From positions 1 to 48,747 of the forward strand of contig JAFUAO010000006.1 of the NCBI GenBank assembly GCA_017460665.1: a DNA stretch of 48,747 nt. Reading direction: 5' to 3'. A model generated the notes under the pieces. It did not search any database and had not been told where the DNA came from. It saw only the letters and a list, made by a program, of their open reading frames with translations. Numbering within the stretch: position 1 is the stretch's first letter; the number at the start of each line of letters is the position of its first letter. The stretch comes from Ruminococcus sp. GTDB taxonomy: Bacteria; Bacillota; Clostridia; Oscillospirales; Ruminococcaceae. A program made the translations under genes and the position numbers. Positions 1 to 48,747 of the stretch are shown here, piece by piece.

Positions 1-3000
1 GGTGAGGACACCGTTCTCGATAGTGAAGGTGATGTCGGTAGTTACCACGAATCCGCTGGGAGCCGCCTCCTCGTGGAGGGTGTATGTTCCGTCTGTCAGG
101 CCCTTGATCAGGGTCGATGTGCTTCCGGATGTCCAGATGAGTTCTGTGCCTGCGCCGCTCTGGAGCTTCGCATCTGTTCCGAGCTCGAAGTCAACGTGGA
201 ACTCGATAGCATCGCCGTTGGAGTCAACGCCGGTGAGCTTGAGTTGAGCGCCCTTCACCTCGTCGCCGAATACGTCGGCCTTGCTGATCTTCACGTCAAC
301 TGCGATCGTGGTGACGATCGTTGTGGTGGCCGTTGTGGTCGCTGTTGTCGTTACCGTCGTAGTTGTAGTTGTCTCAGTCGTTGTGACTGTTGTAGTTGTG
401 GTCGCATCGTCGATGATGAGGCCGGTGAGCACTGTAGTAGTGGTCGTCGTCACCTCAGCAGGACTCAGCGTTGTGACTGTAGTGGTCACGGTAGTTGTGG
501 TTGTTGTGGCTGTAGTTGTTGTAGTTGTGGCCGTTGTGGTGGTAGTGGTGGCTGTAGTGGTGGTAGTGGCCGTAGTTGTTGTAGTTGTTGCTGTAGTTGT
601 TGTGGTAGTGGCCGTAGTTGTTGCGGTAGTGGCAGTAGTCGTTGTGGTAGTGGCCGTAGTTGTTGTAGTTGTTGCTGTAGTTGTTGTGGTAGTGGCTGTT
701 GTGGTGGTAGTTGTGACTGTAGTTGTTGTGGTAGTTGTTGCTGTTGTTGTAGTAGTTGTGGCTGTTGTTGTTGTAGTAGTTGCTGTAGTGGTAGTAGTAG
801 TGGCTGTTGTTGTTGTAGTGGTGGCTGTAGTGGTTGTCGTTGTAACTGTAGTTGTTGTAGTAGTGGCCGTAGTAGTTGTAGTAGTGGCCGTAGTCGTTGT
901 AGTGGTGGCTGTTGTTGTAGTAGTTGTGGCTGTAGTTGTTGTAGTCGTGGCCGTAGTGGTTGTAGTTGTGGCCGTAGTAGTTGTAGTGGTGGCTGTTGTG
1001 GTGGTAGTTGTGGCCGTAGTGGTGGTAGTTGTTACAGTAGTTGTTGTGGTAGTGGCTGTAGTAGTTGTGGTAGTGGCCGTAGTTGTTGTAGTTGTGGCGG
1101 TAGTTGTTGTAGTTGTGGCCGTAGTGGTTGTAGTTGTGGCCGTCGTTGTTGTAGTCGTTACGGTCGTTGTTGTAGTTGTGGCCGTAGTGGTTGTAGTTGT
1201 GGCCGTCGTTGTTGTAGTCGTTACGGTCGTTGTTGTAGTTGTGGCTGTTGTGGTGGTAGTTGTTGCTGTAGTTGTTGTAGTTGTGGCTGTTGTTGTGGTA
1301 GTTGTTGCTGTAGTTGTTGTAGTTGTGGCCGTAGTTGTGGTAGTTGTAGCCGTAGTAGTGGTAGTTGTAGCCGTAGTTGTGGTAGTTGTTGCTGTAGTTG
1401 TTGTAGTTGTGGCCGTGGTTGTTGTAGTTGTTACAGTAGTAGTTGTAGTTGTAGTAGTCTCAGTAGTAGTTGTAGTTGTGACTGTTGTAGTGGTAGTTGT
1501 AGCCGTAGTCGTGGTAGTTGTAGCCGTAGTTGTTGTAGTAGTCTCGGTAGTAGTGGTGGTAGTCTCGGTAGTAGTCGTAGTGGTAGTCGTGGTAGTGGAG
1601 GTGGTCGTCACGTTGACCATCTCAGGATCGAAGGGATCCTCGGCCAGCGATCTGGTCTCGTCCACGGTGGTCTCAAGGTACGCCTTACCGTCCTTAACGA
1701 CGAAGGTGATGTCGTCGGCCTTAGCGTAGCCCACGGGCACCTCTGTCTCGCTGAGAACGTACCTTCCGTCCAGCAGCCCCGTCAGCACCTTGGGATTTTC
1801 CTCCTCGGTGGTCCAACTGATCGGCTCGTCTGTCCAGAATGCGTCGCCGGTGAAGCTGTCGGGCTTCTCGGTGGTCTTATCGGCTGAGATCATGGTCAGC
1901 TCCAGCGTTGCGGAAGGCGAGCTCTCGTCGGTGCTGTCGAAGGTCTTCGTGATCGTGATCTTGGAGATGTCGTCCAGAACAACGATCCTCGTTGTGCCCT
2001 CCTGAGCCTCGATCTTGGCGTTGCCCTCGGTAATAGAGGCTGTTGCTGAGATCTTTCCGCCGGTGATGTTGAAGTCGAACTTGCTGCTGATCTTCAGCAG
2101 GCCGTCGGGCGAAGCGGTCTCCTTCAGCGAATAATCGCCGTCCGGGAGCCCTACGATCGTGTCGCCCTCCTCGGTGGAGGTATACTTCACGCCGATGATC
2201 TTCTCTGAGTCGCTCTCATCGTAAACTGCGGTCAGCTTAGTGCCGTTTGCAGCGATGATGTGCTCCCAGTTAGCTGTTGTCAGCAGATCATTAGTCAGTG
2301 TCAGCTCTGCGCCGGCAACGTTCACTGCTCCTCCCTCAGTAGCGAGCTGCTTGCTGATCTGGAGGCTCCTTGTGAACATCGAATCGCAGGCGAAGATCTT
2401 GTTGCTGTCCTCAACAGCGTAATAGCTGCCATCGGTGTTGTCGGCCTGGTCGTTGCGCTCGTCGTAGTCGCCGACTATGATGCCGTTCTTCACCGTAAAG
2501 GTCAGGTCGCTCTCGATGACCGTATACTCTGCCTTAGCTCCGCTGGCGTCGGTCAGCTCCACGAGCTGTCCGCTGCCGGTATCCGCCGATTCATGGAGAG
2601 TGTAGGTACCGTCGGGCAGGTTCTTTATCGTAGTTGCAGAAAGTCCGGACTTCCACTCCAGCTCAGTGCCGTTCTCGGCAGTCAGGAGCTCTGCGCCGTC
2701 GCCCAGTGAAACTGTGGTAAGGTCGAATACGATGTCTCCGCCCTTGCTGTCCTTGCCTGTGAGCGTCAGCTTGGCTCCGCTCAGCTCGGACTGACCTGTG
2801 ATGTCCATTTTGCTTATGCTTATAGTAGCATCGTCACGCATGATGACTGTGCTGCCGTCTGCCTCACCGTGTCCCTCGGGAGCGGAGTCGATCGTGATCG
2901 AGCCGTCCTTGTTGACTGTGAACTTGATCGAGCCGTCCAGCTTGTCATAGCCCGCAGGCTCAGTGTTCTCGATGAGCTCATACTGTCCGGGCTGGAGCCT

Positions 3001-6000
3001 TGAAAGGATCGTCTCAGCATTCCCGGACTGGAAGGTGATCTCGGTGATGTATTCCTCTGTGGGAGCATCGCCTACGTCTGTGGTCTTGCGTGAGCCGTCG
3101 GGGTTAAGTGCAGGTCCTACCGATGTTACTGTTGCGGAGAACTCTCTTGCAGCAGTTGCGGTAGTAGTGACCTCGCCCTCCTCGGCCTGGCCGGTAACGA
3201 TGTAGTAGCCGACTACGCCCTTCAGGTTCTGTCCGTCGAGAGCTCTGATAGTGAGCAGAGCACCGCTGAGCTCGTCCTGACCGGTGATGAAGCGCTTGCT
3301 GATATTGGCAGTGAGCAGCTCGTTGATCATAGCTGCCTCTGTTGCTGTATCGTAGCTGTCAGCGCCGATCGTGAAGGCCACGGCACTGCTGTTGACCTTA
3401 TAGCCAAGAGGAGCGGTATCCTCAGTGAGAGTGTACTCGCCCTCGGGCAGGCCGAAGATCTCGGCAGCGTCCTCGCCGGAGGTGAAGGTGATCGTCTTAG
3501 CGTCGTTATCGACTGTTATGTCGGTATTGTATGAATATACCTGTGAAAGGTCTGCGTCGGAGGGAGCGCTGATCGTCAGCTTCGCACCGGGGAGCTCCTC
3601 GCTCTTGCCGATCTCATGCTTGCTGATCTTAGCCCTTGTGGGCTTGTCCTCCATCTCGACCATGTTGCCGTAGTCCTCGGCTGTGATGCCTTTTTCGGGC
3701 TTATCGGTGCTGCTGTAGATCATCAGCCCGTCGTAGACTACGAAGTAGATCGACTCGGCGATCTGATAGCCGTCAGGAGCGGTGGTCTCGGTCAGCTTAT
3801 AAACTCCGTCCGTAAGGGCGATGCTGTGTCTGCTGCCGTCTGTGGTCCACTGATCGATGAGCTCCTCATCGCCTTCGTCTGCGAACGTCATGCTGTAGCT
3901 GTCGCCTGTATCCTTGGAAACTGTGCCTACCTTCTCCACCTTGAGCTCTGCGCCCTCCAGATCGAAGCCGTTGGCAGCGTCCTTCTTGGTGATGCCGATG
4001 CTGCCCTGCTTCTCGTCGGTCATGACGATAGTCCTGTCGTCCAGCTTTGTGGAAACGCCTGTGCTGTCCGCTGAGATGAGGTAGATCTCACCGTCACGGA
4101 TCTCAAATCTTATGTCAGTTGCAACAGCGTAGTTCTCGGGAGCTGTCTCCTCATGGAGCTCATAGAAGCCGTCCTCAAGGCCCTTGATAAGGGTGCTCTT
4201 TCCGGCCTCGGTACGGGCGAAGGTCAGTCCGCCGTCCTTGATCTGAGCTGTAAGGGTGTCATCTCCTCTTGTGATCTTTACGCCGGTGATGTCAGCAGCA
4301 GTAAGTTCCTCCTTAGCAGCGTAGCTGTCGTCCTCATAGCGGAAGATGATCAGCTCTGCGCCGTCGATCTCGGAGCCGTAAGCGTCCTGCTTGCTGATGA
4401 TCACTGTGTCCTCACGGACTGCGTCGCATACCGTGATCTTGTCCTCCTCCACAAGGTAGCCCTCGCTGGAGGTATCGTCCACGATCGTTCCGGTGTTCTC
4501 GCCGGAAACTGAAACTGTTCCGTCGGCTGCGATGTCGAATGTAAGAGCTGTCTCGATCACTGTGTAAACGTTGCCGTCGCCGTCAGTGATCTTGCCGTCG
4601 GCTGTCTCAGTGAGGGTGTAGGTGCCCTCGGGAAGTCCCTTGATCGTCACGTCTGTGCCGTTGGAGGTCCAGGTGATCTTTCCGTCAGTGATCTCCACCT
4701 CGGGAGCTCCGCTGACGCTGACATCTGAAACGTCCTCAGCGCTGAATGTGCCTGTGATCGTGATAGTTGCGCCGTTTACCTCGGTCTCGCCGTTGATGCC
4801 CACCTTGCTTATAGTGAGCTCGTCCTGACGGACTGCGTCGCATACCGTGATCTTGTCCTCCTCCACAAGGTAGCCCTCGCTGGAGGTGTCGTTTACGATC
4901 GTTCCGGTGTTCTCGCCGGAGACTGAAACTGTTCCGTCGGCTGCGATGTCGAATGTAAGAGCTGTCTCGATCACTGTGTAAACGTTGCCGTCACCGTCAG
5001 TGATCTTGTCATCGGCTGTCTCGGTGAGAGTGTATGTCCCCTCGGGAAGTCCCTGGATCGTCACGTCTGTGCCGTTGGAGGTCCAGGTGATCTGCCCGTC
5101 AGTGATCTCCACCTCAGGAGCTCCGCTGACGCTGACGTTTGAAACGTCCGCAGCGCTGAATGTGCCTGTGATCGTGATAGTTGCGCCGTTTACCTCGGTC
5201 TCGCCGTTGATGCCCACCTTGCTGACGGTCAGCGTGGAGGCAGGAGCGGTCTTGTTGGTAACGGATACGGAATTTGCTGTGAATGAGTACAGATCGTCAG
5301 AAGCTGACTCCTCTGTGTCGATGTAGCCTCCGCTTATAGTGAAGGTCTTTGCCGGTGCCTTGGCATAGTCTCCGGGAGCGTAAAGCTCTCTGAGAGTATA
5401 GGTGCCGTCGGGCAAGTTAGTTACGATGAAGGGCGAGCCGTCAGTTATCCATGCTGCTGAGTTTTCGGCAACAGTGAAGGTCTGAGGATCGTCGCCTGTA
5501 GACTGTATAGTCTCGCCGGCCAGCTTGACGCTGTCAGGGAACTCTGCTGAGCCGAAGCCCGAAGCATTCTTGAGCTCAAGGATAGCGCCCTCGAGCTGAT
5601 CGCCCGCCTCGTTCCACTTGAGGAAGCCCACCTGTGTCTCGTTTGAAACAGAGTTGAGAACTGCTGCGGAATCGCTGGTATTGGTCTGTGAGAATACTAT
5701 ACCGCCCTCAGAATCGTAGTTGACGATAGCCTTTGCACCGTCAGCGCCGGTGATCTGGGTGTCGATAGTCTCGCCTGAGCCAACGGGCTGGCCGTTTTCG
5801 TCAAGCTCGTATACATAGTATGTGATAGGTGCAAGGTCTGAGAAGCCGATCTCCGGCAGGAGGACCTTGACAGAGGCTGATGTGGTCTGTCCGTCAGCAG
5901 CATCGACTGCTGCTGTGAAGGAGGTATCAGCAGAGGATACATTGCCGTTCCCGTCATCTGTCTGTACCTGGACTGCCTCCAGCACCAGATCGCCGTTGTC

Positions 6001-9000
6001 GTCGAACTTGGGCGAGCCGGCCTTTACCTGCTCTGACTCCGGCTTGCCGGCGTTGTACTCAGCGGCTTCCTCAGCGGTATAGGTCGCTGCACGGAACACG
6101 CCGAAGGTGAACTCTGCCTGGCCGGAAGCTGAGCTGTAGCCGTCGATGCCAAGATACTTGGTGACTGTCAGCTCGGGCTGGATAGTCTTGGTAGTGTTGG
6201 TGATGGAAACTGTCTCCTTGGTATTGTCGGACGAGAGCGAAATGGGCATATAGCTTGCGATGTACTCGTCTGAGTCGTCGGGCTGTATGATCTGAGCGCC
6301 GTCTGTGTACAGAACGGTGTAGTTCTCGATCTTTGTGCCGTGAGCGATAGGAGACATGGTGTCGTCTATCTCGAATACATAGTAAGCGCCGTCCTGAGGG
6401 ATGTCAAAGGAAGCTGTCTCGCCGTCCTTGATGACCGCTGTCAGCGAATCATAGAGGGCGAAGCTGCTAAGGTCTGTTCTGTCGATGTTATCCAGAGACT
6501 CCAGCTCCTCCTCGGTAGGATCAGCCTTTCTGAGGATAGCGTTCTCCTCAGGGATCTCGAATACGCCGATCCGGAAAGTCTTGTCTGCGCTGTCAGTACC
6601 GTCGTAGCTCTTAGCTACCTCAAGGGTGAATATCTTGAGCTCCTCGTTGGTGATGAAGGCCTGAGCCTCGTGGTCGTCCTTGGTAAGGCCGATCGCAGAG
6701 CTTGCCTGAGCGTCGTACTGCTTCCCGGACTCAGCATCGTAGATGTAGTCGGTAACTGCCTTGTCGCCAACAAGAGCCTCAGGAGCAATGACGCCCTTGG
6801 CATTCGTCTCGAGGATCACATAGTATGAGCCGTCCTCGGCGATAGGCAGGTTGTTGAAGGTCAGGGTCTCGCCTGTAACGGGTGATCCGGCAGTCTTGCC
6901 CTGGATAGTCACTGACTGGATATCGCCTGCTCTTCTGTAGGAGCTTCCGTCCTTAAGGAGGTTCCCCTCAGAGTCGCAGAGGAATGCGCCGAAGTAGAAG
7001 GTGTCCTTAGTGCCGTTGTAGGCAGGGATAAGGGTCTTCTCTAACCGGATAGTTCCAACTATCAGCTCATTGGAGATGTCAGTGGTGAGGTCAGCAGCAC
7101 CGCTCACAACATTGACAGTAAAGTCAGGATTGAGCCCTGTGATAACTATATCACTGTCTGATACGCTTACATATGAAGCTGTCGTGATCGGTGTAGGCCA
7201 TGCCCATGGATTAAGACTGAACGTTTCAACGTTGGAGCCCTGTGTGATAGTTATATTGGCTGAACCATTGGAATAAGCCAGATCTATCTTGTTTCCATTT
7301 GCAGCAGCCTTGCCGCTAAGAGTAAGTGTTCCGTTATCGTAAACGATGTACTCGCTGTCAGAAGTGCCGCCTGAGAAGGTGCCGGAGAACGTCTCGATGT
7401 AGTTCTCCACATCGGTATCCTCGCTCACGAACTCAGTACCGTTGTAGGTGATCTTCTGCTCAGGAGTGGACTTGAGGATATTGCCCTCCTTGTCGGTCTC
7501 AAAGACATAGAGAGTGTCTGTGGGCACGAGGTTCTTGAATTCGAGGGTCTCGGTATTGCCCTCCTCGCTGCCGGTCATGGTCAGGGACTTAGGCGTTCCG
7601 AAGAGCTCGAACTCATCGCCGTTCTTCGTGAACAGTGCGAACCAGAAGGTGTTCTCCTCAGTGGAATTGGTCTTATAGGTCTTGTTGACAGTGATCTTCG
7701 CCTCAGACTCCTTCACCCAAACGCCGACCATGGCGGGCTCGGAAACGACTGTATCGTTCCAAGACAGGCCTGTCTTCGCATCGTGGGTCTTGTAGGAGTA
7801 GGCAAAGCTGTTCCAAGCTACCTTGTCGTTCGCTAAGGCGTCAGCAGTACTCGTTGCTGTAACGTCTGTGAAGGGAGATACCTTTCCGTCGAACTCAACT
7901 GTGATATAGTCCTCAGGTGTGAGGATCAGATCCTCGCTGAATACGATGCGGAAGGTGGTCTTTGTGGTGTCGTAGTCGGTATCCCAGATCATCTGGTCGT
8001 TCTCGCCGGACCAGTCGCCGGAATACTCGTCCAGGTTCGCATCGCCGGAGGTATAGGTGATAGTGTAATCGCTGGGATCAACTGTCTCCTCCGCAGAGCC
8101 TGAACGGATCTTTACGGTGAATGTGCCGGGCACCAGCTCAACAGGGAATGCCGAGCCACGCTCATAGGTGATGATGCCCTTGTCGCCGACGTAAGGCAGT
8201 CTGTCGATGATGGTGATGTTCTCCATGCTGTTGGCCGGGACCTCAGTTCCGTCCGGACGTGTCACTTTGGGGAGAGCACCGCCTCCCTTATTGACTGACT
8301 TAGCGCCGTTCTTTACGTTGAGGGTGTAGTGGATAACGTCGCCCTGGAGTCCCTCAACTACTCTTCCGTACTCCTGAGTATCTGCCTCATCGAAGCGGTC
8401 ATCGGAAACGTGCTTGATCTCATCGCCGTAGCCGTTGTTGAGATACTCCTCGCCGTCCTTCTCGTAATCGCTGATCTTTTCGGGAGTGGGATAGGTGATA
8501 GTCTTGTATGACAGAGTGTTGATGCCGCCGATCTGCTCGGTAGCCTCAGCCCAGACTGTCTTGTTGCCCTCATAGGTGCCTTCCTTGACGGTCTTGTTGG
8601 AGAAGCCGTCGTCAAAGGTGACATCGACGTGGTTTGTGACTGCTCCAACAGGAGTGATCCAGCTATTCAGCTCTTCGTCATACTCAGCACTGGAGGTGTA
8701 GAAGGTGATGTCTACATAGTCTCCGGGAGCGAGGGTAAGGTCGGTCTTCTCGAAGCGGAAGCCAACGGTCTTGCCGCCGGTGCCGTCGGGAGTGGTGACT
8801 GCTTCGCCCTTGTTTCCGTCCTCATCGTAGAAGAAAGCGTCAACAGTGCCGCTGCCGCCGTTGGAGGAGGTCCATGAGGCCTTCATACACCCAGCATATT
8901 CCTCAGGGAATGAACCGCCAGCCGACTCTGGAAGATCAACTTTTTCGTCATAAGCTAGGCCGTAGAAACGTGATCCGCTGGGGATCTTGTCCTTTACGGT

Positions 9001-12000
9001 AAAGCCTTCCATGTTGATGATGTCGTACTCGTCGTCGTTGTTGTTGGAGATCCTGATCGTCCACTTAGCGCCGTTGCCCCAGTAGTTGTCAGGCATGATA
9101 ACGTCTGAAACGCTCTCGCCCTGCTTCTCGACACCGGGAGCGATGGTCTCTTCCTGGAGGATAAGGTCAGCTGTAGCTTCATTTGTGGTCGAGAATACAG
9201 CCTCAGCAGCCGATCCGTAATTCTTGATCACCTTGGCTTGCGCTACATTGTTCAAGTCAAGAAGAACGACCTGACCATTATTCTTGGCATTCTCGATCTC
9301 TGCGACCTTAGAGTCAGAAAGTCTAAGCTCATAGAATATGATAATAGAATTGTTTGCACTTGTACCGTTGTCGATAAGGTCAGTGTTCTTGACAACATAT
9401 GATACCTTGCCATTACTGCCGTATATTATCTCGATATTATCAGCAGAAATAGGCTCCATATTAAGATAGCTCTCACCAAACTGTGTCAAAGAAGTACTGT
9501 TCATGATCGTTGCGCCGTAATAGGCTTCGATCGAGCCAGGTACCAGTTCCATACCCTCAGGTATGGCATCATCTATCCTGTAAGTATAGATATCGCCGTC
9601 AAACTCCATGTTTGCATGAGCATTACCCTTAACAGCATCGTAGAGAGACAGAGCATATCTGTACGTCTTTCTCTCATTAGCTGATGTCTTTAAAGCCTCT
9701 TCAAGGTTTTCAGAGTCAATGAGCTTCTTCTGGAAAGCAACTTCAACTGTATTATACTCATCTATCTGCTCTTTAACAGCTGTGCCTTCAATAGGTTTAA
9801 CTATGGTTTGTGGCGCACTTCCTTCATTTTCACCAACAAACGCCTTGATCAGTGAAGGTCCTTTGCCTTCATACTCTACAGTATCCTGGAAAGGATTCTC
9901 TTCTGGCTTTTCCTTTATATCATCGATCGGTCCGCTGTAGCTTGTATAGACACTATTTTTACCATCTTCAAATGCACGCTGATTTTGCTGCGAGAAAAAC
10001 GGTTCAGATGAGATCTCGAAAACATATGCAAAAGTTATAGAGCCGCCTTTAGAAACGATCACATCATCACTTGACGTAAGCGTAAGTGAAATATCTGCAT
10101 TCTTGATCATATGATCGTTTTCTGCATTTGTATTGACCTTATAATCTACATTATATTTATTTGCTGTCTCAGATGTCCCGTTTCCTATTGCTTTACCGCG
10201 ATCATCAGTTGTAGAAGAATATTTATCGCCTATTGATACGATACTGTTCCCAGTAATATCAACAACTGTCATCTCAAGAGTCTTCCAGTTTACATAGCAT
10301 CCGGGACCATCGCCCCTGGTCGTACCGGAAAGAACATCATAAAGATTGAGCGTCGTCCAATCCTTTTTGGAATTGTTGGTAACCGTGATGTAGTTCGTGA
10401 TCTTGTTGCCGGCCATTACTACACCGGGCTCTTCGTCGATAAGACCTGCTTCCAGCTTATCCGGAACACTTGTCAGCGGACCGTCCACCTTAGCGAACTT
10501 GTCCACCTTCATGGCGTTCTTGTCCACTACAGATGAGGTGACCTCTGAATCCACCGTCTTGCCGGCGATGTTCATCCTACCGGTGTTCTTCAGCTCAGTA
10601 GGAGCTCCGCCCTCTGCGTCGTGGAGGTCGGACACCTTATAGGTGATCCTGAGAACAGCGCTGTTCTCTACCTCCTGGCGGCAGGTATAGGTCAGAGTGT
10701 TGTCGATCAGTGTATACTGCTTGTTGGTGAGCTCAACAGGCTCGCCGCCGTCAGTTATGATCTCTACCTTCTCCACCGTGCAGAGAGCGTTGCCCTCTGT
10801 GTCGTTTATCATGGGGAGATAGTCGGTGAAGGTGATGTCATAGCGGAGCCTTGATCCGGAGCCGGACTCCACATAGTTCCTGCCGGAGTAGGTCAGGTCA
10901 TAGGTGGCCGTGCCGCCTGATACGTCCATGAACTTGCTGGCAGTACCGGAGCCGTCTGTGATCGTGGCTGTCTTGGCAAATCCGCCGGGCTCGAACTTGG
11001 TCTCAGAGATAGTTACTGAGTACTGCTTGTCGCCGACGCTTGCGGTATTGGTGTGCTCGCCTGTAGTGCCTTCATTGATATAGCCGTGGACAGCGATATC
11101 CACATAGGTTCCCTTGGGAACTACGCCTATGTTGATCCTGCCGTCGCTGGGCCATGGGATCTGGTCTGTCCAGGGATCTGTTCCTGAGTAGGTGCCCTCA
11201 GCCTGTCTTATATAATAGTATGTGGGGGTGAACCAGTCAGAAGAAGCGATCTCGTCTAGGACTGTCAGAGCCTCAGAATCCAGAGTACCGTTGTTGGTGA
11301 CCTTGATTCTGAACCACTCTGTGGGGTCTGCGTTATAGTCGGCCTCGGAGTAGCTTCCGTACTGGGCGTACTTCTGGATACCGATGATAGCCTCAGCAGG
11401 CTTGATCGGGACAGTAACGCCTGTGTCGGTGCCGTCGACCTTAGCGTTGTTGTTGAGGTCGCCGTCGGAGAGGTCATCGCTGATGCCGCTGAACTTCACC
11501 TGGATCTTGGCAGTTGTTCCTGCTGCGATCTGGCCGATAGTCCATGAGGTGCCGGTGAGGTCCTGGGTCTGGCCTCCGTTTTCGAGGGTAATGCTTGAGG
11601 GGGTGCCCAGCTTAGCGATGATAGAGGCAAGGTCCGTATCCTCAACGGCCACGTTCTTTGCAGTTGCATCGCCGGAGTTGGTTATATTGATCGTGTAAAC
11701 TATGTCCTGTGGAACTCCGCCGTTCTGGTAGAAGGGATTGCTGACAGAATTGTTGTCAGCGTCCTTTGAGAGGACAGCAGCGCTCTTGCTGGCGCTGATC
11801 TTAGGCTCGCCGACGTGGACCTTGATGTCTACGCCGTCGTTCCTTGCCAGTGAGCCGGAGTTTGCAGTTGCCGAGTTGTGGAAGTATTCTCCTTCGGCGC
11901 CCTCTGCATTGATCCTGATCTTCACATCGACAGTCACAGAGTCCTCAGGCTCTAGGTCGCCCAGAGAAACGCCGCCGCTGAAGAGGTCGTCGCCGCTGAT

Positions 12001-13680
12001 AGTTACGGGAGAGCCGTTCTTCGTTGCTGTGATAGAGAGAATCTCGCTGGAATTTATGGTAGCAACGCCTCCGCCGAGGATATCCTCAAGGTGAACGTTC
12101 TCCAGCTTGAGAGTTCCTGTGTTGGAAACTACGATACGGTAATTTACGTCCTTGTCAACTCCGCTGTATACCTGTGCGGTATCGGCGGTCTTGGAGACGG
12201 ACATATCCGTCTTGGTCTCCTTGATCGGAACATAGGCCGTTGAGGAGACGTTCTCGGAATTCTTTGCTGTGTTGGAGCCGTTGCCGGCGGCTGCGTCGTC
12301 CTTTACCTTGCAGACAACGTTGACATCGATCGTCTGACCGGGTGCGAAGGAGTCCACATTGATCGTGTCTCCTGAGAAGGTCACGTCAGCGGTGCTGCCG
12401 TTGTCGGAGAAGGAAACGAACTCCAGACCGTCGCCGGCAGTATCGGTAATGGTGAAGTTGGCCAGAGCCTTACCGCCGTTGTTGGTATTCTTGATGTTGA
12501 AGGTCACGGTGTCGCCGGCCATTGCGAAGGACTTGCCGGTGTCCACACTGACAAAGGTCTTCGTAAGGTCGGTAACGTCAGCCTTGGACTCCTTTATCGG
12601 GATCGTTGCAGGCTTCACGCCCAGATCCTTGGGAGTATCGCTGTTGTAGCCGTAGGCCTTGACGTCGAGGGTATTTTTCAGGTCTCCGCCCTTGAAGGAG
12701 TCGCCTACCTCTATGCAGCTCAGTGCAAGAGAAGCATCAGCAGAGAAGGGATCCATTTCCGCATAAGGAACTCCGTCGGAAACGTTGGTGTTATCGGCCG
12801 ACCACTTGACTACAGCCTTATTGCTGCCGTCCAGAGTGACGCTGTCGATAGTTACACCGCTGATAGACAAGGCTGCCTTTACCTCGTCTGCGCTCTTGAA
12901 GGTCAGTCCGGCCGGGAGCTCGATCGTGTCGATGAACTCCAGCCTGTCTGCCCAGAGGACGCCTGTCTCGGAGGACGGGCCTGTGGGCGTGGCCGACAGC
13001 TTGAACTCTGCCTTGCCGGTCGCAAAGTCCTTAGACTCCAGCGAAGAGGTGGTGGCAGACTTGTCGTCGGACCAGTTGAGAGCGGACTCAGCCGTGATGC
13101 TGCCGGTAGTGGACTGTCTCCAAATGTCGTTGGTGACCAGCTTCACAGTGGCCGTTGTGCCGTTCTCGGTTATACCGTTTGCGAACATACCGCTGAGCTG
13201 GATAGTCTGAGTTGCGCCGTTTTTAACGGAGAACTCCACATACCGCTTGCCCGTAGCGGCATCGTAGTGCAGCGTATAGCCGTTGTACTTAGCGCCGTTC
13301 GTGAAGCCGTTGCCACGGAAATTCGTCAGCAGGATAGAGTCCGGGACCTCCAGCATATAGCTGGTGGAGCCGTTCATGATAGCGTTGTTCCCGCTGATGG
13401 TGATGACCATCTTGAAGGCCTCGCCGGACTCGACACTTGTGATGTTCGAGCCGGAGGAGTCCTTGAACTTGACCGTGGCGTTGGTCAGAACATTAGGTGC
13501 GCCCCAGCCCGGACCGATCCCAGGCATACCGAAGCCCGGCATGGCGAAGCCTAAGGGAGCGCTGTCGGCCTTCAGCGGTACTGAAAAGAACGCTGAGGGT
13601 ACGCTCATGATGACCATTGCCAAAGCAAGCAGGATACTCAGCGCCCTTTTTCTGACGGTTGCTGCTTTACTTTTATGCAT
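1..13680 (-). CDS. Giant multidomain surface adhesin (SpaA/Cna_B and DUF11 modules, Thr stalk), C-terminus off window
   Basis: One frame runs without a stop from the ATG at 13680 (AAGGGGG ribosome site 7 bases upstream) to the left edge, giving at least 4560 residues. Residues 1-40 are a long signal peptide (KSKAATVRKRALSILLALAM..., Ala-rich end), followed by a Gly/Pro/Met-rich bit. Residues about 350-1900 hold DUF11-like beta modules (for example VPQDIVYTINITNSGDATAK near residue 634). Residues about 1990-2650 hold four modules of the type KTFRIGVFEIPEE, AEFTFGVFRAATY, resembling pilin isopeptide domains. Residues about 2680-4025 hold about ten SpaA/Cna_B-like modules, each ending in a loop such as LPEGTYTLTE or LTDGVYKLTETTAPDGY, whose Glu is the usual isopeptide catalyst. 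A Thr-heptad stalk follows, then another SpaA module (YTLHEEAAPSGFVVTTDITF) at the edge. This architecture is typical of sortase-anchored adhesins or pilus-like stalks. The LPXTG anchor is expected outside the window and not seen. The ligand is unknown. Confidence 0.9.
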   Translation of the reverse strand, partial: MHKSKAATVRKRALSILLALAMVIMSVPSAFFSVPLKADSAPLGFAMPGFGMPGIGPGWGAPNVLTNATVKFKDSSGSNITSVESGEAFKMVITISGNNAIMNGSTSYMLEVPDSILLTNFRGNGFTNGAKYNGYTLHYDAATGKRYVEFSVKNGATQTIQLSGMFANGITENGTTATVKLVTNDIWRQSTTGSITAESALNWSDDKSATTSSLESKDFATGKAEFKLSATPTGPSSETGVLWADRLEFIDTIELPAGLTFKSADEVKAALSISGVTIDSVTLDGSNKAVVKWSADNTNVSDGVPYAEMDPFSADASLALSCIEVGDSFKGGDLKNTLDVKAYGYNSDTPKDLGVKPATIPIKESKADVTDLTKTFVSVDTGKSFAMAGDTVTFNIKNTNNGGKALANFTITDTAGDGLEFVSFSDNGSTADVTFSGDTINVDSFAPGQTIDVNVVCKVKDDAAAGNGSNTAKNSENVSSTAYVPIKETKTDMSVSKTADTAQVYSGVDKDVNYRIVVSNTGTLKLENVHLEDILGGGVATINSSEILSITATKNGSPVTISGDDLFSGGVSLGDLEPEDSVTVDVKIRINAEGAEGEYFHNSATANSGSLARNDGVDIKVHVGEPKISASKSAAVLSKDADNNSVSNPFYQNGGVPQDIVYTINITNSGDATAKNVAVEDTDLASIIAKLGTPSSITLENGGQTQDLTGTSWTIGQIAAGTTAKIQVKFSGISDDLSDGDLNNNAKVDGTDTGVTVPIKPAEAIIGIQKYAQYGSYSEADYNADPTEWFRIKVTNNGTLDSEALTVLDEIASSDWFTPTYYYIRQAEGTYSGTDPWTDQIPWPSDGRINIGVVPKGTYVDIAVHGYINEGTTGEHTNTASVGDKQYSVTISETKFEPGGFAKTATITDGSGTASKFMDVSGGTATYDLTYSGRNYVESGSGSRLRYDITFTDYLPMINDTEGNALCTVEKVEIITDGGEPVELTNKQYTLIDNTLTYTCRQEVENSAVLRITYKVSDLHDAEGGAPTELKNTGRMNIAGKTVDSEVTSSVVDKNAMKVDKFAKVDGPLTSVPDKLEAGLIDEEPGVVMAGNKITNYITVTNNSKKDWTTLNLYDVLSGTTRGDGPGCYVNWKTLEMTVVDITGNSIVSIGDKYSSTTDDRGKAIGNGTSETANKYNVDYKVNTNAENDHMIKNADISLTLTSSDDVIVSKGGSITFAYVFEISSEPFFSQQNQRAFEDGKNSVYTSYSGPIDDIKEKPEENPFQDTVEYEGKGPSLIKAFVGENEGSAPQTIVKPIEGTAVKEQIDEYNTVEVAFQKKLIDSENLEEALKTSANERKTYRYALSLYDAVKGNAHANMEFDGDIYTYRIDDAIPEGMELVPGSIEAYYGATIMNSTSLTQFGESYLNMEPISADNIEIIYGSNGKVSYVVKNTDLIDNGTSANNSIIIFYELRLSDSKVAEIENAKNNGQVVLLDLNNVAQAKVIKNYGSAAEAVFSTTNEATADLILQEETIAPGVEKQGESVSDVIMPDNYWGNGAKWTIRISNNNDDEYDIINMEGFTVKDKIPSGSRFYGLAYDEKVDLPESAGGSFPEEYAGCMKASWTSSNGGSGTVDAFFYDEDGNKGEAVTTPDGTGGKTVGFRFEKTDLTLAPGDYVDITFYTSSAEYDEELNSWITPVGAVTNHVDVTFDDGFSNKTVKEGTYEGNKTVWAEATEQIGGINTLSYKTITYPTPEKISDYEKDGEEYLNNGYGDEIKHVSDDRFDEADTQEYGRVVEGLQGDVIHYTLNVKNGAKSVNKGGGALPKVTRPDGTEVPANSMENITIIDRLPYVGDKGIITYERGSAFPVELVPGTFTVKIRSGSAEETVDPSDYTITYTSGDANLDEYSGDWSGENDQMIWDTDYDTTKTTFRIVFSEDLILTPEDYITVEFDGKVSPFTDVTATSTADALANDKVAWNSFAYSYKTHDAKTGLSWNDTVVSEPAMVGVWVKESEAKITVNKTYKTNSTEENTFWFALFTKNGDEFELFGTPKSLTMTGSEEGNTETLEFKNLVPTDTLYVFETDKEGNILKSTPEQKITYNGTEFVSEDTDVENYIETFSGTFSGGTSDSEYIVYDNGTLTLSGKAAANGNKIDLAYSNGSANITITQGSNVETFSLNPWAWPTPITTASYVSVSDSDIVITGLNPDFTVNVVSGAADLTTDISNELIVGTIRLEKTLIPAYNGTKDTFYFGAFLCDSEGNLLKDGSSYRRAGDIQSVTIQGKTAGSPVTGETLTFNNLPIAEDGSYYVILETNAKGVIAPEALVGDKAVTDYIYDAESGKQYDAQASSAIGLTKDDHEAQAFITNEELKIFTLEVAKSYDGTDSADKTFRIGVFEIPEENAILRKADPTEEELESLDNIDRTDLSSFALYDSLTAVIKDGETASFDIPQDGAYYVFEIDDTMSPIAHGTKIENYTVLYTDGAQIIQPDDSDEYIASYMPISLSSDNTKETVSITNTTKTIQPELTVTKYLGIDGYSSASGQAEFTFGVFRAATYTAEEAAEYNAGKPESEQVKAGSPKFDDNGDLVLEAVQVQTDDGNGNVSSADTSFTAAVDAADGQTTSASVKVLLPEIGFSDLAPITYYVYELDENGQPVGSGETIDTQITGADGAKAIVNYDSEGGIVFSQTNTSDSAAVLNSVSNETQVGFLKWNEAGDQLEGAILELKNASGFGSAEFPDSVKLAGETIQSTGDDPQTFTVAENSAAWITDGSPFIVTNLPDGTYTLRELYAPGDYAKAPAKTFTISGGYIDTEESASDDLYSFTANSVSVTNKTAPASTLTVSKVGINGETEVNGATITITGTFSAADVSNVSVSGAPEVEITDGQITWTSNGTDVTIQGLPEGTYTLTETADDKITDGDGNVYTVIETALTFDIAADGTVSVSGENTGTIVNDTSSEGYLVEEDKITVCDAVRQDELTISKVGINGETEVNGATITITGTFSAEDVSDVSVSGAPEVEITDGKITWTSNGTDVTIKGLPEGTYTLTETADGKITDGDGNVYTVIETALTFDIAADGTVSVSGENTGTIVDDTSSEGYLVEEDKITVCDAVREDTVIISKQDAYGSEIDGAELIIFRYEDDSYAAKEELTAADITGVKITRGDDTLTAQIKDGGLTFARTEAGKSTLIKGLEDGFYELHEETAPENYAVATDIRFEIRDGEIYLISADSTGVSTKLDDRTIVMTDEKQGSIGITKKDAANGFDLEGAELKVEKVGTVSKDTGDSYSMTFADEGDEELIDQWTTDGSRHSIALTDGVYKLTETTAPDGYQIAESIYFVVYDGLMIYSSTDKPEKGITAEDYGNMVEMEDKPTRAKISKHEIGKSEELPGAKLTISAPSDADLSQVYSYNTDITVDNDAKTITFTSGEDAAEIFGLPEGEYTLTEDTAPLGYKVNSSAVAFTIGADSYDTATEAAMINELLTANISKRFITGQDELSGALLTIRALDGQNLKGVVGYYIVTGQAEEGEVTTTATAAREFSATVTSVGPALNPDGSRKTTDVGDAPTEEYITEITFQSGNAETILSRLQPGQYELIENTEPAGYDKLDGSIKFTVNKDGSITIDSAPEGHGEADGSTVIMRDDATISISKMDITGQSELSGAKLTLTGKDSKGGDIVFDLTTVSLGDGAELLTAENGTELEWKSGLSATTIKNLPDGTYTLHESADTGSGQLVELTDASGAKAEYTVIESDLTFTVKNGIIVGDYDERNDQADNTDGSYYAVEDSNKIFACDSMFTRSLQISKQLATEGGAVNVAGAELTLTNDLLTTANWEHIIAANGTKLTAVYDESDSEKIIGVKYTSTEEGDTIVGLPDGDYSLKETASPDGLLKISSKFDFNITGGKISATASITEGNAKIEAQEGTTRIVVLDDISKITITKTFDSTDESSPSATLELTMISADKTTEKPDSFTGDAFWTDEPISWTTEEENPKVLTGLLDGRYVLSETEVPVGYAKADDITFVVKDGKAYLETTVDETRSLAEDPFDPEMVNVTTTSTTTTTTTTTTETTTTTTETTTTTTATTTTTTATTTTTTVTTTTTTETTTTTTTTVTTTTTTATTTTTTATTTTTTATTTTTTATTTTTTATTTTTTATTTTTTATTTTTTATTTTTTATTTTTTVTTTTTTATTTTTTATTTTTTVTTTTTTATTTTTTATTTTTTATTTTTTATTTTTTATTTTTTVTTTTTTATTTTTTATTTTTTATTTTTTATTTTTTATTTTTTATTTTTTATTTTTTATTTTTTVTTTTTTATTTTTTATTTTTTATTTTTTATTTTTTATTTTTTTVTTTTTTATTTTTTATTTTTTATTTTTTATTATTTATTTTTTATTTTTTATTTTTATTTTTTATTTTTTATTTTTTVTTTVTTLSPAEVTTTTTTVLTGLIIDDATTTTTVTTTETTTTTTVTTTATTTATTTIVTTIAVDVKISKADVFGDEVKGAQLKLTGVDSNGDAIEFHVDFELGTDAKLQSGAGTELIWTSGSTSTLIKGLTDGTYTLHEEAAPSGFVVTTDITFTIENGVLT
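300..1606 (-). repeat. 21-bp-period repeat encoding Thr6-Ala/Val/Glu heptads
   Basis: About 1.3 kb inside the adhesin gene is made almost only of ACA/ACT/ACC/ACG Thr codons, with every seventh codon usually GCC (Ala), sometimes GTA (Val) and, toward the SpaA side, GAG (Glu). It would form a rigid, extended stalk of about 435 residues, probably O-glycosylated by analogy with Thr-rich linkers of ruminococcal cell-surface proteins. Codons are mixed, so the units are not exact copies, but the 21-base period is visible throughout. Confidence 0.92.
4414..5241 (-). repeat. Tandem duplication of a 414-bp (138-residue) SpaA module
   Basis: Copy one is 4414-4827 and copy two 4828-5241. They differ at only about twenty positions by eye, mostly third codon positions. 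Each encodes a module starting LTISKVGINGETEVNGATIT and carrying the LPEGTYTLTETAD loop. The other SpaA modules of the protein are far more diverged, so this is a recent internal duplication and a likely site of copy-number change by recombination. Confidence 0.9.
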
Positions 13681-13958
13681 AGCATTTCCCCCTTTTCATT
13701 ATAATTTAACAGCCGGCTTTACTGGTTATTGATTTTTTACCAAAAGTCGACTGTTAGTTTAGCGTAATACTATAGCAATTATATAATTATTATATAATAT
13801 TTCTGAATGAAAGTCAATCAAAAAGCGAAATTGTGAAAAATAAAATTAAATTTTGTAACAGTCTACAAAGACCAAAGAGAAACTTTGTAGGAGATCACAG
13901 AAAAAAGTTACTCCCTGTAAATTCAGCAGGAAATTCTACAGCCGCCCATTTTTGGGCA

Positions 13959-13982
13959 GAAAAAAGCTCCGCAGGGCGGAGC
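13959..13982 (-). terminator. Rho-independent terminator after the CPBP gene
   Basis: Read on the minus strand, a GCTCCGC/GCGGAGC stem (13966-13972 with 13976-13982) with a 3-base loop is followed by a run of T. It lies about 35 bases after the CPBP stop and closes the four-gene operon that starts at 17119. Confidence 0.85.
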
Positions 13983-13994
13983 GATAGGCAAAGC

Positions 13995-14016
13995 GTATAC
14001 TATTATAATAGTATAC
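13995..14016. repeat. 22-bp perfect AT-rich palindrome
   Basis: The two 11-base halves (GTATACTATTA and its complement) are perfectly complementary with no spacer. It directly follows the CPBP stop codon. A near-copy with one extra base lies at about 36537-36557 upstream of dnaA, and half of it lies at 17140-17150 in the lipoprotein promoter. Confidence 0.8.
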
Positions 14017-14017
14017 C

Positions 14018-14677
14018 TCATTTGAGGCACACGATGAGCAGGTCCCACCAGAAGTGGAGCAGGGCCGGAACGACGATATTTCGGCTTTTCACGAAGCTGA
14101 AGCTGAACACGAAGCTCAGCAGAACGATCGACATGAAGCCTCCGCTGAGGATATTCCCGGCGAAGCTGCCGTGCTGGATCCACGAGGGGAAGTGTATGGC
14201 CAAAAACAGCAGGCTGTTCACGAGGAAGCACTGCCACATTTTATCCTCTCTGTATACAGCGTTCAGCAGCCACCCCCGGAACACGATCTCCTCATTGAAG
14301 CCAACAAAGAGGTAGACCAAAATGAGCAGCGGCGAGAAGTCCTCCGCAAGGGCGATCTTGCCGCTCTGGCGGTACTTGATGATCAGCAGATAGACGGTGA
14401 AAACGAGGAATATAGCCAAAAACAGCGGCCAGCCATGCCTCGGGACGAAGAGTTCCTTCTGGACAAAGAGCCTGTCGTTGTACCGCCTGATCAGCAGCAG
14501 CGCCGGTACTGCCCAGATGAGGGTCTTGCAGATCCCGTCCTGGCTCAGTCCGGATACCGACGTACTAAAGGCGGCCTCCAGCCTCCCGGAGACCAAAAAT
14601 GTCTCAAGGGTCCAGGCTAGAAAGAACAGTAAAATATACAGTATGTAAACTTTTGCATTGCGTTTTTCTTTTAACAT
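14018..14677 (-). CDS. CPBP family intramembrane glutamic endopeptidase
   Basis: This 219-residue multi-pass membrane protein is of the CAAX-protease/bacteriocin-processing family. The diagnostic motif is FNEEIVFRG, with the catalytic Glu pair at 129-130 and Arg134. His162 (AIHFPSW) and the late His208/Asp212 (LLHFWWDLL) match the other conserved family blocks. Hydrophobic segments lie near residues 10-28, 52-63, 85-100, 115-127, 150-165 and 182-200. In Gram-positive bacteria such proteins process or confer immunity to peptides, or act in membrane-protein proteolysis; the substrate here is unknown. It is the last gene of the operon, 9 bases after the DUF2461 gene, and is followed by a terminator. 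Confidence 0.88.
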   Translation of the reverse strand: MLKEKRNAKVYILYILLFFLAWTLETFLVSGRLEAAFSTSVSGLSQDGICKTLIWAVPALLLIRRYNDRLFVQKELFVPRHGWPLFLAIFLVFTVYLLIIKYRQSGKIALAEDFSPLLILVYLFVGFNEEIVFRGWLLNAVYREDKMWQCFLVNSLLFLAIHFPSWIQHGSFAGNILSGGFMSIVLLSFVFSFSFVKSRNIVVPALLHFWWDLLIVCLK

Positions 14678-14686
14678 AAGCTCACC

Positions 14687-15424
14687 TCACCACATGAAAT
14701 CCTGGGTCGGCGCCTTGACCATTTCGGGGCCGGGCTGGTCGGGAACGTCCTCCCGGATCAGCGCCTTGGACAGCTCCTCGATCTGGACGAGCTCGTGGAA
14801 AAAGTCGTTCAGCGGCACCAGCGCCTGGAACAGCTCGGCGGTGTGTTCGGCTATTTTTCGGGAAAAAAGCTCCTTCGGATCCTCAACTCTCAGGTAGGCG
14901 GACAGCCCCTTTTTCAGGAAGAACTCTTCCGCCTCCGGCACCGTGCAAGGCTTCCGGCGCTTGTACTCCTCGCCGCCGATCCGGACCCCGTGGCCGGACT
15001 TTAGCTCTCCGATCATGCGGAGGAATGGCTGCGGATCCTCAGTCAGGCGGCTGCGGAAGCGCTCCATGATCACGGCGTCGGGCTTGGCGATGCGAAATCC
15101 GAACTCGGCGCCCTCCGGCGAAAGCTCGAAGTAGAGGGTGGGTGTCTTGCTCCACCACATCGCATTATACCGAACGTATATCCACATCACGTCCCGGTAG
15201 TGCAGGTACGGCGGGAAATTTGCGTCCCGGTAGATCCGCCCCACCTTGTACATCATGTCCTCGGTCTCGGCGAAGGGTGCGTACAGCTCCTCGCCCAGTT
15301 CCTTAAGCGGTTCGTATATACTCTTAGTATATATTTCCTTGTGGGCCTCGAACCACTCTTTGTTGTTATTCAGCCTGATTCCCATCAGGAAGTCCAATGC
15401 CTCCTGGGAAAATCCGTTGAACAT
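14687..15424 (-). CDS. DUF2461 domain-containing protein
   Basis: This 245-residue soluble protein begins MFNGFSQEALDFLMGIRLNN and continues NKEWFEAHKEIY, the characteristic N-terminal block of the DUF2461 (TIGR02453) family. The middle part (YRDANFPPYLHY..., then a GFRI/RF segment) also fits. Length is close to the family norm. No biochemical function is established for the family and none is claimed here. It lies between the anchored protein upstream and the CPBP protease downstream in the same operon. The ribosome site before the ATG is weak, so translation may depend on coupling to the upstream gene. Confidence 0.87.
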   Translation of the reverse strand: MFNGFSQEALDFLMGIRLNNNKEWFEAHKEIYTKSIYEPLKELGEELYAPFAETEDMMYKVGRIYRDANFPPYLHYRDVMWIYVRYNAMWWSKTPTLYFELSPEGAEFGFRIAKPDAVIMERFRSRLTEDPQPFLRMIGELKSGHGVRIGGEEYKRRKPCTVPEAEEFFLKKGLSAYLRVEDPKELFSRKIAEHTAELFQALVPLNDFFHELVQIEELSKALIREDVPDQPGPEMVKAPTQDFMW

Positions 15425-15448
15425 CGCTCATCACTCTTTTCTCTATTT

Positions 15449-16141
15449 TTAGGTAAATCTCTCGGAATTGCACCAGCTTTTGACGTACTTGTCAAAGGTC
15501 TCCGGGTCACTGTATTTGGTCGACAGATCAATGAAAGGGTGCTCCTCCCAGCCTGATCGGGTGTAATAAGAAATATACGTTCCGTAGAATTCCGGGTCGA
15601 TCGATCTGAACTTTTCCCCGGTAATATCCCTGCCGATCAGGTAGGCGTTGTAGCTGCCGTAGCACTCCGACAGCACCTCAAAAAGGTTGTCGCCGGTGAA
15701 TTTTGTCCTTACGAGGCAGTCGAAAAAGCCGCTGTAGTCGGTGCTGTAGATGTCGGAAAAGCACTTCAGCTCAGCGTCAATTATACCTGGAGTTGATTTT
15801 TGTAGCTCCGCAAGAAATGCCGCCTGGATCTCCTCATGCTGGTAGCTGTCTCGGGGATCAGATCCATCCTCACCGATCCAGACCAGGAAATCTCGCCCAT
15901 TATAGCACAATTCTGCTATGACCTTTCCGTTATACTGCCGGTTGAAAGCACCGCTGCGGCTATCGATCACTGTGCTCTTTATCTGAGGCGTGAAGCCGTA
16001 TTTTTCCTCGATATACTGCGAGATCTGCGGCTTTATATCCTCTTCGCTCTGTTTCTGTTTCTTATCTCGGACCTGTTCCTTATACAACAGTATCCCCCAT
16101 AGTCCTGCGATAAGCAGCAGCAACAAAAATAGTCGTTTCAT
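15449..16141 (-). CDS. Membrane-anchored exported protein, paralogue of the neighbouring lipoprotein
   Basis: This 230-residue protein starts with a basic-hydrophobic anchor (MKRLFLLLLLIAGLWGILLY) without a lipobox Cys, so it is probably held by an uncleaved signal anchor. The exported part shares a clear pattern with the next gene: YIEEKYGFTP, then a VTDS/VIDS block, an IAEL...NGRDFLVW strand, a GSD...YQHEEIQAA block and a DYSGFF block. No known domain is recognised. A GAGGA ribosome site precedes the ATG, which lies 9 bases after the stop of the paralogue. A tandem duplication followed by divergence, with loss of the lipid anchor, is the simplest history. Confidence 0.8.
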   Translation of the reverse strand: MKRLFLLLLLIAGLWGILLYKEQVRDKKQKQSEEDIKPQISQYIEEKYGFTPQIKSTVIDSRSGAFNRQYNGKVIAELCYNGRDFLVWIGEDGSDPRDSYQHEEIQAAFLAELQKSTPGIIDAELKCFSDIYSTDYSGFFDCLVRTKFTGDNLFEVLSECYGSYNAYLIGRDITGEKFRSIDPEFYGTYISYYTRSGWEEHPFIDLSTKYSDPETFDKYVKSWCNSERFT

Positions 16142-16150
16142 GACATTTCC

Positions 16151-17119
16151 TCACTGTATAAAAACTAACGTGTGCTTGCCCTCGTAGAAGATCTTGTCCG
16201 CCTGTAGGTACTCGCCCTCAAGGTGGGTGCGGAACTGCTCGCTGTTGTCATAAAGCCGCATAGTATCGCAGTTTAGCGGCAAAAACAGCGCTGCACAGCC
16301 GCCATCCGGCACCGTGAACGTGTAGTGCCTGTCGTCTGTCTTCTCGACGTGAAGATCCGCCGGCGCTCCGGTACTGTCGCAGGCGACATAGGTCAGGCCC
16401 CCGAACTCGGTCAGCTCGTACTTTTCGTGCAAGCCGCCTGACGCACGAAATTCCTCGATATATAGGCTTTCTTTGAGCCTTTCTCCGGTCTCTCCATTGG
16501 CAGACCAATTGACCTGTTCACCCTTTTCGTCAAGAGCTTCGTCGCTTCGATAGGAGATGATCTGATTATCTTTCTCTGGATCTGTCAATTGGTCAAACCA
16601 GTCAAAATCTCCCGAAAGATCGGCGTTTACGGCATAAACGGCAACTGTACTGTCCTCCAGCACAGTACTCAGATCTTGGCCGTCATAATACTCATTGTAT
16701 AGAATTCTGCCCTGCCCAGTGTAGTCCACCGATCTCATTGCAGAATACTTCGAGATCTCCACCTTTCGAGCCTCAGGGAGGCGGCTCTTCACCTCGTTTT
16801 CAAGGGCAGCCTGGATCTCCTCCTGCTGGTAGTCGTCCATGGCGTCAGAGCCGTCAAATGCCGAATATACGATGAATTCCCGGCCTTCGTGTGTCATCTC
16901 TGCGATAATGTGGTCGCTGTAATAAGTGCCCCACATACTCTCGTGACTATCGGTCACAAGGCGCCTCAGCTCCGGCGTGAAGCCATATTTCTCCTCAACG
17001 TATTTTATCACGTTGTCCTGGGCAATGGCCTCGCCCTCAAGACGGCTGGCCTTCTGCTCTTTGTTCTCACAGGAGCAAAGCATGAGCAGCGCCGCCGCTG
17101 CGATGATCAGCCTTTTCAT
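16151..17119 (-). CDS. Lipoprotein of unknown function (YVEEKYGFTP family)
   Basis: This 322-residue protein has a type II signal peptide: MKRLIIAAAALLMLCSC with the lipidated Cys probably at 17. Residues 38-170 are homologous to the paralogue downstream (YVEEKYGFTP, IAEMTHEGREFIVY, GSDAMDDYQQEEIQAA, VDYTGQG). Residues 200-322 are an extra region with beta-rich character (TYVACDSTGAPADLHVEKTD) not found in the paralogue. It is the first gene of a four-gene operon, behind a good promoter (17145-17173) and a GGAGG ribosome site. It is probably a surface-exposed lipoprotein; the function is not recognisable. Confidence 0.82.
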   Translation of the reverse strand: MKRLIIAAAALLMLCSCENKEQKASRLEGEAIAQDNVIKYVEEKYGFTPELRRLVTDSHESMWGTYYSDHIIAEMTHEGREFIVYSAFDGSDAMDDYQQEEIQAALENEVKSRLPEARKVEISKYSAMRSVDYTGQGRILYNEYYDGQDLSTVLEDSTVAVYAVNADLSGDFDWFDQLTDPEKDNQIISYRSDEALDEKGEQVNWSANGETGERLKESLYIEEFRASGGLHEKYELTEFGGLTYVACDSTGAPADLHVEKTDDRHYTFTVPDGGCAALFLPLNCDTMRLYDNSEQFRTHLEGEYLQADKIFYEGKHTLVFIQ

Positions 17120-17144
17120 CTCATCGCCTCCTTCGTTTTATACT

Positions 17145-17173
17145 ATTATAGCACGATCCGGGCGGAGTTTCAA
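17145..17173 (-). promoter_or_regulatory. Promoter of the lipoprotein-DUF2461-CPBP operon
   Basis: On the minus strand, TTGAAA (17168-17173) and TATAAT (17145-17150) are separated by exactly 17 bases, about 25 bases upstream of the start codon of the first gene. Confidence 0.8.
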
Positions 17174-17207
17174 TAGGGGCAAATTATGGAGCAATATAGT
17201 GCTAATT

Positions 17208-17400
17208 CTTTCCACAAATCAGATCCTGCACTTTCAACATAGTGTTGAAAGAGATGTTAAATTCTTCTCGGAAGCTGTTGAAAACCCTGTGGAAAGGGTT
17301 GAAAACAACGTAATATACAGTATTTTACAGGGTGTATAAGTTGAAAAGCCTGTGGATAAATGGGGAAAATGTGTAAACAATAAAAAAGTATTGTGGAAAA
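17208..17400. promoter_or_regulatory. Cluster of DnaA boxes between divergent lipoprotein genes
   Basis: Within 193 bases I find a consensus box TTATCCACA (minus, 17351-17359), TTTTCCACA (minus, 17392-17400), CTTTCCACA (plus 17208-17216; minus 17288-17296), and the one-base variants TTTTCAACA (minus, 17276-17284) and CTTTCAACA as an inverted pair (17231-17239 and 17243-17251, 3-base gap). The region is noncoding and lies about 17 kb from the dnaA-dnaN origin. It could titrate DnaA, as DnaA-box clusters do in Bacillus, and/or regulate the two divergent genes. Confidence 0.7.
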
Positions 17401-17437
17401 GCACTCCGCAATAAATCTTTGAAAAGGACATGAAATT

Positions 17438-17764
17438 ATGAAAAAGTATTTAGCAATATGCTCCGTTTTTTTAACAATGTTCAGCGCAGTATCCTGCGGC
17501 GCCGACTCCGGACACGACTCCGACTACGACGGCTACTCACGGTACGACAGCCGCTACGACGAGGACGGCCACGACGACCGGACCGACGGGAGGCACGACG
17601 ACGCCGGGGACTATGTTAGCGACGCCGTTGACGGGGTGAAGGACGCCGGCGAGGACATCGTCAGCGGTGTTGGGGACGCTGCCGGGGAGATCGTTGACGG
17701 GCTGGACGGCGAGGACGAGCACCCTGTGACGAGGCGGTCAACGACCAAAAACGACAGAAGATAA
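17438..17764 (+). CDS. Small Asp-rich lipoprotein
   Basis: This 108-residue protein has a lipoprotein signal (MKKYLAICSVFLTMFSAVSC, lipidated Cys20). The mature part is extremely acidic: Asp/Tyr/His/Arg-rich to residue 55 (SDYDGYSRYDSRYDEDGHDD), then amphipathic repeats of Val-Gly-Asp-Ala type (VSDAVDGVKDAGEDIVSGVG), then a basic tail. Base composition is much more GC-rich than the AT-rich leader. It has an AAGGA ribosome site and a terminator right after the stop. The composition suggests cation (for example Ca2+) binding or a disordered cell-wall spacer, but this is inference. Its leader contains the DnaA-box cluster. Confidence 0.78.
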   Translation: MKKYLAICSVFLTMFSAVSCGADSGHDSDYDGYSRYDSRYDEDGHDDRTDGRHDDAGDYVSDAVDGVKDAGEDIVSGVGDAAGEIVDGLDGEDEHPVTRRSTTKNDRR

Positions 17765-17773
17765 CTGACGACG

Positions 17774-17803
17774 AAGGGAGGCCGCAAAACAGCCTCCCTT
17801 TTT
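17774..17803 (+). terminator. Terminator after the Asp-rich lipoprotein gene
   Basis: AAGGGAGGC (17774-17782) pairs with GCCTCCCTT (17792-17800) around a 9-base loop, followed by T residues. It begins ten bases after the stop. Confidence 0.85.
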
Positions 17804-17868
17804 GTGCCTGTTCTTCCTGTGGGGCTCTCTAAGGAAGGCCTTCTCGGACCACTTTCAGGGCTCTATTT

Positions 17869-17944
17869 CAAAATTCCGGTGCTATCCCCATTGGAACGGT
17901 ATTTTTGCCGGATTGTTTTCTCAGGGGATAGCACCGGAATTTTG
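17869..17944. repeat. Perfect 21-bp inverted repeat with 34-bp loop
   Basis: Left arm 17869-17889 and right arm 17924-17944 are exact reverse complements (the outer end begins CAAAATTCCGGTGCTATC). The loop contains a smaller CGG...CCG hairpin. It is followed at 17960-18005 by a second, imperfect CTGGGG...CCCCAG hairpin. No gene is seen in 17804-18029. It could be a small non-autonomous palindromic element or a decayed bidirectional structure. Confidence 0.85.
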
Positions 17945-18029
17945 CAGTTAAAAGTCTTTAGGAGGGGGTCTGGGGGGAAACTCTCTCTGAAGGGTCTCCC
18001 CAGAAAAACAGGTCCCAGAAAATAAGTGG

Positions 18030-19355
18030 TCAGGAGCAGAGTTCGACGATAGCTTCGGCCATGATCTCGGCGTTTTTGAGGAGGTCGTCGATAGTGATGA
18101 ACTCCTCGGCGGCGTGCATATTGCCGCTGTGGCCGGGGAACTCCGCACCGAAGGCGACTCCGCCGGGGATGTCGTGGACGTAGGTGCCGCCGCCGATAGC
18201 AATTGCACGGCCATGGTCGCCGGTGACCTTCTCGTATACTCTAAGTAAAGTCTGGACGAAGGGGCTGTTCTCGTCGGTGAAATGAGGCTCGGAACACTCC
18301 GCTGAGTCGATGTCGAAGCCGGCCTCGTTCAGCTTACCGCAGATCTTGGCCTTGACCTCAGCGGAAGTAAAGCTGATCGGAAAGCGCACGTCAATGGCGC
18401 CGGTGAGCCTTGCGCCCTCGGTGTCCAGCATGGACAGCACGCAGGTGGTCTCGCCGGAGACCTCATCTGAAAGGGCTATGCCGCAGCTTTTTCCGTTGGT
18501 CTCGCCGTGAGGAAAGAGCTGGGCAAGCCTGTCAAGAGGCGGATCCGTGACGAATTTTCCGATGCTGGCAAGGTACTTTGTTATTGCATTGTCGCCCTTC
18601 TCCGGAGTGGAGGCGTGAGCTGAGCGGCCGGGGACCTTCGCCGTGATCATCGAGGGGCTCCCCACGTCGGGAACGCTCATGTAAAAATCGCAGCTCTCGG
18701 GAACGGCATTGATCACCGTTCCGCCGTGGACGCTGATCAGGTTGTGGGCCTGCTGGTGGGTAACGTCGCCTACCGCAAAGGGCGCCGAGAATCGGATCCG
18801 GATCATGCCCTTTTCGGCGTTGATCACGGGGTACTCGCCGTCGGGGGTGAAGACCATGGGTGGAAGCTCCCTCTTCGTCCGGTAGTATGCCAGATCCGCC
18901 GAGCCGTTCTCCTCATTGGTGCCGAATATCAGCCGGACGCCCTTTTTCAGAGGGATCCCCAGCTCCTTGACTGCCCTGAGCGCAAACAGCGCTGCCACCG
19001 CCGGGCCCTTGTCGTCGCAGGTGCCTCGGCCGATGAGCCTTCCGTTTTCCTCCCGGAGCACGAAGGGATCGCCCTTCCAGCCGGTACCCTCCGGGACCAC
19101 GTCCAGATGTGAAAGGATCCCAAGCTGCGGAGCCTGACCAAAGTCGGCACTTCCGGCGTAGTTATCAACATTTTCCACAGAAAAGCCCAGCTCGCTGCAC
19201 TTCTCCAGCATGATCCTCAGCGCACGGGCAGGCTCCTTGCCGAAGGGAGCACCCTCCGCTGCGTCACCCTGAACGCTGGGAACAGCCACCAGCTCCCGGA
19301 GGAGCTCTATCATCTCGTCCCTATGGGACTGGATATAATTTCTTATTTCAGACAT
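18030..19355 (-). CDS. M20 family dipeptidase (PepV/Sapep type)
   Basis: This 441-residue cytosolic zinc metallopeptidase of the M20A family cleaves dipeptides (Xaa-His and others), salvaging amino acids after peptide uptake. Metal ligands and the catalytic Asp appear in order: SHLDVVPEG (His and Asp), GRGTCDDKGP (bridging Asp), GTNEENGS (catalytic Glu and ligand Glu), TPDGEYPV (Asp), and a late GGGTYVHDIPGG (His). The dimerisation lid domain lies between, from about residue 170 to 370. The start at 19355 is chosen because AGGAGG lies 7 bases upstream (MSEIRNYIQS); a 12-residue upstream extension lacks a ribosome site. It sits directly after the ugpC terminator, so it probably uses read-through or an unseen promoter. 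Confidence 0.9.
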   Translation of the reverse strand: MSEIRNYIQSHRDEMIELLRELVAVPSVQGDAAEGAPFGKEPARALRIMLEKCSELGFSVENVDNYAGSADFGQAPQLGILSHLDVVPEGTGWKGDPFVLREENGRLIGRGTCDDKGPAVAALFALRAVKELGIPLKKGVRLIFGTNEENGSADLAYYRTKRELPPMVFTPDGEYPVINAEKGMIRIRFSAPFAVGDVTHQQAHNLISVHGGTVINAVPESCDFYMSVPDVGSPSMITAKVPGRSAHASTPEKGDNAITKYLASIGKFVTDPPLDRLAQLFPHGETNGKSCGIALSDEVSGETTCVLSMLDTEGARLTGAIDVRFPISFTSAEVKAKICGKLNEAGFDIDSAECSEPHFTDENSPFVQTLLRVYEKVTGDHGRAIAIGGGTYVHDIPGGVAFGAEFPGHSGNMHAAEEFITIDDLLKNAEIMAEAIVELCS

Positions 19356-19372
19356 AATGACCTCCTGACAGC

Positions 19373-19396
19373 AAAAAACCGCAGTTTTCACTGCGG
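19373..19396 (-). terminator. Terminator after ugpC/msmK-like gene
   Basis: Minus-strand stem CCGCAGT/ACTGCGG (19390-19396 with 19379-19385), GAAA loop, then six T. It separates the ABC ATPase gene from the dipeptidase gene. Confidence 0.88.
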
Positions 19397-19465
19397 CGTT
19401 TTGCCTGCCGTTATTGCCTTGATAGCGGCAGTAGAAAGAAAGGATAAATATGAAAAGTGAATATA

Positions 19466-20605
19466 TCAGTTAACAATAGCTCTCTCAGTTTCCTTATCGA
19501 AGAGATGGATCCTGTTAGGATCGATAGCGATCTTGATCTCGTCTCCGGGTCTTGCGGTGGATCTGGGGCTAACTCTTGCAGTCAGCGGGATCCCCTCGCA
19601 GAGGAGGTAGAGATAGGTCTCAGCACCCATCATTTCGGTGATCTCGACATAGGAGTCGATAACGCCTGTAGTTGCGTTAGAGAGATACATCTCCTCATCG
19701 TGGAGGCTCTCAGGACGAACGCCGAGGATGATCTCCTTGCCAACGTAGTTAGGCAGCTCGTCATTAACCTTAGCCTCGGGAACGATGATCTGATACTTTA
19801 CGCCACGCTGAGTCTTGGAGTCCTCTGAGCCGAACTCAACGATATACTGGCCGTACTCTTCCTTGAGAGTAGCGTCGATGAAGTTCATCTGAGGTGAACC
19901 AAGGAAGCCTGCAACGAACTTGTTGATAGGATTCTCATAGAGGTTCTGAGGAGTATCTACCTGCTGAACGAAGCCGTCCTTCATACAAACGATACGGTCG
20001 CCCATGGTCATAGCCTCAGTCTGGTCATGAGTTACATAGATGAATGTAGTACCCAGCTTCTTGTGGATCTTAGCGATCTCAGTTCTCATCTGAGCACGGA
20101 GCTTAGCGTCCAAGTTGGACAGAGGCTCGTCGAGGAGGAACACCTTAGGATTACGAACGATACAACGTCCCAGAGCAACTCTCTGACGCTGACCGCCGGA
20201 CATAGCCTTAGGCTTTCTGTCCAGGAGGTGAGTAAGGTCGAGGATCTTAGCAGCCTCATTTACCTTTCTCTCGATCTCGTCCTTAGGTACCTTACGGAGC
20301 TTGAGTCCGAAGGCCATGTTATCGAAAACTGTCATGTGGGGGTACAGAGCATAGTTCTGGAAAACCATTGCGATGTCTCTGTCCTTAGGAGCGATGTCGT
20401 TTACAAGGCGGTCGCCGATGTAAAGCTCGCCCTCAGAGATCTCCTCAAGTCCAGCGATCATACGGAGAGTCGTTGACTTACCGCAGCCGGAAGGTCCGAC
20501 CAGTACGATGAACTCCTTATCTCTTATCTCTAAATTAACATCTGAAACAGCAACGACGCCGCCCGGATATTTCTTATAAATGCCTTTTAGTGTTAAGCCT
20601 GCCAT
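19466..20605 (-). CDS. ugpC: Sugar ABC transporter ATP-binding protein, UgpC/MsmK type
   Basis: This 379-residue ATPase subunit energises carbohydrate ABC importers of the CUT1 class from the cytoplasmic face. Walker [10 protein letters not shown] is at 37-45; a Q-loop ([12 protein letters not shown]), the signature [13 protein letters not shown], Walker [13 protein letters not shown] and an H-loop (YVTHDQTEA) follow. The C-terminal OB/TOBE regulatory domain (about 240-379) ends with [15 protein letters not shown]. No permease or binding-protein gene is nearby, which fits a shared ATPase such as MsmX/MsmK that serves several sugar transporters. The start at 20605 has GGAGG 9 bases upstream; a 7-residue extension is unlikely. 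It is a single-gene unit with promoter and terminator. Confidence 0.93.
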
Positions 20606-20667
20606 TGATCCAGTCCTCCAATACAAAATTTCTGCTGATCGTTCTACACAGTATCAGCTATGATAAT

Positions 20668-20696
20668 ATAATACCATTTTCTGCGTGATTTTTCAA
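20668..20696 (-). promoter_or_regulatory. Promoter of ugpC-like gene
   Basis: Minus-strand TTGAAA (20691-20696) and TATTAT (20668-20673) with a 17-base spacer, about 60 bases upstream of the start codon. Confidence 0.7.
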
Positions 20697-20720
20697 GATG
20701 CTAAATTGACAAAGTTGCAT

Positions 20721-21500
20721 TTATTTGTTTATTAGAATTGCCGAAAAAACGCCGGAAAATTCACGGCAAAAAGCATCAAAATCAAGTGGCTTTTCCAAGT
20801 TTTCAACATCTTTGTGCAATAATTCCATACACTGACCAAATCCCAGTTTTTCGGGCAGTATGAGCCCTCCGACGGAAACTCTCATCAAAGCCGACACATG
20901 GTTGTCAACAGCGGCGAACATTCTTCTCACCTGATGATATTTTCCCTCGCTCAGCTCAATAAACGCCAGTTTTTCGCAGTTTTCCACCATTTTGACCTTT
21001 ACTGGGAGGCAAACCTCGCCGGACCTGAGCTCCACCCCATTTTTGAATATGTCAATATATTTATTTTGAAACGGTCTGTCAAGTTTCACAATATATATTT
21101 TGCTCACATGGCGCTTAGGGGACAAAATATTGTGTGCCAGCTCTCCGTCGTTAGTTATGAGCAGTGCTCCCAGCGAGTCCTTGTCCAGCCGCCCGGCCGG
21201 GAACAGGTCCTTGGTCCGCAGCTCCTCCGGCACCAGCTCCAGTACAGAGGGACCGTCGCCGTCATCGGTGGAGCTGACATAGCCCTCCGGCTTGTTGAGC
21301 AGGATATAGCGCTCGCTCCTTGCCAGTATCCTCGATCCGTCAGCCACGACGACGGACCTCTCCGGGTCGATCTTTGTGTCGGAGCTCTTCACCACGGCGC
21401 CGTCTACCGTGATCTTCCCACGGCCGCAGAGGGCCTTGATCTGGCTCCGTGTGAGCTGTGAGCGCTGTGAGATGTACTTGTCAAGGCGTATCAAAGGCAT
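20721..21500 (-). CDS. RsuA/RluB-family rRNA pseudouridine synthase
   Basis: This 259-residue enzyme isomerises a uridine in ribosomal RNA to pseudouridine. An N-terminal S4 RNA-binding domain (residues 2-55, RLDKYISQRSQLTRSQIKAL) precedes the catalytic domain. The catalytic Asp is D106 in PAGRLDKDSLGALLITNDGE. YHQVRRMFAAVDNHVSALMR is the conserved C-terminal family block. Because of this order and size it is most likely a 16S-type (RsuA) enzyme, but the exact target base cannot be told. The ATG at 21500 has GAAAGGA 9 bases upstream; a longer frame upstream reads through noncoding DNA. It is divergent from the DUF4830-like gene. Confidence 0.9.
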   Translation of the reverse strand: MPLIRLDKYISQRSQLTRSQIKALCGRGKITVDGAVVKSSDTKIDPERSVVVADGSRILARSERYILLNKPEGYVSSTDDGDGPSVLELVPEELRTKDLFPAGRLDKDSLGALLITNDGELAHNILSPKRHVSKIYIVKLDRPFQNKYIDIFKNGVELRSGEVCLPVKVKMVENCEKLAFIELSEGKYHQVRRMFAAVDNHVSALMRVSVGGLILPEKLGFGQCMELLHKDVENLEKPLDFDAFCREFSGVFSAILINK

Positions 21501-21606
21501 GATCTTGTTCCTTTCGAGAATAATATTAGTGTAGTTCTTTGCAAATGGCCCCAAAAGTCCTGTCAAAGGGCGTGGACCCTTTGGAAACTCATCTATGGAG
21601 GTAACT

Positions 21607-22035
21607 ATGACTAAGCGCACTGTGATCATCTTCTCGGCAGCCGCCGCAGCCGTGGCTGCTGTCATCTTCTTCTCCCCCGACGGCAAGGGCGAAAGGCCCC
21701 CTGAGAGCGCCTCCGTTGCCGCCGCAACTGTCTCCGACCGGATCGGCTACTTCGCCTCTCACGGCTGGGAGGTGGAGGAGATCTGCGGAAAGGCCGTGAC
21801 TATCCCCTCCGAGCTCTCCCTCCTCTACGAGGACTACGCCCTGATCCAGGATAAGCAGGGCCTGCCTCTCCGGGAGTACCTTGGCCGGGAGGCCCTCCTC
21901 TACGTCTACGAGGTAAAAAATTACAGTCCCGACAGCAAGAAAATGTTGGCGGAACTGCTTGTGTGCGATGATACCGCAGTTGCCTCGCTGGTCTACAGTG
22001 AGGACGGCGGGAGCCTGAAAATGGCGGTATCCTGA
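21607..22035 (+). CDS. Exported DUF4830-like protein
   Basis: This 142-residue protein starts MTKRTVIIFSAAAAAVAAVIFF, a signal anchor or signal peptide, and continues with a short exported domain. The pattern SHGWEVEE, then VTIPSELSLLYEDYALIQDKQG, then YLGREALLYVYEVKNY fits the DUF4830 family (Clostridia, function unknown); this assignment is from memory of the pattern. GGAGG precedes the ATG at 21607; the upstream ATG at 21595 overlaps the ribosome site. It is convergent with the gene at 22039 with only 3 bases between stops. Confidence 0.72.
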   Translation: MTKRTVIIFSAAAAAVAAVIFFSPDGKGERPPESASVAAATVSDRIGYFASHGWEVEEICGKAVTIPSELSLLYEDYALIQDKQGLPLREYLGREALLYVYEVKNYSPDSKKMLAELLVCDDTAVASLVYSEDGGSLKMAVS

Positions 22036-22038
22036 GGA

Positions 22039-22413
22039 TCAGAAGACCTTGATCAGGTCTCCCACAACGGGGATACGGATAGCGTAGCCCTTAACGACGC
22101 CATAGGCGAGGCTAAGAGTGATCGCCAGCCAGACAGCTCCCAGGATAAAGCCAATAAGTCCGCCAAGGAAGGGGATGATGCCGATGATCTTGCCCACGAT
22201 GCCGATCACTGCTGAGCAGATCAGCCACGCAAGGCCCTGATTTGAGTGGAAACGGCAGAAGGCCGAGTTCTTGTTGATCACGAATGGCAGGAAAAACAGC
22301 ACCGGGATCAGATAGCCGAGAATGGCGTAGATATTGTTCTTCTCTCCGTCCTGGAAAGAGCTCTGATCATACTCGCTGTTGAATGCTTTGACAAAGTTAT
22401 CGTATGCTTCCAT
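22039..22413 (-). CDS. Small multi-pass membrane protein (DUF4870/Tic20-like)
   Basis: This 124-residue protein has an N-terminal cytosolic stretch (1-28) and three hydrophobic segments: about 29-46 (YAILGYLIPVLFFLPFVI), 60-80 and 82-105. The motif FCRFHSNQGLAWLI is typical of the DUF4870-type family of small membrane proteins of unknown function. Its ATG overlaps the nrdR stop codon by one base (TAATG), so it is translationally coupled to nrdR and is the third gene of that operon. Confidence 0.78.
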   Translation of the reverse strand: MEAYDNFVKAFNSEYDQSSFQDGEKNNIYAILGYLIPVLFFLPFVINKNSAFCRFHSNQGLAWLICSAVIGIVGKIIGIIPFLGGLIGFILGAVWLAITLSLAYGVVKGYAIRIPVVGDLIKVF

Positions 22414-22874
22414 TATTCTTCCTCCTTGCGTTTCTGGTGGAGCTCGCTGATAACTGCAACGAAGCTCTCGATATCGGTGAAATCCTCATAAACTGAGGCA
22501 AAGCGTATGTATGCGATAGGGTCGATGTCCTTTAGCTTTTCAAGGACCAGCTCTCCGATATCCTTTGACTTGGCGACGGTCTTGAGCTCGTTGGCGTAGT
22601 AGTTCTCGATATAGTCGGCGATCTCAGAGACCTGATCTATTGTGACAGGGCGCTTTTTTATAGCGCTGAAAATGCCGGTTATCAGCTTGTTCCTGTCGAA
22701 ATTCTCGTACATACCGCTGCGCTTCTCCACCATGAGGAGAGGCCTTTCCACCACCTCGAAGGTGGTGAACCTTGCGCTGCACTTTATACACTCACGCCGG
22801 CGCTTGATCTTGTCGTCCTTCGGGCGGGAGTCTACTACCTTTGAGTCATAATAACCGCAGAATGGGCATTTCAT
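22413..22874 (-). CDS. nrdR: Transcriptional repressor NrdR
   Basis: This 153-residue regulator represses ribonucleotide reductase genes in response to (d)ATP. The N-terminal zinc ribbon has Cys3, Cys6, Cys29 and Cys32 (MKCPFCGYYDSKVVDSR, RRRECIKCSARFTTFE). An ATP-cone domain follows from about 48 to 138, with the family pattern VEKRSGMYENFDRNKLITGI and a C-terminal YEDFTDIESF. Length is exactly typical. The ATG overlaps the stop of the TIM-barrel gene by four bases (ATGA). No ribonucleotide reductase gene or NrdR box is evident in the window. Confidence 0.96.
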   Translation of the reverse strand: MKCPFCGYYDSKVVDSRPKDDKIKRRRECIKCSARFTTFEVVERPLLMVEKRSGMYENFDRNKLITGIFSAIKKRPVTIDQVSEIADYIENYYANELKTVAKSKDIGELVLEKLKDIDPIAYIRFASVYEDFTDIESFVAVISELHQKRKEEE

Positions 22875-23668
22875 GTCTGTTCCTCCTTCTTATGGGCAGA
22901 GATCATGTTGCACAGTATATTATATCCCGTCAGCAGCTCGGCGGTGCCGCTTATGCTGCTGCGGTCAAGGTCAAGGATAACGCTGCAATCCGGCGAGAGC
23001 CTGCTGAGCCTTGCGAAGAGATCGTGGAACCTGAACCGGCCCTTTCCTATGGGGAGGCAGTCCCCTCTCTCGCTGCTATCGCTGATCATCACGGCCCGTA
23101 CCGACCCGCCTGCGGCCTCCAGAAAGGCGAAGGGGGTCTCACGGCAGCGGACGGCCTGCTTTGTATCGAGGACGAAGCTCAGCCCGTCGCCGAGCCGGGA
23201 CCTTACCTCTCTTAGGAAGCTAAGGCTGCCGCTCTGCCAGTGGTTGACATTGCGCAGCGCCGGCCTAACGCCGTGCTCCTTTGCTATCTCGCAGAGCCTC
23301 AGGTATCTTTCGCAGAAGAGCTCTGTCTTGCAGCCTGCACGGGGGCCGTCGATGATGAAGGTCTCGGCTCCCAAGATGCTCATGAAATTAAAATACAATT
23401 TGTAATATTCCAGAATATCGCTGACCCGGCGCTCATAGTCCGAGAACAGCATCAACTGCTCGGTCTCGGCGGAATAGCCGCTGACCACAGGGCAGGTCAT
23501 ATCGAAGTGCCTCAGGAGATTTGCGGCTCCGTGGGCGAAGCTCTTTTTCAGTTCAGAGCGAGTGTTTACGGCGATGCAAACGGCTCCGGCGCCGTTCACC
23601 GCCAGATCGTAGAGGCTGTCCTCAAGGTTTTTCGGAAAAAGGCAGCCTGTAGAGATCCCGGCAACCAC
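22871..23668 (-). CDS. TIM-barrel protein, sugar phosphate isomerase/epimerase-like
   Basis: This roughly 265-residue protein has the layout of xylose-isomerase-like TIM barrels (AP endonuclease family 2): VAGISTGCLFPKNLEDSLYDL at the N-terminus, a middle ILGAETFIIDGPR strand, EHGVRPALRNVNHW, then LSFVLDTKQAV and VRAVMISDSSERGDCLPIGKG. The last fits the conserved HxxD/GxG metal-site region only partly (D in place of H), so activity is uncertain. The GTG at 23668 is chosen as start because GGAGG lies just upstream and a promoter with its -10 at 23703-23708 rules out longer starts. It is the first gene of an operon with nrdR and a small membrane protein. Confidence 0.72.
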   Translation of the reverse strand: MVAGISTGCLFPKNLEDSLYDLAVNGAGAVCIAVNTRSELKKSFAHGAANLLRHFDMTCPVVSGYSAETEQLMLFSDYERRVSDILEYYKLYFNFMSILGAETFIIDGPRAGCKTELFCERYLRLCEIAKEHGVRPALRNVNHWQSGSLSFLREVRSRLGDGLSFVLDTKQAVRCRETPFAFLEAAGGSVRAVMISDSSERGDCLPIGKGRFRFHDLFARLSRLSPDCSVILDLDRSSISGTAELLTGYNILCNMISAHKKEEQT

Positions 23669-23702
23669 ATTTTCCACCTCCGGCACGGTCTCATTATTAA
23701 AT

Positions 23703-23731
23703 ATTATACCACTTTTTGGCCGGACCGTCAA
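23703..23731 (-). promoter_or_regulatory. Promoter of the TIM-barrel/nrdR operon
   Basis: Minus-strand TTGACG (23726-23731) and TATAAT (23703-23708), spacer exactly 17 bases, about 35 bases upstream of the GTG start. It falls inside the longest possible reading frame, so it fixes the true start downstream. Confidence 0.85.
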
Positions 23732-23798
23732 GTAGGAACGGCTGTTTTACGGACATTTTTCACCTTCCCCACATATGATGAGGGTGAGGAGGTGGATC

Positions 23799-24419
23799 AT
23801 GCTCAAGGAAATTATACTTGCTGTAATAGTCAGCTTCGATACTTTTCTCGTTTCCGCAGCCTGCTTCGGGGGAGGGATCCGGATACCGCTTCTGCCGGCG
23901 GCCCTCATCGACCTGATCGGAGCTGCGGTGCTGGGACTGTCGCTGGGGCTCTCCGAGCTCATCGGGAGGGTGGTCTCGGAGGAGCTGTGCCGCTCCGCCG
24001 GAACTGCTGTGCTCTGCCTCATCGGGACAGTGACGGTGTTCAAGAGCCTTCTGCGGAGCCTCATGAGGCGGCTCTCGGAAAGGGGCGAATTATCCCTGAA
24101 AACAGGGAATTCCGGCCTGATGATCAAGCTCTATCTGGACGACACTGCCGCCGATGTGGACCACTCCAGCAGCCTGTCGGTCTCCGAGGCAGCGGCCCTT
24201 GCACTGGCAAGCTCTCTGGACTCCGCCGCCACGGGCCTCAGCTCCGGCATGGTCGGGATCAGCCCGGTCAAGGCTGCCGTTTTTGCCTTTATTTCGGGAG
24301 CTGCGGCGATCTTCGGGGGAGTCCTGGCCGGAAAAAAGATCTCCTCCCTTGGCCACGACCTGTCATGGCTGGGAGGAGTTTTCCTCATACTTTTTGCGGT
24401 CTTTGGTCAGAGCTCATAG
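23799..24419 (+). CDS. ytaF: YtaF-like sporulation membrane protein (MntP-related)
   Basis: This 206-residue multi-pass membrane protein has two related halves, each with the pattern small-Ser-x-Asp: VIVSFDTFLVSAACFGGGI near the start and ALASSLDSAATGLSSGMVGI near residue 150. This internal pseudo-repeat is typical of the YtaF/MntP cation-exporter superfamily. A cytosolic loop (residues 95-125) joins the halves. YtaF is a sporulation-associated family in Bacillus and Clostridia, but the exact role is unknown. GAGGAGGTGG precedes the ATG at 23799. The 3' end overlaps the convergent metallophosphoesterase gene by 13 bases. Confidence 0.8.
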   Translation: MLKEIILAVIVSFDTFLVSAACFGGGIRIPLLPAALIDLIGAAVLGLSLGLSELIGRVVSEELCRSAGTAVLCLIGTVTVFKSLLRSLMRRLSERGELSLKTGNSGLMIKLYLDDTAADVDHSSSLSVSEAAALALASSLDSAATGLSSGMVGISPVKAAVFAFISGAAAIFGGVLAGKKISSLGHDLSWLGGVFLILFAVFGQSS

Positions 24420-25213
24420 ACCACGATCTCCGGCGGATCGAAGAGCCTGGGCTTCCCCAGACCGGCCGACACCACCAGTTTCATATTACCCACTGTATAA
24501 ACTCCCTTGTCGTATTTCGGGAAGAACTTCCGCTCCGGCGAGAGGAGCCCTCTGCCGAAAAGCCGCACTGAGCCCCCGTGGACGTGGCCGCTGAAGGTCA
24601 CGTCGGCTCCCCACTGAGCATAGGCCTCGGCGAAGAGCGGATCGTGGGCAAGCAGCACGTTGAAGCCCTCGGGAGGATAGCCCAAAAGCCGGATTATAGC
24701 CTCTTTGTCAAGTTTGTCAAGGTCGGAATAGCCCCCGTTTTTCTTGTACACCGTGTAGGGCGGCTCCAGCCCGATCAGGTTGATGTCACGGTGCTGGAGG
24801 GTGATCCTCTTCCGCTCATTTCGCAGCAGGATCGCCTCGGTTTTCTTCACCATCGCAAGAAATCTCTTTTCGATGTCGGTCTCGGGAGACTGCTCGTGGT
24901 TGCCCAAAACAATATACACATGGGATATTTCGCAGAGCCCCTTCAGCACGTTCTCGGCGGTGGAGAGGTCCTTTTCCGTCCGGGAAACAAGGTCCCCCGT
25001 CACCACGATCAGGTCCGGAGACTGCTTCCTGACCGCCTCGATGACCCGCTTTCCCTTTCCGCCGAACCGCCTTTTGTGGAGGTCTGAGATCTGGACCACA
25101 CGGACGTTCCCGCTGCCATAATGGGTAGTTTTCAGCAGAAGGGTGTTCTCGATAATGGCATAGACCAAAAGAGCCGCCAAGAGAATTATTACTATCAGTA
25201 TAAATATTTTCAC
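24407..25213 (-). CDS. Membrane-anchored metallophosphoesterase
   Basis: This 268-residue protein has an N-terminal membrane anchor (KIFILIVIILLAALLVYAI) and a calcineurin-like phosphoesterase domain. Metal-binding motifs appear in order: ISDLHKRRFG (D-x-H), VVTGDLVSR (GD), LGNHEQ (GNHE), LLAHDPL (H) and GHVHGGSVRLFG (GHxH). It resembles the YkuE/YaeI group (UDP-diacylglucosamine or lipid phosphoesterases); the substrate is not known. The GTG start at 25213 has GGGAGG upstream and overlaps the stop of the preceding gene (GTGA), so it is coupled to the gyrA-containing operon and is its last gene. Confidence 0.88.
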   Translation of the reverse strand: MKIFILIVIILLAALLVYAIIENTLLLKTTHYGSGNVRVVQISDLHKRRFGGKGKRVIEAVRKQSPDLIVVTGDLVSRTEKDLSTAENVLKGLCEISHVYIVLGNHEQSPETDIEKRFLAMVKKTEAILLRNERKRITLQHRDINLIGLEPPYTVYKKNGGYSDLDKLDKEAIIRLLGYPPEGFNVLLAHDPLFAEAYAQWGADVTFSGHVHGGSVRLFGRGLLSPERKFFPKYDKGVYTVGNMKLVVSAGLGKPRLFDPPEIVVYEL

Positions 25214-25671
25214 TTCTGGGACCTCCCTTCCTGCAATTTCAGCAGCGGTATGTCGATCAGGGCGAACACCGCCAGGTACAGCGAGGTCAGCACGGCTCTT
25301 CCGGAGAAGGTGGCGATCGCCTCCTGCACCGAGCCCTTGTACTCTGCCGAGGGGTCGAAAAGGCTCAGCTCCGGGTCCGCAAGGATCATGATCCCTGTGA
25401 CCAAAAGACCGAAGATCAAGGGGACTACAACTGCGAAAACGAAGAAAAATCCCCGTGAGAAGCTCCCCTCCCTGCCGGCGTCCAGCTGCACGAAATGGTA
25501 CATAAGGCACAGGATCAGCGGCGTGATCAGGGCGATCTGCCAGCTATATCCCAGCTTGTCGAAGGCCAGCCAGTTCACCCACTGACAGAAAAGGCTCAGC
25601 AGCGTTATGACCAGCGCTGTTAAGGGAGCCGCCCTGTATTTAAGGCGGCTCTCCTGTTTTTTATCACTCAT
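25210..25671 (-). CDS. Small integral membrane protein downstream of gyrA
   Basis: This 153-residue protein is not recognised. It shows about four hydrophobic segments: 15-36 (APLTALVITLLSLFCQWVNWLAF), 43-60, 73-98 (FFFVFAVVVPLIFGLLVTGI) and 124-145, with a basic N-terminus ([13 protein letters not shown]) and a basic C-terminus. Its ATG lies inside the end of gyrA (8-base overlap) and its stop overlaps the GTG of the metallophosphoesterase, so it is tightly coupled between them. Confidence 0.72.
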   Translation of the reverse strand: MSDKKQESRLKYRAAPLTALVITLLSLFCQWVNWLAFDKLGYSWQIALITPLILCLMYHFVQLDAGREGSFSRGFFFVFAVVVPLIFGLLVTGIMILADPELSLFDPSAEYKGSVQEAIATFSGRAVLTSLYLAVFALIDIPLLKLQEGRSQK

Positions 25672-28294
25672 CTTCAGCTTCCCCGGAAGGATCGGCCTCG
25701 ATGACTACTTCGTTCTGCTCTTCAAGGGCAGCCTCTTCCTCGGCGGCCTTAGCCTGCTCCTCGGTGAGCTGCTCCACCTTCTCGGTCTCGGCCTCGTCGT
25801 CGTGCTCGGCACGGGTGAAGGCAACGACCTTTGCGCCCTCGTTGACCCTCATCACACGGACGCCCTTTGCGATACGTCCCATTACACGGATGTCGCTGGC
25901 CAGGATCCTGATGATTATGCCGTCGCTGGATACCAGGATTATATCGTCGTCCTCGTCCACGATCTTGATACCGCAGACGTGTCCCCTGACATCGTCCACC
26001 TTATAGTTGGTCAGGCCGTAGCCGCCTCTGTTCTGGATACGGTAGCTGTCCAGATCCGTGCGCTTGCCGTAACCGTTCTCGGTAACTGTCAGGAGAGTAG
26101 TATTCTCACGGACTCTTGCCATACCAACTACATAGTCGCCCTCACGGAGCTTGATAGCCTTTACGCCGTGAGCCGAACGTGACAGAGCTCTTCCCTTGTC
26201 CTCCTCAAGGCGGATAGCCATACCGTTCCTTGTGGCGATGAAGAGCTGCTCGTGGCCGTCTGTCATGCGGACCCCTGCGATCTCGTCACCCTCGTCCAGA
26301 CCGATAGCGATCAGGCCGTTCTTGCGGACGTTCTTGTAAAGGGAGAGGTTGGTCCTCTTGATCTTGCCCTTCTTGGTGACCATGGTGATGAACTTCTCCT
26401 CGCTGAAATCAGTGGTCTTGATCATTGCAGCGATCTTCTCGCCCTCAGAAAGGGGCAGGAGGTTTATCAGGTTGAAGCCCCGTGAGGCCTTCGAGCCGTC
26501 CGGGATCTCGTAGCATTTCAGCTTGTACATTATGCCCTTGTTGGAGATGAAGAGGATATTGTCGTGCGAGCCGCAGATGAACATCTCCTCAACGAAGTCC
26601 TCATCACGCTGCTTCATGCCGGTTATGCCTCTTCCGCCACGGCGCTGGGTCTTGTACTCGGTAACGGGCATACGCTTGATATAGCCGTTATTTGTGAGAG
26701 TAACGACGCAGTCCTCCTCGGGGATAAGGTCCTCGATGTCCACCTCGCCGCTGACGGCTTCGATGTCTGTACGGCGCTTGTCGGCGAACTTCTTGCGGAT
26801 ATTGTTAAGGTCCTCCATGATGATCTGGTAGACCCTGTTCACGTCGGCAAGAATGTCCTCATAGTCTGAGATCTTGCCCAAGATAGCGTAGAGCTCATCG
26901 GTGATCTTCTGTCTTTCAAGGCCGGTGAGGGCTCCCAGACGCATCTGGACGATAGCCTCGGCCTGCTCCTCAGAAAGGCCCTTCTGCTCGTCGATGTGCA
27001 TACCTGTGAAGTCGTACTGGGCCCTATCCAGAAGGGCAGCCATGTCCACTTCCTTGAAGCGCTCGATAAGACGCTCCTTGGCCTCGGGGATATTGCTGCT
27101 GGAGCGTATGATATCGATGACCTCGTCGATATAGTCGGCTGCGAGGACGAAGCCCTGAAGGATATGTGCTCTCTCCAGAGCCTTTTTCAGGTCGAAGCGT
27201 GTCCTTCTCTGGATGACCTCTACCTGGAAGCTCAGGTATTCCTCCAGCATCTGCTTGAGGGTGAGGATCTTAGGCTCGCCGTGTACCAGAGCCAGCATGA
27301 TTATACCCACGGTATCCTGGAGCTGGGTCAGGGCGAAGAGCTTGTTCAGCACGATCTCAGGGATAGCGTCCTTTTTCAGCTCGATAACTACTCTCATGCC
27401 GTCCTTGTCGGACTCGTCACGGAGGTCGTAGATGCCCTCGATCTTCTTGTCTCTTGCAAGCTGGTTGATGCTCTTGAGGAGCCTTTCCTTCCTGAGCATA
27501 TAGGGGATCTCGTCGATGATGATAGCCTGTCTTCCTCTGACCTCCTCGAAGTGAGTGCGGCTGCGGAGGATGATCTTGCCCTTTCCGGTAGCGTAGGCTG
27601 CACGGATACCGGCCTTGCCCATGATGATGCCGCCGGTGGGGAAATCCGGGCCCTGGACGTGCTCCATGATCTGCTCTAGGGTGCAGTCCGGGTCGTCTAT
27701 GAGGAGCTGAAGAGCGTCGATGATCTCTCCCAGATTATGGGGAGGGATATTCGTTGCCATGCCGACAGCGATGCCCACAGAGCCGTTTACCAGCAGATTA
27801 GGGAACCGTGAGGGCAGGACAACAGGCTCCTTCAGTCTGTCGTCGTAGTTAGGGGCAAAGTCAACAGTGTCCTTGTTGATGTCGGTGAGCATCTCAAGGG
27901 TGAGCTTAGCCATTTTCGCCTCAGTATAACGGTAGGCGGCCGGGGGATCGCCGTCGATGGAACCAAAGTTACCATGGCCGTCCACCAGCAGATAACGCAT
28001 GGAGAAGTCCTGTGCAAGGCGCACCAGAGCGTCATATACGGAGGCGTCTCCGTGAGGATGATAGCGTCCCAGCACTGCACCGACGGTATCGGCGCACTTA
28101 CGGTATGCCTTATCCGGAGTCAGTCCGTTCTCGTGAAGAGTATAGAGTATACGCCTGTGAACAGGCTTCAGTCCGTCTCTTACGTCCGGGAGAGCTCGGG
28201 ATACGATCACCGACATAGCGTACTGGAGCATGGAATTTTCCATTTCGTCAACTATCTCGGAATTTATTACGATCGAATTGTCTTCGTATAGCAA
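25664..28294 (-). CDS. gyrA: DNA gyrase subunit A
   Basis: This 876-residue protein is the DNA cleavage/rejoining subunit that introduces negative supercoils with GyrB. The catalytic Tyr is Y123 in AAYRYTE, and the quinolone region is [17 protein letters not shown] (79-95). The GyrA box QRRGGRG opens the C-terminal DNA-wrapping beta-pinwheel domain. The tail after the pinwheel is very acidic (Glu-rich). The start codon is TTG at 28294 with GGAGG 8 bases upstream. At the position equal to E. coli Ser83 it has Ala84, as in mycobacteria. It is separated from gyrB by a YcxB-like gene rather than adjacent. Confidence 0.97.
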
Positions 28295-28360
28295 GATATT
28301 TACCTCCTGTATATATTGAGCCAGCTCCTATCTCAGAGCGGCAAGTTTTCCATAGCTCCG

Positions 28361-30879
<2,519 letters not shown>

Positions 30880-31074
30880 TTACCTCCAAAGGTTTTGGTC
30901 GAATATGTTATTTGCCCAATTTGTTGGGTCATTTTCTATATATCTCCATATCTCAGTGAATTCTTTTTCACTTCGGATAATGTGGTCATAATAGGATCGC
31001 TGCCATATATTAAAACCGATCCTCTTATTTACAAACCGTTTGAACGTTGATACTAATGCAGGGATCGTTGCATT

Positions 31075-31097
31075 TGTAGGGGACGGCGTCCTCGACG
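31075..31097 (+). repeat. REP-like palindromic unit, copy 1
   Basis: This 23-base unit beginning TGTAGGGGACGGCGTCC is the exact reverse complement of 31254-31276. With the following bases it forms a GGGACG...CGTCCC hairpin. It is translated within the transposase frame as part of TSRTPSPT. Confidence 0.82.
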
Positions 31098-31253
31098 TCC
31101 CGCTTGATCTCTCATTATTTACCATAATTATCAAATGTAAATGATCCGGCATAATAACATGATCCATTATATCAATAAACTGATAATGTTCATTTATTTC
31201 GATCAATACGTCTTCTGTTATTTTTCCAAATTCCGTTAATTCAACATAGGGGC

Positions 31254-31276
31254 CGTCGAGGACGCCGTCCCCTACA
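31254..31276 (-). repeat. REP-like palindromic unit, copy 2 (inverted)
   Basis: Exact reverse complement of 31075-31097, 156 bases away. It is translated within the transposase frame as VGDGVLDG. Pairs of inverted REP units are the normal substrate of RAYT proteins, here found inside the gene itself. Confidence 0.82.
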
Positions 31277-31420
31277 TTATTATCATCCAACATCATTGAT
31301 GTTCGTATCTCCGACAAATACGGATACCTACCTTTGTGCATATGGTTATAAAATACGCACCGTTCATGGAATAGTCCCGGTTTTCCAGACGTATCTTTTT
31401 TCTAGTGATCTTATCACCAT

Positions 31421-31681
31421 TCACAGATACCCCTCCTCGCTGAGCCTCTTCTTCAAGGTCCCGGCGCCGAGCTGAGAGATATAGACACGGATATTCCCGT
31501 TTTTTTCAGTGATGATAAAGCTCTTAGGCAGCTCATAGGTGGTATAGATACACTTCTTTTCCTTTTCCGCTCTGTCAAGGAGCTTCTTGGTGCAGCTCGT
31601 CACCGTGGTGTTATCCATATCGAAGATCCCTATTATATCCCGGATATCCACGGACCAGTCGTTCCCTATATGAAGGTACAT
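31421..31681 (-). CDS. remB: Extracellular matrix regulator RemB (DUF370-related)
   Basis: This 86-residue protein matches the RemB family: MYLHIGNDWSVDIRDIIGIF, DMDNTTVTSCTKKLL, then YELPKSFIITEKNGNIRVYI and SQLGAGTLKKR. RemA/RemB are DNA-binding proteins that control biofilm matrix genes in Bacillus; RemB sits in the recF-gyrB position in many Firmicutes. The ATG follows the recF stop by one base (TGAGATG), and the stop overlaps the GTG of the transposase gene. Confidence 0.9.
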   Translation of the reverse strand: MYLHIGNDWSVDIRDIIGIFDMDNTTVTSCTKKLLDRAEKEKKCIYTTYELPKSFIITEKNGNIRVYISQLGAGTLKKRLSEEGYL

Positions 31682-31682
31682 C

Positions 31683-32804
31683 TCAGTTCTCCTCCGTGAG
31701 CCTTCCTCCGCTCATCCGCATGATCTTCCCCTCGATCTCCGGGAGAAGAGCGCTCTCGTTGGGCGTAGTTATGAACACCTGCATACCCTTGATGATGTCG
31801 AATACGAATTTCTGGCGGGTCTCGTCCAGCTCGCCCATGACGTCGTCAAGAAAGACCACAGGCGGCTCCTTTGAGCGCTTCTTGTAGATCTCTGCCTGTG
31901 CCAGCTTCATCACCAGCGCAGCGCTCTTGATCTGGCCCTGAGAGCCGTAATCTCTGGCGCTGACGCCGTTTATCTTTATCGGGATCTCGTCCCGATTAGC
32001 GCCGGCGTGAGTGATCCCTGTGCGTATATCGTACTCGGCGGTATCCCTGAGCTTCTGAAAATACTGCTCATAGGCCTCCTCGCCGCAAGGCTTTTCAAAG
32101 TCCTCCGGGCGGAAGATATTTGACTTATACTCCAGCTCAAGCTCCTCGCTTCCGCCGGAGATCGTTCTATACAGCCTTCCGCAGATCTCATTGATCCTGC
32201 CGACATACTCGTTCCTCATATACGAGATCAGCGCTCCCTCATGGGCGGCCTGTCTGTCCCATATCTCAAGGACGGCAGCCGGAGCGTTCCCCTGCATGAT
32301 CTCCTTCAGCAGGGCGTTGCGCTGATCCATGATAGCGTTATACTTGTTGATATGCACCACGAAGACTGGGTTCAGCTGAGAAGCGGCCATATCTATGAAG
32401 CTCCGCCTTTTCTCCGGCGAGCCCTTGATGATCTCGGTATCATCGGGGATAAAGGCGATGCACTTGAACACATCGAACAGAGCTCTGCTGCCCTTTTGCT
32501 TGACGCCGTTGAGAAGTATAGTTTTCGGCGAGGCGGTGCTCCGTGACATATCCAGCTCGATCCTTTGCTCTCTCACCAGATCCCGGATCTTGATCTTAGC
32601 GGACATACGGCTCCCGTCAAGAGCGATATAATCCCTTTCCTTTGAGCCACGGAAGCTCCTGCAACCTGACAGGATCCACAGCGCTTCAAGGAGGTTTGTC
32701 TTGCCCTGAGCGTTGGGACCGACGATGATATTGTACTTGCTGTCGGGCTCAAAGGCGATCCCGGAGAGATTTTTGAAGCCGTCGATCTCGGCATAGGTTA
32801 TCAT
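31683..32804 (-). CDS. recF: DNA replication and repair protein RecF
   Basis: This 373-residue SMC-like ATPase loads RecA at gaps. Walker A VGPNAQGKTNLLEA lies near residue 30; the ABC signature is YGSQGQIKSAALVMKLAQAE and Walker B is PPVVFLDDVMGELDETR, with the usual coiled region between. Length is typical. I place the start at the ATG at 32804, which overlaps the yaaA stop (TGATG); the TTG one codon earlier is less likely. Confidence 0.96.
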   Translation of the reverse strand: MITYAEIDGFKNLSGIAFEPDSKYNIIVGPNAQGKTNLLEALWILSGCRSFRGSKERDYIALDGSRMSAKIKIRDLVREQRIELDMSRSTASPKTILLNGVKQKGSRALFDVFKCIAFIPDDTEIIKGSPEKRRSFIDMAASQLNPVFVVHINKYNAIMDQRNALLKEIMQGNAPAAVLEIWDRQAAHEGALISYMRNEYVGRINEICGRLYRTISGGSEELELEYKSNIFRPEDFEKPCGEEAYEQYFQKLRDTAEYDIRTGITHAGANRDEIPIKINGVSARDYGSQGQIKSAALVMKLAQAEIYKKRSKEPPVVFLDDVMGELDETRQKFVFDIIKGMQVFITTPNESALLPEIEGKIMRMSGGRLTEEN

Positions 32805-33016
32805 CAAACTACGATCACATCTTCCTCTCCGGTCACTGTGACCCTGTCGCCGGGGCGGATCTTCTTTCCACGCATAGTGCAGACCTCACCGTTGACAGAG
32901 ACCTGTCCCTCCTGGATCAGGATCTTGGCCTCTCCGCCGGTATCTGCCAGCCCTGAGAATTTCAGCAGGGCGTCCAGCTTGATGAATTCTGTAGTTATCT
33001 TTATCTCATTGGCCAT
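32804..33016 (-). CDS. yaaA: S4 domain RNA-binding protein YaaA (RlbA)
   Basis: This 70-residue protein is almost all S4 RNA-binding fold: [55 protein letters not shown]. It lies between dnaN and recF as in Bacillus. The target RNA is not known. GGAGG lies 8 bases before the ATG, and the stop overlaps recF. Confidence 0.93.
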
Positions 33017-33031
33017 AAACAGAGCCTCCGG

Positions 33032-33412
33032 TCATTTTTTCTTGATCTTGACGATCTTTCCTTCTTCGTTTTTCTCGTATTTTGCGGCAAAATCTGCGTT
33101 CTCCTGTATGAGCTGGTCGTATGCCTCGGGGTTCTGGCGGCAGTACATAAGAGCGTAGTTCGCCTTAGTGCGGATATTTATATCAGTTTCCTTCTCGGCC
33201 ATTTTATCGGCCTTTTTCCTTCCAAGCTCGAAGTAGAGGAAGTAAGCCGCAGCTCCGCAGATGATAGTTGGTATGATGTGCAGGGGAGACTCGCCTATCA
33301 TAGTGACCTGAGCGATCGCGATCACCAGAGCTATCACTGCAAAGGCGCTCATAAAGCCGGAAAAAGCCGTTGCCTTAGGAGCGTAGGGATAATTTCTGTA
33401 TACGAAGACCAT
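33032..33412 (-). CDS. Small membrane protein between dnaN and yaaA
   Basis: This 126-residue protein is not recognised. Two membrane helices (about 18-40 FSGFMSAFAVIALVIAIAQV, and 45-63) are followed by a cytosolic, highly charged tail with a predicted helix (YALMYCRQNPEAYDQLIQEN) and a poly-Lys end. A GGAGAAGG ribosome site precedes the ATG. It starts 15 bases after the dnaN stop, so it is cotranscribed with the replication genes. Confidence 0.7.
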   Translation of the reverse strand: MVFVYRNYPYAPKATAFSGFMSAFAVIALVIAIAQVTMIGESPLHIIPTIICGAAAYFLYFELGRKKADKMAEKETDINIRTKANYALMYCRQNPEAYDQLIQENADFAAKYEKNEEGKIVKIKKK

Positions 33413-33427
33413 TTTCCTTCTCCTCTG

Positions 33428-34531
33428 TCAGTTTTTGAGCTGGATCGGCATAACAAGGAAAATATAGCTCTCCCCGTCGAGAGGAAGGAGCTCGATGACC
33501 TTCATTGCGCCGTTGAGCCTGATCTTTACCTTATCACCCTCAGCCACACGGAGAGCGTCCAGCATGAGGCGGTTGTTGAAGCCGATAGTTACTGCCTCGC
33601 CGGTGGTGTCAGCAGGGATCGTGTCGTTGACCCTTCCGATGCCGGTCTTGCAGTTTATCTTCACAAGGCCTCCGCCGATCTCGCAGCGGATAGGCGACTT
33701 GTTCTTCTCGTCGATGATCAGCGAGCATCTCTCAAGGCTGTTGGAGAGGTCCTTCTTGCTGACGATAACCTCGGTCTTATAGCTGGTGGGTATGCTCAGC
33801 TTATAGTTGTGGAAGGCGCCCTCAAGGAGCCGTGAGATAACAAAAACGTTGTTGATCTCAAAGATGATGTGACGGTCATTGGTGCAGATCGTGCAGTCCT
33901 TCGAGGCGTCCTCCTTGATGAGGGTAGAGACCTCCTGGAGGGCCTTCTTGGGGACTACGAAGTGATAGCTCTCGCTGCACTCTGTGAGCTCGGACCTGAT
34001 AGCAAGGCGGAAGCCGTCGATAGCTACTAAGTTGAACTTGCCCTCCTCGATGTCGAATAGCTCTCCCGTGAGGACGGGCTTGCTCTCATTGGTAGAGGCG
34101 GCATAGCTGGTCTGATTGATCATTGAGCGCAGGATATTCTGCTTGACCGTGAAGGATCTTTGTGAATCAACAACGGGAAGATCGGGGTACTCCTCTGCGG
34201 ACATGGCCGAAAATGAGCAGTCGGTGTTGTCGCAGGTGAGGGTGATCACAAGGTTGTCGTCAACGGTGAAGGTGATCTGGTCGCCGCTCATCCTTCTGGT
34301 GAGCTCGCTGAAGAGCTTGGGAGAAACTACGAACTCTCCCTGATCCTGGGTATCGGCCTTGACTGTGGTCCTGATGCCCATTTCCAGATTATATGCGGTG
34401 AGCTCGATCTCACCGGGCCTTACGCTGACCTTGATCCCTTCAAGTGCAGCGATAGTCGATTTAGGTGAAACAGCTCGTGAAACATTGCTTATCGCTTCAC
34501 AGAGCTCTAACTTGTTACAAATGTATCTCAT
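33428..34531 (-). CDS. dnaN: DNA polymerase III beta sliding clamp
   Basis: This 367-residue clamp tethers replicative polymerase to DNA as a ring dimer. Three similar domains are visible: residues 1-125 (MRYICNKLELCEAISNVSRA), 126-245 (LPVVDSQRSFTVKQNILRSM, then LTGELFDIEEG...VAIDGFRLAIR) and 246-367, ending in the C-terminal block IELLPLDGESYIFLVMPIQL, close to the usual MPM(R/K) end but with PIQ in place of PVR. GGAGG precedes the ATG. It is separated from dnaA by the oriC region. Confidence 0.96.
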   Translation of the reverse strand: MRYICNKLELCEAISNVSRAVSPKSTIAALEGIKVSVRPGEIELTAYNLEMGIRTTVKADTQDQGEFVVSPKLFSELTRRMSGDQITFTVDDNLVITLTCDNTDCSFSAMSAEEYPDLPVVDSQRSFTVKQNILRSMINQTSYAASTNESKPVLTGELFDIEEGKFNLVAIDGFRLAIRSELTECSESYHFVVPKKALQEVSTLIKEDASKDCTICTNDRHIIFEINNVFVISRLLEGAFHNYKLSIPTSYKTEVIVSKKDLSNSLERCSLIIDEKNKSPIRCEIGGGLVKINCKTGIGRVNDTIPADTTGEAVTIGFNNRLMLDALRVAEGDKVKIRLNGAMKVIELLPLDGESYIFLVMPIQLKN

Positions 34532-35019
34532 TGCAAGAGTACCTCCGAGGATGATCTTTATTTCAGCCGAAGGCTGATCGTAAGATAAGATAAGTTAAAG
34601 ATATATTAGTAATAATAGTAGGGGCTGTGGAAAAGTCAGGAAAGCTATCTTTTCCCGAAATTTCCGGATAGGCTCGTCCACAAAGGGATCCTTGAAAGAT
34701 CTTCGATAAGTCAGTATCAAGATCCCTTTCCCCTTCCTCATGTTCATTCTGTTAAGAGCTGTGGAGGGATATCTAAGGAAAAGTTGAGCGGATCGTGGAG
34801 AGGAAAAATATTTAGCATTTCCCCTCATTTTCGCTGACAGTTTCCTCATGTGGACAAGTGGAAATATGTGGACAGGCTTTCCCGCTGCTGCTCATTTCAG
34901 GAAATGATGACGCAGTTTCCGGAAAAAACTTAATACCTCCTGCCGGGTAGGTTTTTCAACAGCGTGTTGAAAACTGTGTTGAAACTTAAGTTCTCAACAT
35001 TTTTCACATCGGATACCTG
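34532..35019. other. Candidate oriC (dnaA-dnaN intergenic region)
   Basis: This 488-base gap contains DnaA boxes and variants: TTTTCCACA (minus, 34626-34634), TCGTCCACA (34674-34682), TTGTCCACA (minus, 34849-34857), CTGTCCACA (minus, 34867-34875), and a dnaA-side cluster of TTTTCAACA-type sites (34953-34961, 34965-34973, 34977-34985, 34991-34999). The unwinding element lies at 34576-34634 on the dnaN side. Position and order match the dnaA-dnaN origin half of Bacillus. Gene strands switch at dnaA/rpmH, as expected beside an origin. Confidence 0.85.
34576..34634 (-). promoter_or_regulatory. Origin unwinding core: DnaA box, GC spacer, DnaA-trios, AT-rich DUE
   Basis: On the minus strand, reading from the box: TTTTCCACA (34626-34634), a GCCC spacer (34622-34625), then five consecutive DnaA-trios (3'-GAT GAT AAT AAT GAT-5' on the complementary strand, 34607-34621), then an A/T run (34576-34606). 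This is the order described for the Bacillus subtilis basal unwinding system, where DnaA loads from the box onto the trio strand and opens the adjacent duplex. Confidence 0.82.
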
Positions 35020-36387
35020 TCAGGACTTGCTCTTATCCTTGATGTTCTTGATGATGTCGTTCACAAGGTTATTGAGGTTAGAGTCCTTCTTGATAGCAGC
35101 GGCAACGCTGTTGACGGAGTAAACGATCGTAGAGTGGTCACGGTTGCCGAACTCAGTACCGATAGCGGCAAGGGGCATCTGAGTGATCTCTCTGACTACA
35201 TAGATAGCTACCTTCCTTGCGATAGCGATCTGCTGTGAACGCTTCGAGGAGCGCAGATCGTCGGGGGTCACGCCGTAAACGTTGCAAACGTCGGAGATGA
35301 TCTTCTCCACGGTGATCGGGATAGGCTGCTCGTCTGTAAGTACATCACGGATAACGCTCTGAGCCATAGAAATGGTGATCGGGCTGCCGGCGAAGTGATT
35401 GAGAGCCTTTAGTCTCTTGACTGCGCCCTCCAGCTGACGGATATTGGATTTGAGGCGGTTCGCCATGAACTCCGACACCTCAGCAGGCATTTTCAGGCTC
35501 AGCAGCTCGCTCTTGCGGTTGATGATAGCCAGCCTTGTCTCATAGTCAGGTGCGGAAATATCAGCCATAAGTCCGGATTCACAGCGAGTCTTCAGTCTTT
35601 CGTCCAGGTTCTGGAGCTCCTTCGGGGGCTTATCTGAGGTGAAGACGACCTGCTTGCCTTCCTGGTGGAGCTGATTGAAGGTGTGGAAGATCTCCTCCTG
35701 CATCCTCTCCTTGCCGGCAAAGAACTGGAAATCGTCGATAAGGAGCACGTCTGCTTTGCGGTACTTATCGTGGAAATCTGAGATCAGATTGGTCTTGAGT
35801 GCGGTGATAAGATCGTTGCCGAAGGTCTCGCTGGTGGCATAAACGATGTTATACTCCGGGTACTCGTCACGGATAGCGTTAGCTATAGCGTTCATCAGGT
35901 GGGTCTTGCCCATACCGGAGGGGCCGTAGATGAACAGGGGGTTGTACTCCTTCTTCTTCTCGGTGATGTGGTTCACTGTAGATTTGCAGCAGGCCAGTGC
36001 GAAGCTGTTCGACGGGCCCTCGATGAAGGTATCGAAGGTATAGTCATAGTTGGCGAAGTCATAAGCGTCGTTGAGCTCCTTGTTCTTCTGGTCCAGCTCT
36101 GCGTCTGTAGGGACCCCGGAATTGAGCTGGTCCTCAGACTCTACATTGATGATGATATTGACATTGAGGCCAAGGACATTCAGGAAGGCCTCGCTAAGAA
36201 TGGCGGAATAGGAGCCCATGACGATGTTCTTCTGGAAATCGGTCCCCACACTGAAAACAGCGTCGGTGCCGTTGAAGGATACGGGCTTCATGGGGGTGAT
36301 CCATGTTTTTATCCCTATTTCCGGGATCTTCTTGTTTTCAAGACAGTAATTTTTAACATTCTCAAAAACTTCCTCAAAAGAGTTCAT
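35020..36387 (-). CDS. dnaA: Chromosomal replication initiator DnaA
   Basis: This 455-residue AAA+ initiator binds DnaA boxes, opens oriC and recruits helicase. Domain I is residues 1-75 (CLENKKIPEIGIKTWITPMK), domain II a short acidic linker to about 115, domain III AAA+ with Walker A GPSGMGKT (155-162) and Walker B LLIDDFQF (215-222) plus sensor II region LKSNIRQLEGAVKRL, and domain IV the DNA-binding helix-turn-helix with GTEFGNRDHSTIVYS (about 420-434). Length is typical. GGAGG lies before the ATG. It has its own promoter at 36505-36533 and leads the long replication operon. Confidence 0.98.
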   Translation of the reverse strand: MNSFEEVFENVKNYCLENKKIPEIGIKTWITPMKPVSFNGTDAVFSVGTDFQKNIVMGSYSAILSEAFLNVLGLNVNIIINVESEDQLNSGVPTDAELDQKNKELNDAYDFANYDYTFDTFIEGPSNSFALACCKSTVNHITEKKKEYNPLFIYGPSGMGKTHLMNAIANAIRDEYPEYNIVYATSETFGNDLITALKTNLISDFHDKYRKADVLLIDDFQFFAGKERMQEEIFHTFNQLHQEGKQVVFTSDKPPKELQNLDERLKTRCESGLMADISAPDYETRLAIINRKSELLSLKMPAEVSEFMANRLKSNIRQLEGAVKRLKALNHFAGSPITISMAQSVIRDVLTDEQPIPITVEKIISDVCNVYGVTPDDLRSSKRSQQIAIARKVAIYVVREITQMPLAAIGTEFGNRDHSTIVYSVNSVAAAIKKDSNLNNLVNDIIKNIKDKSKS

Positions 36388-36504
36388 AATTTACCTCCAT
36401 AACATAATTTACCTCAGGAAGGTCAAGAGCCTTCCCCAGCATGGGGGAGAGCGAACAAAAGCCTGGAAAAAATAAGGGTGCTCCCCTATACTGATACATA
36501 GTAT

Positions 36505-36533
36505 ATTATACCACAACTTCCCCGAAATTGCAA
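36505..36533 (-). promoter_or_regulatory. dnaA promoter
   Basis: Minus-strand TTGCAA (36528-36533) and TATAAT (36505-36510), spacer 17 bases, about 120 bases upstream of the dnaA ATG. The leader between carries a duplicated AATTTACCTC-type (ribosome-site) segment on the plus strand at about 36388-36416. Confidence 0.8.
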
Positions 36534-36712
36534 GTATTATACTATTATAATAAGTATAGAAAATCGGGGAGCATTTCAACAATAAATCGACAAATCGTTG
36601 AAAACCGGCCGCTTGGCGTACAAGTTGCTGAAAAAACAGCCGAAGATCTCCCTTTGGCATTGGTAAAATCTATGAAAAATCATTTTGTGAGAAAAAAATT
36701 TCCCAAAATCCC

Positions 36713-36741
36713 TTGACATATCCTTCTCTATGAAGTATAAT
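36713..36741 (+). promoter_or_regulatory. rpmH promoter
   Basis: Perfect TTGACA (36713-36718) and TATAAT (36736-36741) with a 17-base spacer, giving a leader of about 110 bases before rpmH. It is the strongest promoter match in the window. Confidence 0.92.
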
Positions 36742-36854
36742 ATTACAGTGTAATGCGGACAGGTGTGTCTGTATGACTTTTCACTTTACAGATCAGAGTC
36801 AGTTATATATACATGGCTCTTGTATTTTATTTGTGCAGAGAGGAGGACCTTTAT

Positions 36855-36989
36855 ATGAAAAGAACATATCAGCCTAAGAAGCTCCACAGAAAGAAGGAGC
36901 ACGGCTTCATGAAGAGAATGGCTACTAAGAACGGCAGAAAGGTTTTAGCTCGTAGAAGATCTAAGGGCAGAGCAAGATTAACTCACTGA
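36855..36989 (+). CDS. rpmH: 50S ribosomal protein L34
   Basis: This 44-residue protein, [20 protein letters not shown] followed by [20 protein letters not shown] and RLTH, is an unmistakable L34. It is a component of the large ribosomal subunit. AGGAGGACC precedes the ATG by 6 bases. It is the first gene of the rightward replichore behind a consensus promoter, as in most bacteria. Confidence 0.98.
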
Positions 36990-36996
36990 CGACGCT

Positions 36997-37029
36997 GACC
37001 ACAAAAAATTATTTTTTGTGGTCTTTTTT
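36997..37029 (+). terminator. Terminator/attenuator between rpmH and rnpA
   Basis: A 12-bp perfect stem (GACCACAAAAAA 36997-37008 with TTTTTTGTGGTC 37012-37023), 3-base loop and seven T. It lies 8 bases after the rpmH stop. Partial read-through would set the low rnpA level relative to rpmH. Confidence 0.88.
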
Positions 37030-37089
37030 ATTAAAAGAACATATGAGTTGATCTTTCGGGAAGCCTTTTTCTCCCACTATGGTGCTGTT

Positions 37090-37443
37090 ATGCTTTATAC
37101 GGAAATTTTGAATGATAATAAAGACTTCCTGCGTCTTTATAAGAAGGGCAGGTATATCGCCTCAAAATACTCGGTGATATACGTCAGACCCAACGGCCGG
37201 CCCTATAACCGCCTTGGGATAACTGCCGGAAAAAAGGTCGGCAACGCCGTTTGCAGAAACCGGGCTAAACGCCTCATCAGGCTCGCCTACAGAAATGCCG
37301 AGATAAGCCTCCCCGTGGGGATAGATATAGTTATCGTGGCTAGGCCGAGGCTGTGTGAGATAAAGTCCGGGGAATACTGCCATTATATGGATAAGTATGC
37401 CGTGCCGGAGATAATAAAAAACGTCAGGAAGCTCTCGGGCTGA
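37090..37443 (+). CDS. rnpA: Ribonuclease P protein component
   Basis: This 117-residue protein is the basic cofactor of the RNase P ribozyme that matures tRNA 5' ends. The pattern NDNKDFLRLYKKGRYIASKY is the N-terminal substrate-binding region, and KVGNAVCRNRAKRLIRLAYR is the RNR motif. I prefer the start MLYTEIL at 37090, since the longer frame overlaps the terminator stem upstream; the ribosome site is weak, so this start is not certain. Confidence 0.92.
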   Translation: MLYTEILNDNKDFLRLYKKGRYIASKYSVIYVRPNGRPYNRLGITAGKKVGNAVCRNRAKRLIRLAYRNAEISLPVGIDIVIVARPRLCEIKSGEYCHYMDKYAVPEIIKNVRKLSG

Positions 37444-37449
37444 TAGCTT

Positions 37450-37755
37450 ATGAAGTATGTACTGATCTTTTTGATAAAGCTGTACAAGAAGTTCATTTCG
37501 CCCCTTAGTTCGCCGAAATGCAAGTTCTATCCATCGTGCAGCAGCTATGCTGTTAGCGCCCTGCAAAAATTCGGAGCAGTCAGAGGCTCGGCCTTGGCTG
37601 TGTGGAGGATCCTCCGCTGTAATCCGTGGTCGCTGGGCGGGATAGACTATGTCCCTGAGAGATTTACCTTCAAAGTGAAAAATGTCGGCGATCTGGCTGA
37701 TCCGCCGGAGGAATGGCCGTATGACGATAACAGTAAGGACGATACGAACATCTGA
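37450..37755 (+). CDS. yidD: Membrane protein insertion efficiency factor YidD
   Basis: This 101-residue protein has the conserved block [30 protein letters not shown] and [17 protein letters not shown] of YidD, with an amphipathic N-terminus. It assists YidC-dependent membrane protein insertion. It lies six bases after rnpA and directly before yidC, the usual position. The C-terminus is short and acidic ([10 protein letters not shown]). Confidence 0.96.
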
Positions 37756-37769
37756 GAGGTATATTTAAA

Positions 37770-38906
37770 TTGAGTCTTTACGATATTATTGGTGTCCCCT
37801 TCGGATACCTGATGAGCTTCATCTACAAAATTTGCGGAAACTACGCTGTTTCCATAATCTTATTCACTATCGTCACTAAGCTGCTGCTTTTCCCGGTGAA
37901 CTATAAGACCCAGAAAAATGCAGCAAGGATGCAGCTGCTCAGCGGAAAGCTGGAAAAGCTCAAGAAGAGCTACGGCAGCAACCAGCAGAGACTTCAGGAG
38001 GAACAGCAGAAGCTGTATCAGCAGGAGGGCATAAACCCTATGGCCTCGTGTCTGCCTACCTTCATACAGATGTTCCTGCTCTTCGGCGTTATCGACGTCG
38101 TTTATAAGCCCATAACACATATCCTCCATATCTCTAAAGGCGTTAGAGAGGCCGCTGTTCAGATCGCATCGGATCTGGTGGGCGGCAAGGGCATAAGCAC
38201 TAAGAACCTTAGATGTGAGCTCCTTACTATGGAGCAGCTCGAGAAGGCTCCGGAGAAGTTCTCCAGCCTTGCGGAGGACTTCGCTACGAGAGTACATGAG
38301 TTCTCGTCAAAATTCACCCTCTTCGGCGCTAATTTAGGAAAAACACCTCAGTTCCACCCGGAGACTTGGAACAAGGAGGCTGTGATCCTCTTCGCTATCC
38401 CCTTCCTTGCAGGTCTGGCTCAGCTCCTGTTCTCAGTGTACAGCCAGATCCACCAGAAAAAGACCAATCCTACTATGCAGGGCGGCGGCTGTATGATGGT
38501 AATGATGCTGCTGATGCCTATTTGGTCTATCTGGCTGGCATTCCAGGTTCCTGCCGGCGTAGGCTTTTACTGGATCTGGTCATCTGTATTCTCGTTCCTG
38601 ATCACCTTCGGCCTCAATCAGTATTTCTCTAAGGAGAGGATCAAGGCCATCAATGAGAAGGAAAAGGAAAAGGCAAGGATCTACGCTGAAAAGCACCCCG
38701 GCAAGAAGTCCTTCATGCAGAGGATGATGGAGCAGCAGGCTGCACTTGAGGAGCAGCAGAACGGCTCAAAGAGAGTCAACGAGAAGGGCGAGAAGATCTC
38801 ACGCTCGGAACAGAACAAGCAAAACCGTGACCGTATCAATGAGGCCAGAAAGAGAATGGCCGAGAAATACGGCGATGTATATGATGAGAATGATAATGAG
38901 GATTGA
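37770..38906 (+). CDS. yidC: Membrane protein insertase YidC
   Basis: This 378-residue multi-pass insertase of the YidC/Oxa1/SpoIIIJ family folds and inserts membrane proteins. Helix one is residues 10-30 (YLMSFIYKICGNYAVSIILF); then a coiled cytosolic loop with many Gln/Lys (40-85), a hydrophobic block CLPTFIQMFLLFGVIDVVYK, and late membrane segments near 210-285. The family's hydrophilic groove Arg is not placed with confidence. A long charged tail (about 290-378) is rich in Lys/Glu/Arg. The start is TTG at 37770 with GAGAGG upstream. The extra stretch of about 110 residues between the second and third helices is longer than in Bacillus homologues, by my estimate. Confidence 0.94.
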   Translation: MSLYDIIGVPFGYLMSFIYKICGNYAVSIILFTIVTKLLLFPVNYKTQKNAARMQLLSGKLEKLKKSYGSNQQRLQEEQQKLYQQEGINPMASCLPTFIQMFLLFGVIDVVYKPITHILHISKGVREAAVQIASDLVGGKGISTKNLRCELLTMEQLEKAPEKFSSLAEDFATRVHEFSSKFTLFGANLGKTPQFHPETWNKEAVILFAIPFLAGLAQLLFSVYSQIHQKKTNPTMQGGGCMMVMMLLMPIWSIWLAFQVPAGVGFYWIWSSVFSFLITFGLNQYFSKERIKAINEKEKEKARIYAEKHPGKKSFMQRMMEQQAALEEQQNGSKRVNEKGEKISRSEQNKQNRDRINEARKRMAEKYGDVYDENDNED

Positions 38907-38926
38907 TCCTCAGGGAGGTAATAAAT

Positions 38927-40015
38927 ATGACTGAAATTTTTGAGGCAAAGACCGTTGAGGAGGCTGTGGCCCTCGCAGCCAAGAAGTTCGGCAAGAAGCC
39001 CGGCGAGTTCACCTACGAGATCATCGAGAGAGAAAAGGCCGGTATCCTTGGCTTCGGAAAGAAGAACGCCAAGATCAAGGCAAGCACCAAGGAGGCTGCT
39101 GCCGCTCCTGCTCAGGCACCTGTAAAGAGCGAGCCTGTGAAGGCTGCTGCTGCTCCTGCTGAGGCTCCCAAGGCCGAGGCTCCTGCTGCACCTGCTGAGG
39201 CACCTAAGAAGAGCGAGGCTCCCAAGGCTGAGCCTAAGAAGGAGAGCGTTCCTGCTGCAAAGGAAGAGGCTGCTCCTAAGACTGAGGAAAAGCCGGCTGC
39301 TGCTGCAGAGGACGATGAGGCTGATTACTCTCTGGATAATTTCACTCTCATCGAGGACGAGGCTCTCCTTGACCCCAAGGTAAAGATCGCTAAGGACTAT
39401 ATCACTAGTATACTCAAGGCAATGGACGTGGACGCTGAGTTCACTGTATATCAGAACGAGACCGGCGCTGTGATCAACGTCGAGAGCAACAACAACGGCA
39501 CTATCATCGGCCGCCGTGGTGAGACCCTCGATTCTATCCAGTACCTTTGCTCTATCATCGCTAACAAGGGCGATAAGGACTATTTCCGCATCACTATCGA
39601 CTGCCTCGGCTATCGCAAGAAGAGGAAGGAGACCCTTGAGCAGCTGGCTGCTAAGGTGGCTAAGTCAGTCCTCAGGACCGGCCGTTCACAGCCCCTTGAG
39701 CCTATGAACCCCTACGAGAGGAGAGTCATCCACTCTGCCGTTTCAAAGATAGAGGGAGTTTCTTCACGCTCAGTAGGCGAGGAGCCCTACAGGAAGATCA
39801 TCATTTCCTCCAACGACCCCAAGAAGGGCGGACGCCGCCGCAATGACCGCCGTGGCGACAACAGGGGCAACAGAAGGAACGACCGCCGTGGAGGACGCCG
39901 TGAGCCCTTCGAGCCAAGAGCTATCGACCTGTCCACCAGCTTCGAGAAGGACTATAAGAAGCCCAAGCCGGAGGACAGCATGGAAGGCGGACTTTACGGA
40001 AAGATCGAGCTTTGA
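38927..40015 (+). CDS. jag: RNA-binding protein Jag/KhpB with extended linker and RG-rich tail
   Basis: This 362-residue protein has the Jag N-terminal domain (residues 1-50, FEAKTVEEAVALAAKKFGKK), a low-complexity Ala/Pro/Lys/Glu linker (55-140), a KH domain with IIGRRGETLDSIQYL (GxxG type) and an R3H domain with NPYERRVIHSAV. The C-terminal tail (about 300-335) is rich in Arg-Gly and Arg-Asn (GGRRRNDRRGDNRGNRR). KhpB binds RNA and affects cell division and envelope in other Gram-positives. The ATG at 38927 has GGGAGG upstream; a frame starting 24 bases earlier overlaps yidC. Confidence 0.92.
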   Translation: MTEIFEAKTVEEAVALAAKKFGKKPGEFTYEIIEREKAGILGFGKKNAKIKASTKEAAAAPAQAPVKSEPVKAAAAPAEAPKAEAPAAPAEAPKKSEAPKAEPKKESVPAAKEEAAPKTEEKPAAAAEDDEADYSLDNFTLIEDEALLDPKVKIAKDYITSILKAMDVDAEFTVYQNETGAVINVESNNNGTIIGRRGETLDSIQYLCSIIANKGDKDYFRITIDCLGYRKKRKETLEQLAAKVAKSVLRTGRSQPLEPMNPYERRVIHSAVSKIEGVSSRSVGEEPYRKIIISSNDPKKGGRRRNDRRGDNRGNRRNDRRGGRREPFEPRAIDLSTSFEKDYKKPKPEDSMEGGLYGKIEL

Positions 40016-40084
40016 TCAACACAGCGCATGGCGGCTCCGGCTGCTGTGCGCTTTTTATCGTATCAAGAAATCAGGAGTGGATCT

Positions 40085-41446
40085 ATGTCAACTATCGCTG
40101 CGATCTCTACCCCGGAATACGCCGGCGGCATTGCCGTTATCCGGATCTCCGGGGAGGAGGCTCTGACTGTGGCCGAGAGGATCTTCCGGCCCTTCGGCGG
40201 AAAAAAAGTGGCCGAAATGGAGGGGTATACCTGTGCATACGGCCTGGCCTACGACGGTGAGGAGCGTATCGACGACTGCATTTTGACGGTCTTTCGGGCG
40301 CCTCACAGCTACACCGGGGAGGATATCGCCGAGATCTCCTGCCACGGAGGTCTGTACGTTTCCCGGCGGGTCCTTCGGGCTGCCCTTGAAAACGGTGCGG
40401 AAAACGCCGGGCCGGGGGAGTTCACCAAGCGTGCCTTCCTCAACGGGAAGCTGGACCTGACTCAGGCCGAGGCGGTCATGGATATAATTTCCGCTAAGGG
40501 GAGCCTTGAGCTGAAAATGGCCGAGGAGCTCCGCAGCGGCAGCGCCTTCAAAAAGGCCAGGGCCTGCTCTGACCGGCTCATGAGGATCTTGGCGAGCCTG
40601 GCGGCCTGGGCGGACTATCCCGACGAGGATATCCCCGAGGTCGAGCCGGAAAATCTGGTCCCTGAGCTCAGGAGCATCGGGGCGGAGCTTGGCAGCCTCA
40701 TCGAGAATTACGACAGTGGACGGATCCTCCGTGAGGGGATCCCGGCTGCGATCGTTGGCCGGCCAAACGTCGGTAAATCCACCCTTTTCAACGCTCTCAG
40801 CGGCTGCGAGAGGAGCATCGTCACTGACATCGCAGGAACTACCCGTGACCTTGTGGAGGAGTCCGTGCGGCTGGGTGACATAGTGCTGCGGCTGACCGAT
40901 ACCGCCGGAATCCGTCAGACCTCTGACGTGATCGAGGAGATCGGTGTGAAGATGGCCCAGCAGCAGATCGAGTCCGCCGAGCTGGTGATCGCTGTTTTCG
41001 ACGGCGGCGAGGAGCTCTCCGAGGACGACAGACAGTTAATTAAAAAAATAAATAATAAGAAATGCATTGCAGTGATCAACAAATCCGATGTTCCGCAAAA
41101 GCTGGACGTACAAGAGATCGAGCCACAGTTTATACAGACCGTATATATTTCTGCTAAGGATGATCAGGGACTTGATCAGCTCCGTCAGGCTGTGGAAGAG
41201 GTCTGTCAGGTGAAGAAGCTGTCGGAGAACTCACTCTGCGCTGCAAATGAGCGTCAAAGAGAGTGCATTTCCGCCGCCCTTTCTTCTATCAACGAGGCGA
41301 TCGCTGCAATAAATTCCGGGGAGATGCTAGACGCTGTAAATGTTCTTTTGGACGAGGCTCAGCAGGCTTTGCTGAGGCTCACCGGAGAAAAGGTCACCGA
41401 CGCAGTCATTGACGAGGTCTTTTCCAGATTTTGCGTCGGAAAATAA
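40085..41446 (+). CDS. mnmE: tRNA modification GTPase MnmE
   Basis: This 453-residue GTPase works with MnmG to add carboxymethylaminomethyl to U34 of tRNAs. N-terminal folate-binding domain (STIAAISTPEYAGGIAVIRI), central helical domain, inserted G domain with Walker A GRPNVGKST and DTAG switch, NKSD guanine motif, and the C-terminal Cys motif FCVGK (FCIGK type) that ends the protein. The ATG at 40085 has GGAG upstream. A perfect parS follows the stop immediately. Confidence 0.97.
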   Translation: MSTIAAISTPEYAGGIAVIRISGEEALTVAERIFRPFGGKKVAEMEGYTCAYGLAYDGEERIDDCILTVFRAPHSYTGEDIAEISCHGGLYVSRRVLRAALENGAENAGPGEFTKRAFLNGKLDLTQAEAVMDIISAKGSLELKMAEELRSGSAFKKARACSDRLMRILASLAAWADYPDEDIPEVEPENLVPELRSIGAELGSLIENYDSGRILREGIPAAIVGRPNVGKSTLFNALSGCERSIVTDIAGTTRDLVEESVRLGDIVLRLTDTAGIRQTSDVIEEIGVKMAQQQIESAELVIAVFDGGEELSEDDRQLIKKINNKKCIAVINKSDVPQKLDVQEIEPQFIQTVYISAKDDQGLDQLRQAVEEVCQVKKLSENSLCAANERQRECISAALSSINEAIAAINSGEMLDAVNVLLDEAQQALLRLTGEKVTDAVIDEVFSRFCVGK

Positions 41447-41462
41447 TGTTTCACGTGAAACA
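41447..41462. promoter_or_regulatory. parS centromere site, mnmE-mnmG junction
   Basis: Perfect 16-base palindrome TGTTTCACGTGAAACA, the ParB-binding consensus, starting at the base after the mnmE stop codon. It lies outside coding sequence, with the mnmG ribosome site 6 bases further. Confidence 0.97.
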
Positions 41463-41477
41463 ATTTGAGGAGTCATT

Positions 41478-43355
41478 ATGAATTACAAAATGGGCGACTT
41501 CGATGTTGCTGTGGTGGGCGCAGGCCACGCCGGTGTGGAGGCTGCACTGGCTTCTGCAAGGCTGGGCTGCCGAACGGTGATGTTTACGATCTCACTGGAC
41601 CAGATCGCAAATATGCCCTGTAATCCGTCGATAGGAGGGACTGCGAAGGGCCATTTGGTCCGTGAGATAGACGCTTTGGGCGGTGAAATGGGTCGTGCTG
41701 CGGACAGTTGCTTTATCCAGAGCCGTATGCTCAACCGTGGAAAAGGGCCCGCTGTTCATAGTCTTCGTGTCCAAGCAGACCGCATGAAGTACCATGAGTA
41801 CATGAAAAATGTGGTGGAAAAGCAGAAAAACCTCTTTGTGAAACAGGCTGAGGTCACGGAGATCTTGACCGAAAACGGAAAAATAACCGGTCTGAGAACT
41901 TCTCTGGGTGCGGAATATTCCTGCCGAGCGGTGATCATTGCCACGGGGACTTACCTCAAGGGAAGGATCTACATCGGTGAGCACTCCTACGAAAGCGGTC
42001 CAGATTCGGCTCTTCCAAGCCGTGGACTTTCAAAAAGTTTGGCAGAAAACGGCGTGATCCTTCGCCGGTTCAAGACTGGAACACCCTGCCGTGTGAACAA
42101 GCGGAGCATAAATTTTGACATTATGGAACGACAGGACGGCGACCAAAGGATCGTTCCATTTTCCTTCGAGACTCCAACAGAAGGCCTTGAAAATCAGGTG
42201 AGCTGCTTTGTGACTTATACAAATAGTAAAACTCACGATGTGATAAAAGCAAACCTGCATCGCTCTCCGATGTACTCCGGAAAAATCGAAGGCGTTGGTC
42301 CGAGATACTGCCCGTCGATCGAGGACAAGGTGGTCAGGTTCTCTGATAAGCCTCGACACCAGCTTTTCGTCGAGCCAATGGGCCTTTCCACGGAGGAATA
42401 CTACCTACAGGGAATGTCCTCGTCGCTGCCGGAGGACGTTCAGCTTGCGTTTTTGCGGACGATAGACGGCCTTGAAGACGTAGAGATCATGCGTCCTGCC
42501 TATGCGATCGAGTACGATTGCTGCGACCCGACTCAGCTTGGTCCAACGCTGGAATTCCTCAGTATTTCGGGACTTTTCGGGGCTGGCCAGTTCAACGGCA
42601 GCTCTGGTTATGAGGAAGCAGCCGCTCAGGGTATCGTTGCCGGAGTCAACGCTGCTCTAAAGATCAAGGGAGCTCAGCCAATGATCCTTGACCGTGCGAG
42701 CTCATACATTGGAACGCTGATCGACGATCTTGTAACAAAGGGCTGCAGCGATCCCTACCGAATGATGACTTCTCGGAGCGAGTACCGGCTCATTCTTCGG
42801 CAGGATAATGCGGACCAGCGGCTGACTCCAATAGGGCATAGGATCGGGCTGATCTCTGACGAGCGAATGGAACGTCTGAAGCTAAAAGAGGCTCAGATCA
42901 AGGACGAGATCAAGCGGGTCGCTCATTTGAACATTGCTCCCAGCGATGAACTCAATGAGTTCCTTATTAGCAAGGGAACTTCTCCGCTTACGACTGGCTG
43001 TAAGCTAGCTGATCTTATCCGTCGCCCTCAGCTAAATTATAACGATATTGCTTTTGCAGATCAAGACAGGCCGACCCTTTCTGATGAAGTTTATGAGCAG
43101 GTCGAGCTGCAGATAAAATATGAAGGCTATATCGAAAAACAGCTTGCTCAAATAGAGCAGATGAGAAAGCTAGAGGCCAAGCTGCTCCCTGAAAATACTG
43201 ATTATAGCCAAATTTACGGTTTGAGACTCGAAGCGGTAGAGAAGCTGAACAAGATCCAGCCTCATAATGTTGGACAGGCATCAAGGATCTCTGGGGTATC
43301 GCCTGCTGACATTTCGATGCTCGTTGTTTGGCTCCAAAAGAGGAAGGAGGAGTAA
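41478..43355 (+). CDS. mnmG: tRNA uridine 5-carboxymethylaminomethyl modification protein MnmG (GidA)
   Basis: This 625-residue FAD enzyme partners MnmE. The dinucleotide-binding motif is VVGAGHAGVEAALASARLG (near residue 12), followed by CNPSIGGTAKGHLVREIDALGG, FKTGTPCRV and GLFGAGQFNGSSGYEEAAAQG. Helical tRNA-binding C-terminus ends with ISGVSPADISMLVVWL. GAGGAG precedes the ATG. The end carries the ribosome site of rsmG. Confidence 0.98.
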   Translation: MNYKMGDFDVAVVGAGHAGVEAALASARLGCRTVMFTISLDQIANMPCNPSIGGTAKGHLVREIDALGGEMGRAADSCFIQSRMLNRGKGPAVHSLRVQADRMKYHEYMKNVVEKQKNLFVKQAEVTEILTENGKITGLRTSLGAEYSCRAVIIATGTYLKGRIYIGEHSYESGPDSALPSRGLSKSLAENGVILRRFKTGTPCRVNKRSINFDIMERQDGDQRIVPFSFETPTEGLENQVSCFVTYTNSKTHDVIKANLHRSPMYSGKIEGVGPRYCPSIEDKVVRFSDKPRHQLFVEPMGLSTEEYYLQGMSSSLPEDVQLAFLRTIDGLEDVEIMRPAYAIEYDCCDPTQLGPTLEFLSISGLFGAGQFNGSSGYEEAAAQGIVAGVNAALKIKGAQPMILDRASSYIGTLIDDLVTKGCSDPYRMMTSRSEYRLILRQDNADQRLTPIGHRIGLISDERMERLKLKEAQIKDEIKRVAHLNIAPSDELNEFLISKGTSPLTTGCKLADLIRRPQLNYNDIAFADQDRPTLSDEVYEQVELQIKYEGYIEKQLAQIEQMRKLEAKLLPENTDYSQIYGLRLEAVEKLNKIQPHNVGQASRISGVSPADISMLVVWLQKRKEE

Positions 43356-43356
43356 T

Positions 43357-44061
43357 ATGCTGCCTAATTTTGAACTATGTTGCTCAAAATTTTCGGCGTA
43401 CGGTATTACTCTAAATGAGCAGCAATACTCTAAGTTTGACAAGTATGCTAAATTTCTTGTTGAGTACAACGAGAAGGTGAATTTGACTGCGATAACTGCT
43501 CCAGAGGAGATCCTGACGAAGCATTTCATTGATAGTGCTCTTGTTTCAAAACTTGTAAATATCCCCGAAAATTCGGCAATTATTGATATTGGGACCGGCG
43601 CAGGCTTCCCTTCAGTTCCGCTTAAGATCCTTCGTCCTGATCTGAAGATGAGTCTTCTTGACAGTCTAAATAAGAGGATCGTTTTTTTGAAACAGCTCTG
43701 CCAGCTTCTTGAAATCGAGGCTGATCTTATACACGGTCGGGCTGAGGACTTCTCAAAATTGCCCGAATATAGGGAAAAATTCGACTTTTCATGTGCAAGA
43801 GCAGTTGCGGAGATCAGCACTCTTTCCGAGTTTTGCTTGCCATTTGTCAAGGTCGGAGGAGAGTTCATTGCGATGAAAGGCCCTGGAGAGGACATTTTTG
43901 CCGCAGAAAAAGCCGTAAAAACTCTGGGCGGAGAGATCACTGATGTGATCGAATATACGCTGGATAACGAAAAGAGACGGCTCGTTAGGATCAGTAAAAT
44001 ATCGCAGACTCCGACAAAATACCCTCGCAATAGCGCTCAGATCAAGAAGAAGCCTCTTTGA
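43357..44061 (+). CDS. rsmG: 16S rRNA m7G527 methyltransferase RsmG (GidB)
   Basis: This 234-residue SAM-dependent methyltransferase modifies G527 of 16S rRNA; its loss gives low-level streptomycin resistance in other bacteria. The motif KVNLTAITAPEEILTKHFID is the conserved family start region, and IIDIGTGAGFPSVPLKIL is the SAM-binding motif I. The LLDSLNKRIVFLKQL block and the CARAVAEISTLSEFCLPFV block follow. The ATG at 43357 is one base after the mnmG stop, with AAGGAGGAG inside mnmG's last codons. It is followed by a terminator. Confidence 0.96.
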   Translation: MLPNFELCCSKFSAYGITLNEQQYSKFDKYAKFLVEYNEKVNLTAITAPEEILTKHFIDSALVSKLVNIPENSAIIDIGTGAGFPSVPLKILRPDLKMSLLDSLNKRIVFLKQLCQLLEIEADLIHGRAEDFSKLPEYREKFDFSCARAVAEISTLSEFCLPFVKVGGEFIAMKGPGEDIFAAEKAVKTLGGEITDVIEYTLDNEKRRLVRISKISQTPTKYPRNSAQIKKKPL

Positions 44062-44085
44062 TCGTGCTGAAATGTTTGTAATTGA

Positions 44086-44117
44086 CCGCTAATTTCCCGA
44101 AAATTAGCGGTTTTTTT
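44086..44117 (+). terminator. Terminator after rsmG
   Basis: CCGCTAATTT (44086-44095) pairs with AAATTAGCGG (44101-44110), 5-base loop, then seven T. Confidence 0.92.
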
Positions 44118-44193
44118 GTATAGAAACTATTTCCTGATCATGGTAAGATTAAGTTACAGGGCCGAGCCCGAGTAATTTTTTGAGGAAAATACT

Positions 44194-45012
44194 ATGTCAG
44201 GATTTTTAAATTTTACCAAGGAAAAGCAGATCAACAAGGTCATTGAGGTGGAAATTCGGGATATTTTGCCTAATCCGCACCAGCCAAGGACCGAATTTTC
44301 AGACCCGGATATCACTGCGCTTGCGGAATCTATCAAGCAAAATGGTATATTGCAGCCTCTTTCTGTCCGAAAGATCGGGGAAAAATTCGAGCTTATAGCT
44401 GGAGAACGGAGATTAAGAGCAGCTAAGATCTGCGGTTTTCAGGTCGTACCTTGTATCGTTCACGAGATCAGCGACAGAAATTCCGCAATTCTTGCCCTAG
44501 TGGAGAATATTCAGCGTCAAGATCTGTCATTTTTTGACGAAGCTGTGGCTATCGAGAAGCTGATCACCCACTATGGTATGACTCAGGAGGATGCTGCGAT
44601 GAAGCTGGGAAAGGCTCAGAGCACGATCGCTAACAAGCTGAGATTGCTTCGGCTCAGCAGCGACGAGCGTGAGCTGATAATTAAATTCAACCTGACAGAG
44701 CGCCACGCAAGGGCTCTGCTCAAGCTGGGAAGTGCTGCGGACAGGCTCGTAATCCTTGAAAAAGTGGTCAAGGGCAAGCTGAACGTGGAGAAAACTGAGC
44801 ATCTTATCGAGGAATATATAGGCCAGCAGCGTGTGAAAAACAGCTATAAGAAGCGGTCAAAGGTGTTTCAAAACGTGAAAATGTTCGTGAATACCATAAA
44901 TAAGGCGGTGGAGACCATGCAGGCTGCCGGTATCTCGGCCGATTCCCGGAAAATTCAGAGTGAGGACTACATCGAGTACCGTGTAAGGATACCAATAAAC
45001 AACGCAAAGTGA
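44194..45012 (+). CDS. noc: Nucleoid occlusion protein Noc (ParB family)
   Basis: This 272-residue ParB-family protein is placed between rsmG and soj exactly as noc is in Bacillus. The N-terminus MSGFLNFTKEKQ, though short, is amphipathic-like, as in Noc. The ParB/CTP fold shows NPHQPRTEF, LAESIKQNGILQPLSVR and GERRLRAAKICGF, then the helix-turn-helix (GMTQEDAAMKLGKAQSTIANKLRLL) and the C-terminal dimer region. Noc binds NBS sites and prevents septum assembly over DNA. It could instead be a second ParB. No NBS site is evident. A weak TGAGGA ribosome site precedes the ATG. Confidence 0.82.
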   Translation: MSGFLNFTKEKQINKVIEVEIRDILPNPHQPRTEFSDPDITALAESIKQNGILQPLSVRKIGEKFELIAGERRLRAAKICGFQVVPCIVHEISDRNSAILALVENIQRQDLSFFDEAVAIEKLITHYGMTQEDAAMKLGKAQSTIANKLRLLRLSSDERELIIKFNLTERHARALLKLGSAADRLVILEKVVKGKLNVEKTEHLIEEYIGQQRVKNSYKKRSKVFQNVKMFVNTINKAVETMQAAGISADSRKIQSEDYIEYRVRIPINNAK

Positions 45013-45016
45013 GAAA

Positions 45017-45129
45017 TGTTTCACATGATACGATCGAAAATGTTTCATGTGAAACATTTTTATGCTTACTCTTAACACTATTTGTTTCACGTGAAACAAA
45101 AGATTTTCCAAAATGTTTCATGTGAAACA
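45017..45129. promoter_or_regulatory. Cluster of parS sites between noc and soj
   Basis: Four copies in 113 bases: perfect TGTTTCACGTGAAACA at 45083-45098; TGTTTCATGTGAAACA (one mismatch) at 45041-45056 and 45114-45129; and TGTTTCACATGATACG (three mismatches) at 45017-45032. This would be the strongest ParB loading zone, next to soj/parB, and probably also autoregulates them. Confidence 0.93.
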
Positions 45130-45167
45130 AATTTTGAGAAAATATTGCCGAAATTGCCCTTTCTGTA

Positions 45168-45196
45168 TTTACAAACGGCTTGAGACGTGGTATAAT
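45168..45196 (+). promoter_or_regulatory. soj-parB promoter
   Basis: TTTACA (45168-45173) and TATAAT (45191-45196) with a 17-base spacer, downstream of the parS cluster and about 30 bases before the soj ATG. Confidence 0.78.
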
Positions 45197-45226
45197 AGAA
45201 GCATGACTTTATGAAAGGAAGATCTT

Positions 45227-46036
45227 ATGGGCAAAATAATTGCTGTTGCCAACCAAAAAGGCGGCGTCGGGAAGTCCACAACTGCCGTAAATCTGGCGGC
45301 TTACCTCGGTTCGCGGGACTTCAAGGTGCTCATCGTTGACTCTGACCCTCAGGGAAACAGCACTACCGGCTACGGTCTGAAGAAAAAGCTGGTGAAAACG
45401 ACTACATACGACGTTCTCATCGGGAATTCTCGGGTGCAGGAGGCTGCTGTCGAGACTGAGTTCAAAAATGTGACCATTCTCCCGGCAACTGAGGACCTTG
45501 CTGGAGCCGAGATCGAGCTGGTCAATATGGAAAACCGTGTAAATCGGCTGAAAATGCAGCTTCTGACCTGTAAAAATGACTATGACTACATCATTATAGA
45601 CTGCCCGCCGGCACTTGGGACCCTTACTATCAACTGCCTCGTGGCCTGCGACAGCGTCATAGTGCCTATGCTTGCGGAATTTTACGCCCTGGAGGGCCTT
45701 TCTCAGCTTGTCAACACTATCAAGATCGTGAAGAAGAGCTACAATCCCTCCCTGGAGATCGAAGGGATACTTTTCACCATGTTCGACGGAAGGCTCAATG
45801 TGGCCAACGATGTGGTGGAAGAGGTCAAAAAATATTTCCCGGATAAGGTCTTCGAGACGAAGATCCCTCGAAATGTCCGCACTTCCGAGGCTCCCAGCCA
45901 TGGGAAGCCTGTTATGTACTACGACAGATCCTCGAAGGGCGCCGAGGCCTATGAGCTTCTTGGACATGAGCTCCTTGGAGAGCCCCTTCAGCTTGCGCCA
46001 AAGAAGCGCAGAGGCATCTTTACCTTCAAAAAATGA
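45227..46036 (+). CDS. soj: Chromosome partitioning ATPase Soj/ParA
   Basis: This 269-residue deviant Walker ATPase (ANQKGGVGKSTTAVNLAAYL at the N-terminus) drives origin segregation and, in Bacillus, regulates DnaA. Walker A' KGGVGKS, IVDSDPQGNSTTG and YDYIIIDCPPALGTL are the expected motifs. C-terminal basic tail PKKRRGIFTFKK is typical. AAAGGAAG precedes the ATG. It is 16 bases upstream of parB. Confidence 0.97.
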   Translation: MGKIIAVANQKGGVGKSTTAVNLAAYLGSRDFKVLIVDSDPQGNSTTGYGLKKKLVKTTTYDVLIGNSRVQEAAVETEFKNVTILPATEDLAGAEIELVNMENRVNRLKMQLLTCKNDYDYIIIDCPPALGTLTINCLVACDSVIVPMLAEFYALEGLSQLVNTIKIVKKSYNPSLEIEGILFTMFDGRLNVANDVVEEVKKYFPDKVFETKIPRNVRTSEAPSHGKPVMYYDRSSKGAEAYELLGHELLGEPLQLAPKKRRGIFTFKK

Positions 46037-46052
46037 CGAAAGGAGTTAAAAT

Positions 46053-46901
46053 ATGGCAAAAGGAGGCTTGGGCGGAGGCCTTGACAGTCTGTTCGATGAC
46101 AATTCCAACGACGTTCAGGTGAAAAAGACCCTCCGTTTATCAGAGATCGAGCCGAACCGTGAGCAGCCCCGAAAGACCTTCAGCGACGAGGCGATAGCTG
46201 CTCTGGCGGATTCCATAAGGGAGCACGGTATGCTCCAGCCCATCGTGGTGCGGCCTATCAGCTCCGGCGGCTATCAGATCGTGGCCGGCGAGCGCCGCTG
46301 GCGTGCGGCAAGGATGCTGGGCCTTGACGAGGTGCCGGTGAATATCCGGGAGCTGACAGACGCCGAAACTATGCAGATTGCGATCATCGAGAATCTCCAG
46401 AGAGAGAACCTCAACCCGGTGGAGGAGGCTGAGGGCTACCGTCAGTTGATCGACAAATTCGGCATGACTCAGGACAAGGTGGCCAAAATGGTGGGCCGTT
46501 CACGGTCTGCGGTGGCCAACTCAGTGAGGCTCCTGGACCTTCCGGAGCGAGTTATAAAAATGCTGGAAAACGGCGATATTTCGGCAGGTCACGGACGTGC
46601 GCTGCTGGGATTTTCCAACGAGGAGCTCCTCATTGCAACTGCTGTGAAGGCTGCCGGCGGAGGTCTGACCGTCCGTCAGGTGGAGAACGCCGCACAGAAA
46701 TCTCAGGAACCTGAGAGCTCCGCCGAGAGGTCAAATTCCAAGATCGACAGCTATTTTGTTGAAATGGAACTCTCTTTAAAGGAGAGGCTGGGCCGAAAGG
46801 TGAAGGTGGAGTACGGCAAGAATAAGGGCGCTCTGATCCTTGAATTTTACGATAAAGAAGACCTGGCCGGCATCGCAGAGAAGCTGGCAGGAGAAGAATA
46901 A
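46053..46901 (+). CDS. parB: Chromosome partitioning protein ParB
   Basis: This 282-residue CTP-dependent clamp loads at parS. The N-terminal motif GGLGGGLDSLFDDN is classic for ParB; NREQPRKTF, SIREHGMLQPIVVR, GERRWRAARMLGLDE are the CTP-binding blocks; the helix-turn-helix follows with GMTQDKVAKMVGRSRSAVANSVRLL and the C-terminal dimer domain (LKERLGRKVKVEYGKNKGAL). It is the partner of soj; parS sites lie 1 kb upstream and at 41447. AAGGAG precedes the ATG. Confidence 0.96.
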   Translation: MAKGGLGGGLDSLFDDNSNDVQVKKTLRLSEIEPNREQPRKTFSDEAIAALADSIREHGMLQPIVVRPISSGGYQIVAGERRWRAARMLGLDEVPVNIRELTDAETMQIAIIENLQRENLNPVEEAEGYRQLIDKFGMTQDKVAKMVGRSRSAVANSVRLLDLPERVIKMLENGDISAGHGRALLGFSNEELLIATAVKAAGGGLTVRQVENAAQKSQEPESSAERSNSKIDSYFVEMELSLKERLGRKVKVEYGKNKGALILEFYDKEDLAGIAEKLAGEE

Positions 46902-46916
46902 AGGAGTTTTGTTAAA

Positions 46917-48206
46917 ATGATCGACATTAGACTTATAAGAAATGACCCCGAACTGGTAAAAGAAAATATCAAAAAGAAGTTCCAGGACGAGAAGCTGGAG
47001 CTGGTAGACAAGGTGGCTGAGCTTGACAAGCAGTTCCGTGAGACCAAGGTGGAGTGCGACAGCCTCCGCAACCAGCGCAAGACCAAATCCAAGGAGATCG
47101 GCGGTCTTATGGCCAAGGGCCAGAAGGACGAGGCCGAGAAGGTCAAGGCTGAGGTGGCTCAGATCGGGCAGAAGCTGGAGGAGATAGAGGCTCTGGAGGT
47201 AAAGCTGGAGGCCGACATACGTGAGATCATGCTTGTGATCCCCAACATCATCGACGAGTCCGTACCGATCGGCAGGAACGACACGGAGAACGTTGAGGTG
47301 GAGCGCTTCGGCGAGCCTGCTGTCCCGGATTTCGAGGTGCCATATCACGTCGACATCATGGAGAACGTCAACGGCATCGACCTTGACAGCGCCAGAAAGA
47401 CCAGCGGCAACGGCTTCTACTACCTCTGCGGCGACATCGCTCAGCTCCAGAGTTGTATCCTTTCCTACGCAAGGGATTTCATGATCGACAAGGGCTTCAC
47501 ATACTATATCCCGCCCTTTATGATCCGCAGTGACGTCGTTACCGGCGTTATGAGCTTTGCGGAAATGGAGGGTATGATGTACAAGATCGAGGGCGAGGAC
47601 CTGTATCTCATCGGCACCAGCGAGCACTCCATGATCGGCAAGTTCATCGACACGATCGTTCCCGAGGCCGAGCTGCCCAAGACCCTCACCAGCTATTCGC
47701 CTTGCTTCCGCAAGGAGGTAGGCGCTCACGGCATCGAGGAGCGTGGAGTCTACCGTATCCACCAGTTCGAGAAGCAGGAGATGATCGTGGTCTGCAAGCC
47801 TGAGGACAGCATGGACTGGTTCCACAAGCTCTACAGCTACACAGTGGAGTTCTTCCGCACGCTGGATATACCCGTAAGGACGCTGGAGTGCTGCTCCGGA
47901 GACCTGGCTGATTTGAAGGTGAAGAGCATCGACGTCGAGGCTTGGTCGCCCAGACAGAAGAAGTATTTCGAGGTGGGCAGCTGCTCCAACCTTGGCGACG
48001 CTCAGGCAAGGCGCCTGGGTATCCGTGTAAAGGCAGAGGACGGCAGCAAGTATTTCGCCCACACTCTTAACAACACAGTGGTCGCTCCGCCCAGGATGCT
48101 GATCGCGTTCCTTGAGAACAACCTGAACGAGGACGGCTCGATCAGGATCCCCAAGGCTCTCCAGCCTTATATGCGCAAGGACATCATCAAGGTCCCTGAG
48201 AAGTAA
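46917..48206 (+). CDS. serS: Seryl-tRNA synthetase
   Basis: This 429-residue class II synthetase charges tRNA-Ser. The N-terminal long coiled-coil arm (residues 30-100) reaches the tRNA variable arm. Motif 2 region shows TSYSPCFRKEVGAHG and GVYRIHQFEKQEM; the TSE loop is GTSEHSMIGKF and motif 3 is VAPPRMLIAFLENN. FEVGSCSNLGDAQARRLGIR is the family block. It follows parB by 15 bases, with AAGGAG before the ATG; no T-box leader is present. Confidence 0.97.
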   Translation: MIDIRLIRNDPELVKENIKKKFQDEKLELVDKVAELDKQFRETKVECDSLRNQRKTKSKEIGGLMAKGQKDEAEKVKAEVAQIGQKLEEIEALEVKLEADIREIMLVIPNIIDESVPIGRNDTENVEVERFGEPAVPDFEVPYHVDIMENVNGIDLDSARKTSGNGFYYLCGDIAQLQSCILSYARDFMIDKGFTYYIPPFMIRSDVVTGVMSFAEMEGMMYKIEGEDLYLIGTSEHSMIGKFIDTIVPEAELPKTLTSYSPCFRKEVGAHGIEERGVYRIHQFEKQEMIVVCKPEDSMDWFHKLYSYTVEFFRTLDIPVRTLECCSGDLADLKVKSIDVEAWSPRQKKYFEVGSCSNLGDAQARRLGIRVKAEDGSKYFAHTLNNTVVAPPRMLIAFLENNLNEDGSIRIPKALQPYMRKDIIKVPEK

Positions 48207-48210
48207 AGAA

Positions 48211-48237
48211 AAAAGCGGCTGTTCTCAGCCGCTTTTT
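48211..48237 (+). terminator. Terminator after serS
   Basis: AGCGGCTG pairs with CAGCCGCT around a TTCT loop, with A's before and T's after, so it may work in both directions. Confidence 0.92.
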
Positions 48238-48266
48238 CCCATGTTAGGAAAGGTTTTTAAGGGGGA

Positions 48267-48377
48267 TCAGATCTCGTAATTATTGGGAGCGTTGTCTGCT
48301 TTTTTTGCCGCAGCGCACATACAGAACGACAGGAAGGACAGTCCGCCTCCGGCGATAACGATCATGGAGACCAGCAT
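48267..48377 (-). CDS. 36-residue small membrane protein
   Basis: A minus-strand frame encodes MLVSMIVIAGGGLSFLSFCM then CAAAKKADNAPNNYEI: one membrane helix followed by a short polar tail. AGAGGTG lies 6 bases before the ATG, supporting translation. The CxxAAKKAD end resembles the DUF3789-type peptide just upstream, so the two may be divergent relatives. No function can be assigned. Confidence 0.6.
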   Translation of the reverse strand: MLVSMIVIAGGGLSFLSFCMCAAAKKADNAPNNYEI

Positions 48378-48467
48378 ATAATTCACCTCTTTGCACATTT
48401 ATAATTATCCTCGAACTCTATATCAACTACATTATGAATGGCCAACCTTAAAATTACCTTAAAAATA

Positions 48468-48605
48468 CTACATTTCTTCAAATTTTTTCTCGGTATTACA
48501 ATTTGTTGAATTGATCCTGTCAGCCTCTCCTGCACAGATACACAGGCACATTGCTCCGGCACCGACAGCGCCCCCGAAGAGAGCTCCCACTATGAATTGC
48601 AGCAT
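48468..48605 (-). CDS. DUF3789-type small membrane protein
   Basis: A 45-residue frame encodes MLQFIVGALFGGAVGAGAMC, then LCICAGEADRINSTNCNTEK and KFEEM. The pattern MLxFIxGxLFGGxxGxxxMCLCxxAxxAD is that of DUF3789 peptides, which in Clostridia often occur in plasmids and integrative elements. AGGTGA precedes the ATG. It has a single helix with a Gly-rich face. The function is unknown. Confidence 0.7.
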   Translation of the reverse strand: MLQFIVGALFGGAVGAGAMCLCICAGEADRINSTNCNTEKKFEEM

Positions 48606-48747
48606 ATCATCACCTACTATAATAATAATTGGTCGTATAAATCCATGGCAAGCCAGTCATGGTTTACACGCACTTGTTACTTAAGCTATAATGGAAGCAG
48701 TGATTGGACTAACGTACATCACCAAGGGACACCACGCCCGTAAGTGA
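48606..48747. other. Right-edge stretch without supported gene
   Basis: Only a 32-codon plus-strand frame (48645-48743, MASQSWFTRTCYLSYNGSSD then WTNVHHQGTPRP) without a ribosome site is seen. It could be a fragment of a gene or noncoding. Confidence 0.4.

Follow-up and report, generated by a model that had tools for sequence, protein, structure and literature searches.

Fibrillar adhesins are described, in the parts of PMC9210967 available to us, as very long secreted chains with a terminal head, stalk repeats, threonine enrichment and a presumed wall anchor; PMC8286594 is a further source on this class. The CLIPPER module of the Acinetobacter adhesin B9T28_05395 (PDB 9ifr) stands, according to the available parts of PMC12617251, in a protein whose anchor is OmpA-like and whose head is CshA-like. 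The parts of PMC12617251 and PMC9210967 available to us do not mention ruminococci, and a literature search, judged by titles and abstract openings of the papers listed, found no description of the Ruminococcus adhesin reported here.

We analyzed a window of 48,747 bases, the whole of contig C11 in the 2.87-Mb genome, in 104 contigs, of a rumen-type Ruminococcus. It encodes a giant protein that is very likely a fibrillar adhesin of Ruminococcus and that shows the stalk trait of this class, a very long chain with domains in repeat. It differs from the adhesins covered by the available parts of PMC9210967 in a head without a known adhesive family and in three module classes arranged in blocks together with a strict threonine heptad spacer. 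The CLIPPER module described in the same portion of PMC12617251 shares its fold with module D1 and its Lys-Asp-Asn triad, which is complete in D2; CLIPPER modules form one block of the Ruminococcus protein. With pilin-type domains of the Spy0128/FctA and DUF7601 kinds, modules P1–P3 have a Lys-Glu-Asn triad in common and a few members match Pfam weakly, whereas the modules in the window fall below the Pfam cut-off and are embedded in an adhesin chain rather than a polymerizing pilin. Another relative is CnaB2 of the fibronectin binding protein FbaB, which we take to be the parent of SpyCatcher. A SpaA module matches CnaB2 (PDB 2x5p, 4mls) in sequence at E 0.00064, with mostly Lys-Glu-Asp triads; the Ruminococcus adhesin differs in having ten SpaA modules in tandem and one more after the stalk.

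Results

Gene and chromosomal setting

The adhesin gene fills positions 1..13680 on the minus strand, the strand of all its features described below. Its frame starts at an ATG at 13680, which encodes the N-terminus, and runs for 4560 codons without a stop to the contig end, where the 3' end is truncated. The original prediction, made from the letters of the window, had claimed a single open frame of at least 4560 residues built from blocks of modules; frame and blocks are both real, and the gene is now assigned to the minus strand. A chance or artefactual frame was ruled out because orthologues in other genomes retain the giant frame. The plus-strand ORF at 1..1887 appears to be the antisense of the stalk region and not a gene. 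A phage origin was rejected, with no near match among 50,697 phage records.

The frame has a start of its own: upstream of the gene, consensus matches mark a Shine-Dalgarno-like AAAAGGGGG (13688..13696, read from the sequence), 7 nt 5' of the ATG, and a promoter-like site, TTGACT-17-TATAAT (11/12; 13789..13817). Promoter-like sites numbered four in the 601 scanned bases against 0.9 expected from shuffles, and terminator-like hairpins two against 0.7 expected, again as consensus matches. The first 38 or so residues (13567..13680) resemble a signal peptide, as recognized by eye rather than by a predictor.

The claim that the gene lies next to the origin is correct in the chromosomal sense: dnaA (35020-36387), dnaN, recF, gyrB and gyrA all lie at 25–36 kb in the window, with dnaA about 21–23 kb from the adhesin gene start. 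We considered a conserved placement beside the origin and rejected it. Synteny around the gene was seen with the sister species (G012/L026), and window 13691-26000 had no tblastx match in six other orthologue flanks of a few kilobases each from five genomes (L027 and L030 belong to one genome), so the origin-proximal location is probably incidental.

Module architecture

The blocks follow in the order head, four CLIPPER modules, a region at aa 901-1989, four pilin-like modules, ten SpaA modules, a threonine heptad stalk and a final SpaA module, with module borders set by motif. Pfam run on the whole adhesin gave SpaA at 136.9 bits (cut-off 23.1) in 11 stretches and DUF11 at 63.6 bits in four. 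When Pfam was also run on ten pieces up to residue 2680, which excludes the SpaA block and the stalk, two pieces scored above the cut-off of DUF11, at 75.2 and 52.1 bits. Both also passed the related DUF7507 (49.2 and 28.4 against a cut-off of 27), and one of them NPCBM_assoc (34.2 against 24.4); no Pfam family reached its cut-off in the remaining eight.

We then compared profiles of 15 modules over eight sequences (the window and seven orthologues) plus the window SpaA set, 120 pairs in all, using sequence rows that span more than half of a module. All six pairs within D1–D4 (probability 93.4–97.7) and all six within P1–P4 (89.3–98.9) stood apart from every other pair (at most 78), which argues that the blocks are real. 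The three proposed kinds of module thus separate by profile, while aa 901-1989 falls outside them; of the suggested families, DUF11 and SpaA exceed their Pfam cut-offs and the pilin-like modules P1–P4 stay below theirs. The exact order, for which the original prediction knew no described counterpart, is not unique to the window, because orthologues within the genus keep it as far as their contigs extend. The proposed threonine stalk is present at aa 4023-4459, not as the terminal element, since SpaA module S11 comes after it.

The head domain H (aa 63-216; 13033..13494) is well conserved across orthologues and was modeled at low confidence; it is followed by a second head domain, Hb (aa 217-366; 12583..13032), beta-sandwich-like in the model. 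H had no Pfam family over cut-off, and the head profile found no match among solved structures at E 10. Fold lists for the low-confidence model were topped by integrin and antigen I/II chains in rows covering model residues 157-450, with H itself at 24-157; we read these as common Ig-like arrangements rather than as a sign of kinship. A second structure model had a pLDDT of 50.9, too poor for fold claims.

Modules D1–D4 (aa 367-900; 10981..12582) make up the DUF11 block, which scores over the Pfam cut-off for PF01345; D1 has the CLIPPER fold. In D2 the Lys-Asp-Asn triad was found at K497 (8/8 sequences), D533 (7/8) and N602 (8/8), and from this complete triad an isopeptide clamp is predicted. 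Partial triads occur in D1 (K374 8/8, N470 7/8, Asp not invariant) and D3 (K632 8/8, D681 7/8; Asn not scored), and the triad residues of D4 are not conserved across the eight sequences. The adjoining region, aa 901-1989 (7714..10980), about a quarter of the chain, has no Pfam family over cut-off and holds perhaps four to five diverged CLIPPER-like modules; a relationship to CLIPPER is hinted at by weak profile links (D2/D6 77.7, D6/M9 60.5).

The pilin-like (FctA/DUF7601-like) modules P1–P4 occupy aa 1990-2680 (5641..7713) and carry Lys-Glu-Asn triads. Across the eight sequences all three residues were found 8/8 in P1 and P2; P3 had K and E in eight and N in seven, and P4 had K in eight and E in seven (Asn not scored). 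The triad was invariant in all 20 pilin-like modules picked from eleven genomes. None of the window's P1–P4 passed a Pfam cut-off, and the 20 modules gave weak matches to DUF7601 (three; best E 0.007), DUF5979 (two), SpaA (one) and FctA (one; E 0.062). Against solved structures the pilin-module profile had one match, an S-layer chain at E 2.5, which we take as chance. P1 contains an insert of ∼96 residues between the triad Glu and Asn (window 7114-7401, about aa 2094-2189); the module is 216, 216 and 247 residues long in the window, L028 and L031, compared with 119–128 in eight other placed loci.

SpaA modules S1–S10 (aa 2681-4022; 1615..5640) were assigned by Pfam PF17802 and triad residues. 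The triad Lys and Glu are present in 11/11 modules, and the final Asp/Asn was located by eye in S1–S9, is uncertain in S10 (MVNV) and falls beyond the truncation in S11. S2 and S3 form a tandem duplication detected by repeat search (4408..5223; two copies of a 414-bp unit, 95% matches) that looks recent. The A2 profile gave only weak touches among solved structures, to a fibronectin binding protein, a pilus assembly protein and an epimerase. Altogether, roughly two dozen small beta-domains would make up the adhesin, and many of them are probably self-clamped: 13 predicted clamps have a full triad (P1–P3, D2, S1–S9) and four a partial one (P4, D1, D3, S10).

The stalk (304..1614) contains a 21-bp array at 491-1539 (Tandem Repeats Finder; 49.7 copies, 80% matches) that codes for T6-A/V heptads. 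Threonine runs are exactly six long in 48 of 57 cases in the window stalk and in 42 of 54 in the main stalk of a second giant gene on contig C24. The 313 codons of aa 4040-4352 comprise 269 ACN, 35 GCN, seven GTN and two GAN (Thr, Ala, Val, Glu) and no others. Among 45 heptad units, third positions differ at ∼0.51 per site; the zero change at codon positions 1 and 2 holds by construction, because the units were picked as exact T6-A/V. Stalks of orthologues vary in make-up, and in three of six examined the contig ended before any stalk. Module S11 (aa 4460-4560; 1..303) is truncated by the contig end.

Anchor and paralogues

Six sortase matches were found in the genome, all outside contig C11, on which 35 kb lie on the 5' side of the gene; two of the six proteins carry TLSTC. 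Two further contigs of the genome, C63 and C66, each encode a partial SpaA-like module, a threonine linker, APKTG, a membrane segment, RTKKDEE and a stop. Their first 141 bp are identical, which we infer to be a branch of the assembly graph. These APKTG ends are candidate C-termini for the adhesin gene, whose contig ends first. C66 (L076) is itself an orphan adhesin C-terminus whose frame changes just after the 141 bp common to C63. We fetched six more giant genes from the genus, of which three run off their contigs and three stop inside; two of the latter have an APQTG or APKTG end and the third an LPEAG end, with a membrane segment and a basic tail after the motif in every case.

The second giant adhesin gene, on C24 (L009 6984-18131), has 3716 codons, and the contig end cuts a SpaA-like module. 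C24-type proteins also have SpaA-like modules (by eye and alignment), a threonine stalk and, in two complete copies, an APKTG/APQTG end; their head is unrelated to that of the window adhesin and has matches in 71 of the 125 genomes of the genus, this genome among them, with the weakest ones in small proteins. The post-stalk linkers of C11 and C24 are identical at 155 of 162 nt (95.7%). S11 matches the last visible C24 module at 209 of 213 nt (98.1%), compared with 64%–70% for the other six C24 modules; this near-identical module is the first post-stalk module of C11 and the seventh of C24. In the sister species, the orthologue also has a C24-type module after its stalk (just 69 nt; 82.6% identical to C24 and 81.2% to its own C24-type gene). 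These similarities fit exchange or conversion between paralogues, which would explain the assembly breaks.

The same genome encodes other surface proteins. C100 (L010 5765-8407) encodes a third threonine-stalk protein, with the contig end inside T5-S-A / T5-K-A heptads. C78 (L012 1-5736) has three consecutive threonine-linked proteins that resemble cohesin/dockerin scaffolds in our own reading, without HMMs, the last ending in APKTG. C79:20000-30466 (L036) has genes that by eye look like those of type IV pilins; next to them are a sortase match and a frame of 1004 residues with LPQTG and a membrane segment at its end.

Orthologues and distribution

Within the genus, 13 of 125 genomes, counting the window's own, have the head (aa 63-366). 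A sample of 394 genomes from 168 genera of the order gave two with it, both of the same genus, suggesting that the tip is so far genus-limited. The closest named relative is a Ruminococcus flavefaciens MAG, RUG10602 (head 83%–84% identical), and the next a Ruminococcus sp. from sheep rumen. Seven orthologues retain the stretch ahead of the SpaA block, at 18%–89% identity per module. In 12 of the 13 orthologues the contig ends within the frame or within its final part, and the 13th (G086) stops within 100 nt of a contig end; one copy (G147) is split and another (G110) has one TAA. With the gene cut at or near a contig end in every genome, the whole protein is never visible in these assemblies.

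Periscope proteins are length-variable adhesins in which repeat number differs between close strains. Our comparison sample had one genome per species, and all copies were incomplete.

Discussion

The protein very likely falls within an established type of adhesin, and it has a genus-limited head and a rich set of probably clamped modules. The chain would be secreted, with many modules clamping themselves through a Lys-Asn/Asp isopeptide bond into a rod that resists pulling and proteases. Near the wall, the threonine heptad stretch would act as a stiff, probably glycosylated spacer, and a sortase would join an APKTG-type C-terminus to the wall. A long fibre holding the head away from the cell would fit the fibrillar-adhesin class, and the head at the far end would be the adhesive tip, binding a surface such as plant fibre, mucus or another microbe.

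Could the protein instead be a giant tip pilin, built into a pilus by a sortase, and not an adhesin of a single chain? We consider this improbable: C11, which covers 35 kb on the 5' side of the gene, has no sortase match, the 18 other ORFs of the window gave no pilin family in two scans against NCBIfam (the second at E 1e-60 only), and the score is far under the NCBIfam cut-off. It is less probable still that the protein is a cellulosome scaffold or spacer, a threonine-linked surface scaffold whose head binds enzymes or a partner protein and not a surface: the scaffold-like proteins of C78, one of them APKTG-anchored, speak for such a role in this genome, but no cohesin or dockerin family matched in the adhesin. 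The contig-end truncations and the two broken copies would be expected of a decaying or mis-assembled frame, its length an assembly product of the repeats. We give this reading hardly any credence, because the sequence ahead of the SpaA block is unique and recurs in the seven orthologues, and the triad residues are conserved.

The fibrillar adhesin and its C24 paralogue tentatively suggest a cassette system in Ruminococcus, in which unrelated heads would sit on a shared stalk-and-anchor half, and recombination in the threonine-heptad DNA and SpaA repeats might swap this half between paralogues and alter its length; we hold this to be less likely than not. If true, it would present new tip specificities at variable distances from the cell. 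The truncation of the gene in all 13 genomes marks a blind spot of assembly. Pfam covers the pilin-like modules and aa 901-1989 poorly, and both could serve as seeds for new families.

Attachment of fibrolytic rumen ruminococci is usually explained by cellulosomes. A giant fibre that is limited to the genus and has 13, perhaps 17, predicted self-clamps would be a second candidate for attachment beside them.
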